From Lysobacter sp. (GTDB lineage Bacteria; Pseudomonadota; Gammaproteobacteria; Xanthomonadales; Xanthomonadaceae), in assembly GCA_013141175.1 (NCBI GenBank), contig JABFRN010000001.1, forward strand, positions 3,244,001 to 3,308,000: a DNA stretch of 64,000 bases. The letters run 5' to 3'. Below the pieces are notes generated by a model that did not search any database, was not told where the DNA came from, and saw nothing but the letters and a program-made list of their open reading frames with translations. Numbering within the stretch: the stretch's first letter is position 1; the number at the start of each line of letters is the position of its first letter. The translations under genes were made by a program, and so were the position numbers. Shown here piece by piece: positions 1 to 64,000 of the stretch.

Positions 1-1
1 C

Positions 2-187
2 ACCCTGGATGCAATCGATTTTCACAAAGGCCGGACAGCGGCGACCGCGATGCGCAAGTTCAGGCGACTGTTCCTGCGCGCGGACCTCGATGCCCGCGAT
101 GTCCGGCTTTTGCGGGGTTTGCTCGCCGATGCCAAGCGTATGGCCGACATCGCCGAAGGCCGTCTTCCGCCGCCGCGGGTGCCCTGA
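2..187 (+). CDS. trmJ: C-terminal end of a TrmJ-like tRNA/rRNA 2'-O-methyltransferase (5' end outside window)
   Basis: The frame is open from the window edge to TGA at 185-187 and gives the last 61 residues of a protein. The stretch LDAIDFHKGR followed by FRRLFLRADLDARDVRLLRG resembles the helical C-terminal extension of TrmJ (SpoU/TrmH family), which methylates the ribose at position 32 of tRNA. The SPOUT catalytic domain is not in the window, so the call rests on the tail alone. The next gene is on the same strand after about 96 bp with no recognised signal between them. Confidence 0.6.
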   Translation, partial: TLDAIDFHKGRTAATAMRKFRRLFLRADLDARDVRLLRGLLADAKRMADIAEGRLPPPRVP

Positions 188-283
188 CAGCGTTCCGGCA
201 TCCTGCCGCGGATCGCACCTGCGGGGGATGCTCCCGAGCCATTCCGCAGCGACCATCGGTGCCAGCGCCGGGCAGTCGGAGCG

Positions 284-1210
284 TTGATCTTGGCCCGTCT
301 GCTCGCGTTGCTGGTGGTCCTGTCGACCCTCGCCGGTGTGGTGCCGGGTGCGGCAGCGGCTGACGATTCGCGTCACATTCTGGTCCTGGGGCGCATCAGC
401 GACGACCCCAAGACCCACTATGAACAGCTGAAGCCGCTGCTCGATTACGTGGTGCCGCGGATGGCCGATGTCGGTATCCGCGAGGGGCGGGTGCTGATGG
501 CGCGCGATGCGCAACAGATGGCCAGCTATCTCCGGCGCGGTCAGGTCGACTGGGTCACCGAGACCGCAGGCACCGCGATGCTGTTGGAACAGAAGGGCAA
601 CGCACAACCCCTGTTGCTGACCGAGCGGGATGGCGTCAGTCGTTATCGCACCGTCTTTTTCGTCCGCCACGACAGTGGCCTGAAAGACCTGGAAGACCTG
701 CGCGGGCGCAGCGTCGCGTTCCAGAACAACGCATCGACCAGCGCTTATTTCCTGCCTGCCATCGAGCTGCTGCACCGGAAGCTGTCGTTGAGCCTGCTGC
801 TGTCGCCGATGGACAAACCGACCGACAAGACGGTCGGATACGTGTTCGCGCGCTCGGAGTTGAACATCGGCGCCTGGGTGCACAAGCGACTGGTCGATGC
901 CGGCACGATGAACGATATCGACTGGAACAATCCGGCACGGGTGCCGCCGTCCTTCCGCAAGGATCTGGAAGTCATCCATATCACCGAGCCGGTGCCGCGT
1001 GCGCTGGAGATGGTCCGCCGCGACCTCGACCCGAAGGTCCAGGCGCGACTGCGCGAAGTGCTGATCGACGCCGCCGGCGACCCGCGCGCCCGCGAAGCGC
1101 TGCAGTATTTTTTCCGCACCACCCGGTTCATGCCGATCGACGGCGAAACCCGACGCGTGCTCGATCGCATTCGCGCCGGTGTCGCGCAAGTGCGGGCGGA
1201 TGTCGAATGA
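284..1210 (+). CDS. PhnD-like periplasmic phosphate/phosphonate-type substrate-binding protein
   Basis: A 308-residue protein with an N-terminal signal peptide (hydrophobic residues about 4-20, then GAAAADD), followed by a type-2 periplasmic binding fold of the PhnD class: an early ILVLGRISDDPKTHYEQLKP segment, a central LEDLRGRSVAFQN segment and a late PVPRALEMVRRDL segment. The start is TTG at 284; no better ATG precedes the signal peptide. No ABC permease or ATPase is nearby. The gene runs directly into a GGDEF-EAL gene (next start 10 bp after this stop), so it more likely delivers a periplasmic signal to that membrane enzyme than supports transport. The ligand cannot be inferred. Confidence 0.75.
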   Translation: MILARLLALLVVLSTLAGVVPGAAAADDSRHILVLGRISDDPKTHYEQLKPLLDYVVPRMADVGIREGRVLMARDAQQMASYLRRGQVDWVTETAGTAMLLEQKGNAQPLLLTERDGVSRYRTVFFVRHDSGLKDLEDLRGRSVAFQNNASTSAYFLPAIELLHRKLSLSLLLSPMDKPTDKTVGYVFARSELNIGAWVHKRLVDAGTMNDIDWNNPARVPPSFRKDLEVIHITEPVPRALEMVRRDLDPKVQARLREVLIDAAGDPRAREALQYFFRTTRFMPIDGETRRVLDRIRAGVAQVRADVE

Positions 1211-1220
1211 GGTCGCTCGG

Positions 1221-3350
1221 ATGAGGGTGTTCGAAGGTCTCCACGCCAAGTTCATGTCGGTGATCGGTCTGACGCTGCTGGTGATGCTCGCGGTCGTCGC
1301 GTTGATCTGGCAGCGCCAGACCACGACGCAGGAGGAAGTGCTGCGCCTGAGCCGGGACGCGACCCGGACCCTGGTGTTCGACCGCCTGCGCCAACGCGGT
1401 GAGGCGCAGGTGGGGCAGGCGGCGGATCTGCTGGTCAACCCGACCTATTACTTCGACCTCGATGCCGTCGGTGCCACCACCCGCAGCATCCTGCACCAGT
1501 CCGACGTCAGCTATGTGCTGGTCTACGACGCGAAAGGCAGCATCATCCACGACGGCTCCGGCGACATTCCGACCTTCGGCCAGCAGATGCGCGACGCGCT
1601 TGCGCAGCAGATCGTTTCCGCCGACGCGCTGCTGGTGCTGAGCACCGACGAGGTGATGGATGTCTCCACGCCGATCCGGATCGGCGACCAGCGTCTGGGC
1701 GGGATACGCGTCGGCTATTCGCTGGTCAAGATCCGCGCCGAAGAGGCGCATGTGAACCGCGAGATCGGCGATCGCCTGCGCGAGATCGGCAATCGCCATC
1801 TGGCCTGGATCGGCCTGCTGCTGCTGATGCTGGTCTCGCTGGCGGTGCTGGTCGGGATCGTGCTGCAGCGGGCGCTGGTGCGCCCGATCCGCCAACTTTC
1901 CGATGCCGCCCGCGCGATCGAAGCGGGCAATTTCTCCACCTCGCTGCCGGTCAACGCCCGCAAGGACGAGGTCGGTACGCTGGTGCGCGCGTTCGCGCGG
2001 ATGGCCGACAGCATCGCGCGTCACGATCGCGACATGCGTCGCATGGCGTACACCGATTCGCTGACCGGTCTGGCCAACCGCCTGGCGTTCCGCGAAACCC
2101 TCGATCACCGTTTGATGCAGCTGCGCGGCGTCGGCCGACAGCTCGCGCTGTTGTTCGCGGACATCGACGACTTCAAGCGGGTCAACGATACCCTCGGCCA
2201 CGACGTCGGCGACGAAGTGCTGATCCAGTTCGCCAACCGCATCCGCGAAGCGGTGGAGCGAGCCGGTGGCCATGCCAGCGAACTCGCGCGCTTCGGCGGC
2301 GACGAGTTCGTGATCCTGCTGCACGACGAAGGCGATCACGCCGACGTACGCAGCAGCGCGGCGCATCTCGCCGAGACGCTGGTGTCGGAGCTCAGTCGGC
2401 CGATCGTGGTGCAGGATCGGCAGGTGTTCCTCGGGACGTCGATCGGCGTGACGCTGTTCCCGGAAGACGCCTCGGGCGCGACGATGCTGATGAAGAACGG
2501 CGATATCGCGATGTACCAGGCGAAGGTCGCCGGCAAGAACTGCTACCGCTTCTACAACCGTGCGATGGATCAGGCGGTGACCCGCCGGGTCCGCATCGAG
2601 CAGGATCTGCGCGGTGCCTGGGAGCGCGGCGAACTGACGCTGGCGTACCAGCCGATCTATCGCGTTTCCGACAAGACCCTGATCGGCGCCGAAGCGCTGT
2701 TGCGTTGGCAGCATCCGGTCCACGGGCATATGGCGCCGTCGGTGTTCATCGATGTCGCCGAACAGAGCGGCTTGATCGACACCATCGGCCCGGCGGTGAT
2801 CCGTACCGCGTGCCGGGACGCGATGCGCTGGCGTCGCGAATCCGCAGGCGCCCACGAATTGTTCGTCTCGGTCAATGTCTCGGCGCGACAGCTGCGCGGC
2901 GGCGATTTCCACGAACAGGTGATGGAATCGCTTGCCGAAAGCGGCCTGCCGCCGCAGTTGATGCATCTCGAACTGACCGAGACGGCCGTGCTGAACGACG
3001 AGGATCAGGCGCGCCGGATCCTGTCGGGTCTGCGCGAGCATGGGATCAAGGTCTGGCTGGACGATTTCGGTACCGGGTTCTCCGGGCTCAGCCATCTGCG
3101 CCGGGTGCCGGTGGATGGCGTGAAGATCGACCGCAGTTTCATCGCCGACATGCTGCGCGACCCGGACGACCTCGCATTGACCACCGCGATCATCGCGATG
3201 GCGCATTCGCTGGGGATGATCGTGGTCGCCGAAGGCGTAGAGAAGGAAGGGTTGTACGATCTGCTGCGCACGCGGGGCTGCGATCTCGCCCAAGGCTATT
3301 GGCTCGGGCATCCGATCAACATGCAGGATTTCGTGCGCCTTCTGGATTGA
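1221..3350 (+). CDS. Membrane HAMP-GGDEF-EAL c-di-GMP enzyme
   Basis: A 709-residue inner-membrane protein. TM1 lies at about residues 11-30, then a periplasmic sensor region of roughly 160 residues, TM2 (HLAWIGLLLLMLVSLAVL) and a HAMP linker. The diguanylate cyclase domain carries an intact FGGDEF at residues 358-363. The EAL phosphodiesterase domain has EAL at 491-493, DDFGTGFS, KIDRSFI and EGVE, so both catalytic sites look competent and the net activity cannot be predicted. Start: ATG 1221 has GAGG 8 bases upstream; the in-frame ATGs at 1179 and 1200 overlap the previous gene. Pairing with the PhnD-like gene suggests that the binding protein regulates this enzyme through its periplasmic domain. 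Confidence 0.9.
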   Translation: MRVFEGLHAKFMSVIGLTLLVMLAVVALIWQRQTTTQEEVLRLSRDATRTLVFDRLRQRGEAQVGQAADLLVNPTYYFDLDAVGATTRSILHQSDVSYVLVYDAKGSIIHDGSGDIPTFGQQMRDALAQQIVSADALLVLSTDEVMDVSTPIRIGDQRLGGIRVGYSLVKIRAEEAHVNREIGDRLREIGNRHLAWIGLLLLMLVSLAVLVGIVLQRALVRPIRQLSDAARAIEAGNFSTSLPVNARKDEVGTLVRAFARMADSIARHDRDMRRMAYTDSLTGLANRLAFRETLDHRLMQLRGVGRQLALLFADIDDFKRVNDTLGHDVGDEVLIQFANRIREAVERAGGHASELARFGGDEFVILLHDEGDHADVRSSAAHLAETLVSELSRPIVVQDRQVFLGTSIGVTLFPEDASGATMLMKNGDIAMYQAKVAGKNCYRFYNRAMDQAVTRRVRIEQDLRGAWERGELTLAYQPIYRVSDKTLIGAEALLRWQHPVHGHMAPSVFIDVAEQSGLIDTIGPAVIRTACRDAMRWRRESAGAHELFVSVNVSARQLRGGDFHEQVMESLAESGLPPQLMHLELTETAVLNDEDQARRILSGLREHGIKVWLDDFGTGFSGLSHLRRVPVDGVKIDRSFIADMLRDPDDLALTTAIIAMAHSLGMIVVAEGVEKEGLYDLLRTRGCDLAQGYWLGHPINMQDFVRLLD

Positions 3351-3374
3351 TTCTCGGGCATCGGCCCGGCCGGC

Positions 3375-4025
3375 TCAGCCCAGGCCGGCGACCCAGGCCC
3401 AGAGCATCGCCGCGAGATTGCCGGACACCGCACCGAAGACGTAGATCGCCGCGATGCCTGCGGCCCATGCGATCAACATCAGCGCACCATCGCGCTCCAG
3501 CAGCGCCAGCGCATACAGCAGCAGCAGGCCGCCGAACAGGAAATTGGTGAACGGGATCGGCAGCGCCAACAGCACACCCAGCAGTATCAGCTGCAGGCCG
3601 GAGAAGATCGTCGCCAGCGGGTGATCGATGACTGCGGTCAGTCGCGGCTTCACCAGTTTTTCCAGCCATCGCAGCCAGCGGTCGCCGACGCGGTCGAACC
3701 GGATCAGGGTGCTGCGCTGCGGACCGCGGCGTGCGACAAAGCCCGGCAGCCAGGGTTTGCGCAGCAGCATCAGCAGGTGCATGCCGGTCAGCACCACCAG
3801 CGGTCCGCTGAGCGCGCCGGCCACGCCGGGGATCGGAATGAACGCGGGAATGGTCGCGATGAACAGCATGACGCCGAAGGTGCTGCGGCCGAGTCCGCCG
3901 ACCAGATCGCTCAGCGCCAGGTGATCGTTCGGGTCGCCATCGCACAGCGTATCGAGCACTGCGCGCATGCCGTGCGGAACGATGTGCTCGTCGTCGCTTT
4001 CCGGCTCAGGCGTCATCCGCGACAT
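3375..4025 (-). CDS. ExoD family membrane protein
   Basis: A 216-residue polytopic inner-membrane protein of the ExoD family, named after a Rhizobium protein affecting exopolysaccharide production. Visible features are the soluble N-terminus, the segment FIATIPAFIPIPGVAGALSG, a basic cytoplasmic stretch and two C-terminal hydrophobic hairpins containing ALPIPFTNFLFGG. Biochemical function is unknown for the family. It overlaps the end of the upstream CorC/HlyC gene by 20 bp on the same strand, so the two are probably translated from one message. It converges with the GGDEF-EAL gene across only 24 bp. Confidence 0.8.
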   Translation of the reverse strand: MSRMTPEPESDDEHIVPHGMRAVLDTLCDGDPNDHLALSDLVGGLGRSTFGVMLFIATIPAFIPIPGVAGALSGPLVVLTGMHLLMLLRKPWLPGFVARRGPQRSTLIRFDRVGDRWLRWLEKLVKPRLTAVIDHPLATIFSGLQLILLGVLLALPIPFTNFLFGGLLLLYALALLERDGALMLIAWAAGIAAIYVFGAVSGNLAAMLWAWVAGLG

Positions 4026-5313
4026 CCATGCTGTCGATGCGGGTCAGCAACAATTTGTCGATCCTGGGGCCGTCGAGATCGACCACTTCGATCCGCCAGC
4101 CCGACCAGTCGAAAAACTCGCCGGTGTTGGGAATGCGCCCGAAGTGCGCGATCGCCATGCCCGCAGCGGTGTGGTAGTCGTGGTCGTCGAGATGCGGCAG
4201 GCGCTGGCCGATGAGCTCGCGCAGTTCGTCCACCGGCAGCGAGCCGTCGACCAGCAGCGAACCATCCGCACGTTCGATCACCAGCGCTTCGGAATCCGGG
4301 GTTTCGCCGGACTGCAGCCGGCCGAGCACCGCGCCCATCAGGTCGTTCACGGTGACCATGCCGGTGATTTCGCCGTATTCGTCCACCACCAGCGCCAGCG
4401 ACTGCTGCTCTTCGCGGAAGATCTCCAGCAGCTTCAGTGCGTGGGTGGATTCGGAAACGAACAGCGCAGGGCGCAGGGTGGTGAACAGATCCGGCTCACG
4501 CTCCTGCAGCCGGTCGAGCAGCGACTTCACCTCGAGCAAGCCCAGCACTTCGGCATCGCTGTCGCGATAGACCGGATAGCGCGAATACGGCGTTTCCCGC
4601 ATTTCCGCCAGATTGTCCAGGAACGGTGCGTTGGCATCCAGCCAGACGATGCGGGTGCGCGGGGTCATGATGCTTTCCACCGTGCGATCGCCCAGACGCA
4701 TCACCCGCTGCATCATGTTGCGCTCGTCGTCGTCGATCACGCCCTGCTCGTGGCCTTCGCTCACCAGCAGTTGGATCTCCTCTTCGGTGATCGCATTGCG
4801 GGCGTCGTCGCGGATGCCCAGCATGCGCAGCACGCTGCGGTTGATCGCGCCCAGGGTCAGCACCACTGGCTTGGAGATGCGCGCCAGCAGGTCCAGCGGG
4901 ATCGCCACCTTGCTGGCGATGACCTCCGCATTGGTCAGCGCCAGGCGTTTGGGGATCAATTCGCCGAAGATCACGGTGCCGACGGTGATCAGGGTCGCGG
5001 CGGTGGCCAGCCCGATCGTGGTGGCGTATTCCCGGGCGCCAGGCGCCGATTCGCCCAGCCAGTCGGCGATCTGCTGGCCGATGGCGTCGCCGCCGAGCAT
5101 GCCGTTGAGCACGCCGATCAAGGTGATGCCGACCTGCACGGTCGACAGCAGGTTGTCGGGGTGTTCCGCCAGCGCCAAGGCCTTGCGCGCGCCCCGGCTG
5201 TGTTCCCCCATCTGCTTCAGGCGCATCTTGCGCGAGGTCATCAGCGCCATTTCCGACAGCGCGAAAAAGCCGTTCAGCAGGATCAGCGCAACGACGATCG
5301 ACAGCTCAAGCAC
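4006..5313 (-). CDS. CorC/HlyC (CNNM-type) membrane protein with CBS pair
   Basis: A protein of about 435 residues with an N-terminal DUF21 membrane domain (first helix LSIVVALILLNGFFALSEMAL), a central CBS-domain pair (segment RVMRLGDRTVESIMTPRTRI through DLMGAVLGRLQSGE) and a C-terminal CorC_HlyC domain ending near DGPRIDKLLLTRID. The family is linked to Mg2+/Co2+ transport; older names call it hemolysin. I place the start at GTG 5313, immediately before the first TM helix. The frame extends to an ATG at 5457, but that adds a proline-rich, non-homologous 48 residues. It is divergent from the phosphate module. Confidence 0.82.
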   Translation of the reverse strand: MLELSIVVALILLNGFFALSEMALMTSRKMRLKQMGEHSRGARKALALAEHPDNLLSTVQVGITLIGVLNGMLGGDAIGQQIADWLGESAPGAREYATTIGLATAATLITVGTVIFGELIPKRLALTNAEVIASKVAIPLDLLARISKPVVLTLGAINRSVLRMLGIRDDARNAITEEEIQLLVSEGHEQGVIDDDERNMMQRVMRLGDRTVESIMTPRTRIVWLDANAPFLDNLAEMRETPYSRYPVYRDSDAEVLGLLEVKSLLDRLQEREPDLFTTLRPALFVSESTHALKLLEIFREEQQSLALVVDEYGEITGMVTVNDLMGAVLGRLQSGETPDSEALVIERADGSLLVDGSLPVDELRELIGQRLPHLDDHDYHTAAGMAIAHFGRIPNTGEFFDWSGWRIEVVDLDGPRIDKLLLTRIDSMDVADDA

Positions 5314-5476
5314 GGGAGCGGGTCCCCGGCTGGCGGGGCGGCATGCCGTCGTGGAACCGAACCGCAGAGGGTTTTCGACGGCTTGCGGGGGCTCCGGCGT
5401 CGGGCGGGGCATCGGGGGCGGGTCACAGGGGCTGGCGTCAGGGGGTGCGGCGATCATAGCAGGCGGTCATGACCAT

Positions 5477-5503
5477 CCCCGCGGGTCATTTCGACCCGCG
5501 GGG
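5477..5503. repeat. Perfect 11-bp inverted repeat between divergent genes
   Basis: CCCCGCGGGTC at 5477-5487 pairs perfectly with GACCCGCGGGG at 5493-5503 across a 5-base loop. It lies between the divergent CorC/HlyC and DUF47-Pit genes. No T-run follows on either strand, so a terminator is unlikely; an operator or a REP-type palindrome remains possible. Confidence 0.55.
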
Positions 5504-5566
5504 CCCGGGGGTGGGCACAGGCCGCCATGACGATTGGATGTCGATGGGATGACATCGGCGGCCGAA

Positions 5567-5628
5567 ATGTCATCTCCAAGTCACAATTCGGACTTACGCT
5601 ATTCACATCACTGTCATCGAGACGTCAG
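5567..5628 (+). promoter_or_regulatory. Two candidate PhoB (Pho box) sites upstream of the DUF47-pit operon
   Basis: A Pho box consists of two 7-bp repeats close to CTGTCAT spaced by 4 bp. Site 1 reads ATGTCAT (5567-5573), 4 bp, AAGTCAC (5578-5584). Site 2 reads CTGTCAT (5611-5617), 4 bp, ACGTCAG (5622-5628), ending three bases before the start codon at 5632. A weak -10 candidate TACGCT (5595-5600) sits 10 bp after site 1. Site 2 overlaps the expected ribosome-binding area, which would fit repression. The downstream genes are a Pit-type phosphate transporter and its DUF47 partner, a class controlled by PhoB in some bacteria. Confidence 0.6.
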
Positions 5629-5631
5629 CCC

Positions 5632-6258
5632 ATGTTCTCCCTGCAAACGATCTTCGGTTCCGGCCAGCAGTTCTACGACCTGCTCGACGAGGCCGCCGCC
5701 GCCGCGCACGCCAGCGCGACCGCGCTGCACACGATGATGAAAGCCACCGATCGCCAGCCGGCGCTCGACGCCTTCAAATTGGCCCGACAGCGCGAGCGGG
5801 CTGCGTCCGAGAAGATCGGCAAGGCGCTGGTCGACAGTTTCATCACCCCGATCGAGCGCGAGGACATCGAGGCGTTGGGTTCGGCGCTGTACAAGATCCC
5901 CAAGCAGATCGAGAAGTTCGCCGACCGCTATTCGCTGGCGGTGCACCACCTGGAAGATATCGATTTCGCGCCGCGCGCCGCGATGCTCGAACAGGCCGCC
6001 AGCGTGGTGGTCGACATGGTGAAGGAGCTGCGCCACCTCAACATCGATCGCATGACCGCGCTCAACGAGAAGCTGCGGGCGATCGAGAACGAAGCCGACC
6101 GGCTGATGCTCGAGCTGTACCGCGACATCTATTCCGGCAAGCTCGACAGCCTGCAGATGTTCCTGCTCAAGGAATTCTTCGAGATCCTGGAGAAAGCGAT
6201 CGACCGCTGCCGCGAGGCCGGCGTGGTCGCTTATCAGATCGTCCTGAAGAACAGCTGA
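5632..6258 (+). CDS. DUF47 (PhoU-like) accessory protein of the Pit phosphate transporter
   Basis: A 208-residue all-helical protein of the DUF47/PhoU_div family, with the characteristic opening FSLQTIFGSGQQFYDLLDEA, acidic helical repeats and the C-terminal FEILEKAIDRCREAG. Members are almost always encoded next to a Pit transporter and are thought to modulate it. Start ATG 5632 fits the family N-terminus; the longer frame from 5527 runs through the putative Pho boxes. No strong Shine-Dalgarno is visible. The pit start follows after 10 bp, so the two genes form an operon. Confidence 0.88.
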   Translation: MFSLQTIFGSGQQFYDLLDEAAAAAHASATALHTMMKATDRQPALDAFKLARQRERAASEKIGKALVDSFITPIEREDIEALGSALYKIPKQIEKFADRYSLAVHHLEDIDFAPRAAMLEQAASVVVDMVKELRHLNIDRMTALNEKLRAIENEADRLMLELYRDIYSGKLDSLQMFLLKEFFEILEKAIDRCREAGVVAYQIVLKNS

Positions 6259-6268
6259 GACGACCGCC

Positions 6269-7390
6269 ATGCTCACTCTCGTGCTGCTGGTCATCCTGGC
6301 CGCGCTCGTCTTCGAGTTCATCAACGGGTTTCACGACACCGCGAACTCCATCGCCACCGTGGTCGCCACCAAAGTGCTCTCGCCCGGCAAGGCGGTGATC
6401 CTGGCGGCGGTCATGAATCTGATCGGTGCGTTCTACGGTACGGCAGTCGCCAAGACCATCGCATCGGGCCTGATCGACACCGATGTCGTGATGGTGACCT
6501 CGCAGGTGATCCTCTGCGCACTGGCCGGCGGCATCACCTGGAACCTGATCACGTGGTGGAAGGGTCTGCCGTCGTCGTCTTCGCACGCGCTGATCGGCGG
6601 TCTCTGCGGCGCGGCGCTGGCCGCCGCACACAACGATTGGGCCGCGCTGATCTGGTCGAAGATCGGCGATGAGGGTTGGGCCAGCAACAAGGGCCTGCTG
6701 TGGAAGGTCGTCGTGCCGATGGTCAGCTCGCCGATCGCGGGTTTCACGCTCGGCGTGCTGATCCTCGGCGCCATCTATGCATTGATCTGGGGCTTTTCGA
6801 AGGCCGGCGGATCGCTGGCGCGCATGGTCCGCCCCCGCTGGGTGAATGCGATCTTCGGCAAGGCGCAGTTGGCGTCCGCCGCGTACATGGGATTCGCGCA
6901 CGGCAGCAACGATGCGCAGAAGACCATGGGCATCATCGCGCTGTCGATCTTCGGTGCGCAGGCGACGGGCACGCTCGATCACCTGCCGGCGTGGGCCCAG
7001 TTCCTGCATCCGGACGGCGGCGAGAAGGATATCGACAGCTGGATCGTCTTCACCTGCGCGCTGGTCATGGCCGCCGGCACTGCTGCTGGTGGCTGGAAGA
7101 TCATCAAGACGCTCGGCCACAAGATGGTGAAACTGCAGCCGATCGATGGCTTCGCTGCGGAGACCGCCTCGGCGACGATCCTGGTCACGGCCGCGCATTT
7201 CGGCATGCCGGTTTCGACGACGCACAGCATTTCCACCGCGATCATGGGCGTGGGCTTCGGCAAGAACCCGCGTGCGCTCAAGATCACGGTGATCGAGCGG
7301 ATCATCTGGGCCTGGATACTCACCATTCCAGCCGCTGGCGGTGTGGCATACGGTCTTTTCAGATTGATCGAGGCGCTGGGTTGGGCGTGA
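6269..7390 (+). CDS. pit: Low-affinity inorganic phosphate transporter, PiT family
   Basis: A 373-residue, strongly hydrophobic protein with about ten membrane segments. It carries the duplicated PiT signature: FEFINGFHDTANSIATVVAT near the N-terminus and GFAHGSNDAQKTMGIIALS in the second half, plus GMPVSTTHSISTAIMG. PiT proteins import metal-phosphate complexes driven by protons or sodium. It is translated behind the DUF47 partner and closed by a strong terminator at 7416-7444. The upstream Pho-box-like sites suggest control by phosphate starvation, probably opposite in sign to a high-affinity Pst system, which is not in this window. Confidence 0.93.
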   Translation: MLTLVLLVILAALVFEFINGFHDTANSIATVVATKVLSPGKAVILAAVMNLIGAFYGTAVAKTIASGLIDTDVVMVTSQVILCALAGGITWNLITWWKGLPSSSSHALIGGLCGAALAAAHNDWAALIWSKIGDEGWASNKGLLWKVVVPMVSSPIAGFTLGVLILGAIYALIWGFSKAGGSLARMVRPRWVNAIFGKAQLASAAYMGFAHGSNDAQKTMGIIALSIFGAQATGTLDHLPAWAQFLHPDGGEKDIDSWIVFTCALVMAAGTAAGGWKIIKTLGHKMVKLQPIDGFAAETASATILVTAAHFGMPVSTTHSISTAIMGVGFGKNPRALKITVIERIIWAWILTIPAAGGVAYGLFRLIEALGWA

Positions 7391-7415
7391 GGCTTGCGCT
7401 TGCCCCGGACGAACG

Positions 7416-7444
7416 AAAAAGGCCCGCGAAAGCGGGCCTTTTTT
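7416..7444. terminator. Bidirectional Rho-independent terminator after pit
   Basis: GGCCCGC (7421-7427), GAAA loop, GCGGGCC (7432-7438), with five As before and six Ts after the stem. It therefore terminates pit on the plus strand and the convergent gene ending at 7467 on the minus strand. Confidence 0.9.
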
Positions 7445-7466
7445 GGTTGCGTGCGACGGTCGTGGT

Positions 7467-7877
7467 TCAGAGCAGGTCGCCACCGGCGGACAATGCCCGC
7501 TCGAGCTGGTCGCCCATGCCGCCGATCTCGAGAATCAGGCGGTCCACTTCGCCCGGACTGAGGTTGTCGTACGGACGGTTCTCGCACAGCTGCAGATACG
7601 GCACGCGATCGAGTTCGCCGATGGCCAGGTAGCCGACGTGGCTTTCCCAGTTGAAGGCCAGGGCGCGACGGCAGTCGATCCCGGTGGTCGGCGCGATCAC
7701 CGTGCTGACCCGCAGATAGGTGCGGCCGTCGTCGTCCTCCAGTTCGGAGAGGAAGATCGCCTGATGGCGGCGGCCCTGTTCGAGCGACAGTTCGACGCAA
7801 AGCACGTAAGGCTCCTGCATCGTGATCCGGAAGTCGCCGGAAGCGAGGTGGCTGCGGACTTGTTCGAAGTTTTGCAT
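7467..7877 (-). CDS. Conserved hypothetical protein, YbjN/secretion-chaperone-like fold
   Basis: A 136-residue soluble, acidic protein without signal peptide or TM helix. Its order (short amphipathic start, beta-rich middle, the ALAFNWESHVGYLAIGELD segment and a terminal helix SPGEVDRLILEIGGMGDQLE) resembles the YbjN/type III chaperone-like fold. That is a resemblance only and no function follows. It is divergent from the alkyltransferase-like gene across 40 bp and shares the bidirectional terminator with pit. Confidence 0.6.
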   Translation of the reverse strand: MQNFEQVRSHLASGDFRITMQEPYVLCVELSLEQGRRHQAIFLSELEDDDGRTYLRVSTVIAPTTGIDCRRALAFNWESHVGYLAIGELDRVPYLQLCENRPYDNLSPGEVDRLILEIGGMGDQLERALSAGGDLL

Positions 7878-7917
7878 GTGGGACTCTGGGAAAATCGTTG
7901 CATTATGCTAACCCTCC

Positions 7918-8247
7918 ATGGACGCACTGTCTGCTGCCGAACGCATCCTTGCCGCGATCCGTGCGATTCCGCGCGGCGAAACCGCTGCGTACGGGGTTGT
8001 CGCCCAGCGCGCGGGGTTGCCCGGGCGGGCACGCATGGTCGCGCGACTGCTGTCGCGGAACGAAGACCCCACGCTGCCGTGGCATCGCGTGCTGCGCTCC
8101 GACGGGCGCAGCGCCTTTCCACCGGGTTCGCAGGATTGCAAAGAGCAGTTGAAGCGCCTGCGTCGGGAAGGCGTGCGCGTGGACGATCGCGGGCGCGTGC
8201 GTCCGGCGAAACGCGCGAAGTCGCTCGACGAGGAGGTCTGGGGCTGA
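7918..8247 (+). CDS. Alkyltransferase-like protein (ATL), MGMT family without the acceptor cysteine
   Basis: A 109-residue protein matching the DNA-binding C-terminal domain of O6-alkylguanine-DNA alkyltransferases: IPRGETAAYGVVAQRAGLPGRARMV (helix-turn-helix with Arg finger) and LPWHRVLRSDGR. The active-site PCHR of true alkyltransferases is PWHR here, so it cannot take up the alkyl group itself. Proteins of this type (Atl1, E. coli YbaZ) flag O6-alkylguanine for nucleotide excision repair. TATGCT at 7904-7909 lies just before the ATG and no Shine-Dalgarno is visible, so a very short or leaderless message is possible. Confidence 0.88.
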   Translation: MDALSAAERILAAIRAIPRGETAAYGVVAQRAGLPGRARMVARLLSRNEDPTLPWHRVLRSDGRSAFPPGSQDCKEQLKRLRREGVRVDDRGRVRPAKRAKSLDEEVWG

Positions 8248-8254
8248 GCATCGC

Positions 8255-8277
8255 AAGTCGGGGCTTCAGGCCCGACA
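8255..8277. repeat. REP-like GGCTTCAGGCC hairpin between convergent genes
   Basis: A short hairpin (GTCGGG, GCTTCAG core, CCCGAC) of the GGCTTCAGCC-type palindrome family seen at several other intergenic sites here. It lies between the ATL gene and the convergent oxygenase gene and may act as a weak terminator for both. Confidence 0.5.
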
Positions 8278-8281
8278 CGAC

Positions 8282-8962
8282 TCATGCGGATACGCGCGGC
8301 GTCCTTCGGAACCATGCTGCGATGCTCAAGCGCTCACGCCGCGCCGGCAGCACTTCATGCTCCAGTTCGCTGAGGAAACAGAGACTGCCGCCGAGCGGAG
8401 ACACATCGATCGACACCAGGTCGTTGGACGTCAGGTCGGCCGACACCCCATCGGCATCTGCGCTTCCGGGATGAAGCCGCAGCTCGCCGGCATCTTCTTC
8501 CGACCAGTCTGCGTTGAGATAAGTCACCCACGTCACCACCCGCGCGTCGCTGTCTCGAAAACGGTCGCGATGGCGCGCGTAACCGCCGCCGGGCGGGTAC
8601 GCCGCGTAGTGGGCCTCGCAATCGGTCAAGCCGAGGAACAGCGTACGGTTGAGTATCGTGCGCAGCGCATCGAGTCGTTCGAGCAATGTGCGCGCCGGAT
8701 CGCCGCAGCGCGGGTCGTCGAGCCAGCAGGTGGCGTCGGCACGGATGTCGTTGCGCAACGCGCGACCCTCGCGGCGGCCGACCGCTGCGGGTGAAAGGCC
8801 GCCGGTCGATTGAAGCCTGCGCAGGTCGTCGCGCAGCGCATCGCGCAAGGCGGCATCGGGCCAATCGGTGATCCAGCAGGCGCCCCGGTCGCGCAACGCA
8901 TCGGCGAGCAGAGCGGGCTCGCGCGAAAAATCGTCGGCATCGAGAGTGGGAAGGGCGGTCAT
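8282..8962 (-). CDS. 2-oxoglutarate/Fe(II)-dependent oxygenase (prolyl-4-hydroxylase-like)
   Basis: A 226-residue protein with the double-stranded beta-helix iron site: ARHRDRFRDSD supplies the HxD pair, LEHEVLPARRERLSIAAW supplies the distal His and the Arg that binds 2-oxoglutarate. AHYAAYPPGGGYARH is typical of SM-20/P4H-like bacterial enzymes. The substrate is unknown; proteins, including ribosomal or translation factors, are targets of relatives. Start ATG 8962 gives MTALPTLDADD; an upstream in-frame ATG at 9031 lies in the promoter region of the divergent rhomboid gene and is not preferred. Confidence 0.8.
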   Translation of the reverse strand: MTALPTLDADDFSREPALLADALRDRGACWITDWPDAALRDALRDDLRRLQSTGGLSPAAVGRREGRALRNDIRADATCWLDDPRCGDPARTLLERLDALRTILNRTLFLGLTDCEAHYAAYPPGGGYARHRDRFRDSDARVVTWVTYLNADWSEEDAGELRLHPGSADADGVSADLTSNDLVSIDVSPLGGSLCFLSELEHEVLPARRERLSIAAWFRRTPRVSA

Positions 8963-9040
8963 CCCGGTATCATAGCCGCCGCATCGAACGGTCGATGATT
9001 CGACAACACCCAACCGTTTCCTCTCCCCCAAGGATCACGG

Positions 9041-9712
9041 ATGTTCTCCAGATTGCCCGCAGCCACCAAGGCGCTGTTGATCGTCAATATCGTGATCTAT
9101 GTACTGCAGCTTCTGCTGCCGGACTGGATCTTCGCGCCGCTGCGGCTGTGGCCTGTGGCGATCGACGGCGACCCGTTTTCGCCGACGACATCGTTCATGC
9201 CGTGGCAGCTGATCACGCATGCGTTCATGCATGGGAATCTGCTGCATATCGTGATGAATATGCTTGGCATCCTGATGTTCGGTGCGCCGCTGGAAGCGCA
9301 CTGGGGAAGCCGTCGTTTCCTGGCGTTCTACACGTTCTGCACGCTCGGCGCCGGGCTGTGCCAGCTTCTGGTGGCCACGCTGATGCTGTCCCAGACCGGA
9401 TGGACCTACACCACGCTGGGCGCGTCCGGCGGTGTGTTCGGCCTGCTGGCGGGTTACGGCATGCTGTTCCCCAACCATCATATCGGCCTGTTGTTCCTGC
9501 CGGTGATGATCAAGGCGCGGACTCTGGTGATCGTTTTCGCGATCGCGCAACTCGCGCTGGCCTTCAGCGGATTGAACACTGGCGAGGCCCACTTCGCGCA
9601 TCTCGGCGGAATGCTGTTCGGGTGGCTGCTGATCCGGCACTGGCGCCGCCCGCGCCCGCCGCAGGCACCGCCGCCGCGCCGTCGGCCCTCGCATTTGCGC
9701 GTGGTCAAATGA
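9041..9712 (+). CDS. Rhomboid family intramembrane serine protease
   Basis: A 223-residue protein with six hydrophobic segments. The first loop precedes MPWQLITHAFMHGNLLHIVMNM (conserved His/Asn region); the catalytic serine is in LGASGGVFGLLAGYG and the catalytic histidine in GEAHFAHLGGMLFGW. The basic, proline-rich tail after the last helix is cytoplasmic. The enzyme cleaves membrane proteins within or near their TM helices; its substrate cannot be told from context. It stands alone between divergent and same-strand single genes. Confidence 0.92.
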   Translation: MFSRLPAATKALLIVNIVIYVLQLLLPDWIFAPLRLWPVAIDGDPFSPTTSFMPWQLITHAFMHGNLLHIVMNMLGILMFGAPLEAHWGSRRFLAFYTFCTLGAGLCQLLVATLMLSQTGWTYTTLGASGGVFGLLAGYGMLFPNHHIGLLFLPVMIKARTLVIVFAIAQLALAFSGLNTGEAHFAHLGGMLFGWLLIRHWRRPRPPQAPPPRRRPSHLRVVK

Positions 9713-9833
9713 CCCCCGGATCGGCAAGGCCCGCGGTACCGAGTGCGGGCCAATGGCACCGACCCGGCGCGGCGGTTGTGGTATGTTCCGATCCGGCGCA
9801 CGGAGTCCGAGGTCATAGAGCGGTGGAACAAGA

Positions 9834-10343
9834 ATGAAGTGGGACCCCTTCCTCGTCCTGGAGCAGCTACTGATCCTGCTGGTGATCGCCAGCCAGATCT
9901 GGATCTCGATCAAGGTGATCATGTCCGCGGTCGGCGCCGAACAGTACGTTCGGATCATGTCGTTCTCGACCGGTTTCCTCGCGTTCCTCATCACCCGTGC
10001 CTTGGGTGTCACCTTTGCGGACATGATGCTGGCGACCCATTCCACCGATAGTTCGGTTGGCATCATCGTGATCGGTGCGGTCTTTCCTTTCCTCGTCGGG
10101 GTCCTGATCTCCGAGGGCACGATCATCGCACTCAAGCTGGGTACGCCCGTCCCGATCCGGATGTTGTTGCTGATCGCGGCGTTCACCTTGTCGCAGGCGG
10201 CGTATACCAACTATGTCGCGCTGTACTCCAGGGTCACATCTCTGGACAAAGCCTTCATTCCCAATCTCTCGTATTCGGTCGCGGTCGGTCTTTGGTTGAC
10301 CTTCCGCTATCGGGACAAACATACGCCGACCGGTCCCGTGTAA
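9834..10343 (+). CDS. Hypothetical inner-membrane protein, four TM helices
   Basis: A 169-residue protein with hydrophobic helices near residues 8-28, 43-63, 75-98 and 107-130, then a more polar C-terminal third ending in a basic tail. I recognise no family and no catalytic motif. The start ATG 9834 follows AACAAGA, a weak binding site. A terminator at 10357-10383 closes the gene, so it is probably monocistronic. Confidence 0.6.
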   Translation: MKWDPFLVLEQLLILLVIASQIWISIKVIMSAVGAEQYVRIMSFSTGFLAFLITRALGVTFADMMLATHSTDSSVGIIVIGAVFPFLVGVLISEGTIIALKLGTPVPIRMLLLIAAFTLSQAAYTNYVALYSRVTSLDKAFIPNLSYSVAVGLWLTFRYRDKHTPTGPV

Positions 10344-10356
10344 AGCGATCATGTCG

Positions 10357-10383
10357 AAACGGCGACCTGTCCGGTCGCCGTTT
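10357..10383 (+). terminator. Rho-independent terminator
   Basis: CGGCGACC (10360-10367), five-base loop, GGTCGCCG (10373-10380), followed by TTTG and preceded by AAA. It ends the four-TM protein gene and could also stop read-through from the convergent Slp gene. Confidence 0.75.
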
Positions 10384-10423
10384 GTTCATCGGCATGTCGC
10401 GAATCGCGTTGCGGCCGGGGCGA

Positions 10424-10909
10424 TCACCACCAGCCCCACCACGGCCACGGGCCCGGGCGGGCAATCACATCGACGCGTTCGCGTACCGGCCACAGATAGA
10501 CGACATCGGCGGCGAGCCGGGGGAAGCGGTAATCGTATTCGCCGATCTTGCGGTTTTCGTAGCCATCGACGCGGCCGGTGAAGGTGACTTCACGGGTATC
10601 GGTGAACAGCGCGGGGTCGTAGAAACCGCTGCGGCAGGCGATGAAGCGACCGCGGGTATCGTCGGCGGCCCAGTACGGCCGGCCGGAGGCGTCGAGACGG
10701 GTCGAGAGCACCTCGAAACAGGTGCGGTCGGTGAGCGGTTCGGTGCGAACGATGCGACCGCCCCAACGCACGACGGCACCGGTGCTGTCCTGTTCGATCG
10801 CATCGTGCGGCGACACGTCGGCGAACTCGCCGCGCAGGGGTTTGGTCTGGGTGACGCAGCCGGCGAGGGCGACGGCCAACGCGGCGATGACGAAGGTGCG
10901 TGCGTGCAT
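10424..10909 (-). CDS. Slp family outer-membrane lipoprotein
   Basis: A 161-residue lipoprotein. A signal peptide with lipobox LAGC ends at Cys 17 (from ATG 10909), followed by the Slp fold: VRWGGRIVRTEPL, CFEVLSTRLDASGRP and GRFIACRSGFYDPALF. The protein ends in a Trp/Gly-rich tail. E. coli Slp is induced by starvation and stationary phase; function is otherwise obscure. ATG 10909 is preceded by GGAGA at good spacing, so the seven-residue longer frame from 10930 is not used. It lies downstream of tgpA on the same strand after a 76-bp gap. Confidence 0.85.
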   Translation of the reverse strand: MHARTFVIAALAVALAGCVTQTKPLRGEFADVSPHDAIEQDSTGAVVRWGGRIVRTEPLTDRTCFEVLSTRLDASGRPYWAADDTRGRFIACRSGFYDPALFTDTREVTFTGRVDGYENRKIGEYDYRFPRLAADVVYLWPVRERVDVIARPGPWPWWGWW

Positions 10910-10985
10910 GAATGTCTCCGGAAAATTCATATCGGTGCAGTCGAGATAGATGCCATCAAGAGCGGTGTCGTCGAATTCTGGGGCG

Positions 10986-12956
10986 TCAGGGCCGATGCTT
11001 TCGCAGGTCGCGGATCAACCCCTCCGCACCAGCGATGCCGCCATGATCGCGAGCGTACCGCCAATCGACGAAACGTGCGCTGAGCCGGCGCAAGGATTCC
11101 GCCTGCGGTCGCGCCGCGATGACCCGTTCCACCCAGATCGCGGCCGGTTCATGCGAAGCGCGAGCGAGCCCGAGCCGGCGGTAGCGTCGTTCCAGACGGT
11201 GCCAGGCGCGCAGCACCGGGTCGCGTTCGCGCTCCTGCCGGGTGGTCAGCCAGAGCATGCCCACCATCGCCAGCACGGTCGCGAGCACGAACAGTTGAAT
11301 CAATCTGGCCGAATCGAGGTCCGGCACGCCGAAGGATTCCAGCAGCCGGCGCTGGCGCGCGGCGTTGTAGCCGAGCACGAAATCGTTCCAACTGCGACGC
11401 ATCCAATCGCCGACGTTGAACACGGGCGTCAGTCCGACGAAACCGCCGAGGGCACCCGGCCTGCGGTCGGCGATGGTGTCGTAGATGCGCTCCGGTGCGA
11501 CCGCCGCCGTCGGGTCCACGCGCACCCAGCCGCGGCCGTCCAGCCAGACTTCGGCCCAGGCATGGGCGTCGGAGCGGCGCACGAGCCAATAATCGCCGAC
11601 CGGGTTTCGATAGCCGCCGACATAACCGGTGACCACCCGCGCCGGGATGCCGGCCGAGCGCATCAGCACCACGAATGCGCCGCTGTAGTGCTCGCAGAAC
11701 CCGGCTTTTTCGTCGAAGAGGAATTCGTCGACGGTGTTGCGACCGAGCAGCGGGGTATCGAGGGTGTAGGCGAACTCGGTGCGGATCCATGCGAGTGCGC
11801 GTTTGACGATGGCGTTGTCGCTGGCCGCCGTGGAGGGTCCGGCTTCGCGGCGCCAGGCGTCGGCCAGGGCACGGGTGCGCGGGTTGTAGCCTGGCGGCAG
11901 GCGCAGGGCGAGTCGCCGCAGCGCGGGATGCAGACCGGTTCGAGTGGGATCGGTTGCCAATGCCGCCCGTGGCGCCGAGCGCATCCGCCAGCGGGTGATG
12001 CCATTCAGCGGCTCGTCGCTGCGCAGGCTGAAATCCTTGCCGAGCTGCGATCCGGACGGTGCGGCGAGCGGCAGTTCCAGCGCGACCAATTGGTTGCGTT
12101 CGGTCGGTTCGATCTCCAGCACGTACTCGTAGCGTTTCGGTCCCGGTGCGGTGTCCGTGCGCCCCATCGATCGCGACCATTCCACCGCCGTCCAACTGCG
12201 GCCGTCGAAATCCCACAGCACCGGTCCGCGCCAGTACATCTGCGATGGCGGCGGCGCTGCGCCGATGAAGGTCGCCCGCAGCGCGGGCGTGTCGTCGGCG
12301 ACCAGATCGATCCAATCGCCCGGCGTCATCCGGTCCGACAGCCCCGGGCGGGACAGCGCGCGCTCGGGCACGCCCCACATCGGCACGCTGAAGCGCGGAA
12401 ACAGCCAGAACACCACCAGCGCCAGCGGCAGTCCGATGGCGATCATCCGCGCGACGGTGGCGAACCGTCGCCAGGGTTTGTCCGTCGATGACAGCTCGCC
12501 GACTTCGATATCGGTGAGTTTCAACAGTGCCGCCAGCACGGTCACCGCCGCGATCAACCCGAGCGTCAACGGCAGCGGCCCCTGATCCAGCAGGAAGGTC
12601 GCGAACGGCGCGAACAGCGCGAAACCCAGCAGGCTGCGGGCATCGCGCAGACTGCGCATTTCCACCGGTTTCAGCGCGAGCATGGTCGCCAGCAGCGCGC
12701 AGCCGGTGTCGCGCCCGAAGCGGAATTCGTAGCGGGTCATCACCGTGCCCATCAGGGCCACGATCAGCAGGAGTCGCAGCCAGCCGGGTGCGCGGCCGTC
12801 GCGCACGAGCAACGGAATGGCGACCGCGACGGCGCCGATGCCCACCCCCAGCAATGGCGGCACCTGCAGCAGCAACGGCAGCAGGCAGGCGGCTGCCGCA
12901 GCGAGTGTCCAGCGTCGGGCGATGGGGTCGAGTGGCGGCGCGCTCCGATCAGCCAC
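10986..12956 (-). CDS. tgpA: TgpA-type membrane transglutaminase-like protease
   Basis: A 656-residue protein with five or more N-terminal TM helices (DUF3488), a periplasmic transglutaminase-like domain, another TM helix near residue 555 and a cytoplasmic DUF4129-like tail. The catalytic triad is visible: Cys in KAGFCEHYSGAF, His in SDAHAWAEVWLDGRGW and Asp in VRVDPTAA. In Pseudomonas aeruginosa TgpA is essential, though its substrate is unknown. Its start overlaps the end of the DUF58 gene by 8 bp, giving the common MoxR-DUF58-TgpA operon. Confidence 0.92.
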   Translation of the reverse strand: MADRSAPPLDPIARRWTLAAAAACLLPLLLQVPPLLGVGIGAVAVAIPLLVRDGRAPGWLRLLLIVALMGTVMTRYEFRFGRDTGCALLATMLALKPVEMRSLRDARSLLGFALFAPFATFLLDQGPLPLTLGLIAAVTVLAALLKLTDIEVGELSSTDKPWRRFATVARMIAIGLPLALVVFWLFPRFSVPMWGVPERALSRPGLSDRMTPGDWIDLVADDTPALRATFIGAAPPPSQMYWRGPVLWDFDGRSWTAVEWSRSMGRTDTAPGPKRYEYVLEIEPTERNQLVALELPLAAPSGSQLGKDFSLRSDEPLNGITRWRMRSAPRAALATDPTRTGLHPALRRLALRLPPGYNPRTRALADAWRREAGPSTAASDNAIVKRALAWIRTEFAYTLDTPLLGRNTVDEFLFDEKAGFCEHYSGAFVVLMRSAGIPARVVTGYVGGYRNPVGDYWLVRRSDAHAWAEVWLDGRGWVRVDPTAAVAPERIYDTIADRRPGALGGFVGLTPVFNVGDWMRRSWNDFVLGYNAARQRRLLESFGVPDLDSARLIQLFVLATVLAMVGMLWLTTRQERERDPVLRAWHRLERRYRRLGLARASHEPAAIWVERVIAARPQAESLRRLSARFVDWRYARDHGGIAGAEGLIRDLRKHRP

Positions 12957-13920
12957 GGCCCACAGCCTCCGGCATCAGCGCCAACGCCTTCAGGCACGCA
13001 TGCCGATGCGCATTGCCCTGCGCCGGCCCCAGCGGCGGCTGCCCCGGCAACACCAGCCGATAGCGACGACCATCGCGTTCGGCTTCGTCGACCCAGCGGG
13101 CAAGGCGGCGGATGCGCGCTTCGTAAGGCAGCGCATTCAATTCACGCCAATCCAGATCGATATCGGCGCCGAGCGGTTGTTCGTATTCGCGCACCAGCAA
13201 TTCATCGCGCCGCGCCGAGGGTTTCCAAGCGATCGCGCGACGCGAATCGCCGCGACGGTACGTGCGCAGGTGATGCACATCGTCGCCGCTGGGATGCATG
13301 CGCGCGATGGCTTGATCGCCACCGCCTTCCGGCAGGGGCGGGCCGTGCGCTTCGGGTGCCGGATACACCAGCAGCGGCGCTTCCGGCCATACGTAGCTCC
13401 AGGCCACCACCACGCCCAGTGGACGCGTCGTGGAGATGCGCAGGCGCCCGGGTTCCAGCCAGCCGCGACGCTCGGTGGGTAGTTCGATCACCGCTTCGCC
13501 CGCGCCTTGCCGCAGCGACAGGAATGCGGCATGCCCGCCCGAAGCGATGCGCAGCCCGCGACGCTCGCGCCCGGGTTCGGCGCGCGCATGCACGCGCAGT
13601 TGCAGCGGCTTGCCTGCGCCGACCGGCTCGGCGCCGATCGCGACGATGCTCAATCCCGATAATTGCAGATGCGCGGCGAACAGACCGGTGTGGGCGGCGC
13701 CACCCAGCAGCAGCGCCAGCATCAGTGCGGGATTGTTGTTGTAGTTCAGCGCGCCCAGCAGCATCGCCACCAGCAATGCACTGAAAAACAGCCCGAAACC
13801 GGTCGGCAACACGTAGACGCGTCGACGGTCGAAACGCACCGGCAGCGATTCGGGCGCGCGCGGTGTGATCCATTTCGCCGCGCGGCGTTCGATCCAGGCG
13901 CGCAGACCCGCGTTGGTCAT
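12949..13920 (-). CDS. DUF58 domain protein
   Basis: A 323-residue protein with two TM helices near the N-terminus (GFGLFFSALLVAMLLGALNY and the next hydrophobic run), a beta-rich middle, and the DUF58 core RRGDSRRAIAWKPSARRDELLVREYE near residue 225-250, a segment resembling part of a von Willebrand A fold. The family always travels with MoxR ATPases and transglutaminase proteins, and is proposed to help assemble or activate membrane or periplasmic complexes. It overlaps tgpA by 8 bp; moxR lies 88 bp upstream across a palindromic repeat. Confidence 0.9.
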   Translation of the reverse strand: MTNAGLRAWIERRAAKWITPRAPESLPVRFDRRRVYVLPTGFGLFFSALLVAMLLGALNYNNNPALMLALLLGGAAHTGLFAAHLQLSGLSIVAIGAEPVGAGKPLQLRVHARAEPGRERRGLRIASGGHAAFLSLRQGAGEAVIELPTERRGWLEPGRLRISTTRPLGVVVAWSYVWPEAPLLVYPAPEAHGPPLPEGGGDQAIARMHPSGDDVHHLRTYRRGDSRRAIAWKPSARRDELLVREYEQPLGADIDLDWRELNALPYEARIRRLARWVDEAERDGRRYRLVLPGQPPLGPAQGNAHRHACLKALALMPEAVGRG

Positions 13921-13943
13921 GCGTGCCCCTCACCCTCGCTCGC

Positions 13944-13978
13944 GCCACCCTCTCCCTGTATCGCGGGGAGAGGGTGGC
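13944..13978. repeat. Palindromic repeat, CCCTCTCCC...GGGAGAGGG type
   Basis: GCCACCCTCTCCC (13944-13956), short loop, GGGGAGAGGGTGGC (13965-13978). Similar elements lie at 29449-29474, 29565-29595 and 58749-58771. It separates moxR from the DUF58 gene inside one operon and could attenuate or stabilise the message. Confidence 0.7.
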
Positions 13979-14008
13979 CGGAGGCCGGGTGTGGGGCAGG
14001 GGGCCCCA

Positions 14009-14935
<927 letters not shown>

Positions 14936-15014
14936 GTACGGGGTTCGAAGACTGGCGTCACGGGATTCTCCGGGGTGTTGCGGACATTTTTCGGCAGTGT
15001 AACGAGACTACGCA

Positions 15015-16877
15015 TTGAAACAGCAGGTGGATTCGACGAAGCGGACATTCATCGCGCTCTGGGCGGTTGCGACGCTCTGCAAGTGCGCGCTTGCCGCGTA
15101 TCTGCCGCTGTTCGTGGATGAGGCGTTCTACTGGCAGGAAGGCCGTCATCCGGCCTGGGCATATTCGGACCTGCCCGGACTCAGCGCTTGGCTGACGCGA
15201 GCGGGCATCGAGCTGGGCGGCCACAATCTGCTCGGGTTGCGTTGGCCATTCCTCCTGATCGCAGCGCTGCTGCCGTGGTGGGTCGTGGCGATCGCGCGCC
15301 GCGAAACCGACACCGGATACGCCTGGCGAGCGGGCATGCTGGCGGTGCTGCTGCCGCTGCTCGGCACGCTGGGCGTGCTTGCGTTGCCGGATGTGCCGCT
15401 GGCGTTCGCGACGGTGCTGTGCCTCGACGCGGGCAGCCGGTTGATGCGCGGCGTGAGCTGGGTTGCGATTGCGCTGCTCGCCGCCGGCCTCGCGATCGGC
15501 GGGCTCACGCATTACCGCTTCGTCTCGGTGATCGGCGTCGGTTTCATCGTCATGCTGATGCTGCCCGAAGGGCGCCGCGCGCTGCGCGATGTGCGGGTGT
15601 GGCTGGCGGTCTCGGTCGGCGCGCTCGCGTGGCTGCCGCTGCTGCTGTGGAATCTCGACAACGCCGATGCCGGGCTGCGCTTCCAACTCGTCGATCGCCA
15701 TCCATGGGCGTTCCATCCCGATGGCCTGCTGTTCGTCGCGGTGCAGACCTTGCTGGTGACGCCGCTGCTGCTGTTCGCGATGCTGCGCGCGGGATTCGCG
15801 CAAGGCGGGGCGACGCAGCCGGCCGGCGTGCGTTATCTCGCGTGGTCCGGGCTGCTGGTGTTGTCCGGTTTTTTCGCGCTGGGTTTTTTCGCCGACAGCG
15901 AACGGGTGAGTTTCCACTGGCCGCTGCCGGCGTATCTCGCGCTGTTGCCGCTGGCGCCGTTGACCCTGTCGCGCTGGTCCGGATCGATGCAACGGGCGAC
16001 ATGGACGTTGGCGCTGCTGGGTCTGATCGGAGGGCTCGGCTACTACGCAGCGGTGTCGTCGCCCGCGCTGCGCGAACGCGCGGCGGGCACCAAAGCGTAT
16101 CCGTCGAATTTCGCCGGCTGGGACGTGTTGGCGCGCGACGTCGAAGCGATGCGCGCGCGGATGCCGGCGGGTACGCGGATCGTCGCCGACAACTTCAAGA
16201 TCGGCGCCGAACTCGGGTTCGCGCTGGACGATGCAGACATCCCGGTACTCGATCATCCGCTCAACCGGCACCACGGCCGCGCGCCGCAGTTGATGCTGTG
16301 GGGATTGCAGTACGACCGCCGCGCGGGCCGCAACGATGTACCGGTCCTGCTGGTCGTGGGTGCCACCGATGTGAGTTATCGCGAGCAGTTGCAGCGTTAT
16401 CACGACCTGTGCGCGATGGTCGGCCCGCTGCCGCCGCCGACGGTGCTCAATATCGATCGCGGCCGTCAGCGTTTTCTGCTGTTCGCGCTGCCATCCGTGC
16501 GCCCGGAAGGCGGCTGCACCGCGCCGGCGATGGCGTGGGTCGACACACCGGTGGCCGGTAACGCCGTTTCGCGCCGTTTCGCGCTGCAGGGCTGGGCATT
16601 CAAGGACGGCGTTGGGCTTGCGCGGATCGAGGTGTTGATCGATGGCCGGCCCGTTGCCGACGCCGAATACGGTATCGAGCGACCCGAAGTCGTCGGTTTC
16701 TGGCGGAAGTGGCGGGATGGGGGCTCCACCGATCCGCAGCAGCCGAAGGTGGGCTTCCGCGCGGACATCGATCTCGGCGCGCGCGCGCCGGGGACTTATT
16801 GGCTGCAGTTGCGCTTGCACGGCCGCGACGGCAGCGTCGAAGACTGGCCGCAGCAGGCGGTCGTGCTCGGCAGGTAG
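15015..16877 (+). CDS. GT39/ArnT-like membrane glycosyltransferase
   Basis: A 620-residue protein with about ten TM helices in the first 400 residues and a soluble periplasmic C-terminal domain. The first periplasmic loop carries the acidic pair typical of GT-C enzymes (FVDEAFYWQEGRHPAW), and HYRFVSVIG and the DRHPW region fit the PMT_2/ArnT group, which moves sugars from polyprenyl-phosphate donors to lipid or protein acceptors. The acceptor is unknown. The only start before the first helix is TTG 15015 with a weak binding site. A beta-rich tail (residues about 510-620) is extra relative to short GT39 proteins. Confidence 0.8.
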   Translation: MKQQVDSTKRTFIALWAVATLCKCALAAYLPLFVDEAFYWQEGRHPAWAYSDLPGLSAWLTRAGIELGGHNLLGLRWPFLLIAALLPWWVVAIARRETDTGYAWRAGMLAVLLPLLGTLGVLALPDVPLAFATVLCLDAGSRLMRGVSWVAIALLAAGLAIGGLTHYRFVSVIGVGFIVMLMLPEGRRALRDVRVWLAVSVGALAWLPLLLWNLDNADAGLRFQLVDRHPWAFHPDGLLFVAVQTLLVTPLLLFAMLRAGFAQGGATQPAGVRYLAWSGLLVLSGFFALGFFADSERVSFHWPLPAYLALLPLAPLTLSRWSGSMQRATWTLALLGLIGGLGYYAAVSSPALRERAAGTKAYPSNFAGWDVLARDVEAMRARMPAGTRIVADNFKIGAELGFALDDADIPVLDHPLNRHHGRAPQLMLWGLQYDRRAGRNDVPVLLVVGATDVSYREQLQRYHDLCAMVGPLPPPTVLNIDRGRQRFLLFALPSVRPEGGCTAPAMAWVDTPVAGNAVSRRFALQGWAFKDGVGLARIEVLIDGRPVADAEYGIERPEVVGFWRKWRDGGSTDPQQPKVGFRADIDLGARAPGTYWLQLRLHGRDGSVEDWPQQAVVLGR

Positions 16878-16939
16878 AGCGGCCTTCAGGCCGCCGCTTG
16901 TTTTCCCAAGGCAAGCAGTCGCCTGAAGGCCGTTCTACC
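16873..16939. repeat. REP-like inverted repeat pair (GGCCTTCAGGC ... GCCTGAAGGCC)
   Basis: Arms at 16873-16891 and 16921-16939 can pair imperfectly, and the first arm also folds on itself. It overlaps the stop codon of the glycosyltransferase and sits between two convergent genes, where it may serve as a weak two-way terminator. It belongs to the same GGCTTCAGCC-like family found at 8255, 29348, 38546, 59238 and 60818. Confidence 0.65.
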
Positions 16940-16941
16940 TT

Positions 16942-17520
16942 TCATGGCACGACAAATCCCGCCTCGCGCAGCAATCGGGCGGTCGCGATCAACGGCAGGC
17001 CGACCAACGCGGTCGGATCGCGATTCTCGATCTCGTCGAACAGGGCGATCCCAAGGCCTTCGCATTTGAAACTGCCGGCGCAGTCCAGCGGCCGTTCGCG
17101 GACCACATAACGCTCGATTTCGTCGTCGTCCAGCGCGCGGAAGCGCACGGTCGTGATGTCGAGCGCCTGCAGCCTGTGCCCACCAGGGCCGGCGAGGCAC
17201 AGCGCAGTCAGGAAGCGCACCTCACGGCCGGACATCGATTGGAGCTGTGCGACGGCGCCGGCATGGCTGCCGGGTTTGCCCAGCGGCCGGCCATCGAGCT
17301 CCGCGACCTGATCGGAGCCGATCACCCAGGTGTCGCGCGCCACGCTGGCGAGCACGGCTTCGGCCTTCGCCAGCGCCAGCCGCTCAGCCAGCGCCTGCGG
17401 AGATTCGCTGGTGCGGGGTGTCTCATCGACCTCGGGCCGGGCGATAGTGAAGGGAAGCCCGAAACGTCCCAGCAGAGCGCGACGGTAGATCGATGTCGAG
17501 GCGAGTACCAGGCTTGGCAC
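16942..17520 (-). CDS. Maf/YceF-type nucleoside triphosphate pyrophosphatase
   Basis: A 192-residue Maf protein. The N-terminal LVLASTSIYRRALLGRFGLPF is the family signature, followed by VIGSDQVAELDGRPLGKPG with the catalytic Asp, and the C-terminal GSFKCEGLGIALFDEIENRDPTALVGLPL. Sequence features match the YceF (m7GTP) rather than the YhdE (dTTP/UTP) branch. It is immediately downstream of a small membrane-anchored protein (10-bp gap) and divergent from the yceD-rpmF genes, the same neighbourhood as in E. coli. Confidence 0.9.
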   Translation of the reverse strand: MPSLVLASTSIYRRALLGRFGLPFTIARPEVDETPRTSESPQALAERLALAKAEAVLASVARDTWVIGSDQVAELDGRPLGKPGSHAGAVAQLQSMSGREVRFLTALCLAGPGGHRLQALDITTVRFRALDDDEIERYVVRERPLDCAGSFKCEGLGIALFDEIENRDPTALVGLPLIATARLLREAGFVVP

Positions 17521-17530
17521 GGGTGCCGGC

Positions 17531-17908
17531 TCAGGGGTGCGCGGTTCGGGCGCGTTCGACCAGCACCAGTTGCTGGTCGATCCGGATCCGCGCCTGCTCG
17601 ATCGAGGTGCGGATCTCGTCGAGTGTCTGGACCGAGGCGGTCTCGCCGTGCTGCTGGAGCCACAGGCGCTGGCGCAGCATCTCCTGCAGCGCGCTGCGCA
17701 CGGTGTCGTCCTCGTCGCCGGTGATGGCTTCGATCTCGGCTTTTGCGGTGCGCAGCCGGGCTTCGAGAGCGTCGGCGGCGTCCAGCAGTCGGGTCATGGC
17801 ACGCTGGCGCGGAGTATCCCGGCGGAAGAAGCGCCAAGCGAATACCGAAGCGATAATGGCCACCGCGATCGAGGTGATGGTAACGGCAGGAACAGAGAAG
17901 GCGGTCAC
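17531..17908 (-). CDS. Hypothetical membrane-anchored coiled-coil protein
   Basis: About 125 residues: one N-terminal TM helix (TITSIAVAIIASVFAWRFF) followed by a long, charged amphipathic helix region with a likely coiled coil (ALEARLRTAKAEIEAITGDED onward). I choose GTG 17908 because the longer frame to 17989 would place 27 arginine-rich residues before the TM helix. No family is recognised. It overlaps nothing and precedes maf by 10 bp, so it may be co-transcribed. Confidence 0.55.
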   Translation of the reverse strand: MTAFSVPAVTITSIAVAIIASVFAWRFFRRDTPRQRAMTRLLDAADALEARLRTAKAEIEAITGDEDDTVRSALQEMLRQRLWLQQHGETASVQTLDEIRTSIEQARIRIDQQLVLVERARTAHP

Positions 17909-18051
17909 ACGGCGGGCCCGGACGTGGGTGGACAGTCTGACGCGGCTCGCTCCGGCGGGCAAATCGCCGGTCGCGCCGGGTCGAAGCAAGCCGGACTCGC
18001 ACCGCTTCCGGGTTTGACAGTGCGGGGCCCGCCCCCTACCATTCCGCGCTT

Positions 18052-18579
18052 ATGTCCGCTGAAGTGCCCGAAACCTTGGACGCTTGGCGCATGGTGGCAG
18101 CCCGGCGCAGCTTCGATGGCCGGCTTCCGCTGGCCGCGATGGCCCGCCTCCGCGATCTGTTGGCCGATACCGAGGGCGAAGCGCGCTTCTCTCTGGAGTT
18201 CGACCAGGATGTACTGCAGATTCCGTACGCGGAACTGCGGGTCGATGCCGAGTTGCCGTTGATCTGCCAGCGCAGTCTGCAGCGTTTCTTGCAGCCGGTG
18301 TCGCTGGTCCAGCGGTTCGGGTTGGTACGCGGGGGCGATGGCGGTACCGAAGCGGAGGATGTCGAGGCTTCGCTGCTGCCGGACTATGAAGTACTGCAAC
18401 TGGCCGAGGATGGTCTGTTGCGGCCGGCGGAGCTGGTCGAGGACGAGTTGATCCTCGCCGTACCGCTGGTGCCGGTGCAGCCTGGCAGCGAGTCGGTCGA
18501 GCGCGACTGGCCGGTGACGGCAGAAGAAGAAGTGCGTACCAATCCGTTCGCGGCGTTGGCGGCACTGAAAAAAACCTGA
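18052..18579 (+). CDS. yceD: YceD/DUF177 family protein, 23S rRNA accumulation
   Basis: A 175-residue acidic protein of the DUF177 family. It has the basic N-terminal half (VAARRSFDGRLPLAAMARL), the CQRSLQRFLQPV motif around the conserved Cys, an acidic centre and the C-terminal NPFAALAALKK signature. The family lies next to rpmF in most proteobacteria and is implicated in 23S rRNA accumulation. The ATG follows CGCTT with a weak binding site. rpmF follows after about 98 bp. Confidence 0.92.
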   Translation: MSAEVPETLDAWRMVAARRSFDGRLPLAAMARLRDLLADTEGEARFSLEFDQDVLQIPYAELRVDAELPLICQRSLQRFLQPVSLVQRFGLVRGGDGGTEAEDVEASLLPDYEVLQLAEDGLLRPAELVEDELILAVPLVPVQPGSESVERDWPVTAEEEVRTNPFAALAALKKT

Positions 18580-18677
18580 GAAACATCATTCAAAGAAAGG
18601 CGCCAACAGCCGATCCCCACGGAATCGGACACCAACGACTTTCGCGACATTCACGTTATTGAGGCTGGAGCAATCCC

Positions 18678-18872
18678 ATGGCAGTGCAGAAATCCCGAGT
18701 CACTCCTTCCCGTCGTGGCCAGCGTCGTTCGCACGACGCCCTGACCGCCAAGCAACTGGCCACCGACCCGACCTCGGGCGAAGTCCATCTGCGGCATCAC
18801 ATCACCAAGGACGGCTACTATCGCGGTCGCCAGGTGATCGCGCCGAAGGCAAAGATTGCCGACGAAGAATGA
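18678..18872 (+). CDS. rpmF: Ribosomal protein bL32
   Basis: A 64-residue basic protein starting [20 protein letters not shown], the invariant bL32 opening, with CxxC positions replaced (no zinc cysteines), as in many proteobacteria with the non-zinc form. It sits between yceD and fabH. The usual neighbour plsX is absent here. A strong hairpin at 18974-18999 follows. Confidence 0.97.
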
Positions 18873-18973
18873 TGATTGCGGCGTGCATGCGCCGGAATCG
18901 TTCCCGTCGTCGATGAGGCAGATGCCGCATCACGCCGAATCAGCGCAGCCGGCATCGCTGGCTTGCGGAATCG

Positions 18974-18999
18974 ACGCGGCCGTCTCGGCCGCGTTGTTT
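18974..18999 (+). terminator. Hairpin between rpmF and fabH
   Basis: ACGCGGCC (18974-18981), five-base loop, GGCCGCGT (18987-18994), then TGTTT. The perfect 8-bp GC stem with a short T-rich tail is a probable partial terminator separating the abundant ribosomal message from the fab genes. Confidence 0.6.
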
Positions 19000-19019
19000 C
19001 GACAGGGGCAACAGCTGGC

Positions 19020-20000
19020 ATGAGCAAGCAGATCTACGCGCGTATCGCAGGTACCGGCAGCTATCTGCCCGAAAAAATCCTGACCAACGACGATCTCGCC
19101 AAATTCGTCGACACCAGCGACGAGTGGATCACGTCGCGCAGCGGCATCCGCCAGCGCCACGTCGCTGCGGAGGGCGAAACCACCTCCGATCTCGGCTATT
19201 TCGCCGCCTTGCGCGCGATGGAAGCCGCGGGCGTCACTCCCGAAGAACTCGATCTGATCATCGTCGGCACCACCACGCCCGACGTGATTTTCCCCTCGAC
19301 CGCTTGCCTGATCCAGCACCGGCTCGGTGCCGATGGTTGCGCTGCGTTCGACGTCAACGCCGCCTGTTCCGGCTTCATCTATGCGTTCACCGTCGCCGAC
19401 AAGTTCATCCGCTCCGGCGCGTCGAAAACGGTGCTGGTGATCGGCGCGGAAACGCTGACCCGGATGATCGACTGGTCCGATCGCACCACCTGCGTGCTGT
19501 TCGGCGACGGTGCCGGTGCGGTCGTGCTCAAGGCCGACGAAGAGACCGGTATCCTCAGTACCCATCTGCACGCCGATGGCGGCAAGAAGGAACTGCTGTG
19601 GAACCCGGTCGGCGTCTCGGTCGGCTTCAAGCCGGAAGAACACAACGTCGGCGTGCGCATCAAGATGGCCGGCAGCGAAGTGTTCAAGCACGCGGTCAAG
19701 GCGATGGATTCGGTGGCCGAGGAAACGCTCGAAGCCAATGGCATCGACTGTCACGACATCGATTGGCTGATTCCGCACCAGGCCAATCTGCGGATCATCG
19801 AATCCACCGCAAAACGTCTCGACATGCCCATGGAACGCGTCATCGTGACCGTCGACAAGCATGGCAACACCTCTTCCGGTTCGGTGCCGCTGGCGCTGGA
19901 CGAAGCGGTGCGCTCGGGCCGGATCCAGCGGGGCCAGCTGGTGCTGCTCGAAGCGTTCGGCGGCGGGTTCACGTGGGGATCGGCGCTGCTGCGTTACTGA
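19020..20000 (+). CDS. fabH: Beta-ketoacyl-ACP synthase III (KAS III)
   Basis: A 326-residue enzyme that starts fatty acid synthesis by condensing acetyl-CoA with malonyl-ACP. The catalytic triad is intact: Cys in [10 protein letters not shown], His in IPHQANLRI, Asn in [10 protein letters not shown]. The GGGFTWG region near the C-terminus is also conserved. ATG 19020 gives the family N-terminus ([17 protein letters not shown]); an upstream in-frame ATG at 18876 lies next to the rpmF stop and spans the hairpin. A terminator at 20022-20055 separates it from fabD. Confidence 0.96.
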
Positions 20001-20021
20001 GGCCGCCCGGCCTTTCCGGGG

Positions 20022-20055
20022 AAGCCGTCGCGACCGCGAGGACGCGGCGGCTTTC
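20022..20055 (+). terminator. Terminator-like hairpin after fabH
   Basis: AAGCCGTCGCG (20022-20032) pairs with CGCGGCGGCTT (20043-20053) with one G-T wobble, followed by TTCT. This suggests that fabD is not simply read through from fabH. Confidence 0.6.
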
Positions 20056-20113
20056 TGCTGTCGGGGTCGCGCTGATGCCGCGTTTCGCGGCATGTCCTAC
20101 ATACGCCGTCGTA

Positions 20114-20143
20114 CAGACAGACAGCGGGGTTCGCCCGTATCAT
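20114..20143 (+). promoter_or_regulatory. Candidate sigma70 promoter of fabD-fabG
   Basis: CAGACA at 20114-20119 and TATCAT at 20138-20143 are spaced by 18 bp, placing the transcript start near 20150, about 23 bases before the fabD start. It lies just after the fabH terminator, as expected if fabD starts a new unit. Confidence 0.45.
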
Positions 20144-20172
20144 CGCCTTCCGCATTCGAGCTGGAACACTGC

Positions 20173-21129
20173 GTGAGCGAACCCCAAGCGGCCGATCCGA
20201 CCCTGGCCTTCGTGTTTCCCGGACAGGGCTCGCAGTCCATCGGCATGCTCGCCGAGTTGTCCGAGCGCTATTCCTCGATCCACGAGAGCTTCGCGGAAGC
20301 CTCCGATGGCGCCGGTGTCGATCTCTGGGCGCTGTCGCAGGGCGGCCCGGAAGAACAGCTCAACCGCACCGAATTCACCCAGCCTGCCCTGCTCGCTGCC
20401 GGCGTCGCCGTGTGGCGACTGTGGCGGTCGCAGGGCGGGGCGATGCCGACTTTGCTCGCCGGCCACAGTCTCGGCGAATACAGCGCACTGGTCGCTGCCG
20501 GTGCGCTGTCGCTGCGCGAAGCCGCGCATCTGGTGCGCATCCGCGGGCAACTGATGCAGGACGCCGCGCCTGCCGGCAGCGGTGCGATGGCCGCGGTGAT
20601 CGGCGCCGAAGACGATGTGGTCCGCGAAGCCTGCGCCGAGGCGTCGGGCAGCGAAGTCGTGGTGGCCGCCAATTTCAACGCGCCCGGGCAGGTCGTGATC
20701 GGCGGTCACGCTGCAGCGGTCGAGCGCGCCAGCGCGCTGCTGACTGGACGCGGTGCGCGCAAGATCGCGCGGCTCGCGGTCAGCGTGCCGTCGCATACGC
20801 CGCTGATGCGCGATGCGGCCAATCGCCTCGGCGAAGCGATGCACGGCGTCGATTGGCGCGAACCCACGCTGCAGGTGATCCAGAACGTCGATGCCGAAGT
20901 GCACGACGGCATCCAGGCGATCCGCGATGCGCTGGTGCGCCAGCTGTATCTGCCGGTGCAGTGGACCGCCTGCGTCGAAGCGCTGTCCGCGCGTGGCGTC
21001 GCGCGCGCCGCCGAATGCGGCCCGGGCAGAGTGCTCGGCGGGTTGATCAAGCGCATCGACAAGTCGATCGAGCACCGCGCGCTCGGCGCGCTGGACGATT
21101 TCGAGGCCACGTTGGAAGCCTGGCGTTGA
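20173..21129 (+). CDS. fabD: Malonyl-CoA:ACP transacylase
   Basis: A 318-residue enzyme that loads malonate onto ACP. FVFPGQGSQSIGM near the N-terminus, the catalytic Ser in LAGHSLGEYSALVAAG, the Arg in RIRGQLMQ and the His in VPSHTPLM are all present. The start is GTG 20173, the only start giving the normal N-terminal length; the open frame continues upstream into the fabH tail. The position between fabH and fabG is the standard fab cluster order. Confidence 0.95.
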   Translation: MSEPQAADPTLAFVFPGQGSQSIGMLAELSERYSSIHESFAEASDGAGVDLWALSQGGPEEQLNRTEFTQPALLAAGVAVWRLWRSQGGAMPTLLAGHSLGEYSALVAAGALSLREAAHLVRIRGQLMQDAAPAGSGAMAAVIGAEDDVVREACAEASGSEVVVAANFNAPGQVVIGGHAAAVERASALLTGRGARKIARLAVSVPSHTPLMRDAANRLGEAMHGVDWREPTLQVIQNVDAEVHDGIQAIRDALVRQLYLPVQWTACVEALSARGVARAAECGPGRVLGGLIKRIDKSIEHRALGALDDFEATLEAWR

Positions 21130-21169
21130 CCGCCCGTTTTCCGCGCGGCATCCAACTCATTTCCGAGAC

Positions 21170-21940
21170 ATGCATCCCATGACCAACGACACCACGCAGT
21201 ACCGCCCGTTGAAAGGCGAGATCGCCCTCGTGACCGGTGCGAGCCGCGGCATCGGTGCCGCCATCGCCGACCTGCTTGCCGCGCAGGGCGCGACCGTGAT
21301 CGGCACCGCCACTTCGGACAGCGGTGCGCAGGCGATCGGCGAGCGTCTCGCGCCGCTCGGCGGCCATGGCCGCAGGCTCGACGTGGTCGACGGCGCTGCG
21401 GTCGAGGCGTTGATCGACGGCATCTCAAAAGAGTTCGGACCGGTGTCCATCCTGGTCAACAACGCAGGCATCACCCGCGACAATCTGTTGATGCGGATGA
21501 AGGACGAGGAATGGCAGTCGATCCTCGACACCAATCTCACCAGCGTGTTCCGCACCAGCAAAGCGGTCATGCGCGGCATGATGAAGGCGCGCAAAGGCCG
21601 CATCGTCAATATCGCATCGGTCATCGGCGTGACCGGCAACGCGGGTCAGACCAACTACGCCGCCGCGAAGGCCGGCATCATCGCTTTCAGCAAATCGCTC
21701 GCGAAGGAGATCGGCTCGCGCGGTATCACCGTGAATGTGGTCGCGCCTGGTTTCATCGATACCGACATGACCCGTGCCATGCCCGAGGCGGCGAAGGAAG
21801 GCCTGATCGGCCAGATCGCCCTCGGTCGTCTCGGCGATGCCAACGACATCGCCCATGCGGTCGCGTTCCTGGCCGGCCCTGCGGCCGGCTACATCACCGG
21901 CGAGACGCTGCATGTCAATGGCGGGATGTACATGCCCTGA
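21170..21940 (+). CDS. fabG: 3-oxoacyl-ACP reductase
   Basis: A 256-residue short-chain dehydrogenase that reduces beta-ketoacyl-ACP with NADPH. It has TGASRGIG (nucleotide binding), NNAGITRDNLLMRMK and the Ser-Tyr-Lys catalytic set in ASVIGVTGNAGQTNYAAAKAG. The C-terminal ETLHVNGGMYMP is the FabG signature. ATG 21170 has GAG five bases upstream; ATG 21179 is an alternative, shortening the protein by three residues. It follows fabD by 40 bp. Confidence 0.96.
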   Translation: MHPMTNDTTQYRPLKGEIALVTGASRGIGAAIADLLAAQGATVIGTATSDSGAQAIGERLAPLGGHGRRLDVVDGAAVEALIDGISKEFGPVSILVNNAGITRDNLLMRMKDEEWQSILDTNLTSVFRTSKAVMRGMMKARKGRIVNIASVIGVTGNAGQTNYAAAKAGIIAFSKSLAKEIGSRGITVNVVAPGFIDTDMTRAMPEAAKEGLIGQIALGRLGDANDIAHAVAFLAGPAAGYITGETLHVNGGMYMP

Positions 21941-22037
21941 TCCGCAGGCTCCGTTCCGCCGTCCGGCCCGCGTTCAGGACGCGTGTGCGGCGCTCTTGTC
22001 GATCGATGGTCGCCAAGTCATTGAATTGAAAAGGCAC

Positions 22038-22074
22038 GTCCGGGCCTTTCCCGGACCCTGGTTTCCCTTACACT
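22038..22074 (+). promoter_or_regulatory. Hairpin and candidate promoter upstream of acpP
   Basis: GTCCGGG (22038-22044) pairs with CCCGGAC (22050-22056), a possible fabG terminator or attenuator. TACACT at 22069-22074 is a good -10 candidate, placing the start about 30 bases before acpP; the -35 is poorly defined. Independent acpP transcription is usual because ACP is very abundant. Confidence 0.4.
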
Positions 22075-22110
22075 ATCCACCGCAACATTTACCTCCCCGG
22101 AGCACAACCC

Positions 22111-22350
22111 ATGAGCAGCATCGAAGAACGCGTCAAGAAAATCGTGATCGAACAACTTGGCGTCAAGGACGATGAAGTCACCAACAGCGCATCCTTCGTC
22201 GACGATCTCGGCGCGGACTCGCTCGATACCGTCGAACTGGTGATGGCCCTCGAAGAAGAGTTCGAATGCGAGATTCCGGACGAAGAGGCCGAGAAGATCA
22301 CGTCGGTGCAGCAGGCCATCGACTACATCAAGTCTCACGTCAAGCCGTAA
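22111..22350 (+). CDS. acpP: Acyl carrier protein
   Basis: A 79-residue, very acidic four-helix protein. The phosphopantetheine attachment serine is in [20 protein letters not shown]. It carries growing acyl chains for all fab enzymes in the cluster. ATG 22111 is preceded by CCCGGAGCACAACCC with a GGAG site. A hairpin at 22396-22423 after the gene fits expression well above that of the downstream fabF. Confidence 0.98.
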
Positions 22351-22395
22351 GCGTGCTTTGATCCTGCGCCCGGTCGATGGATCGGGCGACCGCCG

Positions 22396-22423
22396 GGGCC
22401 GCATCGCGGCCCTGCGCGTTTTG
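22396..22423 (+). terminator. Terminator/attenuator between acpP and fabF
   Basis: GGGCCGC (22396-22402), ATC loop, GCGGCCC (22406-22412), then TGCGCGTTTT. The T-run is slightly offset from the stem, so termination may be partial, giving more acpP than fabF message. Confidence 0.55.
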
Positions 22424-22512
22424 AGGGCGCGGAGCGATTCCGCGCGTCGCGACGCCTCCATCGCGTCGCGGGAATGTGTCGTCAAGTCCCTGCAGCGTTC
22501 GGGAGTAGAACA

Positions 22513-23751
22513 ATGTCGAAGCGTCGCGTAGTGGTCACCGGTCTGGGCATCGTCTCGCCGTTGGGCAACGATCTGGCCAGTAGTTGGGATGGCATCGTCA
22601 ACGGACGTTCCGGTATCTCCGATATCACCCATTTCGACGCCTCCGCGATGTCGACCCGGATCGCCGGCGAGGTCAAGGGCTTCGATCCCCTGGCGTGGAT
22701 CGCGCCGAAGGACGTCAAGAAGATGGATGCCTTCATCCACTACGGCGTGGCCGCAAGCCTCATGGCGATGCGCGATTCCGGGCTCGAGGTGAACGAAGGC
22801 AACGCCGAGCGCATCGGTGCGATGATCGGTTCCGGCATCGGCGGCATCCTCGGTATCGAGGAGCAGACCATCAAGTACCACGAAGGCGGCCCACGCAAGA
22901 TCTCGCCGTTCTACATTCCCAGCACCATCATCAACATGCTGCCGGGCCAGATCAGTCTGATGACCGGTATCCAGGGCCCGAATTTCTCTGCGGTATCGGC
23001 CTGCGCCAGCTCCAACCATTCCATCGGCATGGCGATGCGCACCATCCAGTACGGCGATGCGGACGTGATGATCGCCGGTGGCGCCGAGCGCGGTTCCAGT
23101 CCGACGTCGATCGGCGGGTTCTGCGCGATGAAAGCCATGTCGACCCGCAACGACGAACCCGCCCGCGCGTCCCGTCCCTGGGACAGGGACCGCGATGGTT
23201 TCGTGATGGGCGACGGTGCCGGTATCCTCGTCATCGAGGAATACGAACACGCCAAAGCGCGCGGCGCGCGGATCTATTGCGAACTGCTCGGCTTCGGCGC
23301 CGGTGCCGATGCGTTCCACATGACCGCGCCCAGCGAGAACGGCGATGGCCCGGCGCGCTGCATGGTCGCTGCGCTCAAGGATGCCGGCGTCCGTCCCGAG
23401 CAGGTCGGATATCTCAACGCCCATGGCACATCGACCGCGCTTGGCGATCTTGCGGAAACGCTTGCCATCAAACGCGCGCTCGGCGACTACGCTTTCAAGA
23501 CCATGGTGTCGTCGACGAAATCGATGACCGGACATCTGCTTGGCGCTGCCGGCGGCGTGGAAGCGGTGTTCTCGGTGATGGCGCTGCGCACCGGCATCAT
23601 TCCGCCGACGATCAATCTCGACGTGCCCGGCGAAGGCTGCGATCTGGATTACGTACCGAACGTCGCGCGCGAAAAGAAGATCGACATCGCGGTGTCGAAC
23701 GGCTTCGGCTTCGGCGGCACCAACGGCACGCTGGTCTTCGGTCGACTGTAA
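22513..23751 (+). CDS. fabF: Beta-ketoacyl-ACP synthase II (KAS II)
   Basis: A 412-residue elongation condensing enzyme. The catalytic Cys is in VSACASSNHSIG, the two His are in NAHGTSTALGD and KSMTGHLLGAAGG; the C-terminal NGFGFGGTNGTLVF is invariant. ATG 22513 is used because the 13-residue extension from 22474 has no homology and starts in the spacer. It is followed after 22 bp by pabB, so the fatty-acid and folate genes are probably co-transcribed. Confidence 0.97.
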   Translation: MSKRRVVVTGLGIVSPLGNDLASSWDGIVNGRSGISDITHFDASAMSTRIAGEVKGFDPLAWIAPKDVKKMDAFIHYGVAASLMAMRDSGLEVNEGNAERIGAMIGSGIGGILGIEEQTIKYHEGGPRKISPFYIPSTIINMLPGQISLMTGIQGPNFSAVSACASSNHSIGMAMRTIQYGDADVMIAGGAERGSSPTSIGGFCAMKAMSTRNDEPARASRPWDRDRDGFVMGDGAGILVIEEYEHAKARGARIYCELLGFGAGADAFHMTAPSENGDGPARCMVAALKDAGVRPEQVGYLNAHGTSTALGDLAETLAIKRALGDYAFKTMVSSTKSMTGHLLGAAGGVEAVFSVMALRTGIIPPTINLDVPGEGCDLDYVPNVAREKKIDIAVSNGFGFGGTNGTLVFGRL

Positions 23752-23773
23752 TTCCCTTCGAGATGTTGTCCGC

Positions 23774-25225
23774 ATGATCGTCACCCGCGCGTTGCCTGCG
23801 GACTGCGATCTGTTGCGCTTGCATCGTCAGGCGCCCGAGCGCTATCCGCTGCTGCTGCAATCCACTTCCTCGTCCCTGCAGGCCGGGGATGCCCAGCATC
23901 GTTCGAGCACGCTTCGTTCAAGCCTGCTTCGTTCAAGCTTGTGTCGATGGGATCTGCTGCTGGTCGCCGACGGCGAAGCGCTGCGGCTCGATCGCGACGG
24001 TGAAGTCCGCGATCAGGACGATGTTGCGGTATCGGATCGAAGCGGAGGGAGCGATTTCCTCGCGCTGCTCGACGATCGCTGGCGCGCGCTGCGCACGCCG
24101 CGCGAAGAGCCGCGCTGGCCGTTCCGCGGCGGTTGGGCGCTGTTCCTGGCCTACGAACTCGCCGCGCAGGTCGAGCCGGTGCTGCGCCTGCCGCAGGCCG
24201 AAGGCGCATTGCCCGTCGCGCTTGCGCTGCGCTGTCCGGCGGCGGTGCTGCGCGATCACGCCACCGGCGAATGTTTCGCGATCGCGGAGCAGGATTCTGC
24301 GGCGATGCTGGATCGCATCCTCGCCGATGTCGATGCCGCCGATCCCGAACCGCTGCCGACGTGGCAAGCGCCACCGCCGCTGCACGACGATGCGCCCGAT
24401 GCCTTCACCGCGGGCGTGTCGCGGATTCTCGATTACCTCGCTGCGGGCGATGTGTTCCAGGTCAATCTGTCGCGTGCGTGGCGCGCGCGCTTCGCGCTGG
24501 CGCTCGATCCCGCAGCGCTGTACGCGCGTTTGCGCACCGCCAGTCCGGCACCGTTCGCGGGACTGTTCGTGGGCGGCACGGCCGACGCGCCGTGGGCGGT
24601 GGTGAGCTCTTCGCCGGAACGACTGGTCTCGGTGCGTGGCGACGTGGTCGAAACCCGGCCGATCGCCGGCACCCGTCCGCGTTTCGAGGGCGACGACGAC
24701 ACCGCGCGCATCCGCGAACTCGTCGGTCATCCGAAAGAGCGCGCCGAGCACGTGATGCTGATCGATCTCGAACGCAACGACCTCGGTCGCGTCTGCGTGC
24801 CCGGCAGCGTCGAAGTCGATGAATTGATGACGGTCGAAAGCTATTCGCACGTGCACCACATCGTCAGCAACGTGCGCGGGCGGCTGCGCGAGGACGCTTC
24901 CCCCGGCGCGACGATCCGCGCGGTGTTTCCCGGCGGCACGATCACCGGCTGCCCGAAAGTGCGCTGCATGCAGATCATCGCCGAACTGGAAAACACCGGA
25001 CGCGGCGCCTACACCGGAGCGTTCGGCTGGCTCAATCGCGATGGCGATCTGGATCTGAACATCCTGATCCGCAGCGCCGAAGTGGAGCGCGATGCGACGG
25101 GTGGCAGCACGCTGCGCTTCCGCACCGGCGCCGGCATCGTCGCCGACTCCGATCCGCAGCGCGAGCTCGACGAGACCCGCGCCAAGGCGCGCGGCCTGCT
25201 CAAAGCACTTGGGACCGAAGCGTGA
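23774..25225 (+). CDS. pabB: Aminodeoxychorismate synthase component I
   Basis: A 483-residue chorismate-binding enzyme that, with a glutaminase (PabA), makes 4-amino-4-deoxychorismate for folate. The N-terminal third is the variable barrel part; the conserved C-terminal half has VETRPIAGTRPRFEG, ERAEHVMLIDLERNDLGRVC, VESYSHVHHIVSNVRG and FPGGTITGCPKVR. The PIAGT motif marks PabB rather than TrpE-like anthranilate synthase (PIAGT in both, but pabC adjacency decides). It ends in a GTGA overlap with pabC. Confidence 0.93.
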   Translation: MIVTRALPADCDLLRLHRQAPERYPLLLQSTSSSLQAGDAQHRSSTLRSSLLRSSLCRWDLLLVADGEALRLDRDGEVRDQDDVAVSDRSGGSDFLALLDDRWRALRTPREEPRWPFRGGWALFLAYELAAQVEPVLRLPQAEGALPVALALRCPAAVLRDHATGECFAIAEQDSAAMLDRILADVDAADPEPLPTWQAPPPLHDDAPDAFTAGVSRILDYLAAGDVFQVNLSRAWRARFALALDPAALYARLRTASPAPFAGLFVGGTADAPWAVVSSSPERLVSVRGDVVETRPIAGTRPRFEGDDDTARIRELVGHPKERAEHVMLIDLERNDLGRVCVPGSVEVDELMTVESYSHVHHIVSNVRGRLREDASPGATIRAVFPGGTITGCPKVRCMQIIAELENTGRGAYTGAFGWLNRDGDLDLNILIRSAEVERDATGGSTLRFRTGAGIVADSDPQRELDETRAKARGLLKALGTEA

Positions 25226-26079
25226 GTGCGCGGCTGTTCGTCGGCGAAGCGCGCATCGAAGACGGGACCGATGCGGTGCTGGCTGAAGGTCGGGGTGTCG
25301 CTTACGGCGATGGCATCTTCGAAACCATGCGTGCGTGCGGCGGTTCGATTCCATGGTGGTCGGCGCATCGCACGCGGCTCGCGATGGGCGCGGCACGGCT
25401 GCGCATTCCGCTGCCGTCGACCGCCCGTCTCGACAGCGAGCTGCACGATTGGCTGTCGCTGCATCGCGACGCGGTGATCAAGCTCATCGTCACCCGTGGC
25501 AGCGGCGGGCGCGGCTATATGCCGATGCTGCAGGCGTCGCCGGCGTGGATGCTGATCGCCTCGGCGTTGCCGCCGCCGCCGCGCCCGGGCGGTCTGGTGT
25601 TGCGCTGGTGCGATACCCGCCTGTCGCGGCAGCCGCTGCTGGCCGGCATCAAACACTGCAACCGGCTCGAACAGATCCTGGCTCGCGCCGAGTGGAGCGA
25701 CACCGGCATCGACGATGGCCTGATGCGCGACACCGAAGGCGAGGTCGTCGCCGCCACCGCCGCCAATCTGTTCGTGCTGCGCGAGGGCCGCTGGTGGACG
25801 CCGCCGCTGGACCACTGCGGCATCGCAGGGGTCTGTCGCGGCTGGGCGCTGCAGGCGCTGGCAGCGGGTGAGCGACGGCTTGGCATGGAGGACGTCGAAA
25901 CCGCCGACGCGGTGGTCCTGTGCAACGCGGTGCGCGGTATCCTGCCGGTAGCGCGCCTCGGCGACCGCGTCTGGCCGCCGCATCCTGCGGTCGACGACAT
26001 CCGTCGCCGTCTCGCCGCCGGGCATCCTGCCTTCGCTTGTCCGGCTTTCAACAACGCATCGAACGAGGACGCTCCGTGA
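25222..26079 (+). CDS. pabC: Aminodeoxychorismate lyase
   Basis: A 285-residue fold-type IV PLP enzyme that releases p-aminobenzoate and pyruvate. The catalytic Lys is in LLAGIKHCNRLEQILARAEW; the phosphate-binding region is EGEVVAATAANLFV; RGVAYGDGIFETMRA is the N-terminal signature. GTG start at 25222 overlaps the pabB stop (GTGA), and its own stop overlaps the mltG start in the same way, so the three genes are translationally coupled. Confidence 0.94.
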   Translation: MSARLFVGEARIEDGTDAVLAEGRGVAYGDGIFETMRACGGSIPWWSAHRTRLAMGAARLRIPLPSTARLDSELHDWLSLHRDAVIKLIVTRGSGGRGYMPMLQASPAWMLIASALPPPPRPGGLVLRWCDTRLSRQPLLAGIKHCNRLEQILARAEWSDTGIDDGLMRDTEGEVVAATAANLFVLREGRWWTPPLDHCGIAGVCRGWALQALAAGERRLGMEDVETADAVVLCNAVRGILPVARLGDRVWPPHPAVDDIRRRLAAGHPAFACPAFNNASNEDAP

Positions 26080-27173
26080 GTGCAGCCCGCAAGAAGAAAT
26101 CCCGCCTCGGCGTGCTCGCGCTGCTGTTCCTGGCGTTGATCGCGGTCGCGGTGGGCGCGTTCGGTTTCCTGGCCTACCAGCGCTATCTCGGTTTCGCCGA
26201 TGCGCCGATGGCCGGCATCGACGACGGCGAGACGCTGATCGTCGCGTCCGGGGATTCGCTGCCGAAGGTGCTGCGCAAACTGCGCGCACTGGGCATCGAG
26301 ACCCACGACTTCGAGTGGCGCGCATTGGCCAAGCAGATGGGCACCGCCGGCAGGATCCAGATCGGCGAGTACGCGCTGGAACCGGGCATGAGCCCGCGCG
26401 AATTGCTCGCGCACATGCGCGACGGCAAGGTCGTCAGCTACAGATTCACCATCGTCGAAGGCTGGAACATCCGCGACCTGCGCGCGGCGCTGGCCAAGGC
26501 GACGCCATTGAAGCAGGAAGGCGCACAGCTCGACGATGCCGCACTGATGCGCGCGCTGGATCTCGGCGCACAGCATCCCGAAGGCCGCTTCCTGCCGGAA
26601 ACCTATCTGTACACCCGCGAAGACAGCGACCTCGACGTGCTCAAGCGCGCCGCCACCGCGATGGAGAAAGCGCTGGCCGACGCCTGGGCCACGCACGACA
26701 AGGGGTTGCCGCTGCAGACGGCCTACGAGTTGCTGACCCTGGCTTCGATCGTCGAGAAGGAAACCGGCGCACCCGAGGAACGCCCGCAGATCGCCGGTGT
26801 GTTCGTGCGCCGCCTGAAGGTGCCGATGCGGCTGGAGACCGATCCCACCGTGATCTACGGCATGGGCAGCGCCTACAGCGGCAACATCCGCCGTCGCGAT
26901 CTCGACACCGACACGCCGTACAACACCTACACCCGAGACGGCCTGCCGCCGACGCCGATTTCCATGCCCGGCCGCGCCGCGCTGCAGGCCGCCGCGCATC
27001 CGGCGCCGGGCGATGCCATTTTCTTCGTGGCCATCGGCGATGGCAGCGGCCGTCATGTCTTCACCAGGACCTACGCCGAACACCAGACCGCAGTCGCCGA
27101 CTATCTCAAGCGTTACCGCGCGCAGCGTGCAGGCGAACAGCGTGCCGGCGAGCAGCAGGCGCCCACGCAATGA
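26076..27173 (+). CDS. mltG: Endolytic murein transglycosylase MltG
   Basis: A 365-residue YceG-family enzyme with one N-terminal TM helix (LGVLALLFLALIAVAVGAFG) and a periplasmic domain. The catalytic Glu is in LASIVEKETGAPEERPQIAG; LETDPTVIYGMG and TPYNTYTRDGLPPTPI complete the family signature. MltG cuts nascent glycan strands and limits their length. It starts at GTG 26076 inside the pabC stop and ends in an ATGA overlap with tmk; pabC-mltG-tmk-holB is also the E. coli order. Confidence 0.95.
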   Translation: MSAARKKKSRLGVLALLFLALIAVAVGAFGFLAYQRYLGFADAPMAGIDDGETLIVASGDSLPKVLRKLRALGIETHDFEWRALAKQMGTAGRIQIGEYALEPGMSPRELLAHMRDGKVVSYRFTIVEGWNIRDLRAALAKATPLKQEGAQLDDAALMRALDLGAQHPEGRFLPETYLYTREDSDLDVLKRAATAMEKALADAWATHDKGLPLQTAYELLTLASIVEKETGAPEERPQIAGVFVRRLKVPMRLETDPTVIYGMGSAYSGNIRRRDLDTDTPYNTYTRDGLPPTPISMPGRAALQAAAHPAPGDAIFFVAIGDGSGRHVFTRTYAEHQTAVADYLKRYRAQRAGEQRAGEQQAPTQ

Positions 27174-27853
27174 CCGCACTCGGCGACAACGGCCTCGAGC
27201 GCCATCCGCATTTCGTCTCGCTGGAAGGCGGCGAGGGCGCGGGCAAGACCACCGTGCTCAACGCATTGCGCGACGCGCTGCAGCAGGCCGGACACGACGT
27301 GGTGTCCACCCGCGAGCCCGGCGGCACGCCGATGGCCGAACAGATCCGCAACCTGCTGCTGAACGTGCCCGTCGACGGCGTGCAGCACGAACCGCCCGCC
27401 GCCGAAACCGAACTGCTGCTGATGTTCGCCGCGCGCGCGCAGCATGTGCGCGAAACCATCCTGCCGGCGCTCGCGCGCGGCGCGTGGGTGATCAGCGACC
27501 GCTTCACCGATTCCAGCTACGCCTACCAGGGCGGCGGACGCGGGATCGATCCCACCTTCATCGCCGAACTCGAGCACCACGTGGTCGGTATCCAGCCCGG
27601 GCTCACCCTGCTGCTCGATCTGGGCGTGGCGCAAGGTCGCGAGCGCACCCGTGGTCGCGATCTGTATCCAGATCGCATCGAGCGCGAGCGCGACGATTTC
27701 TTCGAGAAAGTGCGCGGCGCGTTCCTCGCCCGCGCGCGCGCCGAACCCGAACGCATGCGTGTGATCGACGCGACCCAATCGGCCGCCGAAGTCGCCGCCG
27801 ACGCGGTCGCGATCCTGCGCATGTTCATCGCGCGCACGGAGTCGTCCGGATGA
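27170..27853 (+). CDS. tmk: Thymidylate kinase
   Basis: A 227-residue kinase converting dTMP to dTDP. The P-loop is LEGGEGAGKTTVLNAL, the DR(Y/F) motif with the lid is DRFTDSSYAYQGGGRGID, and TREPGGTPMAEQIR binds dTMP. Arg-rich lid residues follow P-loop type II bacterial enzymes. The ATG overlaps the mltG stop as ATGA; holB begins 10 bp after the stop. Confidence 0.96.
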   Translation: MTALGDNGLERHPHFVSLEGGEGAGKTTVLNALRDALQQAGHDVVSTREPGGTPMAEQIRNLLLNVPVDGVQHEPPAAETELLLMFAARAQHVRETILPALARGAWVISDRFTDSSYAYQGGGRGIDPTFIAELEHHVVGIQPGLTLLLDLGVAQGRERTRGRDLYPDRIERERDDFFEKVRGAFLARARAEPERMRVIDATQSAAEVAADAVAILRMFIARTESSG

Positions 27854-27863
27854 GCCAGCACAC

Positions 27864-28928
27864 ATGAGTCTGCAACTGCCCGCGTTCGCGCCCTGGCAAC
27901 AGCGCATGTACGCGCAGACCACCGCCGCGCTCGACAGCGGTCGCCTTGGCCATGGCCTGCTGTTGTGCGGCCCTGCGCAGCTCGGCAAGCGCCTGCTGGC
28001 GGAACGGCTGGCCCAGCGCATGCTCTGCACCGCCCGCGACAGCGCAGGCGAACCCTGCGGCCATTGCCGCAGCTGTCAGCTGTTCGAGAACCGCTACCAG
28101 CGCGACCCCGCCGAGCAGCGCCCCGACGGCATGCCGGCGCATCCGTTCGGTCATTCCGGCCATCCGGACCTCACCTGCGTCGGCTACGAGTGGAACGACA
28201 AGGCGCGTCCGCCGCGCCTGCGCACCGAACTGGTGATCGAACAGATCCGGCTGATTTCGGAAAAACTCTCGCTCACCCCGCAATACGGCGGCGCGCAGAT
28301 CGTCATCCTCGATCCCGCGGACGCCATCAACCACGCCGCCTGCAACGCGCTGCTGAAAACCCTCGAAGAACCGCAGCCCGGCCGCTATCTCTGGCTGATC
28401 AGCGCCAACCCCATGCGCTTGCCGGCCACCATCCGCAGCCGCTGCCAGCGGCTGGAGATGCGCCTGCCGCCGCTGGACGAAGCCCAGGCATGGCTGCTGG
28501 CCCAAGGCCATGCCGACGCCATCGCGCGCGAGGCGCTGACCGCCGCACGCGGCCACCCCGGGCTGGCCGACCGCTGGCTGCGCGATGGCGGCCTGGAACT
28601 GCGTCGCGAGATCGCCACCGACCTGCAGGCCATCGGTCGCGGCGACAAGTCGCCGCTCGACACCGCCAAACGCTGGGCCGACGCCGCCGATCTCGACCAG
28701 CGCCTGCGCCACGCCGCCGATCTGGCCCTGTCCGAAGCCGGGCGCTTGACCGATCCGATCAGAATCCGCACCCTCGCAATCTGGTTCGACGCCGCCAACC
28801 GCACCCGCGACCTGCTGCGGACCACGGTCCGCGCCGACCTCGCCCTTGCCGAACTGCTCGCGCAGTGGCGGGGTCCGGGCAAAGCAGCGGGTGGCGGGTC
28901 ACAGCAGTCTTCTGGAGCACGACGATGA
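27864..28928 (+). CDS. holB: DNA polymerase III subunit delta prime
   Basis: A 354-residue clamp-loader subunit. It shows a modified P-loop (LLLCGPAQLGKRLLAERL), four zinc-binding cysteines in the span CTARDSAGEPCGHCRSC, ILDPADAINHAACNALLKTLEEP and SRCQRLEMRLPP with the SRC motif. Delta prime does not itself hydrolyse ATP. It overlaps pilZ by ATGA, the arrangement conserved in xanthomonads and pseudomonads. Confidence 0.94.
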   Translation: MSLQLPAFAPWQQRMYAQTTAALDSGRLGHGLLLCGPAQLGKRLLAERLAQRMLCTARDSAGEPCGHCRSCQLFENRYQRDPAEQRPDGMPAHPFGHSGHPDLTCVGYEWNDKARPPRLRTELVIEQIRLISEKLSLTPQYGGAQIVILDPADAINHAACNALLKTLEEPQPGRYLWLISANPMRLPATIRSRCQRLEMRLPPLDEAQAWLLAQGHADAIAREALTAARGHPGLADRWLRDGGLELRREIATDLQAIGRGDKSPLDTAKRWADAADLDQRLRHAADLALSEAGRLTDPIRIRTLAIWFDAANRTRDLLRTTVRADLALAELLAQWRGPGKAAGGGSQQSSGARR

Positions 28929-29287
28929 ACGTCAAAGCGGCAAGCGGTGCCCGTCAGGGCATCCTCTCCCTCGCGGTGAAGGACAAGCACGCGCTGTTCC
29001 AGGCGTACATGCCCTTCATCAAACAGGGCGGCGTGTTCGTCCCCACCGCCAAGCGTTACTTCATCGGCGACGAAGTCTTCCTGCTGATGACCCTGCCCGA
29101 ATCCACCGAGCGCCTGCCCGTCGCCGGCAAAGTCATCTGGGTCACCCCCGCGGGCGCGCAGGGCAACCGAGTCGCCGGCATCGGCGTGCAGTTCGCTGAA
29201 ACCCCCGAAGGCGAAGCGGTGAAGAACAAGATCGAAGTGCTGCTCGCCGGCATCATGACCTCGGACAAGGCCACGCACACGATGTGA
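28925..29287 (+). CDS. pilZ: Type IV pilus assembly protein PilZ
   Basis: A 120-residue PilZ-domain protein. It begins with GILSLAVKDKHALFQAYMPFIKQGGVFVPT, typical of the founding PilZ group, which lacks the N-terminal RxxxR c-di-GMP motif and binds PilB/FimX instead. The centre VFLLMTLPESTERLPVAGKV and GIGVQFAE end the beta-barrel. The ATG overlaps the holB stop. It is needed for type IV pilus biogenesis in relatives. Confidence 0.95.
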   Translation: MNVKAASGARQGILSLAVKDKHALFQAYMPFIKQGGVFVPTAKRYFIGDEVFLLMTLPESTERLPVAGKVIWVTPAGAQGNRVAGIGVQFAETPEGEAVKNKIEVLLAGIMTSDKATHTM

Positions 29288-29660
29288 GTGCGCGTCGCTG
29301 CGACGCCGCCTTCATGCAGGAGCGGCGGCCGTGATGCCTTGTTCTCGTAGGAGGGGCTTCAGCCCCGAGCGTTTCTCCGCACGCCGGAGACATCCGTGAA
29401 CGTGCCGATGAGAGGCAAAAGCAGCCCCTCATCCGTCGCTGCGCGCCACCTTCTCCCCGCAGGCGGGGAGAAGGAGAGCGAAACGCCGCCCTCTTCGGAA
29501 CCATGCTGCGATGTTCCCCGGGCACTACCGTTCTTCTCCCCGGATCGCCGCACACACCGCTGTTCCCTCTCCCTGCGCATGGCGCGGGGAGAGGGTGGCC
29601 GATGGAATACGGCCTTCGGACCGGGGCTATGATGCTCGGCCCATTGCATCCGGCATCACG
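29288..29660. repeat. Intergenic cluster of palindromic repeats after pilZ
   Basis: This 373-bp stretch has no credible gene. It contains a GGGGCTTCAGCCCC element (about 29352-29369), a CCTTCTCCCCGC/GCGGGGAGAAGG palindrome (29449-29474), a 20-bp sequence also found at 8305-8324 (29494-29513) and a CCCTCTCCCTGCGC/GCGCGGGGAGAGGG palindrome (29565-29595). The hairpins probably also terminate the pilZ transcript. Confidence 0.7.
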
Positions 29661-30284
29661 ATGACGACCAAGCCGCATTCGCCCAGCTGCGACCGCAACC
29701 AGGATCCGATCCTGGCGGTGCTGCGCGAACATTTCGCCGATCGTCGTGAGGTGCTGGAGATCGGCAGCGGCACGGGGCAGCATGCGGTGCATTTCGCGGC
29801 GGCGATGCCGTGGCTGCGCTGGCAGTGCTCGGATCACGAGGACGGGTTGCCCGGCATCCGCCTTTGGCTGGACGAAGCGGGGCTGGCGAACACGCCGCCG
29901 CCGTTCGCGCTGCAGGCGGTGCTGGTGCCGCAACCGGGGCTGGCGCCGCCGGTGTCGTCGCGCTACGACGCGGTGTTCAGCGCCAACACGCTGCACATCA
30001 TGGGGTGGCCGGAAGTGCAGGCGCTGTTCGCGGGCTTGGCGATGGCGCTCGCCGACGATGCGGTGCTGGCGGTCTACGGGCCGTTCAATGCGGGCGGCGA
30101 TTTCACCAGCGAGAGCAACCGCGGGTTCGACGGGTGGTTGAAGGCGCGCGATCCGCGTTCGGGCATCCGCGATGTCGAGGCGGTGCGTGCGTTGGCCGAG
30201 GGCATCGGGCTGCGCCCGATCGCAGACCTTGCGATGCCGGCGAACAATCGGATGCTGGTGTGGCGGCGGGGTGGAGCGGGTTGA
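29661..30284 (+). CDS. DUF938 SAM-dependent methyltransferase
   Basis: A 207-residue class I methyltransferase-like protein of the DUF938 family. The SAM-binding loop is VLEIGSGTGQHAVHFA, followed by WQCSDHEDGLPGIRLW and the distinctive FSANTLHIMGWPEVQALF and YGPFNAGGDFTSESNRGFDGWL segments. The substrate is unknown. ATG 29661 follows CATCACG with no strong binding site. It is flanked by repeats on one side and a secreted protein on the other. Confidence 0.85.
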   Translation: MTTKPHSPSCDRNQDPILAVLREHFADRREVLEIGSGTGQHAVHFAAAMPWLRWQCSDHEDGLPGIRLWLDEAGLANTPPPFALQAVLVPQPGLAPPVSSRYDAVFSANTLHIMGWPEVQALFAGLAMALADDAVLAVYGPFNAGGDFTSESNRGFDGWLKARDPRSGIRDVEAVRALAEGIGLRPIADLAMPANNRMLVWRRGGAG

Positions 30285-30545
30285 GCCCTGCGATCGCGGC
30301 CTCCGCGCAAAGCGGGTGTGCGATGCGGCGGACGCTGCGGTTTCGATCCCGGCACGCGGTTCCGCAGCGGGCGAATGCCTGACATTCCCGGGGCAATTCC
30401 GGGTCGTTTTCGCCGTTTCGGCCTGGAATCAAAGGGATACCACCTGTTTTCCGAGCGTGGCCCATGTCTAGATGGTTTCCGGCGCCGCTGCAGTCGGCGC
30501 CGTTTCCGGAAATCAACAGACTGGTCCAACCAAGGAGTTTTCTCG

Positions 30546-30926
30546 ATGAAACGTATCCTGCTGTCGTTGTTGCTTGCGTTCGGCGTTGTTTCGGCCGCAC
30601 AGGCCGTGCCGCCGTGCTACCCCGGGTCGGTGGTGAATGTCGGCCCCGCCCAGTACCTCAGCCCCACCTATCTCGGCAACTGGTGGGCCACGCACTTTGT
30701 CCCCGCGCCCGGGAACGTCGCCAACCAGCATTACTACGTGGCCTTCCATGCGAGCGACGAGCGCTGCAAGGCGCTCTACGGCCCGTCGGCCTGGGCGCAG
30801 ATCACCGGTCCGTATGCGCTGACGAACACCACGAACGGCACGATCGCGGGCGGCGTCTACTTCCAGTGCAAGAAGTGCTCCAACGTGATGGAGCCGGCGC
30901 CGCACGATCCCGCCGAGGAAATGTAA
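30546..30926 (+). CDS. Small secreted protein of unknown function
   Basis: A 126-residue protein with a clear Sec signal peptide (KRILLSLLLAFGVVSAAQA, cleavage expected after AQA). The mature part is rich in Tyr, Asn and aromatic residues, with cysteines in PPCYPG, DERCKALYG and a CKKC pair, suggesting disulfides. No family is recognised. The start ATG 30546 follows AAGGAG at good spacing, indicating strong translation. A 12-bp stem terminator follows at 30971-31000. Confidence 0.72.
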   Translation: MKRILLSLLLAFGVVSAAQAVPPCYPGSVVNVGPAQYLSPTYLGNWWATHFVPAPGNVANQHYYVAFHASDERCKALYGPSAWAQITGPYALTNTTNGTIAGGVYFQCKKCSNVMEPAPHDPAEEM

Positions 30927-30970
30927 GCGCCGATGCTCCGCAGACGCATGCGGAGCGTGCCAGGCACAGC

Positions 30971-31000
30971 GGACACGGCGGAATCCTCCGCCGTGTCCTT
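30971..31000 (+). terminator. Strong hairpin terminator
   Basis: GGACACGGCGGA (30971-30982), ATCC loop, TCCGCCGTGTCC (30987-30998), TT. It closes the small secreted-protein gene. Confidence 0.7.
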
Positions 31001-31153
31001 GATCCCCGCAGGAGAGTCCTGGGGGTTCCGGTCGCCGGAGACGGCGTGACAGATGCTGCGCAGTCGCAGTCGCAGTCGTGGACAGCAGACCCCGACGCGC
31101 AGGGCGATGGACGCCAGGAACGCCTGCAATCGTTCAAGGAAAAAGGAAACGTC

Positions 31154-32044
31154 ATGAACAACAACCATCCAATCGTCAGACACCCTCGCAAGACCCACCG
31201 TTTCGCCCGACCGGCCGCATGGCTGCTGATGGCCATCGTCGCTTTCGCGGCGATGCCGGCATTCGCGCAGGTGACGTCCTCCGCCATGCGCGAAGATCCG
31301 GCATGCACCGCCAGCGTCACGATTTTCGAAGCCAAGCAGACCAGCGTGAATATCCGGATCGGATTCAAGTGGACGACATTCGGCGCCACCGCAGCGACGG
31401 CGGTGATCCGACTGTTTCCACAGGGCTCTTCGGTGCCGATCTATACCAGCGGCGGCATCTCGGTATCGCCGGTGGCATCTGGCAATCTGTATTTCCTGAT
31501 CACACCACCCGGTCCGTATCCCTCGGGCACCTACAAGGCGCGGGTCACGCTGACCGCCAACTGCGGCGCCAGCAGCCAGTCCGAGGCGTTCTTCCCGTAC
31601 TCGGGTGGCAGCGTCGTGCTGCAGCCGATCGTGCGCTGCGATACGCAGGCCACGGGCAATGGGCAGGTGTGGGGCCAGCAATGCCTCAGCTTCATCCCCA
31701 ACGGCGCGGGCGGCTACACATTGAACAATACCGCTATTACCGATGGCGACCCGAGCGGCCAGAATCTGCAGCATCCGTTCCTGGGCGTGGGCTGCCAGAC
31801 GTTCCGCAACGGCACCATGATCGAACAGTACGAAGTCGAGCACGTGCTGGGTTCGCAGCAGGGCAATATCGTCGAGTACGGCTTTTCCAACGGTGGTTTC
31901 TATCAGACCGGTACGACGCCGCAGGGCAATTACTTCACGCTGCCGACGACCGTGCCCGCCAACGGTGCGACCTACAGCCGCACCTGCCAGCATTGGGCCG
32001 GCTTCAATCTCGTGCAGACGACGGTCACCGCCACGGTGCAGTAA
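31154..32044 (+). CDS. Secreted protein of unknown function
   Basis: A 296-residue protein with a long signal peptide (a basic N-terminus, then WLLMAIVAFAAMPAFAQ). The mature part is beta-rich, with an Ig/fibronectin-like spacing in residues about 50-150 (GTYKARVTLTANCGA) and a second half rich in Gly, Thr and Asn. It has six cysteines and no catalytic motif. No family is recognised. ATG 31154 follows an AAGGAAA site. It is closed by a terminator at 32069-32099. Its location beside another secreted protein and a TonB receptor may be chance. Confidence 0.7.
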   Translation: MNNNHPIVRHPRKTHRFARPAAWLLMAIVAFAAMPAFAQVTSSAMREDPACTASVTIFEAKQTSVNIRIGFKWTTFGATAATAVIRLFPQGSSVPIYTSGGISVSPVASGNLYFLITPPGPYPSGTYKARVTLTANCGASSQSEAFFPYSGGSVVLQPIVRCDTQATGNGQVWGQQCLSFIPNGAGGYTLNNTAITDGDPSGQNLQHPFLGVGCQTFRNGTMIEQYEVEHVLGSQQGNIVEYGFSNGGFYQTGTTPQGNYFTLPTTVPANGATYSRTCQHWAGFNLVQTTVTATVQ

Positions 32045-32068
32045 TGCCGTGATGCGCTGATCGGAACG

Positions 32069-32099
32069 AAGGTCTGTCGCGGACGCGGCAGACCTTTTT
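32069..32099 (+). terminator. Rho-independent terminator
   Basis: AAGGTCTG (32069-32076) pairs with CAGACCTT (32089-32096), extended inward by a wobble pair, followed by a run of Ts to 32099. It ends the 31154-32044 gene. Confidence 0.85.
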
Positions 32100-32194
32100 C
32101 GTGTGGTGGCGATCGCCCTCGTTCTTGTTGCTTGCGTCGAAAGATCGATGGCCATACGCAAAGGCATCGCCCCCACGAATCCAGCAGGATCCCC

Positions 32195-32224
32195 AAAAAA
32201 ACAGGCCCCGACATGCGGGGCCTG
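32195..32224 (-). terminator. Rho-independent terminator of the TonB receptor gene
   Basis: On the minus strand CAGGCCCC (32224-32217) and GGGGCCTG (32209-32202) form an 8-bp stem followed by seven Ts (As at 32195-32201 on the plus strand). Confidence 0.85.
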
Positions 32225-32262
32225 CGATCTTGCCTGATGCGCGGATGCGATGCCCGCAGCCG

Positions 32263-35175
32263 TTACCAGAACTTGTATTCGACCAGCAGCGTGTAGGCAC
32301 GCCCGCGCGGGTCGGCGATGCGCGGTTCCCAACCGGCACCGGCAGCGAAGTCGTTCATGTGCGCGGTGAAGGGCGGGTCCTGGTCGAGCAGGTTCTTGAT
32401 GCCGAAGCCCAGCTTGAGATCCTTGATGCCGGTCCAGGTCACGCTGTAGTTGTAAGTGGTGTAACCCTCGACGCGGGGCTTCCAGCCGGCGGGGATGAAG
32501 CTGCCGTTGGCGACGCTGGCCGGTGGTTCGTCCAGATAGCCGTCACGATGGATCTGGCTGAGGCTGTGCGACCAGTTGCCGCGTGTGTAGCCGAAATTCA
32601 GCGTGTGCTTCCAGGTGATCGGCAGATTGAAATAGCGCACATAGCGGTCGGCCAGGTTCGGCGAATAAGGCAGCGATTCCAGCGCCTTGGTCTTGAACTG
32701 GTCGATGTAGCTGCCGTTGAGGTTCACTCTCCAGTGGCCGCCGGCCAATTCGCCGGTGAGATTGGCGTCCAGTTCCACGCCGCGCATCAGGCTGCCGCCG
32801 GAGTTGATGTAACGGCGATCGATCGATACCACTTCGCCACTGGCGTCGCGGATCCAGTTGCTCTGGAACAGGTCGTAGTACCGGATCAGGACATCGCGCG
32901 GCGCCGAGCGGATGGTGTTCTCGCGTTCGATTTCCCACCAGTCCAGGGCGATGTTGAACTGCCTCATCGGCGAGTACACGAAGCCGATGCTCTTCTGGGT
33001 CGACTCCTCCGGGGTCAGATCGGCCTTGCCGCCGAAGATCTCGACCGGGCGGATGGTTTCGCAGCCGACCACGTTCGGTCTGGCCACGCCGTCGGGACAG
33101 GTCGCCGGGTCGGCCAGATCCTGGCCGGTGTACTGGATTTCGCTGACGCCGTTGAACAGCTGATTGAAGCTGGGGACCTTGAAGCCGGTGCTGTAGGCGC
33201 CGCGGAACAGCAGCGATTCGAACGGCCGGTATTTGAACGACACCTTCGGGTTGGTGGTGCCTCCGAAGCCGCTGTAATGGTCGTAGCGGCCGGCCAGGTT
33301 GAGGTCGAAGTTGCTGAAGACCGGCAACTGGAATTCCACGTAGGCGGCCTTGATGTCGCGGCTGACGTTGCCCAGTGCGTTGGCGTCGTCGAACGGAGCG
33401 TTGAACACGGCACGCCGGTTGGTGCGCTGGTCGCCGTCGAAATGGAATTCCTCGCGACGCAGATCGACGCCGGCCGCCATCGCGATATTGCCGCCGGGCA
33501 GGGAGAGGACGCCCAGCTCACCGGTGATGGAAGCATCCAGCGAAGTCATCACCGATTCGCCGCCGTACAGCGTCACGCCTTGGGCCGAAGCTGCCGCCAA
33601 TGCCGACATGGCTTCCGGCGACTGGCTCTGCCCCGGCGCGAGGAACGGGTTGATCAGGCCGCTGCCCAGGATCTGCCGGAGCGAATCGGTGTAATGGAAA
33701 CCGGTGCCGAGCGTGGACTCCGACTGGCTGCTGGCGCGGGTCAAGCCCACGTCGTAGCTCCAGTCGTCGATCAGGCCGCCGTTGATCACGCCACCGATGC
33801 CGGCGACGAACCGGTAGGACTTGGTGGTGGTTTCGATCTGGCGCGGGCCGCAGGCCATGCAGCGCCAGCGGTAGGCGATCGGCGCACCGTAGTTGAGTTG
33901 CCCGGTGCCGAAATAGGCGGCCAGTTCGTTGTACACCGCGTCGTAGGTGGAGCGGGTCAGCGGATTGAGCGGATACCAGGTGGTCGGCCCCAGCGAAGTG
34001 ACGGCGGTCGACGTGCTGGACGAGAGCTGGTTGGGCTCGAAAGTCTTGCTCACGTCGACCTTGGATGCGGTCAACTCGAGGTACGCCTCATGCGCGGTGC
34101 CGATCCGGTAAGTCGCACGGCCGATGAAATCCACGCTGTCCTGCGGCTGCTGGATGACCGCAGCGCCGCCGTAGTCCCAGGCACAGGCATAGCGCGACGC
34201 CGGGGAGTTCCACAGCCGATAGCCATAAGGCCCCATGTTCGGGCCGGCCGCTTCGCAGCCCGCGGCACCGGGAAGATTGAAGATGTTCACCGCGGTCATG
34301 CGGGTGGTGCCGCCGGCCGGATCCAGCACGCCGTTGCGCAGCAGACTGCTGGCGCCCACGCCGGTGCTGCCCAGGCTGAACACGGTGGCGAACGGCGTGC
34401 CGCGGGTATCCGGCGACAGGCCGCGTTCGGCCTGGAAACCGTCGGAGAAGTCGCGATCATGGCCGCGCAGGATGGTGTTGCGCTTGACGTTGAGCGTGCC
34501 GAACGCATTCCAGCCGTCGCTGTCCAGGTCGCCAGTGCCGAACAGCAGACTGCTGACGTAAGTGTTGGCGCCGCCGGCTTCGGTGACATCCACAAATGCC
34601 GATGCCTGCGCGCCCTGGTAATCGCGCTTGGTGATGAAGTTGATCACGCCGCCGATGGCGTCGGTACCGTAGATAGCGGAGGCGCCGTCGCGCAGCACCT
34701 CGACCCGGTCGATGGCGGCGAACGGGATCGAGTTCAGATCGACTGCGCGCCCCTTCAGGCCATGGGTCGCCACGCGCCTGCCGTTGAGCAGCACCAGCGT
34801 GGCGTCCGCGCCCTGGCCGCGGAGGTTGGCGCCGGAAACGCCGTTGTTGCCGCGCTGCTCTTCGTGGACGATGCCGGCGTTGCTGGCCAGATTGTCCGAA
34901 CTGTTGCCGGAAATATTCAGTGTCATCAGCAGCTGTTCTGCCGAGGTGATGCCGAGCTGGTCGATCTGGTCCTTGCTGAAGGTCGTGATCGGCAAGGCCT
35001 CTTCGACCTGGGCGCGTTTGATGCGCGTGCCGGTGACCGCGATCCGGTCCAGGGTCTCGACACCGCCGGAGGTCTCATTGGCGGCGGGAGCGTCCTGCGC
35101 AGCGGCCGGCAGCGCCATGGCTGCCAACAGGGCGATACAAAGACGATTGGCGCTTGGCTTCACGCGTGCTGGCAT
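32263..35175 (-). CDS. TonB-dependent outer-membrane receptor
   Basis: A 970-residue receptor with a signal peptide (ALLAAMALPAAAQ). The TonB box region is ETLDRIAVTGTRIKR, followed by a plug domain (ISGNSSDNLASN, LRGQGADATLVLLNGRRV, RVEVLRDGASAIYGTDAIGGVINFIT) and a beta-barrel ending YTLLVEYKFW with the terminal aromatic residue read by the BAM machinery. This is the LNGRR/GTDAIGGVIN type common in xanthomonads for carbohydrates or oligopeptides rather than siderophores; the substrate is unknown. No transporter or regulator is adjacent on the same strand. Confidence 0.93.
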   Translation of the reverse strand: MPARVKPSANRLCIALLAAMALPAAAQDAPAANETSGGVETLDRIAVTGTRIKRAQVEEALPITTFSKDQIDQLGITSAEQLLMTLNISGNSSDNLASNAGIVHEEQRGNNGVSGANLRGQGADATLVLLNGRRVATHGLKGRAVDLNSIPFAAIDRVEVLRDGASAIYGTDAIGGVINFITKRDYQGAQASAFVDVTEAGGANTYVSSLLFGTGDLDSDGWNAFGTLNVKRNTILRGHDRDFSDGFQAERGLSPDTRGTPFATVFSLGSTGVGASSLLRNGVLDPAGGTTRMTAVNIFNLPGAAGCEAAGPNMGPYGYRLWNSPASRYACAWDYGGAAVIQQPQDSVDFIGRATYRIGTAHEAYLELTASKVDVSKTFEPNQLSSSTSTAVTSLGPTTWYPLNPLTRSTYDAVYNELAAYFGTGQLNYGAPIAYRWRCMACGPRQIETTTKSYRFVAGIGGVINGGLIDDWSYDVGLTRASSQSESTLGTGFHYTDSLRQILGSGLINPFLAPGQSQSPEAMSALAAASAQGVTLYGGESVMTSLDASITGELGVLSLPGGNIAMAAGVDLRREEFHFDGDQRTNRRAVFNAPFDDANALGNVSRDIKAAYVEFQLPVFSNFDLNLAGRYDHYSGFGGTTNPKVSFKYRPFESLLFRGAYSTGFKVPSFNQLFNGVSEIQYTGQDLADPATCPDGVARPNVVGCETIRPVEIFGGKADLTPEESTQKSIGFVYSPMRQFNIALDWWEIERENTIRSAPRDVLIRYYDLFQSNWIRDASGEVVSIDRRYINSGGSLMRGVELDANLTGELAGGHWRVNLNGSYIDQFKTKALESLPYSPNLADRYVRYFNLPITWKHTLNFGYTRGNWSHSLSQIHRDGYLDEPPASVANGSFIPAGWKPRVEGYTTYNYSVTWTGIKDLKLGFGIKNLLDQDPPFTAHMNDFAAGAGWEPRIADPRGRAYTLLVEYKFW

Positions 35176-35636
35176 GCTGTGGTCCCTCCCCGGGAGTCTG
35201 TGATGTGGGTCAGCGACCCTGGCCGGCAGGTGCCGGACACGCCGCGCCCGTCCCCCGGGCCGATGTGTAAGCTCGCTGTCACGTAATCTAGTCTTTTCCG
35301 GCCGCGCAGGGAAATCCGGGGGATCGGCGCCCTTGGATGCCCCGGTTCTCTTCGCACGCCCAGGACGACAGCGTCCAGTCCAGTCCCGCCGAAGACCGCC
35401 CCGCCCGGAACCGCTCTGTTCCAGACAGATCGCGCCAGACAGCTTCGTCGCCCCCGCGGACGCGGGGACCCAGCGACTTTTGAAGCTGTCCGCTCAACGC
35501 GAAAGGCGCCGGGTTCCCGCGTTCGCGGGAATGACCAGCAGATCAACGATTCCCGTCAGTCGATCGGGCCGCCCGATTCATCGAAGAAGAACAAGGCATC
35601 TGGCGGTGCCTCCGCACTCGGTTGCACCGCCATCGC
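35176..35636. other. Intergenic region with two palindromic repeats
   Basis: No credible gene in 461 bp. The right part carries two related palindromes in opposite orientation, CCCCGCGGACGCGGGG in 35446-35480 and TCCCGCGTTCGCGGGA in 35508-35538. The element CCCGCGTTCGCGGGAATGAC is a widely dispersed type in xanthomonads and beta/gammaproteobacteria. The left part must hold the TonB receptor promoter; no clear -35/-10 pair was found. An ORF here on the minus strand is just the repeat translated. Confidence 0.6.
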
Positions 35637-38528
<2,892 letters not shown>

Positions 38529-38576
38529 GGGCGGGCATCGTCTGGCGCGGCTGAAGCCGCGGGGAAGTCCGCCCAT

Positions 38577-38770
38577 CTGTCCTTTTGCCTGAGAGTTTGA
38601 ACGCATGGGGACGAGGAACCCCGCGTTTTGCCCCTTCGGCGCCGACGCTGCCGTTGCCGGCGGTCGATCTCTCCAGAGTCTGTATGCATGGCGGTATCAG
38701 GCCTGAGCGATTCCGGGCGAATTGCGCCTTCGGCAGCGGTCCAGATGGTCATGGCCCGCTTCTCCCACCG
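38577..38770 (-). promoter_or_regulatory. Tandem glycine riboswitch upstream of gcvP
   Basis: Read on the minus strand, aptamer 1 begins GGGAGAAGC near 38768 and contains GCCGAAGGCGCAA and TCGCTCAGG. Aptamer 2 has CTCTGGAGAGATCG, GCGCCGAAGGGGCAA and AACTCTCAGGCAAAAGGACAG ending near 38577. These are the conserved cores of cooperative glycine riboswitches, which normally turn gcv genes on. A -10 sequence TATACT (38785-38780) sits just upstream, so transcription would begin at the first aptamer. ATGGGCGG after the aptamer can pair with CCGCCCAT at the gcvP start, a possible translational switch. Confidence 0.93.
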
Positions 38771-38896
38771 TGCCGGCGGAGTATACCCGGCGCGTCCGGA
38801 CCTGCGCCACGACACCGCCGGACAGGACACTGGGTTCCGGCATGCGCATCGCCCGGCCGCGTAACATGCGGGGCTGTTCCGCCTGCCGCCGATGCG

Positions 38897-40141
38897 ATGT
38901 CCGCCCAGTCCTCCACGCCGTCCCGCGCTCGCCTGGCCCTGATCCTCGGCGGTCTGGCCATGATCGGTCCGTTCTCGATCGACACCATGTTTCCGGCGTT
39001 TCCGCAGATCGGCGAACAGTTCGCGGCCGACAAGGTGGCGCTGCAGCAGACGATCAGCGCCTATCTGTTCGCGTATGCGCTGATGAGTCTGGTGCACGGG
39101 CCGCTGTCGGATGCGGTCGGACGAAAACGGGTGATCCTCGGCGGGCTGACGGTGTTCACGCTGGCCTCGGTCGGCTGCGCCCTGTCGACCAGCCTGCCGA
39201 TGCTGCTGGCCTTCCGCGCGCTGCAGGGCATGTCCGCAGGCGTGGGCCTGATCGTCGGCCGCGCGGCGATCCGCGACGTGTTCCAGGGCCAGTACGCGCA
39301 GAAGCTGATGAGCCAGGTGTCGATGATCTTCGGCATCGCGCCCGCGCTGGCGCCGATCATCGGCGGCTGGATCCTCGGCTGGGAACGGTGGCCGGCGATC
39401 TTCTGGTTCCTGGTGCTGTTCTCGCTCGTCCTGCTGCTCGCGACCTGGCTGGCATTGCCGGAAACGCATCCGCCCGAGGCGCGCTTCCGGCCGTCGCCGA
39501 AACAACTGCTGCGCAATCACGGCTACATCTTCCTCAACCGCCGCTTCCAGCGTTTCGCAGCGGCCGGCGGTTTCAATTTCGCGGCGCTCTTCCTGTACAT
39601 CGCGTCGGCGCCGGCGTTCGTGCTGGATCATCTGAAACTGCAGCAGGACCAGTTCGGCTGGTTCTTCGTGCCGACCATCGCCGGCATGGTGTTCGGTTCG
39701 TTCCTGTCGGGTCGCGCAGCGGGGCGGATCAGCGGCACGCGCCTCGCCGGAACAGGTTTTGCACTGTGCGGCTTCGCGGCGGTGTTGAACATCGGCTACA
39801 ACCTGCTGGTACCGCAGCCGTCGATTCCTTGGGCCGTGGTGCCGATGGCGATCAACGCGATGGGCATCTCGCTGGTGTTCCCGATCCTGACCCTCGCCAT
39901 TCTCGACATGTATCCGCGCCAGCGCGGCGCGGCGTCGTCGCTGCAGGCGTTCACCAGTCTGATCCTGCAGTCGACCGTCGCCGGCCTGTTTTCGCCGATG
40001 CTCAGCCACCATCCGATGTGGCTCGCATTGGGCGCGGCGTCGTTCACGCTGATCGGTTTCGTGTTCTGGTGGTGGGAAGTCTCGCGCACGCGCCTGCCGC
40101 CGGAATCCGAGCCCGTCGCCGCCGCGCCGCCGGCGTTGTGA
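38897..40141 (+). CDS. MFS multidrug efflux transporter, Bcr/CflA subfamily
   Basis: A 414-residue protein with 12 TM helices. It begins with ALILGGLAMIGPFSIDTMFPAFPQI, the Bcr/CflA signature with the acidic residue in TM1, followed by the loop motif HGPLSDAVGRKRVILGG and motif C (GIAPALAPIIGGWI). Relatives export bicyclomycin, chloramphenicol, sulphonamides or dipeptides; substrate here unknown. ATG 38897 is the first start after the divergent gcvP promoter. It is divergent from gcvP. Confidence 0.9.
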   Translation: MSAQSSTPSRARLALILGGLAMIGPFSIDTMFPAFPQIGEQFAADKVALQQTISAYLFAYALMSLVHGPLSDAVGRKRVILGGLTVFTLASVGCALSTSLPMLLAFRALQGMSAGVGLIVGRAAIRDVFQGQYAQKLMSQVSMIFGIAPALAPIIGGWILGWERWPAIFWFLVLFSLVLLLATWLALPETHPPEARFRPSPKQLLRNHGYIFLNRRFQRFAAAGGFNFAALFLYIASAPAFVLDHLKLQQDQFGWFFVPTIAGMVFGSFLSGRAAGRISGTRLAGTGFALCGFAAVLNIGYNLLVPQPSIPWAVVPMAINAMGISLVFPILTLAILDMYPRQRGAASSLQAFTSLILQSTVAGLFSPMLSHHPMWLALGAASFTLIGFVFWWWEVSRTRLPPESEPVAAAPPAL

Positions 40142-40283
40142 TCCGAGCGCATTTCGGGCGCGCTCCACATCGCCCGCAGTTGGCCTGCTTTGCGGTCCGG
40201 CTTCGTTGTCCTGTGCAGGGGGAAAGGGTACGGAGCGGCTCGAATCCGTACATTCGACAGGTTACGGTTCAAGGAGATCCGAC

Positions 40284-40487
40284 ATGCCTCAAGATTCCTG
40301 CCAACCCATTCGCGACTTCATCGAACAACTCGACACCGAAATTCGCGAACTCACGGATCTATTGCCGGAATTGCCCCTCAGCCAGCGGCCAGTCACCAAA
40401 CTGCATATCGCCGACCTGAAAAGACAGCGCACGCGAATGAAACGCGCGCTCCAGGCGTGCATGCAGGCGAAAAGAACCGGTGCCTGA
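40284..40487 (+). CDS. Small helical protein of unknown function (67 aa)
   Basis: A 67-residue protein predicted as two helices: an acidic one (FIEQLDTEIRELTDLLPEL) and a basic C-terminal one (KRQRTRMKRALQACMQAKR), a coiled-coil hairpin. It has an excellent AAGGAG site 7 bases before ATG 40284, and upstream an inverted repeat TCGAAT (40240-40245)/ATTCGA (40252-40257) that could be an operator. No family is recognised. The strong translation signal supports it as a real gene. Confidence 0.6.
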   Translation: MPQDSCQPIRDFIEQLDTEIRELTDLLPELPLSQRPVTKLHIADLKRQRTRMKRALQACMQAKRTGA

Positions 40488-40517
40488 ATCGTGAGGGTAA
40501 GATCGGCCGGCGATCGC

Positions 40518-41807
40518 TCAGCCACTGCGATTTTCGTTCCCACGTTTCCACCACAGATGCAGCGGCAGGCCAGCGATCACCAGCACTGCGCCCCAGACCA
40601 GCGCATCCGCGCCGGTGCCGATCAGCGCATAGACGCTGTACAGCAGCGCAAGCGCGGCGACGATCCGGCCGCGCTTGCCGAGCTTCAGCCACGCCGCGCT
40701 GCTGAACACATAGGGCAGCAGCGTCGCGGCGGTGGAGAGCAGGATCGAGAAGGTGAAGACCTTCACCAGCGAGTCGGTGTAGTTGGCGACCACCAGCAGG
40801 CTCGCGAGCAGGGTGCTGACCACGATGCCCATGCGCGGGGTGCCCTGCGCATCGAGTTTGGCGAACGTCTGCGGAAACAGGCCGTCGTGCGCGGCGGCCA
40901 TCGGCAGTTGCGCCGACAGCAGCACCCAGCCGTTGAGCGCGCCGATGCAGGAGATCGCCGCGACCACCGCGATGCCCATGCCAGCCGCCGGCCCCCACAG
41001 CGCTTTCGCGGCATCGGCCATCGGTGCGGTGGAGGTTTTCGCGACATCGGGCGGGAGCAGCCCGAGCACCGCAGTGCAGGCGAGGATGGTCGCGATGCCG
41101 GCCAGCAGCGTGCCGATCAGCGTGGCGCGCGGAATCGTGCGCTCGGCGTCCTGGATCGCACCGGCGGGAATCGTTGCGGCCTCCAAGCCGAGAAACGCCC
41201 ACAGCGTCAGCGCGACGGTGGCGTGGATGGCGGACGCCATCGACAGCGGCGCGTCGCTCGCCAGCGTGTCGTTTGCGGGCCGTAGATATTGCGGGTCGAT
41301 CAGCCAGATCGCGATCCCGCCGAACAGCAGCAGCGGCAGCAGCTTCAGTACGGTGGTGACGATCTGCAGCCGCCCGGCCTCGCGCACGCCGATGAGGTTG
41401 ATCGCCGCGCACAGCCACAGCGCCGCCAGCGCGACCGCCGCACCGCGCACCGGCGAGGCCACCAGCGCCGGAAACAGACTGCCCAGACTGCCGGCGAACG
41501 CCACCGCGATCGCCGCATTGGCGCACCAGATCGAAATCCAGTAACTCCACGCGATGACGAAGCCGACCGTGTCGCCGAACGCCTCGCGCGCATACGCATA
41601 CGGCCCGCCCGCCTGCGCGCCGCGCGCGGCCAGTCGTGAGAACGTCATCGCCAGCAGCAGCGCCCCGCCGAGGGTGATGCCCCAGCCGATCAGACTGATC
41701 GCACCGTAGGGCGCGAGCGAAGCGGGCAGCAGGAACACACCGCTGCCGATCATGTTGCCGGCGACCAGTGCGATCGCGGACCAGAGGCCGAGTGGGCGAG
41801 GGGACAT
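40518..41807 (-). CDS. APC superfamily amino acid permease
   Basis: A 429-residue transporter with 12 TM helices. The N-terminal LWSAIALVAGNMIGSGVFLLPASL is the substrate-binding signature of the basic amino acid/polyamine antiporter group (AdiC/PotE/YjeH-like); AGGPYAYAREAFGDTVGFVIAWSYW and FLGLEAATIPAGAIQDAERTIPRATL complete it. The exact amino acid cannot be told. ATG 41807 with AGGA upstream is preferred over the longer frame to 41849. It follows the GFA-family gene on the same strand after 16 bp. Confidence 0.88.
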   Translation of the reverse strand: MSPRPLGLWSAIALVAGNMIGSGVFLLPASLAPYGAISLIGWGITLGGALLLAMTFSRLAARGAQAGGPYAYAREAFGDTVGFVIAWSYWISIWCANAAIAVAFAGSLGSLFPALVASPVRGAAVALAALWLCAAINLIGVREAGRLQIVTTVLKLLPLLLFGGIAIWLIDPQYLRPANDTLASDAPLSMASAIHATVALTLWAFLGLEAATIPAGAIQDAERTIPRATLIGTLLAGIATILACTAVLGLLPPDVAKTSTAPMADAAKALWGPAAGMGIAVVAAISCIGALNGWVLLSAQLPMAAAHDGLFPQTFAKLDAQGTPRMGIVVSTLLASLLVVANYTDSLVKVFTFSILLSTAATLLPYVFSSAAWLKLGKRGRIVAALALLYSVYALIGTGADALVWGAVLVIAGLPLHLWWKRGNENRSG

Positions 41808-41823
41808 GGCGATTCCTGCGGTA

Positions 41824-42267
41824 TCAGCGGTCGGAGGGGACGACGACATCGCGCGCCCAGAGTGTGCGCCAGCGGTCCACCCTCTCCGCCGGGCTGAGGC
41901 GCTGCGGCGAAGCGATCACCTCCGCAGCGAACACCGCGCGATCCACGAGGCAGCGGGCATTCACGGCGCCGAACCTTTCCGCCTCCGCTTCGAACACGAC
42001 TACTACCGGCACGCCACAATGCGCGCACAGCAGGAATCGGGCGGTTCCGCTGCCCTGCCGTTCGCTGCGCACATCGATCGCATCATCCGCATCGATGCGG
42101 ATGCGTCCGTCGGCATCGGAGACCCAGGCGGCGTCATGGCTGCGGCAGAAGCTGCAATCGCATGCGCGCGGCTGCAGCGAAGAGGGGAGCAGAGCGGTCT
42201 CGAAAACAACGCGGACTTTGCCGCAGTGGCAGCCGCCGTGCAGAACCGCGTTCGCGATCGCGGTCAT
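41824..42267 (-). CDS. GFA family zinc protein (DUF636)
   Basis: A 147-residue protein of the Mss4-like GFA family, named for glutathione-dependent formaldehyde activation, though most members have no proven activity. The zinc ligands are in GGCHCGKVRVVFE, ACDCSFCRSHDAAW and LLCAHCGVPVVV. ATG 42267 overlaps the stop of the broken Rieske gene as ATGA, so the two were coupled in one operon, possibly for C1 or quaternary amine metabolism. Confidence 0.88.
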   Translation of the reverse strand: MTAIANAVLHGGCHCGKVRVVFETALLPSSLQPRACDCSFCRSHDAAWVSDADGRIRIDADDAIDVRSERQGSGTARFLLCAHCGVPVVVVFEAEAERFGAVNARCLVDRAVFAAEVIASPQRLSPAERVDRWRTLWARDVVVPSDR

Positions 42268-43348
42268 TGCGCTTCGCGATACGTGCGACGCAGCAGCTCA
42301 TGGAAATGATGCACCGCGTTCTCGCGCAGCGGATTCAAGCGCCCGGCCTCGTACGAACCGGACGACAAGCCGCGCTGCACGTCCTCGCAGATGCCGATGT
42401 CCTCGTCCTGTACCACATCGCTGAAGGAGAGATCCGCTTCGCGGCGCGCGCGGCCGGCGTCGGAATCGTCGGGCGCGTAGTAGAAATCGAACTCCACCCG
42501 GCAGCGATCCACGCCCTTGGGAATGATGCGGTTGGTCTGCATCCGCCCGGGCAGGATATTCAAGGTCGTGTTCGGCCACAGCCAGTAATACAGCGCATCG
42601 CCGCTGCCGTAGAGCCCTTCGCCGCTTTCCAGCGGGCTGAACTGGAACGAATACCACTCGGCGGTTTCGGTCACGTAGCTGCGGTAATCGAGCATCCGGT
42701 TGAGCTCCGGATGCACGTGCGGCACGTGATAGCCCTCCAGGTAATTGTCGACGTACACCTTCCAGTTGCAGGCGATGTCGTACCCGACGCGGTGATGATG
42801 CGTGAACGATGCGAGATCGCGCTCCGCACCGATCCGCGCATCGATCCCGGCCACGAAGGCCTCGAACGGCGGCGCAAGCGCCTCGTCCACCGCCGCGAAC
42901 ACCAACCCCTGCCACACCCGCACCGCAAGCTGCGGCAATCGGATATCGCCCACATCGAAATCCGCCGCATCGGCCATTTCCGTCGCGGCGCGCAACTGCC
43001 CGTCGAGCGCATACGTCCACCCGTGGTACCGACACCGCAACGACTTCGCCCCCAACCCGTCGCACTGCGCCAGCGGCCCCGCCCGATGCCGGCACACGTT
43101 GTGCATCACCCGGATCACCCCATCCGCCCCCGCACCGCGATCACCGGCAACCCGCCCAGATCGGCGATGGCGTGATCCCCGGCATTGCGCAGTTGGCAGA
43201 GGTGGGCGACCAGCTGCCAGCTGCGGTCGAAGATCAGTTTGCGGTCGAGCGCCACCGTCGCGGGGTCGGCGTAGAAACGCGCCGGGAGGGCGGTGGCGTG
43301 ATCGAGGAGTTGTGGGGTTAGGTCGGTGGGGTGGGTGATGAACGTCAT
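42264..43348 (-). pseudogene. Rieske [2Fe-2S] ring-hydroxylating oxygenase alpha subunit, broken by one frameshift
   Basis: From ATG 43348 the frame reads RFYADPATVALDRKLIFDRSW to GLPVIAVRGRMG and stops; the next frame continues GADGVIRVMHNVCRHRAGPL to the normal C-terminus at 42264. One extra G in the G5 run (43127-43131) would restore a 361-residue protein with Rieske ligands CRH and CRYH, the iron-site EGYHVPHVH and a C-terminal domain like choline/carnitine/glycine-betaine monooxygenases. Since the rest of the sequence looks well conserved, the break is either very recent or a sequencing error in the homopolymer. Confidence 0.8.
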
Positions 43349-43443
43349 GCGGTGAGTATCGCGCAGCGGCTGGGGCGCTGTCAGCCGAAGACGCGAATTG
43401 TCGGAGCACTGTGGAATCCTGTTGGCCGGCTTGTCCGCTTCCG

Positions 43444-43794
43444 CTATGACGTATCGCCGCGCAGCCCAGCCTGCGCCGCGTCCAGCAGCGCCACCGCTTC
43501 GGCCTGTTCGAGGCGCCGCCCGATCGCCCGCCGCACCGTCTGGCTGAATACATCCCAGACCACACTCTCGTACAGTGCCTCTGCCTCGATCCATGTTCGT
43601 TCGCCGTCGGTCCGCAACCGGTCGCCGACGCGGCGCTGGTATTCGGCCAGCACGATGAACCCGGGCGCGTCCACGCCCAGGTCCACTTCCAGCGACTGAC
43701 CAGGCCGAAGCCGTTTCGCGGCCGTGCCGGAAACGCCTGCGATGTGCATCAGCGTGTCCCGCGCAGCGACAAGGAATGCCTTGTGCTCGTCCAT
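43444..43794 (-). CDS. Hypothetical protein next to HTH regulator A
   Basis: A 116-residue soluble protein, helical at both ends with a beta-rich middle (QSLEVDLGVDAPGFIVLAEYQRRVGDRL). It has no signal peptide and no recognised family. The start ATG 43794 lies 16 bp after the stop of the HTH gene on the same strand, preceded by AGGAGG-like AAGGAGGC, so it is probably translated from the same message. It has no obvious counterpart in the right half of the duplicated region. Confidence 0.6.
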   Translation of the reverse strand: MDEHKAFLVAARDTLMHIAGVSGTAAKRLRPGQSLEVDLGVDAPGFIVLAEYQRRVGDRLRTDGERTWIEAEALYESVVWDVFSQTVRRAIGRRLEQAEAVALLDAAQAGLRGDTS

Positions 43795-43810
43795 GCAATG
43801 CCTCCTTCCT

Positions 43811-44356
43811 TCACTTGAGCAGATCGGTGGCCGGCACCCCGTAGTAGCGGCCCAGCTCCCGGGCGATCCGATAGCGCACCATGCGGCCCAATTCCACGCG
43901 CTTGATCGTGGCCAGCCCGATCTGGATCTGGCGGCGCCAGCAGTCGTCGGCCATCTCCTGCTGGCTCAGCATGTTGGCATCGCGAAGCCGGCGCAGCTTG
44001 GCGGCGTCGAGCTGCACGCAGCCTTTGTGCAGCAATCTCGAATGCGCCAGCGGCGTAACGGGCGGATCTTCAGGCGGAGATTCGCCCTCATGGCGCGCGG
44101 GCAACGCGGAAACGGTCATCGTAGGTAGCGTTACGCTGTGCGCGACGGCATCCGGCGACACGGTCGGAGGTACCTGCATATGCGGTGCTGACGAGGCAGG
44201 TGTAGTCTCGCCGGGAGGTGTGAAGCCCGGTGTCGTGTCTGCCGAAGGAAGCGGATTCACCAGCGAGGCTGCATCGGCGGGCGTCAGGGAAGTGGACGGA
44301 CGGCTGCTGTCGAACACGCTGAACGGTGTGTCGGAATCGGGAAGTTTGAAATCCAT
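43811..44356 (-). CDS. XRE-like HTH regulator A with a disordered N-terminus
   Basis: A 181-residue protein. Residues 1-100 are rich in Pro, Ser and Thr and probably disordered. The C-terminal 65 residues form an HTH of XRE/cro-like layout: LRRLRDANMLSQQEMADDCWRR, then IGLATIKRVELGRMVRYRIARELGRYYGV. The protein encoded at 51113-51499 has the same domain (QQ.(L/M)ADDCWRR, TIKR.ELGR.VR(F/Y)RIARE), so the two are paralogues. ATG 44356 has AGGA upstream; a longer frame reaches 44389. A 44468-44489 direct repeat lies upstream. Confidence 0.72.
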   Translation of the reverse strand: MDFKLPDSDTPFSVFDSSRPSTSLTPADAASLVNPLPSADTTPGFTPPGETTPASSAPHMQVPPTVSPDAVAHSVTLPTMTVSALPARHEGESPPEDPPVTPLAHSRLLHKGCVQLDAAKLRRLRDANMLSQQEMADDCWRRQIQIGLATIKRVELGRMVRYRIARELGRYYGVPATDLLK

Positions 44357-44467
44357 GAGAGCGTTCCTGTTGGAAGTGGCGTCGGCCATCGTTGGGATGG
44401 CATCTACCCCGCAACCACATGCAGCGCGGGGCAGGTCCGACCCTGCCCATTTCCACTTCAGCGAACC

Positions 44468-44489
44468 TTACGGATTGCTTACGATTCGT
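44468..44489. promoter_or_regulatory. Candidate operator: direct repeat TTACG.ATT with 11-bp period
   Basis: TTACGGATTGC (44468-44478) and TTACGATTCGT (44479-44489) repeat with one helical turn. OmpR/CadC-type winged-helix proteins bind such tandem sites, and two regulators of that class are encoded nearby. It lies about 112-133 bp upstream of HTH regulator A. This is a motif guess from one site. Confidence 0.3.
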
Positions 44490-44679
44490 ATGTCTTTGAT
44501 TTTCTGTTGAATTTAATCTGATGGTCAGGCGGTAAGGAACCACGCGGACATCGATCGGACGGGCCAAAGGCATCGCCGAAAGGGATGAAACAGACGATCT
44601 TGATGAATCGAAGGCCGCACTGTCGGCTCGGCGTACTGCGACTGGCAACGACGGACCGGATTCGAATAGCGGAACGAAT

Positions 44680-44701
44680 AAGCCCCGCGTGAGCGGGGCT
44701 T
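44680..44701. terminator. Hairpin terminator after the 44803-45420 gene
   Basis: AAGCCCCGC (44680-44688), GTGA loop, GCGGGGCTT (44693-44701). On the minus strand it follows the small-protein gene by about 100 bp, with only a weak T-rich tail (TTATTCG). Confidence 0.6.
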
Positions 44702-44802
44702 GATTACAGGATCAATAGATATTCGCCTTGTGCTGGTCGACCCCCTTGTTTTTAATTTCAGATTTGATTCGCTTGATCGCCGTTGGCTTCAACTTTGGGC
44801 GG

Positions 44803-45420
44803 TTACGGCTTTTTCGGAGGGTCATTTCCAACTTGCGGATCGCAATCATATGCGTGGTTGGTTTTGTCGGCCAAGTCATCGATGAGAATCGAGAATTCGA
44901 TGTCCTCTCCACGCTTCAGGCTGAAATGAATGAAAACATGCCGCGGTTCCTTGATGTCCTGACGGATTTCGGTGGCGCCGGCTTTGAATGTGAGATCCAC
45001 TTCCTCGGAATCCGGTCCGCTGAGGCAGCAGGCTTCCACGATCGCGCCCTGAGTATTGCATTTCAGGCCGGCAAACCCGAACTTCTGGGAAAGAAAAGGG
45101 TCGTTGAGTAACTCGGTATTGATCACGAGTATCTGACGGATTTTGTCGGTGTTGAATCTGATATTCGGTTTGGAGGACACAAGGTCTGTAGTACCGAGCG
45201 TTGGACCGGCTGCGTACAGGACAAGTTTGCAGTGCTCGTGGCTTTTGGCTCCAATGAGATCCACATCGATTTTGTCGAGGAATTTTTCGAGCGAGGAAGA
45301 CTCTCTCTTCGACAAAATTTGTAGAGATTGCATGAAATCAGGAAAGGATTTCGGTGGGATTGGTGCTAAAGAAACTTGAAATTCCGACTTCGTGACGTGA
45401 GGAATGGAATCTTGCGGCAT
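44803..45420 (-). CDS. Cassette small protein A (C-terminal CDPQ..NDP.K.P signature)
   Basis: A 205-residue soluble protein without signal peptide or TM segment, encoded by AT-richer DNA than the flanks. The sequence is beta-rich from residue 55 on. Its last residues, CDPQVGNDPPKKP, match CDPQASNDPIKNP at the end of the 52583-52996 product, and the preceding 30 residues share a weaker hydrophobic pattern (IEF.I.I vs IDFGVFV). Both genes lie directly downstream of an nSTAND regulator, so they are equivalent members of the two cassette halves. ATG 45420 follows AAGGGGG. Function unknown. Confidence 0.65.
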   Translation of the reverse strand: MPQDSIPHVTKSEFQVSLAPIPPKSFPDFMQSLQILSKRESSSLEKFLDKIDVDLIGAKSHEHCKLVLYAAGPTLGTTDLVSSKPNIRFNTDKIRQILVINTELLNDPFLSQKFGFAGLKCNTQGAIVEACCLSGPDSEEVDLTFKAGATEIRQDIKEPRHVFIHFSLKRGEDIEFSILIDDLADKTNHAYDCDPQVGNDPPKKP

Positions 45421-45518
45421 TGCTAAACCCCCCTTATTGTTGTGGCCTGACTAACTTTGATGGTTTGGGATACGGATGGGTGTGTTGCGGCGACAAGAAT
45501 TCCAGCAAAAGCTTCTAG

Positions 45519-48500
45519 TCATGGGTTCATTTCGGTATCGTTATGACATGGCGGCCTGCTCTTGCCAGGGGAAATGGCAGAATTCCGATACCCTGAAGAC
45601 TCGAGTCGATTCGCCCAGTCGCAAGGAATGGCGCGGGAGTCCAGTAGATCGGTGGCACGGACTTTGAATGCAACGACCTGGATGTCGTCGTCTCTGTTCA
45701 AGTGGTCCAAGTACGTCATTGCCTCAACGGCATCACGGTTTTTTCCAGGTTCTGTATGGCCGGGCGTGAGTGAATGCTTGGCTCTCACGAGCAACGCATC
45801 TACGAGCGCAAATCTCGCATATCGATCGGAGGTATTGAGTTCTACCAGTTTTCGCAGCGCTTCGATCGATTTTTCCATAAATAGCTTGTTGGCGTTTTTT
45901 GCGTCGACACCATGAGTGTCGTACAAGGATTGTCTGAAGTTGATCGTTGCGGCCATCCTTTTCCAAGAGCTTGGTGACGATGGCTTGGGATCAAGAACGG
46001 CCATGGCTGCTCTCAAATGATCTTCGTTGGCAGGCCAATCCTCACGAGCGATGGCGATAGTGCTTGCCATCAAATGAGCATTGGCGAGAAAGCCGGCCAA
46101 AGAATCGTTCCCTGGTTCCATCCTGCGGAGAAAGGCAAGGTGCTGGATTGATCTGGAAATGCTTTTTTCAGCCAACATGGTTTCGCCCAGGTCGAGTTCG
46201 ATAGCGGCTTGGAATTGCATCAGATTGGCGAGTTGGCGCTCCCAATCCCTTGCGTCGGGCTTGTCTTTCAGCAGCGCCTGTATTGCCTGGATCGCACCCG
46301 AATAACATTTGCGCGCCACCTGGAGCTTCCCCATTTTGGCGTAGGTGCGGCAGATGAGAGAATCGGTCACGGCCATTTCGAATCGAAGAGTGGCATCTTC
46401 ATTTCGTACTGCAAGTGCCTGTTTCTTGAGCTGGTTGGATCGGAGGTAATGCTCGACGGCTTGCGGGTAATGGCCCAGTTCATCCTCGATCGAACCGAGG
46501 TTTGTCAGCGCGTAGGATCTTTGGATATGGCTTTCATGATCGTTCGGGTAAGCGGATGTCAACCGCTCGCTGAGACTCTCATACTCCAGCCACGCCTCCC
46601 TCGCGCCCTTCAGGTCGCCTTGCCGCTTGCGAAGTTTGCCAAGCCAGGCCGCAGCTTGCCCGGCTTCGTTGAGGACGAGGCTGGACCTTGGGTCAATGTC
46701 CACCGCGCGCTTTGAAAGATCGACAGAGCGTCGGATCAGTGTTTCGGCGTCTTGCAACTGATTTTGCTCCATCCGGACTTCACCCAGCTTCCTCGATGCA
46801 CGGGAGCAGATGACCATGTCGTTCGCGGACATGTTGCTGTCGCCGAGACCATCGCAGTATTCCAGAACCTTCGTGCTGACATTCTCGATCAGTACGAGGT
46901 TGCCGGAAGGGTCGATCTCATCGGTGAATTCGCCGATCACGACCGTGAGTTCGGACAGCTTGTTCCGCTGCATATTCGCCAGAAAAGCCATCGAGCAGGA
47001 GATGATCGCGAGCACTGTCAGCGCGGCTACGGCCCCGGCGCGCAGGCGACGATTCCGCAGTCTGCGTTGATTGGAACGTGCCAGGAATTCACGCTCGTCA
47101 TCGGTCAAAGGCATGATGACGTGGGCAGGCGCTTCCGACACTTCAATTGCTTCCATCAGCGGCGTGCCCGCATTCAGCAAGTAGTCGTGCGCACGGCCGG
47201 AGATGAGCCATCGCTTGGTCGCGATTTCCAAGCGCGCCCTGGCTTGGAGCAGACGTTGATTCCTTTCGATCCATTCCTTGATGACCGGCCATTGGCGTAG
47301 CAAGGCCTCGTGTGCGACACCGAAAAATGCGTGTCCATCGTCGAAGTCGGTCGCGAACAAACGTCCTTGAATGAATGCTTCGACCAGAACGCGTGCATCG
47401 TTGTCGAGCGTGTCGATCGCGACGCGCCGTCCACCGACGAAATCGTTTTCGGCCTGGACGACGATCAATTTCGCCAGCACAGTGTCCAGTGTGCGCTTGG
47501 CGCTGTCCGGCAGGGCGCGGAACACTGCATCGGCACGGTGCGCGATGGCGCCGCCGATGCGGCCGATGGCTTCATATGCGGCGTATGTGAGGGTGTTGTC
47601 GTCGGTCCGGCGTTCGTAAAGCGCTTGGAGAGCATGCTGCAGTAAGGGTAGAACATCCGGCCGTTCGACCGAATCGGCGAGCATGGTGTCGTCGAGCCGC
47701 TGGCGGGTGATGGCATTGATGCCGAATTTCAGGCCTGCCTGCCATGCAGGGGTGCGGATGATCTCCGCGATTTCTCCGCGTTCCGGCGCTAGGACATCGA
47801 TATGGCCGCAGCCGGTCTTGAGTGCGGTCAGCTTGGGCAGGGCCTGGGAAAGCTCTGGATAGCAATCGCCCCTAGCGATCATCACTACCAACGTTCGCGG
47901 TGTATCGCAAATCGCTTGGAGCACACGTTCGAATGCCGCCGTGGCGTTGGGGTCGTGTCCCGGGGCGACCAACGCCTCCGCGTGATCGATGGTCAACAGA
48001 AGATGCGCGTGTGGCTGTGCACCGCGCACAGGATGGCAACGAAAGGCATGCTCGATGGTTGGGGCGACCGATTCTGGCGCTTCGGTCAGATGAAGCTTCA
48101 AATCCTCGGCGGGCCTGGAGAGAAATATCGGGCGATCGCCCAAGAACCAGCTGGAAAGCGCAGCCGCAAGCTGCAGCATGGGATCTCCGGCAGGCGATGT
48201 GGCGAGATCGCAATCCGCAACAGTCAGCGCCTCCAGTCCGCCGAAACCGCCTGGCGTGGTCATGAACGGTAGCGCACCCGCGCGCAGTAGCGACGACTTT
48301 CCGCAGCCGCTGGCGCCGACGATCAACACGAACCGTCGTTCCAGATCAATCTGGGCGCGCATGGCGCCGAACAGTTCCGCGATCATGCGGTCACGCCCGG
48401 AGAATACTTGCGCGTGGTCGGAGTCGAATGCGGAAAGGCCGACGAATGGACTGCCTCTCGTCCATGCTTCGGTCTGTTTCGGCAGGTGGTGATAATCGTC

Positions 48501-48815
48501 CAGGATCACAACGGTCGGGATTATCTTGTAGCCCTTTCCACGCAACGTCTTGATGTAACGGGGCGCGTGGATGTCGTCGCCGATCTTCTTCCGCAGGCTG
48601 GACATCGCCTTGTTGACCGGATTGTCGCCGTAGAAATCGCCGCCCCACAGCTTGATGAGGAGTTCGTCCTTCCCGATGACGTCTCCGGCTTTTCCGGCAA
48701 CCGCGACGAGCAGTTGCATCTCGCGCGGTTCGAGCGGTATTTCCTCTTCGCCCCGGATCACGAAGTTCCGGTCCGGATGAACCTGCAGGTTGGCGATCTG
48801 GAAGCGGTTATGCAT
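45519..48815 (-). CDS. Membrane nSTAND regulator A: winged helix + nSTAND1-type NTPase + TM + repeats
   Basis: A 1098-residue protein. Residues 1-105 are an OmpR/CadC-type winged helix (LWGGDFYGDNPVNKAMSSLR, APRYIKTLRGKGYKIIP). SPFVGLSAF at about 121 opens an nSTAND1-like NTPase with Walker A GASGCGKSS (167-175) and Walker B LLLTIDHAEAL (272-282). A TM helix (AGAVAALTVLAIISCSMAFLA, about 592-615) separates it from a helical, TPR-like C-terminus (about 650-1000), which would be periplasmic if the DNA-binding end is cytoplasmic. This is the layout of a CadC-like one-component sensor with an NLR-type ATP switch. It is paralogous to the 53159-56518 product. Confidence 0.85.
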   Translation of the reverse strand: MHNRFQIANLQVHPDRNFVIRGEEEIPLEPREMQLLVAVAGKAGDVIGKDELLIKLWGGDFYGDNPVNKAMSSLRKKIGDDIHAPRYIKTLRGKGYKIIPTVVILDDYHHLPKQTEAWTRGSPFVGLSAFDSDHAQVFSGRDRMIAELFGAMRAQIDLERRFVLIVGASGCGKSSLLRAGALPFMTTPGGFGGLEALTVADCDLATSPAGDPMLQLAAALSSWFLGDRPIFLSRPAEDLKLHLTEAPESVAPTIEHAFRCHPVRGAQPHAHLLLTIDHAEALVAPGHDPNATAAFERVLQAICDTPRTLVVMIARGDCYPELSQALPKLTALKTGCGHIDVLAPERGEIAEIIRTPAWQAGLKFGINAITRQRLDDTMLADSVERPDVLPLLQHALQALYERRTDDNTLTYAAYEAIGRIGGAIAHRADAVFRALPDSAKRTLDTVLAKLIVVQAENDFVGGRRVAIDTLDNDARVLVEAFIQGRLFATDFDDGHAFFGVAHEALLRQWPVIKEWIERNQRLLQARARLEIATKRWLISGRAHDYLLNAGTPLMEAIEVSEAPAHVIMPLTDDEREFLARSNQRRLRNRRLRAGAVAALTVLAIISCSMAFLANMQRNKLSELTVVIGEFTDEIDPSGNLVLIENVSTKVLEYCDGLGDSNMSANDMVICSRASRKLGEVRMEQNQLQDAETLIRRSVDLSKRAVDIDPRSSLVLNEAGQAAAWLGKLRKRQGDLKGAREAWLEYESLSERLTSAYPNDHESHIQRSYALTNLGSIEDELGHYPQAVEHYLRSNQLKKQALAVRNEDATLRFEMAVTDSLICRTYAKMGKLQVARKCYSGAIQAIQALLKDKPDARDWERQLANLMQFQAAIELDLGETMLAEKSISRSIQHLAFLRRMEPGNDSLAGFLANAHLMASTIAIAREDWPANEDHLRAAMAVLDPKPSSPSSWKRMAATINFRQSLYDTHGVDAKNANKLFMEKSIEALRKLVELNTSDRYARFALVDALLVRAKHSLTPGHTEPGKNRDAVEAMTYLDHLNRDDDIQVVAFKVRATDLLDSRAIPCDWANRLESSGYRNSAISPGKSRPPCHNDTEMNP

Positions 48816-48844
48816 GACTCAGCATCCTAGCGTTGAGTAAGGAA

Positions 48845-49165
48845 ATGAATCGCTTGCGATTAGACTGCAACCTTATTCCACGCATCGCTTCGATGTAGCG
48901 CGGTGCGTGGATGTTGTCGCCAATCTTCCACCCACAATCTGGACATCGCCTTTTTGACCGGATTCTTGTCATATATGCAATGTACCCACGCCAGAATGAG
49001 CAGTTCGTCGGTGCGCACCGTTTCGTCCGCTTTTCCGGCGAGCGCGATGAGCACTTTCATCTTAAGAGGTGTGAGCAGGATTTGTTCTGCGCCACAGCTC
49101 GCGACGAGCTGATCGGGGTGAACACGCAGATTGGCGATTGATAGGAAATATTCGCGCGCGCCCAT
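48845..49165 (-). pseudogene. Winged-helix relic of a third nSTAND regulator
   Basis: The frame from 49165 reads FLSIANLRVHPDQLVASCGAE to NPVKKAMSRL, closely matching the start of regulator A (FQIANLQVHPDRNFVIRGEE, NPVNKAMSSL). After that a frameshift is needed to recover KIGDNIHAPRYIEAMRG, which again matches regulator A. Homology then ends. The 16 bases before its ATG (AGGATGCTGAGCCATG) also match those before regulator A (AGGATGCTGAGTCATG), so the relic arose by duplication of the gene's 5' end including its upstream region. Confidence 0.8.
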
Positions 49166-49520
49166 GGCTCAGCATCCTCACGTTGCCGAAGGGGAGATAA
49201 CGTTGCTCAAGATGCCCGGGGCTGATTCGCGATGGTGGCGGCAGGATGCGTTCGAATCGCACCGTAGTGCGATGAGATATCGAAGTGATACCGATCGTGA
49301 CTCCATTCCATGTCCGCCCCCTGGCAGTAGGCGCGCCTGCGCCCACATCGGTGATGTCTTGCTGTGCTCTGTCGTGCGATCCCTTGGTACCGTTTCCGGA
49401 TGCAGCCAGTCGTGCTGTCCGGATTGCCGCGATGGTGCCCAGTTGTGGCGCCGGGGCGAGCGCTTGTCAAGAATGACTTTCGGCATGCTCCGGCGCCTTC
49501 GGGCGCCGGAGCATGGGGCA

Positions 49521-50354
49521 TCAGCCCTTCGCTGGAGCCGGAGCAGGGGTAGCAGCGGGCCCACCCGCCTGCCACCCGCAACTCTGCCCCTCGTTCTGCT
49601 GTTTCAGCCATTCCTGCAGCGGCGAGAAGTATTCCAGCACGGCCGAGCCGTCCATCTTTTCGCCGCCGGTGAATTCCTTCATGGTCTTCTGCCACGGTTG
49701 GCCAGCGCCTTTGCCCAGCATCGCCCAGTATTTCTGGCCGGCGTCCTTGTTGCCGTAGTAGCTGCATTCGTAGAGCGGGCCTTTGTGGCCGGCGGCGTCG
49801 CAGAGGGCTTTGTAGAACTGGAACTGCAGGATGTGGGAGAGGAAATAGCGGGTGTAGGGGGTGTTGCCGGGGACGTGGTACTTCGCGCCGGCGTCGAAGA
49901 ATTCCTCGCCGCGCGGGGCGATCGGGCCGACGCCCTGGTACTTGGCTTTGAGTTCCCACCATGCCTGGTTGTAGTGGTCGGGCTTGATCGAGCCGTCGAA
50001 CACGCCCCAGCGCCAGCGGTCGATCATCAGGCCGAAGGGCATGAACGAGACTTTCGCCAGGGCCATGCGCATCTGCGCGTTGATCAGCGCTTCCTTGCTC
50101 TGGTCCTGTGCGTTGACCAGGCCGATCGATTCCAGGTATTTCGGGGTCATGCCGAGCACGATGGTGTCGCCGATGGCTTCGTGGAAGCCGTCGTGCGCGC
50201 CGGTCTGGAACAGCGGCGGTTTGTCGTTCAAAAACCAGACATCGCCTACAGCCACCCATGCTATTTCCCGATGGCGGCTGTCCTGCCACAGCCCTGCGAT
50301 GTCGATCGTGGCCCGGTCGCGATCACAGCGCGTTCCGACGGATAGCCCAAGCAC
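49521..50354 (-). pseudogene. Truncated copy of the M2 peptidase gene
   Basis: Codons from NDKPPLFQTGAHDGFHEAIGD to NEGQSCGWQAG are almost identical to the C-terminal third of the intact M2 peptidase at 56661-58631; the frame upstream of 50228 is unrelated sequence. The zinc-binding HELGH lies just outside the copied part, so the fragment cannot be an active protease, although it keeps the third ligand region (HEAIGD). The last residues differ (GGPAATPAPAPAKG versus GAPAAQR). The copied segment is 665 bp. Confidence 0.88.
49564..50228. repeat. 665-bp direct repeat, left copy
   Basis: Aligns without gaps to 56683-57347 at a constant offset of 7119 bp. I count 12 mismatches by eye, about 98% identity. 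The repeats flank nSTAND regulator B, small protein B, cystatin, HTH regulator B and the lectin, so recombination between them would delete or duplicate this whole block. Confidence 0.93.
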
Positions 50355-50443
50355 GTTTCATTGCGTGCAGCATGTCCCGTTTGGCGCTGGTCAGTTTGCT
50401 CTACGGTGTATTTCAAGCGACTACGTAACGCCGCTGGCGAAAG

Positions 50444-50476
50444 CACGAAGGCCCACCAGAGAGGTGGGCCTTCGTG
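50444..50476 (-). terminator. Strong terminator of the lectin gene
   Basis: A perfect 14-bp stem: CACGAAGGCCCACC (50444-50457), loop AGAGA, GGTGGGCCTTCGTG (50463-50476). On the minus strand it is followed by CTTTCG and lies about 90 bp after the lectin stop. Confidence 0.75.
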
Positions 50477-50563
50477 GGCTGCGGTCTACCGCTGACATGA
50501 CACAGGTTCAGGGATGTCGGGTCTGGTTTGCCCGGTGACTCCAAAGCGGAGTGGCTGTCCTGG

Positions 50564-50974
50564 TCAGCCGCTGTAAGCACCGACATACCAGGGACCGTCA
50601 CCATCCCAGCATTGCTCCTGGACCTGACCGTTCGCCTTGGTGACATAGACGCGCAAGTGAATGGCACCGCCGACATACCATGCCGTTGCCGACGTTTTGC
50701 CACCATCGGTGGACAATGCGCCGACGTACCAGGAATCCTTGTCCCAGCAGTATTCGACGATATTGCCCTGATTGCTGACATAGACGCGGATATGGATTTG
50801 TCCGCCGCTGTCGACCCAACTGGTCGCGCCGACGGACTGCCCTGCGGCTTTCATCGCACCGACATACCATTTGTCGCTGTCCCAGCATTGTTCCGTGACA
50901 TTCTGCCCGTCGCTCGAATAAACGCGAAGGCTGATGTTTCCCCAGCTGACGACAGCAGTATTGGAATTGGACAT
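50564..50974 (-). CDS. Fucose-binding lectin of the RSL/AAL family, three repeats
   Basis: A 136-residue protein made of three repeats of about 43 residues. Each has the pattern SW..(x)LRVY/IRVY, E.CWD, WYVGA: ISLRVYSSDGQNVTEQCWD, IHIRVYVSNQGNIVEYCWD and IHLRVYVTKANGQVQEQCWD. This is the blade of the Ralstonia lectin RSL and the fungal lectin AAL; Arg, Glu and Trp that bind fucose are present in all three. RSL has two blades per chain and trimerises; three blades per chain would need a dimer for a six-bladed propeller. No signal peptide. ATG 50974 with GGGAGA upstream excludes the longer frame. Confidence 0.9.
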   Translation of the reverse strand: MSNSNTAVVSWGNISLRVYSSDGQNVTEQCWDSDKWYVGAMKAAGQSVGATSWVDSGGQIHIRVYVSNQGNIVEYCWDKDSWYVGALSTDGGKTSATAWYVGGAIHLRVYVTKANGQVQEQCWDGDGPWYVGAYSG

Positions 50975-51112
50975 GAGGTGTCTCCCTGTGTGGTTGAAGA
51001 AGTTTTCGACTTGCTGACAGGCGGGTTCGTGTTCCCGCAACCGAATGATGGTCGGCTCCGATCGCGCGCATGGGCCCTTCGCGGATCGTCACCAGTGCCG
51101 CTCCGGTGCGTG

Positions 51113-51499
51113 TCAGTGATGGCATCCGGTTGCCGGGTCTTCAGCGCGCACGATCTGCGTCACCAATACGTCGAAGCAGCGCGCGAATTCGCGGGCGATG
51201 CGGAAGCGCACCGCGCGGCCGAGCTCGGCGCGCTTGATGGTGGTGAGCGACAGCGGGATGTTGCGACGCCAGCAGTCGTCGGCGAGATCCTGCTGGCTCA
51301 TGCATCTGGCTTGGCGCAGTTGGCGGAGCAGGGCGTTGTCGAGCAACACGTGGCCGCGATGCAGGCGTGCGGCGGCGGTCATCCGGGCCGCCTCGACCCC
51401 GCCGGCGTTCTCGCTGACGGTGGGCAGCGGCAGCGCGTCCCCATCGAAGCCGTGAAGGTGGCTGACGCTGTCCTGGGTCTGGGCGTGTGCGAGTTCCAT
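51113..51499 (-). CDS. XRE-like HTH regulator B
   Basis: A 128-residue protein with a C-terminal HTH: LRQLRQARCMSQQDLADDCWRR followed by LSLTTIKRAELGRAVRFRIAREFARCF. It is a paralogue of regulator A at 43811-44356 with a shorter N-terminal region. ATG 51499 follows AGGGGA at good spacing; the open frame continues to 51760 without homology. It lies upstream of the lectin (138-bp gap) and downstream of the cystatin on the same strand, so it is a candidate local regulator. Confidence 0.72.
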   Translation of the reverse strand: MELAHAQTQDSVSHLHGFDGDALPLPTVSENAGGVEAARMTAAARLHRGHVLLDNALLRQLRQARCMSQQDLADDCWRRNIPLSLTTIKRAELGRAVRFRIAREFARCFDVLVTQIVRAEDPATGCHH

Positions 51500-51919
51500 G
51501 GTGGTCCCCTTGTCTGGAAGGATGGATGCCATCGCGATCGATGACGGCCGGATGGCGTCGCTGCCTGTTCTGCCAGCTTGCGACTGCCGAGGGAACGCAC
51601 CGTCATGGGTGGCCTGCGGCAGTGGCATGGAGAGAAGCGGCGCCATGGAACGGAGCCTGCGCAACAGGCCGCTTTGGTTCCTTCCGGGAACCTTCCGATC
51701 TTCAAGTGATTGATTCAACAGGCGGCGATCGATGTGGGATGCTTCATGCACATGTCGCAACAGATGCGGCGCCGCGCGATGCGCTGCGGCGGACCATGGT
51801 CATCCAGGTGCGCGAAGCATGCGCAGCAGTGGTGTCGATACCGTCGATCTGCGCCCGGCGCAGGGCGCGGGGGCGATCAGGATGGCAATGGCAGCGCTTC
51901 GTGGCGTCGCCGCCCCGTC
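51500..51919. other. Intergenic region between cystatin and HTH regulator B
   Basis: 420 bp with no credible gene. Overlapping ORFs on both strands lack binding sites and homology. It must hold the promoter of regulator B, but I found no confident -35/-10 pair and no strong terminator after the cystatin gene. Confidence 0.4.
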
Positions 51920-52198
51920 TCACGGGCGGATCGGGATGATCCGGTAGTGGGTGGGTCTGGCGCTCTGCGGCTGGTGGATGTAAACCTTCACCGTGTTCTC
52001 GTCCGGGAACGGGGTTGCGTACTGCACTTCGCAGAGGAAGCAGTAGTCGGTGCCTGCCACGGCCCGGCTGGCGAATGCGAGCGGCGTGTACTTTGCGCCG
52101 GATAGCGGGGGCATCGCGGTCTCGAAAACATCCTTCGCTTCCGGGGTGAGGGTGAAATCGAAATTCGACCATCCGCCGGCCAGAACCCGGTTCGACAT
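51920..52198 (-). CDS. Stefin-like cystatin (cysteine protease inhibitor)
   Basis: A 92-residue protein with the three cystatin contact regions: an N-terminal AGGW glycine pair, the first hairpin loop SRAVAGTDYCFLCEVQY (consensus QxVxG, here RAVAG, as in QVVAGTNYF of stefins) and a later hairpin KVYIHQPQSARPTHYRI matching stefin HLRVFQSLP. No signal peptide and no disulfide pair, as in type 1 cystatins. Such proteins block papain-like proteases. ATG 52198 is preceded by AAGGAG, a strong site. The call comes from motif matching by eye. Confidence 0.75.
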   Translation of the reverse strand: MSNRVLAGGWSNFDFTLTPEAKDVFETAMPPLSGAKYTPLAFASRAVAGTDYCFLCEVQYATPFPDENTVKVYIHQPQSARPTHYRIIPIRP

Positions 52199-52582
52199 GA
52201 CGTGCTCCTTGCGATGCGTGCAAATGTGATGCGACGGGTGGGTGTGGAGCCAAGGCGATCAGGAAACGGTCGTGTCGCGATGTTTTCGGGGTTCGATCGT
52301 TTTCGCAGCGTCATCGTTGCAGATCCGGTTCTCCCGGATAGCGGCTTTGCCGATCCATTTCGGTGCCGAGCCGATATGTCACCGGGCACCGGTATTCCGG
52401 AAAAGAAAAGCCCACCTTTGCGGTGGGCTTTCGTATCCGGTCGGCTCGCAGTGCAGTGGGCGATGGAATCGCGCTGCATTACGATTCCATCGATGCAGTG
52501 ATGCCAAGACTGTCTTGTCCATCCGCCCCGAAGAAAACGATTTGTTTCCAGTTCGGTTCGGCTGCTCAAGATCAAGGGGAAT
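52199..52582. other. Intergenic region between small protein B and cystatin
   Basis: 384 bp without a credible gene. It contains the terminator at 52401-52431 and must hold the cystatin promoter. Plus-strand ORFs over it are shadows without binding sites. Confidence 0.5.
52401..52431 (-). terminator. Rho-independent terminator after small protein B
   Basis: AAAGCCCACC (52407-52416), loop TTTGC, GGTGGGCTTT (52422-52431). On the minus strand the stem is followed by TCTTTT, so it ends the 52583-52996 gene and isolates the cystatin gene. Confidence 0.8.
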
Positions 52583-52996
52583 TCATGGGTTTTTGATCGG
52601 GTCGTTGCTGGCCTGCGGGTCGCAAAAAAGTATTGTCGCTGGCTCGCCGCGCCGTTCGATCATGACGAATACTCCGAAGTCGATCAATTGGTTGGGCAGA
52701 AGACTTATCGTGAAAGTGGCTGATTGCGAATCTTTACCCAATTCGAATGAGCTTATCGGCGAGCGTATATTTGATACGTCCGTGGATGACACGCCCGTGG
52801 ATGCGTAGTTGGCAATGTACGCTGTAGCGTCCGTTCTATTGTTCAATCTGATTTCGACTGGCATGGCGGAACTGTCGATAATGACGTGCCTGTTTTTGTA
52901 AGACCACCTGAATTCGTGATCTTTTTCAGAGATATCCAATTCGATAGTCCTGGGTCCTTGTGCGGCCAGATCGCCGCCGTGTAAGAATCTGGTCAT
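52583..52996 (-). CDS. Cassette small protein B (C-terminal CDPQ..NDP.K.P signature)
   Basis: A 137-residue beta-rich protein without signal peptide. It has a LELDISEKD-like start (IELDISEKDHEFRWSYKNR), an Asn/Ser/Thr-rich centre and the C-terminus CDPQASNDPIKNP shared with the 44803-45420 product. The ATG at 52996 overlaps the TGA of a 36-codon ORF (53103-52993) as ATGA, which may be a leader peptide. It lies downstream of nSTAND regulator B, mirroring small protein A. Function unknown. Confidence 0.62.
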   Translation of the reverse strand: MTRFLHGGDLAAQGPRTIELDISEKDHEFRWSYKNRHVIIDSSAMPVEIRLNNRTDATAYIANYASTGVSSTDVSNIRSPISSFELGKDSQSATFTISLLPNQLIDFGVFVMIERRGEPATILFCDPQASNDPIKNP

Positions 52997-53158
52997 GTCG
53001 AGCGTTCCTCTTTGTAGTTGGTGGTCGCGGCTTGGAGATTGTCCGGCGATGGCGCTTGCCGGCGAAGCCGTCTTTCGAAGGCAGGGCTTGGATCTTGCAT
53101 CATGAGTATTTCAAGGTACGGATTTGGATTCGGTGCCTTTGCGGATTCTTTCCGGCGT

Positions 53159-56100
53159 TCATTTCGATTGCGATGTCTTTGGTTGAGCATTGCTCAAGCT
53201 CACAATCCGCATGAAATCCGGATCGCGGTATCCGATTTTCGTCAGCCACGCGATTTCCGTTTCGACGCGATCGCGATCGCCGAGCAGAAGGTGGGCGCTG
53301 GCCCAGGGGGCGATGACATTCGGATCTTTCGAGGTTTTCGCCATCGTTCCGAGCAAGCCGATCACGTGTTCCCAGTCGCTGCGCGCTTCGATCTTCGATC
53401 CGATGTCCCATCGATGTTTGCCTCGAGAGATCAATGCCTTCGCGAGCACACACCTGTCGGGGATGCTGCCGTCCGGATCTTTGGCGATGCGTTCCAGACC
53501 CGCCAAGGCCCTGTTCCTCTTCGCGTCGGCATCGATGGCGTCGGGTCGGGCTTGGGCGATCAAAAGACCGGTGTTCGCATCCAGACGTTGCAATGCCAGT
53601 GAAGCATCGGCTGAGGTCTTGATGTCCTGAATCAACTTTTCGGCGATCAGGGCGTGCGAGAGATGATTGCCGCTGTCTCCGCGCATGTGTGCGATTTCGC
53701 CTGCTTCGATGTGCGCCAGAACCAGGTCGCGCGCCCAGACCTGGTTGTCGGGCTCTCGAGCGGTCAATGCCGACAGCAGGGCAATGCTTTCCGCCGTCTG
53801 CGCGTGGGCCTCCTCCAGGCGCCCGCGGGATGCCGCGAGTTGTCCGCTGCTCAACAGCGATGTTGCAAGCCGCCGTTCCCAAACGAGCGCATCGGATTTG
53901 TTCGCAACCAGCGTGCGCAGCATGCCGATTTGTTCGGCATATCCGCTCGCGGCCTCGGACAGACGCCCTTCAGAACCATCGCCACTGCTGATCCAGGAGA
54001 GCGTGTCGACCAGATCGTATCGCAGTGCGTCGTCATGAGGCCGTGCAGAAAGAACGCTTGCCTTGAGCTTGGCCGAGCGCTTGAAATATGCGAGAGCCTC
54101 ATCGATGCGCCCCTGGTCCCGGGTGACGGCACCGAGGTTGTTGAGCGCATACGACAGCTCGATCTGCCAGTCGGCTTTTCCCGGATCCAGACGGACCAGT
54201 GTTTCGCTGGTCTGTAGATAGATGGCCCAGTGCTTGCGCGCTTCATCCAGCTGACTTTGCCGGTAATGATAGTAGCCCAGCCAATATGCTGCGATGCCCT
54301 GTTCGGCGATGGCATCCGCAGACCCGGGCGCGCGTGCGACCGCGCTGCGTGCCGCCTCGTCGGCGCGCGTGAAGGCGGACTTCGCTTCTTTCAGCTTCGC
54401 CTGTTCCATCATCACTTCGCCGACCGTGCGCAGGGCACGGGACCGGTTGATCAGATCTTCGGTGCGGGTCTGCGCCTTGGGCCGGCGTTCCAGTTGAGCC
54501 AGCGCTTTGGCGCTGATGCCGTCGAGCAGTTTGAGGTTGCCCAGCGGGCGCAGTTTCTCGGCCAGGTCCACCAGCATGAAGTCGGACAGCTGCAGGGCTT
54601 CTTCGCGGCGGTGTTCGGCTTCATCGCGGGCCTGCGACGCGAGCAAACCGAATACGGCGGAGACGGTCGCGAATACCGCCAGACTCGCGATCGCTGCGGC
54701 GCGCAGCCAGCGTTTGCGCCGGTAAAGACGCGCCGATGCCTGAAGGAATGCGTGTTCATCGGGGCCGAGATCGTCGGGCAACCGCGACGCGGCTTCCAGC
54801 GATTCCTGCAACGGTCGACCGGGGTTGAGCAATTGATCGGCGATGCGTCCTTCTTCCACCCAACGCGCAGCCGCGCGGCGCATGCGGGCCTTGGCTTGCA
54901 ACAGACGACGATTGTCCTGGGTCCAGTCGCGCGCGCGCGGCCATTGCCGCAACAAGGCTTCATGCGCCACCCGGAAGCCCGCGTGGCCATCGCTCAATTC
55001 AGCGATGAACAGGCGGGCGCGGACGAAGGTTTCGGCGAGTGTGCGTGCGTTTTCGTCCAACGCGGACCAGACGACGCGGCGGGCGCTGACGCTGTCGCTG
55101 TCCTGTTGCATCACGATCAACTGCGAGAAGACGCTGTCGAGGCTGCGCTTGGCGGAATCGGGCAGGGTGGCGAAGACTTCCTCTGCGCGATGCGCGAGCG
55201 CGCCCTCCAGACCGCCGATCTCGCGGTAGGCATCGAAGCGCAGTTCGCCGTCGTCGCTGCGGCGTTCGTACAGCGCCTGCAGCGTGTGCTGCAGCAGCGG
55301 TAGCGCATCGGGGTGTTCGTTCGCGGCGTCGCGCAATACGTCGTCGAGGTGCTCGGTGGTCTGCGGGTCTTCCTCGAAGGTCAAACCCGCCAGCGCGGCG
55401 GGTGTGCGGATGATCTGGGCGATCTCGCCGGAACGAGGGGTCAACACATCGAAATGGCCCTCGCCCAATTTGCGTACGGCGACTTCCGGGTAGGTTTCGA
55501 CCAGTGCGAGGTAGAAGTCGCCGCGGACGATCATCGCCACCATCACCCGCGGCGATTCGCACAAGTGGTGCAGCGCGCGCGAAAACGCGGCATCCCGCTC
55601 CGGGTCATGGGCGCGGGTCGCGACCAGCGCTTCGGCATGGTCGATCAACAGCAGAAGATGCGCGTGCGGTTGATCCGCGAGTTCGCGCGAGGGATGACGG
55701 CGGAATGCCTCCTCGATGGTGGCGGTGATCGATTCCGGCGATTGCCGGATCGCAGAGGCAAGGTCGGCGGCCGGTCCGGGTGCGAACACCGGCCGTCCAC
55801 CGAGCGTCCAGGTCTTCAGCGATACGGCGAGATGGGTCAAAGCGTCGCCGGCTTCGATGCCGGCCAGATCGCAGTTTGCGATCGCGAGTGCGCGCAAGCC
55901 GTCGAAACCGCCGTCCTGGAGCAACAGCGGCAGCGCGCCTGCATTCAGCAGCGAGGTTTTGCCGCAGCCGCTGGCGCCGACGATGAGCACGAACCGTCGC
56001 TGGTTGTCGATCTGCTGGCGTATCGCGGCGAGCAGCTCCGCGGTGACGCGGCTGCGCCCGAAAAACACGCCGGCGTGTTCGCCATCGAACGCGGCGAGGC

Positions 56101-56518
56101 CGACGTAGGGGCTGGCATTGCTCCAGGCCGAGGTCTGTACGGCAACGCGCCGGTAGTCATCGGGATACGAGACTTTGGCGATCAGCCGATAGCCGCGTTT
56201 GCGGATGGTTTCGATGTAGCGCGGCGACTTCAGATCGTCGCCGAAGACTTTTCGCAGATAAGCGATGGCCTTGTGGACCGGGTTGTCGCCGTAGAAAGTG
56301 CCGCGCCAGACTTCGATCAGCAGTTGTTCGGCACTGACCACCTCGCCGGCATGCTCGGCCAATGCGATCAGCACTTCCATCATCCGCGGTTCGAGCTCGG
56401 TGTCCTGACCGTCGAGCGATACCACCAGACGGTCGGGTTGCACCAGCAGCGCACCGACGCGGAAGCGCGAGTGCGTCGCCAGGGTCCTGATACGATCGGT
56501 GCGCAGTTGCATAAACAT
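53159..56518 (-). CDS. Membrane nSTAND regulator B: winged helix + nSTAND1-type NTPase + TM + repeats
   Basis: A 1119-residue paralogue of regulator A. The winged helix spans about residues 15-118 (VWRGTFYGDNPVHKAIAYLR, SPRYIETIRKRGYRLIAK). SPYVGLAAFDGEHAGVFFGR opens the NTPase: Walker A GASGCGKTS (182-190), Walker B LLLLIDHAEAL (about 288-298). A TM helix at about 605-627 (AAAIASLAVFATVSAVFGLLA) precedes a TPR-like helical region. Homology to A covers the whole length but is clearly diverged, unlike the 98% identical M2 repeat. ATG 56518 or 56512 may be used; 56512 has AGGA at better spacing. The 142-bp gap from the M2 gene allows co-transcription. Confidence 0.86.
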   Translation of the reverse strand: MFMQLRTDRIRTLATHSRFRVGALLVQPDRLVVSLDGQDTELEPRMMEVLIALAEHAGEVVSAEQLLIEVWRGTFYGDNPVHKAIAYLRKVFGDDLKSPRYIETIRKRGYRLIAKVSYPDDYRRVAVQTSAWSNASPYVGLAAFDGEHAGVFFGRSRVTAELLAAIRQQIDNQRRFVLIVGASGCGKTSLLNAGALPLLLQDGGFDGLRALAIANCDLAGIEAGDALTHLAVSLKTWTLGGRPVFAPGPAADLASAIRQSPESITATIEEAFRRHPSRELADQPHAHLLLLIDHAEALVATRAHDPERDAAFSRALHHLCESPRVMVAMIVRGDFYLALVETYPEVAVRKLGEGHFDVLTPRSGEIAQIIRTPAALAGLTFEEDPQTTEHLDDVLRDAANEHPDALPLLQHTLQALYERRSDDGELRFDAYREIGGLEGALAHRAEEVFATLPDSAKRSLDSVFSQLIVMQQDSDSVSARRVVWSALDENARTLAETFVRARLFIAELSDGHAGFRVAHEALLRQWPRARDWTQDNRRLLQAKARMRRAAARWVEEGRIADQLLNPGRPLQESLEAASRLPDDLGPDEHAFLQASARLYRRKRWLRAAAIASLAVFATVSAVFGLLASQARDEAEHRREEALQLSDFMLVDLAEKLRPLGNLKLLDGISAKALAQLERRPKAQTRTEDLINRSRALRTVGEVMMEQAKLKEAKSAFTRADEAARSAVARAPGSADAIAEQGIAAYWLGYYHYRQSQLDEARKHWAIYLQTSETLVRLDPGKADWQIELSYALNNLGAVTRDQGRIDEALAYFKRSAKLKASVLSARPHDDALRYDLVDTLSWISSGDGSEGRLSEAASGYAEQIGMLRTLVANKSDALVWERRLATSLLSSGQLAASRGRLEEAHAQTAESIALLSALTAREPDNQVWARDLVLAHIEAGEIAHMRGDSGNHLSHALIAEKLIQDIKTSADASLALQRLDANTGLLIAQARPDAIDADAKRNRALAGLERIAKDPDGSIPDRCVLAKALISRGKHRWDIGSKIEARSDWEHVIGLLGTMAKTSKDPNVIAPWASAHLLLGDRDRVETEIAWLTKIGYRDPDFMRIVSLSNAQPKTSQSK

Positions 56519-56660
56519 CCTGTCCGATAGAGGAACGCCGGCGGGCTTGCTTCATACGCCACGCATCATAGCCAGCGCGACCCGCAATGCGCAGGATTGT
56601 TCGCCGCAAAGCAGAAGGCCGGCTCGCGCCGGCCTTCGATTCAATTGAGCGCGATGAAGG

Positions 56661-58631
56661 TCAGCGTTGCGCTGCGGGCGCCCCCGCCTGCCACCCACAA
56701 CTCTGTCCCTCGTTCTGCTGTTTCAGCCACTCCTGCAGCGGCGAGAAGTATTCCAGCACTGCCGAGCCGTCCATCTTTTCGCCGCCGGTGAGTTCCTTCA
56801 TGGTCTTCTGCCACGGTTGGCCAGCGCCTTTGCCCAGCATCGCCCAGTACTTCTGGCCGGCGTCCTTGTTGCCGTAGTAGCTGCATTCGTAGAGCGGGCC
56901 TTTGTGGCCGGCGGCGTCGCAGAGGGCTTTGTAGAACTGGAACTGCAGGATGTGGGAAAGGAAGTAGCGGGTGTAGGGGGTGTTGCCGGGGACGTGGTAC
57001 TTCGCGCCGGCGTCGAAGAATTCCTCGCCGCGGGGGGCGATCGGGCCGACGCCCTGGTACTTGGCCTTGAGTTCCCACCATGCCTGGTTGTAGTGGTCGG
57101 GCTTGATCGAGCCGTCGAACACGCCCCAGCGCCAGCGGTCGATCATCAGGCCGAAGGGCATGAACGAGACTTTCGCCAGGGCCATGCGCATCTGCGCGTT
57201 GATCAGCGCTTCCTTGCTCTGGTCCTGCGCGTTGACCAGGCCGATCGATTCCAGGTATTTCGGGGTCATGCCGAGGACGATGGTGTCGCCGATGGCTTCG
57301 TGGAAGCCGTCGTGCGCGCCGGTCTGGAACAGCGGCGGTTTGTCGTTGTAGGCGAGGTAGTAATAGACGTGGCCGAGTTCGTGGTAGATCGTGGTGAACT
57401 CTTCCTCGTTCGGCTTGATGCACATCTTGGTGCGCACGTCGCCGCCCATGGTCATGTCCCAGGCGCTGGCGTGGCAGACCACGTCGCGGTCGCGCGGCTG
57501 GATGAACTGGGTGTTCTGCCAGTAACTTTCCGGCAATTTTGGCATGCCCAGCGAGACGTAGAAATCCTCGGCGCGCTGGGTCATCTGTTTGGCGGTCGCC
57601 AACTGCGCTTCGCGGTCGGCCTCGACGATTTTCTCCGCAGTCGCTTCGCCTTCGATCTTCGCGCGCGCGGCGGAAAGATTGCGCTGGTACTGCGCCTGCA
57701 GCGCGCTGTTGATGTCGAGGCTGCCGGCGCCCTTGTACGGTTCCAGCACGTCCCAGAGGTTGCCCCAGTCCTGTTGCCACATATTGCCCATCAGATGCGC
57801 GGGCAGCATGCCGCCGGCGACCTGGCCCTTGTCGGCGCCGTATTTGGCTTTCAGTTTGGTGCGGGTGTAGCAGTGCAGTTGTTCGTAGAGCGGTTTGACC
57901 TGGCCCCAGAGGCGGTCGGTTTCGGCGGCGATTTCGGCGGGACTCATGTCGTAGCCAGAACGCCACATCTCGCCGGTGTCGGCGAAGCCCATGCCTTTCG
58001 CGCCGTCGTTGACCAGTTCGGCGAAGCGCACGTAATCCTTGCGCATCGGCTGCGAGATGGTGTGCCAGCCCTGCCAGGCATCGAGCTGCGCCTGATAGTC
58101 GCGGCTCTTGGCCAGCACTTCGCTGAGTTCGCCCAGATCGCGGCATTGCTGCTTGTCGCCTTCGCCGGTGCAGTACTTGCCCGCGCCGTAGTCGCCTTCC
58201 ATCTTGGTGGCGATCCTGGTGAGTTCCTCGAGCTTCTTGGCGTCGTCCGGCGGCGGCATCGCGGTCGAGAGTTTCAGCAGCAGGATGGTGCGCGCGCTTT
58301 CCGGCGACATCTTCTGGCCTTCGAACGGCTTCGCCGCCTTGATCCAGGTGTTGAGCAGGGTGAGATAGCGTTCGTTGGCCTTTGCGGCGATGGCCTGGGT
58401 GTCGTCGGTGATGTAGGTCGACGACAGCCACTGCGCTGCGGTCAGATCCGGATAGATCGCCCTGTATTCCTGATTGACGCGGGCCACGAAAGCGTCGGCG
58501 TCCGCATCGGCCTTGGCGGCTGCGGCGGTGTCGCCGGTCGCGGCGTCGCCCGAAGCGTCTTTCTTGCATGCCGACAGGGACAGCAGGCCGGCGCCGATGG
58601 CGAGGGCCAGAAGGGTGGTGCGATGGTTCAC
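56661..58631 (-). CDS. M2 family peptidyl-dipeptidase (ACE-like), lipoprotein
   Basis: A 656-residue zinc peptidase related to angiotensin-converting enzyme. The N-terminus is a lipoprotein signal with lipobox LSLSAC at Cys 22. The zinc motif HELGH is at residues 417-421 in FTTIYHELGHVYYY, the third ligand Glu in HDGFHEAIGD. VCHASAWDM and the C-terminal LGKGAGQPWQKTMKEL region are also conserved. Bacterial M2 enzymes release dipeptides from the C-terminus of peptides; the native substrate is unknown. Codons 428 onward are duplicated at 49564-50228. Confidence 0.95.
   Translation of the reverse strand: MNHRTTLLALAIGAGLLSLSACKKDASGDAATGDTAAAAKADADADAFVARVNQEYRAIYPDLTAAQWLSSTYITDDTQAIAAKANERYLTLLNTWIKAAKPFEGQKMSPESARTILLLKLSTAMPPPDDAKKLEELTRIATKMEGDYGAGKYCTGEGDKQQCRDLGELSEVLAKSRDYQAQLDAWQGWHTISQPMRKDYVRFAELVNDGAKGMGFADTGEMWRSGYDMSPAEIAAETDRLWGQVKPLYEQLHCYTRTKLKAKYGADKGQVAGGMLPAHLMGNMWQQDWGNLWDVLEPYKGAGSLDINSALQAQYQRNLSAARAKIEGEATAEKIVEADREAQLATAKQMTQRAEDFYVSLGMPKLPESYWQNTQFIQPRDRDVVCHASAWDMTMGGDVRTKMCIKPNEEEFTTIYHELGHVYYYLAYNDKPPLFQTGAHDGFHEAIGDTIVLGMTPKYLESIGLVNAQDQSKEALINAQMRMALAKVSFMPFGLMIDRWRWGVFDGSIKPDHYNQAWWELKAKYQGVGPIAPRGEEFFDAGAKYHVPGNTPYTRYFLSHILQFQFYKALCDAAGHKGPLYECSYYGNKDAGQKYWAMLGKGAGQPWQKTMKELTGGEKMDGSAVLEYFSPLQEWLKQQNEGQSCGWQAGAPAAQR
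56683..57347. repeat. 665-bp direct repeat, right copy
   Basis: Right copy of the repeat described at 49564-50228, here part of the intact M2 gene. The left copy begins 22 bp after the HELGH codons in the direction of translation. Confidence 0.93.
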
Positions 58632-58738
58632 GGGGACTCTCCGGTGGCCGGATGGCTTCAGCCCGGGAGGCTAGTGTTCCGCGCCGGTTGGCGCAAGGGC
58701 GGGCGTTGGACGGGCAGGTTGCGGGGGACGCCGAACCC

Positions 58739-59278
58739 TCACCCCCGGCCCCTCTCCCGGCGGGAGAGGGGAGCAAGCCCTTCCGGGAGATGCGGCAGTG
58801 CGTGCAGGAAGGCCGCCGCGTCTTCGGCATCCTGCTCGAACCAGGCCCGGGCCGAGCCCAGCCGGAAGGTGTAGCCCCAGGCGTCCATGTCGGCGAATGC
58901 GCGTTCGATGCCGAAGCCGCGCAGTTCGTCGGCCAGCAGCAGTTGGAGGTAGCAGGTCGCGTCTTCCTCGAATTGCGAGTCGCTGGCGTCGGTATGGACC
59001 CGGGCGCGCAGCTCCGGCGGAATGACGATGAGATGGCAGGCTTCGTGCAGCAGCGAGTGCACCGGCGTATCGCGCCGCGCGTACACGGTGCTGCCGATCA
59101 CGCCGGCTTCGCGTTCGCCCCAGAAACTGCCGGGAATGGGCGCGTCGTCGTCGATCGGTTCGAAATGCAGACCGTAGCGCGCGAGCAGCGCGATCGCCTC
59201 GGCGCGATCGATTTCGCCGAGGGTGAGGACTTTGGATCCTGTGGGAGCGGCGGAAGCCGCGATTGGAATATCGGGCAT
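58739..59278 (-). CDS. Small HExxH protein, putative metallopeptidase
   Basis: A 179-residue soluble protein with a zinc-type motif HSLLHEACHLIVIP near residue 75-90, followed by EEDATCYLQLLLADELRGFG with conserved acidic residues, as in several xanthomonad hypothetical proteins. Both ends derive from repeats: the start sits in the loop of an inverted repeat (59238-59309; residues IAASAAPTG) and the C-terminus (GLAPLSRRERGRG) is a CCCTCTCCCGG palindrome in frame. No signal peptide. Function unknown; proteolytic activity is inference. Confidence 0.65.
   Translation of the reverse strand: MPDIPIAASAAPTGSKVLTLGEIDRAEAIALLARYGLHFEPIDDDAPIPGSFWGEREAGVIGSTVYARRDTPVHSLLHEACHLIVIPPELRARVHTDASDSQFEEDATCYLQLLLADELRGFGIERAFADMDAWGYTFRLGSARAWFEQDAEDAAAFLHALPHLPEGLAPLSRRERGRG
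58749..58771. repeat. Palindromic repeat CCCTCTCCCG/CGGGAGAGGG
   Basis: CCCTCTCCCG, one-base loop, CGGGAGAGGG, another copy of the family at 13944 and 29449/29565. It encodes the last residues of the HExxH protein. Confidence 0.7.
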
Positions 59279-59309
59279 GGTTCATCGCGGCTGAAGCCGC
59301 TCCTACAGG
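59238..59309. repeat. REP-like inverted pair GGAGCGGC..GAAGCCGC flanking a start codon
   Basis: The arm CCTGTGGGAGCGGC...GCCGCGA (59238-59262) pairs with TCGCGGC...GCCGCTCCTACAGG (59285-59309). The 22-base loop contains the ATG (59276-59278) of the HExxH protein. This looks like a two-unit REP element (BIME) of the GGCTTCAGCC family. Confidence 0.75.
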
Positions 59310-59315
59310 AGCGGG

Positions 59316-59579
59316 TCAGGTCGGGGAGGGGCGGCCGTCGGGCAGGGCCACCGAGATGTCGAGGACATCGTGGTCGCCGTCTTTCGCCATTTCGACCCGG
59401 ACCGCATCGACATCGACGCTGACGTATTTGCGGATCACTTCCAGCAGTTCGCGCTGCAGCAGCGGCAGGTAGTCGGGGGCGCCACGGCTGCTGCGTTCCT
59501 GCGCGACGATGATGCGCAGGCGTTCCTTCGCGACCGAGGCGGTGTTCTTCTTGGGCTTCAGGAAGTCGAAGAGGGACAT
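59316..59579 (-). CDS. minE: Cell division topological specificity factor MinE
   Basis: An 87-residue protein. The N-terminal amphipathic membrane-binding and MinD-contact region is [29 protein letters not shown]; the beta-rich dimerisation domain follows ([19 protein letters not shown]). It drives pole-to-pole oscillation of MinCD. It follows minD by 4 bp, the last gene of the min operon. Confidence 0.97.
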
Positions 59580-59583
59580 GGGC

Positions 59584-60393
59584 TCAGCCTCCGAACAGCT
59601 TGCTGAAGAAACCCTTCTTCTCGAACTGCGTGAAGCGCATCGGACGGTCCTCGCCGAGCAGTCGGGCGACGGCGTCGTCGTAGGCCTGTCCGGCGTTCGA
59701 TTCCATGTCGAGGATCACCGGCTCGCCCTTGTTGGAGGCATTGAGCACGTCCGGCGATTCGGGGATCACGCCGACGGTCTTCAGGCCGAGCACGTCTTCG
59801 ACATCCTTGATGCTGAGCATTTCGCCGGTTTCGACCCGCGCCGGGCTGTAGCGGGTGAGCAGCAGGTGTTCCTTGACGCGCTCGCCGTTCTCGGCGCGCT
59901 TGGTCTTCGAGGCGAGCAGGCCGAGGATGCGGTCGGAGTCGCGGACGCTGGAGACTTCCGGATTCACCACCACCACCGCCTGGTCTGCGAAATACATCGC
60001 CAGGAACGCGCCTTTTTCGATACCGGCGGGCGAGTCGCAGAGGATGATGTCGAAACCGTCGTCGGCCAGGTCCTTCAGCACTTTTTCCACGCCTTCCTTG
60101 GTCAGCGCGTCCTTGTCGCGGGTCTGCGAAGCGGCGAGCAGATACAGCGTCTCGAAGCGTTTGTCCTTGATCAGCGCCTGCTTCAGCGAGGCTTCGCCGT
60201 GGATGACGTTGACGAAGTCGTACACCACGCGGCGCTCGCAGCCCATGATCAGGTCGAGGTTGCGCAGGCCGACGTCGAAGTCGATGACCGCGACTTTCTT
60301 GCCGCGCCGTGCGAAACCGCAGGCGAGGCTCGCGCTGGAGGTGGTCTTGCCCACGCCGCCCTTGCCCGATGTGACTACGATGATTTCAGCCAA
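59584..60393 (-). CDS. minD: Septum site-determining ATPase MinD
   Basis: A 269-residue deviant Walker A ATPase: [10 protein letters not shown] at residues 9-18, [30 protein letters not shown] and the C-terminal membrane-targeting amphipathic helix ([16 protein letters not shown]). Start: TTG 60393, decided by GGGAG seven bases upstream and the [13 protein letters not shown] homology; the longer frame overlaps minC. It carries MinC to the membrane and blocks Z-rings away from midcell. Confidence 0.97.
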
Positions 60394-60439
60394 AGTCGTT
60401 CTCCCGTAAAAATGTCTTGCCGATGAAGGCGGGCCGCAC

Positions 60440-61228
60440 TCAGGCAAGCGCGGCGATATGGATCTGTTCGTTGTCCAGCCACACCTGCACGGCCTTGCCG
60501 CGCAGTTCGGCCGGAAGATCCTCCATGACCTTGTAGTGCCCCGCGATCGCGACGAGTTCGGCGTGGAACTCGCGGCAGAAGATGCGGGCCTTGTCGTTGT
60601 CGCGCGCGCCGGCGAGCGCACGCCCGCGCAGCGCGCCGTAGATGTGGATCGAGCCGTCGGCGATCACTTCGGCGCCGGCACCGACGGTGCCGAGCACGGT
60701 CAGATCGCGCTGATCGGCGTAGATCTGCTGGCCGGAGCGGATCGGCGCGGTGTGGACCATGCCGATGTCGGCGGCGGGTTTGACGACCGGTGCGGCAGTT
60801 GCAGGTGCGGCTTTTTTTGTGGGAGGGGCTTCAGCCCCGACGGTCGGGGCTGAAGCCCCTCCCACAGAGGCATCGGCTGCGGGCTCGTATTGCGCACGGA
60901 ATTTCGCCAACAGCGGCAAACCCAGTTCGACCGCCAGACGCTCGTTCTCGCCGCTGCCCCAGGCCAGTGCGACCGGAATCACGCCCGCATCGCGCAGTGC
61001 GACGAGCAGTGCGCGCGCGGTCGCCACATCGGGCGTTCCGGGCAATCCGCCGAAATCGACGATCACCGCCGCGCGCTCGAACAGTTTCGGCGCGCGTGCG
61101 ACGCGGTCGCGCATTTCCGCGCCGAGACGTTCGACATCGAGCGTGCGTACGCGCAGGTTGGCGATGCCGACCTGGCCGATCTTCAGATCGCCGGCCAATT
61201 CGTAGTTCGCGGTCGGTGCCGCGCTCAT
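60440..61228 (-). CDS. minC: Septum site-determining protein MinC with repeat-derived linker
   Basis: A 262-residue protein: N-terminal FtsZ-inhibiting domain (YELAGDLKIGQVGIANLRV, AVIVDFGGLPGTPDVATARALL), linker, then the C-terminal beta-helix domain that binds MinD (IRSGQQIYADQRDLTVLGTVG, SIHIYGALRGRALAGARDN). The linker holds about 16 residues (GGASAPTVGAEAPPT) encoded by a 24-bp perfect inverted repeat at 60818-60866, which makes it longer than in E. coli (231 aa). ATG 61228 overlaps the GNAT stop as ATGA. minD follows after 46 bp. Confidence 0.94.
   Translation of the reverse strand: MSAAPTANYELAGDLKIGQVGIANLRVRTLDVERLGAEMRDRVARAPKLFERAAVIVDFGGLPGTPDVATARALLVALRDAGVIPVALAWGSGENERLAVELGLPLLAKFRAQYEPAADASVGGASAPTVGAEAPPTKKAAPATAAPVVKPAADIGMVHTAPIRSGQQIYADQRDLTVLGTVGAGAEVIADGSIHIYGALRGRALAGARDNDKARIFCREFHAELVAIAGHYKVMEDLPAELRGKAVQVWLDNEQIHIAALA
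60818..60866. repeat. Perfect 24-bp REP-like inverted repeat inside minC
   Basis: TGTGGGAGGGGCTTCAGCCC... (60818-60841) and its exact complement (60843-60866) are separated by a single base. It is the GGGGCTTCAGCCCC element also found near 29352. It is in frame with minC and adds the linker peptide. Confidence 0.9.
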
Positions 61229-61839
61229 GCGCCGGTTCCGGTGGCGAGCGGCGGCTGCAGATCGATCCGCGGCGCGGCCAGCCACGGCACGTTCGGCAGG
61301 TGCGCGCCGTAGGTATCGCGCACCCAGGGATAGCTGCAGAGTTCTTTCATCAGCATCGACGTGCGCAGGCCGGTTTCGGCCATCAGCTGCTGGCCGACCT
61401 CGCGGAAGCCGAAGCTGCCGTGGAACAGCAGGGCGGGATCGGCGCGCGAGGGGTCGCTGCCGGCATCGAGGAAGACTTCGCAGGCCAGTTGCGGGTAGCG
61501 CAGCTCGGCGTAGCTCTGGGCATCGGCGTAGAACGCGCGGCCCACGCCACCGCCGCGGCGGCGGCTGGCGACCACGATGCGGTCGATATAGAAGAAATCC
61601 GGGTAGCGTTCGGCGAACCAGCGGAAGTTGCTGCTGTCGTGGTCCGCATGGTTGCCCACACCGATCATGAAGCCGACGAAGGTGCCGCTGCGCTCCGCCA
61701 CGCGGAAGTATTCGGCGGTGTCGAAGAAATGACGCAGGCGGGGCGGGTCGAAAGGCAGGATCGTGGGGCCGGCGGCATTGTTCAGGGCAAGGACGGAATC
61801 CAGCTCGTGCTCGCGCACGTCGCGGATGACAATCGACAT
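61225..61839 (-). CDS. GNAT family N-acetyltransferase upstream of minC
   Basis: A 204-residue GNAT protein: SIVIRDVREHELDSVLALNN opens, FVGFMIGVG is beta-strand 4 and IDRIVVASRRRGGGVGRAFYADA is motif A with the acetyl-CoA loop. The C-terminal third (about 50 residues) is extra and not recognised. It overlaps minC by ATGA, so it is the first gene of the min operon here. Its substrate is unknown, and a link to cell division is positional only. Confidence 0.85.
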   Translation of the reverse strand: MSIVIRDVREHELDSVLALNNAAGPTILPFDPPRLRHFFDTAEYFRVAERSGTFVGFMIGVGNHADHDSSNFRWFAERYPDFFYIDRIVVASRRRGGGVGRAFYADAQSYAELRYPQLACEVFLDAGSDPSRADPALLFHGSFGFREVGQQLMAETGLRTSMLMKELCSYPWVRDTYGAHLPNVPWLAAPRIDLQPPLATGTGA

Positions 61840-62020
61840 TCCAATGGCTCCGGCAGTGGGTGCGGGGCGGGGGCCGGCACGGTGGGCGCGAAATTATCGC
61901 ACGTGCGCCTGAACCCGGCGAGGTCGGCGACTGGCGGGTGTCCGGGCGATTTGCGCGAAGTGCCGCCATGCATGACTTCCGGTGGGGGGCAGGGGATGGA
62001 TGCTGGCCTACACTGCAGAG

Positions 62021-63256
62021 ATGTTCACGCGCATGAACCACAGCCGTTTGCTGCGTTACGCAGGCCTCTTCACCTGGGGCATGGTCGGCGTGCCGCTGCT
62101 TTTGCTGTCGCTGCAGGCGGTGGAGGGCGGCGACGAGGCGGTCGGGCCGCTGTCCTGGCAAGGGTGGACGGCCTGGGGCGTGTTCGGCGTGTGCTATGCC
62201 TGGTTGACGCGGGGGCTGGGCAGTCGCCGGATCGTCCTGCTGGACCATGGCGTGCTGTTGCTGCTCACCGCCAGCGCGGTCGCGGTCAGTTACTACAACG
62301 AAAGCGGGCTCGGCAGCATTCTGTTGACCGTGGTCGCCTATCTGCTGCCCTGGCTGTTGCCGGTACTGGTCGGTGTGGCCTGGATGGTGATCAGCCAGAT
62401 CGCGATCGTGCCGGTGTTCATCGCGATGGGCATCCCGCCGGTCGAGGCGGTCATGCTTTCGCTGCTGTACGCGGCGTTTTCCAGCTTCATCTTCGTGACC
62501 AGCCTGGTCGCCCGCCAGCAGGCGCAGGCCCGGGAAGAGCAGCGTCGACTGAATGCGGAACTCCGCGCCACGCGCGCGCTGCTTGCGGAGAGCGTCCGGG
62601 TCAATGAGCGTACCCGCATTTCCCGCGAACTCCACGATTTGCTGGGCCATCATCTGACAGCCCTCAGCCTGAATCTGGAGGTCGCGATCCACCTGGCCGA
62701 CGGCAAGGCCCAGGAGCATGTATCCCAGGCCCATACGCTGGCCAAACTGTTGCTCAGCGATGTTCGCGAGGCGGTCAGCCGGATCCGCGACAGCGATGCC
62801 ATCGACATGGCCGCGACCTTGCTCCCGCTGGCCGACAACGTTCCCGGATTGCATATCGATATGCGATTGCCGACGCCATTCCTGATCGACGACGCCGAGC
62901 GCGCCCACGTATTGCTGCGCTGCACACAGGAAATCGTCACCAATGTGGTTCGGCACGCGCAGGCGACCACGCTGGAGCTGCATTACCGCTGGTGCGGCGA
63001 TGGCATCCAGCTGCAGGCCCGCGACGACGGCCGGGGTGCCGATAGCCCGGTGGCCGGCAATGGTCTGCGCGGGATGCGCGAACGGTTGGCGGCATTTGGC
63101 GGTCAGGTCGAGATCGACACCCGGCCGGGCAGCGGCTTCCATCTGACCCTCTTGCTGCCGGTGATCCAGGCGCCCGGCCGGATGGGTCTGCCGCTGGAGC
63201 TTCCGCAGGTGGTGGTGCCGATGGGCCAGCCGCCGGTCAGCGAGGCGGCTGCTTGA
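62021..63256 (+). CDS. Membrane sensor histidine kinase, DesK/HisKA_3 type
   Basis: About 411 residues with five or six N-terminal TM helices and no large periplasmic domain, a coiled coil (ARQQAQAREEQRRLNAELRA), a HisKA_3 domain with the phosphate-accepting His at residue 205 in RISRELHDLLGHHLTAL, and an HATPase domain (TQEIVTNVVRHAQA, DDGRGADSP, GLRGMRERLAAFGG). Membrane-embedded sensing fits membrane fluidity or envelope stress. Start: ATG 62021 (after GCAGAG) or 62033. It is followed by its response regulator after 145 bp. Confidence 0.88.
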   Translation: MFTRMNHSRLLRYAGLFTWGMVGVPLLLLSLQAVEGGDEAVGPLSWQGWTAWGVFGVCYAWLTRGLGSRRIVLLDHGVLLLLTASAVAVSYYNESGLGSILLTVVAYLLPWLLPVLVGVAWMVISQIAIVPVFIAMGIPPVEAVMLSLLYAAFSSFIFVTSLVARQQAQAREEQRRLNAELRATRALLAESVRVNERTRISRELHDLLGHHLTALSLNLEVAIHLADGKAQEHVSQAHTLAKLLLSDVREAVSRIRDSDAIDMAATLLPLADNVPGLHIDMRLPTPFLIDDAERAHVLLRCTQEIVTNVVRHAQATTLELHYRWCGDGIQLQARDDGRGADSPVAGNGLRGMRERLAAFGGQVEIDTRPGSGFHLTLLLPVIQAPGRMGLPLELPQVVVPMGQPPVSEAAA

Positions 63257-63401
63257 GCGCATCCGGACGAAGATCTGAAGGCTGCTGCGTCCGGGGCGGC
63301 CGGCTACACGTATTCAACAGGGGGAGATGGCTCGCTGTCCCGCCACCGCGACCTGCCGGGATCGGCTGGCGCGTTTCCGTTACAAGGACACTGGAGGCAT
63401 C

Positions 63402-64000
63402 ATGATTCGCGTTTGTCTGGTCGACGATCAGACCCTGGTACGCCAGGGTATCCGCTCGCTCTTGGCGCTTGCCGAGGGTATCGAAGTCGTGGCCGAGGCG
63501 TCCGACGGCCGTCAGGCGGTCGAGTTGATCCCGCAGATCAATCCCGATGTCGTTCTGATGGACATGCGGATGCCGGCGATGTCCGGTCTCGAGGCGCTGC
63601 AGGCGCTCAGCAAGCTCAACCAGCTTCCGCCCACCATCATCCTGACCACCTTCGACGACGACCAGCTGGTGCTGGCCGGCATGAAGGCCGGGGCCAAGGG
63701 CTATCTGCTCAAGGACGTCTCGCTCGAGCAACTGGTGGGCGCGATCCAGGCGGTGGCTGGCGGCGGTTCGCTGGTCCAGCCGGCCGTCACGCAGCGGCTG
63801 CTCTCGGGCCTGGAGCACATGCGCAACGACTTCGTCAGCCTCGACCGCCCGGACCCGCTGACCGACCGCGAGACCGAAATCCTGCGCCTGATGGCCTCGG
63901 GCTTCTCCAACAAGGAGATCGCCAACTCGCTGGGCGTGGCCGAGGGCACCATCAAGAATCACGTGTCGAATATTCTGTCGAAGCTTGGCGTCCGGGACCG
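63402..64000 (+). CDS. LuxR/NarL-type response regulator (3' end outside window)
   Basis: An N-terminal receiver (VDDQ acidic pocket, phospho-acceptor Asp 54 in VVLMDMRMP, Lys in GYLLKDV) and a C-terminal LuxR-type HTH (LTDRETEILRLMASGFSNKEIANSLGV, GTIKNHVSNILSKLGVRD). It is the partner of the upstream kinase. ATG 63402 follows GGAGG at good spacing. The frame is open at the window end, probably only about 10-15 residues short of the stop. Confidence 0.93.
   Translation, partial: MIRVCLVDDQTLVRQGIRSLLALAEGIEVVAEASDGRQAVELIPQINPDVVLMDMRMPAMSGLEALQALSKLNQLPPTIILTTFDDDQLVLAGMKAGAKGYLLKDVSLEQLVGAIQAVAGGGSLVQPAVTQRLLSGLEHMRNDFVSLDRPDPLTDRETEILRLMASGFSNKEIANSLGVAEGTIKNHVSNILSKLGVRD

Follow-up and report, generated by a model that had tools for sequence, protein, structure and literature searches.

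The DP-EP family (PF08985, formerly DUF1888) includes SO1698 of Shewanella, a self-cleaving and self-assembling protein for which we know of no biological role. ATPases of the STAND class that carry TPR sensors take part in bacterial immunity, and AfsR, MalT and other STAND regulators combine a DNA-binding domain, a STAND ATPase and TPR repeats in one protein. One target of AfsR is the small gene afsS (PMC10936776). A literature search that had most subscription journals outside its reach returned nothing linking DP-EP to a regulator. Within the same scope, with few subscription journals covered, nothing was found on SO1698, on the tail motif described below, or on nSTAND proteins in Lysobacter or (together with winged helix and TPR) in Xanthomonas, and DUF1888 was mentioned on another subject only.

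The window analysed here, by which we mean the whole stretch of 64,000 nt, holds two copies of what is almost certainly a real and conserved two-gene module, in which a regulator gene is followed by a gene for a small DP-tailed protein. The first gene encodes a winged helix, an nSTAND1 ATPase, a transmembrane helix and TPR repeats, and the product of the second ends near CDPQVGNDP. The features of the locus are as follows.

43444..43794, minus strand: 116-aa protein without a family match
43811..44389, minus strand: left XRE-like HTH protein
44660..44720, minus strand: terminator-like hairpin after the left regulator/small-protein pair (-19.8 kcal/mol, z -3.55)
44803..45420, minus strand: left small protein, 205 aa, tail CDPQVGNDPPKKP
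45519..48815, minus strand: left regulator, with winged helix, nSTAND1, transmembrane helix (about residue 595) and TPR
48860..49165, minus strand: relic of a third regulator, reduced to its winged-helix part (71% identical in DNA to the start of the left regulator)
49552..50228, minus strand: M2 gene fragment, 97.8% DNA identity to 56671-57347 (677 nt, 15 differences)
50430..50490, minus strand: terminator-like hairpin after the lectin gene (z -4.63)
50564..50974, minus strand: fucose-lectin-like protein (NCBIfam NF052355 Ralst_lectin, 155 bits, cut-off 100)
51113..51499 (about), minus strand: right XRE-like HTH protein
51920..52198, minus strand: 92-aa protein, found in 3 loci of the genus
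52385..52440, minus strand: terminator-like hairpin after the right regulator/small-protein pair (-28.4 kcal/mol, z -4.93)
52583..52996, minus strand: right small protein, 137 aa, tail CDPQASNDPIKNP, AlphaFold model with the SO1698 (DP-EP) fold
53159..56518, minus strand: right regulator, with winged helix (Trans_reg_C), nSTAND1 NTPase, one transmembrane helix (about residue 608) and TPR
56661..58631, minus strand: M2 family peptidase (Pfam Peptidase_M2, 2.6e-202), flanking gene

These coordinates confirm the order given in the preliminary description, in which M2 peptidase, nSTAND regulator, small protein and HTH protein occur twice on the minus strand, with an M2 fragment and a winged-helix relic on the left. 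The three hairpins were identified by folding alone and are absent from a consensus terminator scan, which gave 13 sites versus 16.9 in shuffled sequences.

Both regulators of the window matched nSTAND1 (Pfam 7e-85 and 1e-78) and Trans_reg_C (8e-18 and 2e-17), in agreement with their earlier assignment as nSTAND regulators, and in both of them TPR_2 and Trans_reg_C exceeded the Pfam cut-offs within one chain. The Trans_reg_C match of the relic falls below cut-off (16.3 bits). Among 39 regulators compared, the Walker A motif is present in every one, and 37 carry a hydrophobic segment at residue 544-661; Lys and Arg are richer before than after the best hydrophobic window in 36 of these 37, with a tie in the other. 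Four distant regulator homologs all passed the Trans_reg_C cut-off, and in all four TPR was below cut-off or absent. The window regulators resemble AfsR and MalT in layout, but they differ in having a transmembrane helix between ATPase and TPR, an OmpR-type winged helix with nSTAND1, and a partner of DP-EP fold. They also resemble the CadC/ToxR type, for which a cytosolic winged helix, one transmembrane helix and a C-terminal sensor half would be the common topology; however, the window regulators have an ATPase in between, and the match to the CadC model is weak and far below cut-off.

The pairing of the two genes was examined in a sample of 297 genomes of the family. All 40 tail-pattern matches, from 34 of these genomes, sit 360-2113 nt downstream of a regulator match on the same strand. 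The preliminary description was to be refuted if the genes did not co-occur elsewhere and the paired proteins shared no homology; the outcome was the opposite, with regulator and tail protein together here as well as in other families and an alphaproteobacterium. Regulator matches occurred in 49 family genomes; since two candidates per genome were scored, further copies are possible, one extra copy having been seen. The exact tail pattern is missing from 15 of the 49. Among those examined, all but G094 and G192, eight have a variant tail (G061, G067, G101, G144, G157, G172, G189 and G238), three (G004, G056 and G084) offer only a weaker candidate, secreted and with IDPEL near its end, and two (G110 and G204) stop near a contig edge. 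Reading covered the tail ORF of 30 of 33 stretches, with two others at a locus edge.

Outside the family, a DP-tailed protein stands behind each of five near-full-length regulators, one of them from an alphaproteobacterium, and in the four cases measured its gene starts between 4 nt before and 32 nt after the regulator end. Five further regulator matches in the phylum (L139-L143) begin only at residue 117-131 and have no winged helix. For L139 and L140 no tail motif was found in the 1.35-1.41 kb behind the gene, and the other three loci end inside the gene. At L139 there is one ORF of 336 aa with Asp-Pro near its end. A tighter tail pattern searched against 369 genomes of the class matched the genome of the window only. 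The single tail match outside Xanthomonadaceae, in Amnibacterium, was rejected as chance, because its frame is rich in arginine and runs on for 42 residues beyond the motif.

The DP-EP family itself leads to the same gene pair. In G853, G859 and G641, three genomes of the class, all four proteins that follow homologous regulators scored above the Pfam cut-off for PF08985. In the reverse test, starting from DP-EP, all three PF08985 matches in 9 genomes of one non-Xanthomonadaceae family lay just downstream of a regulator, one of the three (G859) being already known from the regulator search; the tail of G934 in this set is the variant HDPAVINKERH. DP-EP appears to be rare, since searches of 274 class genomes and of 73 genomes of one genus gave no match (control genomes were likewise silent) and an SO1698 fragment matched no plasmid; therefore the linkage test that starts from DP-EP rests on these 3 matches in 9 genomes. 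Through this linkage DP-EP proteins gain a partner in the form of a STAND transcription regulator, across several proteobacterial families and with one alphaproteobacterium among the cases. Thus the purpose of DP-EP becomes a testable question about a gene pair.

The small proteins of the window share 9 of 13 C-terminal residues, bearing out the common signature that had been noticed. Neither matched any Pfam family, PF08985 included. Very probably, however, the small protein has the DP-EP fold, a small beta-sandwich, as predicted by AlphaFold models of the 137-aa protein (8 aligned sequences behind it, three of them Xanthomonas/Lysobacter relatives) and one Xanthomonas relative, the two proteins modelled. 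For both models SO1698 was the top PDB chain, although the structural alignment is shifted by one residue where it ends at the tail. By sequence, the tail aligns with Asp116-Pro117 of SO1698 (HMMER, Xanthomonas/Lysobacter profile), and the PF08985 profile matched 3 of 18 members of the Xanthomonas/Lysobacter set (best E 0.002). The likeness to DP-EP thus lies in the predicted fold, the aligned Asp-Pro tail and the PF08985 members behind homologous regulators; the differences are that the window proteins miss the Pfam profile and that the window's genus lacks a Ser114 equivalent. The next-best structural neighbours were PixA (PF12306) and MakC/MakD. PixA is present in one cassette, but sequence profiles give no support for homology to it, and the resemblance is near the level of common arrangements.

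Both the S114A and D37A chains of SO1698 were deposited uncut. An equivalent of Ser114, two residues before the Asp in the sequence register, is found in 0 of 17 proteins of the window's genus, 21 of 26 Xanthomonas/Lysobacter proteins and 5 of 10 others, and a Cys before the tail Asp, where SO1698 has Pro, in 40 of 43 proteins of the first two sets and 1 of 10 others; these counts do not include the small proteins of G934 and G939 or the third one of 2PB (L154). The candidate Asp37 equivalent is invariant in 18 aligned proteins, with the own-genus alignment uncertain at that spot. Proteins of the window's genus have diverged in their bodies while keeping the tail, and without the tail most body groups do not align. 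This provides a natural series that retains the tail while bodies and the residue tied to cleavage are lost.

These observations bear on what the small protein does. We tentatively favor a role as partner or feedback element of the regulator, at a little under an even chance. A less probable but serious possibility is that the small protein is an output, as in an AfsR-AfsS-like arrangement, in which the regulator mainly switches on a self-assembling or lectin-like beta-sandwich and the tail persists because folding, assembly or self-cleavage needs it. AfsR, the nearest studied case, is described as switching on afsS as a target (PMC10936776), which speaks for an output role. Against an output role, the bodies diverge beyond recognition whereas the tail does not, and the Ser114 equivalent, mutated in an uncut SO1698 chain, is absent from all 17 own-genus proteins. 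The tail may also be conserved merely as the last strand of the fold.

For the whole explanation, a STAND regulator with a cognate, tail-marked small-protein partner, we consider the case evenly balanced. The regulator would be anchored in the membrane by one helix, with the winged helix and nSTAND1 ATPase in the cytosol and the TPR half probably on the periplasmic side. A signal received by that half would switch the ATPase, and the winged helix would then drive its own operon together with the neighboring HTH and cargo genes. The envelope-cue sensing proposed earlier is a possible role and would fit the single transmembrane helix ahead of the TPR half. The small protein is placed mainly in the cytosol because most lack a signal peptide, although a purely cytosolic role is disfavored, as 2 of 27 N-termini are signal-like (by hydropathy, with 26 Xanthomonas/Lysobacter proteins left out). 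There, a conserved cytosolic part of the regulator would read the tail, and the tail would therefore be kept while the body and the TPR half diversify. An improbable variant is peptide-tail signaling, in which a DP-EP-fold protein is cut at, or presents, the nearly invariant Asp-Pro tail (PQVGNDP) for its STAND partner to read. If true, a self-cutting protein would serve an ATP-driven transcription factor as a molecular switch that can be thrown once, and in the window's genus the cut would have been lost with the tail retained as a recognition tag.

Variation of the TPR half and the partners, which vary most, would also fit an Avs-like STAND sensor with a variable partner in anti-phage defense, given the STAND ATPases with TPR sensors known from bacterial immunity. 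We regard this as very unlikely: the N-terminus is a DNA-binding winged helix, with no nuclease or other killer domain, and PADLOC matches are weak and located at the P-loop (best 30.6 bits, mad8).

The preliminary description had taken the doubled gene order as one tandem duplication of a cassette, and an M2/regulator/small-protein/HTH unit copied in this way and acting jointly on eukaryotes would indeed present the order twice. The parts have diverged far too unequally for a single event, since the M2 fragment retains 97.8% DNA identity whereas the regulators are 64% identical (over alignable parts; 44% in protein) and the HTH genes 75%. Judged by this divergence, the M2 fragment is a recent partial copy and the cassette parts are of very different age. 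The regulator tree agrees, with the left/right split deep in the genus at moderate support; the fork joining the downstream copies has support 81/99 with long branches on those copies, and 17 rows, including that of the left regulator, drew a program warning for deviating composition. In 7 of the 10 own-genus loci read, the gene immediately preceding the regulator is M2, but an M2-family gene was seen in only two of 23 other loci (L053 and L054), away from the regulator. M2 is a neighbor in the window's genus and no regular module member. A single joint duplication is thus highly improbable. Of the proposed cassette, the regulator and small protein stand as a unit, the HTH gene belongs with them in two genera, and M2 membership was not upheld.

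The module appears, from sequence comparison, to have been duplicated long ago in the window's genus, where it stands with an HTH gene and variable lectin or PixA cargo. The two HTH proteins are alike, as had been proposed (43% protein identity over 127 aa; the DNA identity above is over alignable parts), although their HTH_3/HTH_31 matches fall below the Pfam cut-offs. Across 139 genomes, 15 of 16 HTH gene matches adjoin a module, which ties the gene to the module in two genera, that of the window and one more; the match away from any module (G090:C12) neighbors a 161-aa ORF without a Pfam family. The lectin reported in the right half passed the NF052355 cut-off, whereas the reported cystatin stayed below the cut-off of every Pfam and NCBIfam family, and its matches to cystatins in the PDB had E values of 1 or worse, so that this assignment is unsupported. 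What follows the right HTH gene differs between genomes: the fucose-lectin-like gene in the window, PixA in one relative and a lectin of the ricin-B type in a second, which lends only indirect support to the suggestion of eukaryote-directed proteins. Seven loci of the genus carry a relative of the 116-aa protein downstream of the HTH gene, six of them immediately after it.

The results lead to the conclusion that a STAND-type regulator gene and a small gene encoding a terminal Asp-Pro (DP) tail constitute a real pair of known parts, present in several proteobacterial families, with a function that we infer. The pairing itself is undescribed in the literature searched; no report was found there that joins such a STAND regulator with a protein of the DP-EP family (PF08985), to which the self-cleaving Shewanella protein SO1698 belongs. 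The window occupies positions 3244001-3308000 of a 4.16-Mb single-contig genome of the Xanthomonadaceae/Lysobacteraceae. On its minus strand the series of regulator, small protein and XRE-like HTH gene is present twice, with additional genes interspersed and with minD-like, minE-like and M2 peptidase genes upstream of the two series:

56661..58631, minus strand: M2 peptidase gene
53159..56518, minus strand: right regulator
52583..52996, minus strand: right small protein
51113..51499, minus strand: right HTH gene
45519..48815, minus strand: left regulator
44803..45420, minus strand: left small protein
43811..44389, minus strand: left HTH gene

The right regulator was used as a query against 297 genomes of the family (E <= 1e-60), and matches were obtained in 49 of them, representing 9 of 54 genera. 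Downstream of many of these regulator genes, a small ORF encodes a tail close to CDPQVGNDP. A DNA pattern for the tail was applied to the same 297 genomes independently of regulator position and gave 40 matches, distributed over 34 genomes. Every one of them sits 360-2113 nt downstream of a regulator match on the same strand; regulator and small-protein gene do co-occur in other genomes, the check that the preliminary description had proposed. The reversed control pattern gave none among the matches listed for these genomes, and the exact tail pattern is absent from 15 of the 49 regulator-bearing genomes. When 369 class genomes, of which few belong to the family, were scanned with a tighter pattern, the window's genome alone matched. 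A strict pattern matched 33 stretches in a collection of 84,980 species, 32 of them from Xanthomonas, Lysobacter and relatives; the remaining stretch was taken as chance.

The pairing also reaches outside the family. Four more winged-helix-bearing regulators (genomes G660, G853, G859 and G641) were identified among 219 genomes searched across the phylum, and a fifth lies on a plasmid of Niveispirillum cyanobacteriorum. A small DP-tailed gene follows each of the five: it overlaps the regulator by 4 nt in Niveispirillum, begins after 2 nt in G853, 10 nt in G859 and 32 nt in G641, and lies close behind in G660. G853 carries two such genes in succession, the second with a signal-like N-terminus. 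The small proteins from G853, G859 and G641, four in all, each exceed the Pfam DP-EP cut-off of 25 bits (35.2-76.2 bits), and one of them matches an SO1698 chain at 5e-30; the Niveispirillum protein gave no family match in the Pfam scan. Four of these distant regulators were scanned, and all scored above cut-off for nSTAND1 and Trans_reg_C and none for TPR. Within the family of G859 (nine genomes), a DP-EP search gave three matches, that of G859 included, each directly behind such a regulator; two larger searches of other genome sets returned no DP-EP match.

Asp116-Pro117 of SO1698 aligns with the tail, and Ser114 has been tied to cleavage. A serine occupies the Ser114 position, two residues ahead of the Asp, in 21 of 26 Xanthomonas/Lysobacter proteins and in 5 of 10 from other relatives; in the window's genus the count is 0 of 17. 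With the tail removed, most groups of small-protein bodies cannot be aligned, the alignable ones being groups R and P of the window's genus and the Xanthomonas/Lysobacter group with group c48. Retention of the tail through loss of the Ser114 equivalent and divergence of most bodies means that the tail is constrained even where self-cutting is doubtful. The same conservation might reflect only its place as the last strand of the fold. We favor recognition of the tail by some partner, and we infer that the candidate which is always present, the regulator, would be its reader.

Both window regulators are ordered wHTH (Trans_reg_C), nSTAND1, TPR. The STAND regulators AfsR and MalT likewise combine DNA-binding, ATPase and TPR parts. 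AfsR activates afsS, a small gene, and is itself held in check by its ATPase and TPR domains (PMC10936776). The name nSTAND1 originates in work on conflict systems (PMC8195603) and also appears in a study of targeted hypermutation of sensors (PMC10907252). A hydrophobic segment falls within residues 544-661 in 37 of 39 regulators in the tree. Basic residues around its best window are more numerous before than after in 36 of the 37, and equal in one; by the positive-inside rule, the TPR half is thus probably periplasmic.

The preliminary description had proposed a single tandem duplication of the cassette. The repeated series on the minus strand stands, whereas the single event is ruled out by unequal DNA identities between left and right: 97.8% over 677 nt for the M2 piece, 75% for aligned parts of the HTH genes and 64% for those of the regulators. 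Residue identity between the two regulators is 49% in the wHTH, 57% in nSTAND1 and 27% in the TPR half. Additionally, the regulator tree separates upstream and downstream copies of several genomes of the genus; downstream copies have longer branches, and the fork joining them is moderately supported. The M2 piece was copied late and only in part, and 48860-49165 is what remains of one more regulator.

The HTH gene accompanies the module in two genera, that of the window and g5 (12 of 33 loci). Among 139 genomes, 15 of 16 HTH matches adjoin a module, one of these being a third module in the relative 2PB. An HTH relative in G090 (L153, 6906-7388) lies apart from any module match; next to it is a 161-aa ORF that has no Pfam family. 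The slot following the right HTH gene holds a fucose-lectin-like gene, in agreement with the lectin described earlier; the corresponding slot holds PixA (1.3e-26) in the relative PRO5 (L007/L008) and a ricin-B-type lectin in 2PB (L009). Folding places hairpins at the ends of the right pair, the left pair and the lectin gene, and a consensus terminator scan listed none of the three.

Several further features were observed around these loci. The small-protein genes sit inside low-G+C stretches (53% at 44001-46000 and 57% at 52001-54000, with most of the window at about 65%). A Rieske-type ring hydroxylase gene at 42264-43348 seems to be broken into two frames around 43100-43115, through sequencing error or decay; relatives of about 360-376 aa occupy the corresponding position in further loci of the genus. 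In g5 (L049, L050, L051), an HTH gene comes after the regulator, and the next gene encodes a protein that carries a signal and, close to its end, IDPEL; this protein may be an exported relative of the small one. In Lysobacter and two related genera, a family of ~460-aa proteins (nine genes across eight loci, L052-L058 and L060) is encoded downstream of the small protein; the one member scanned had no Pfam match over cut-off. Finally, a conserved, Cys-rich peptide of 73 aa, putatively secreted, is encoded directly upstream of the regulator in four of the five Lysobacter loci read (L052, L054, L055 and L056).
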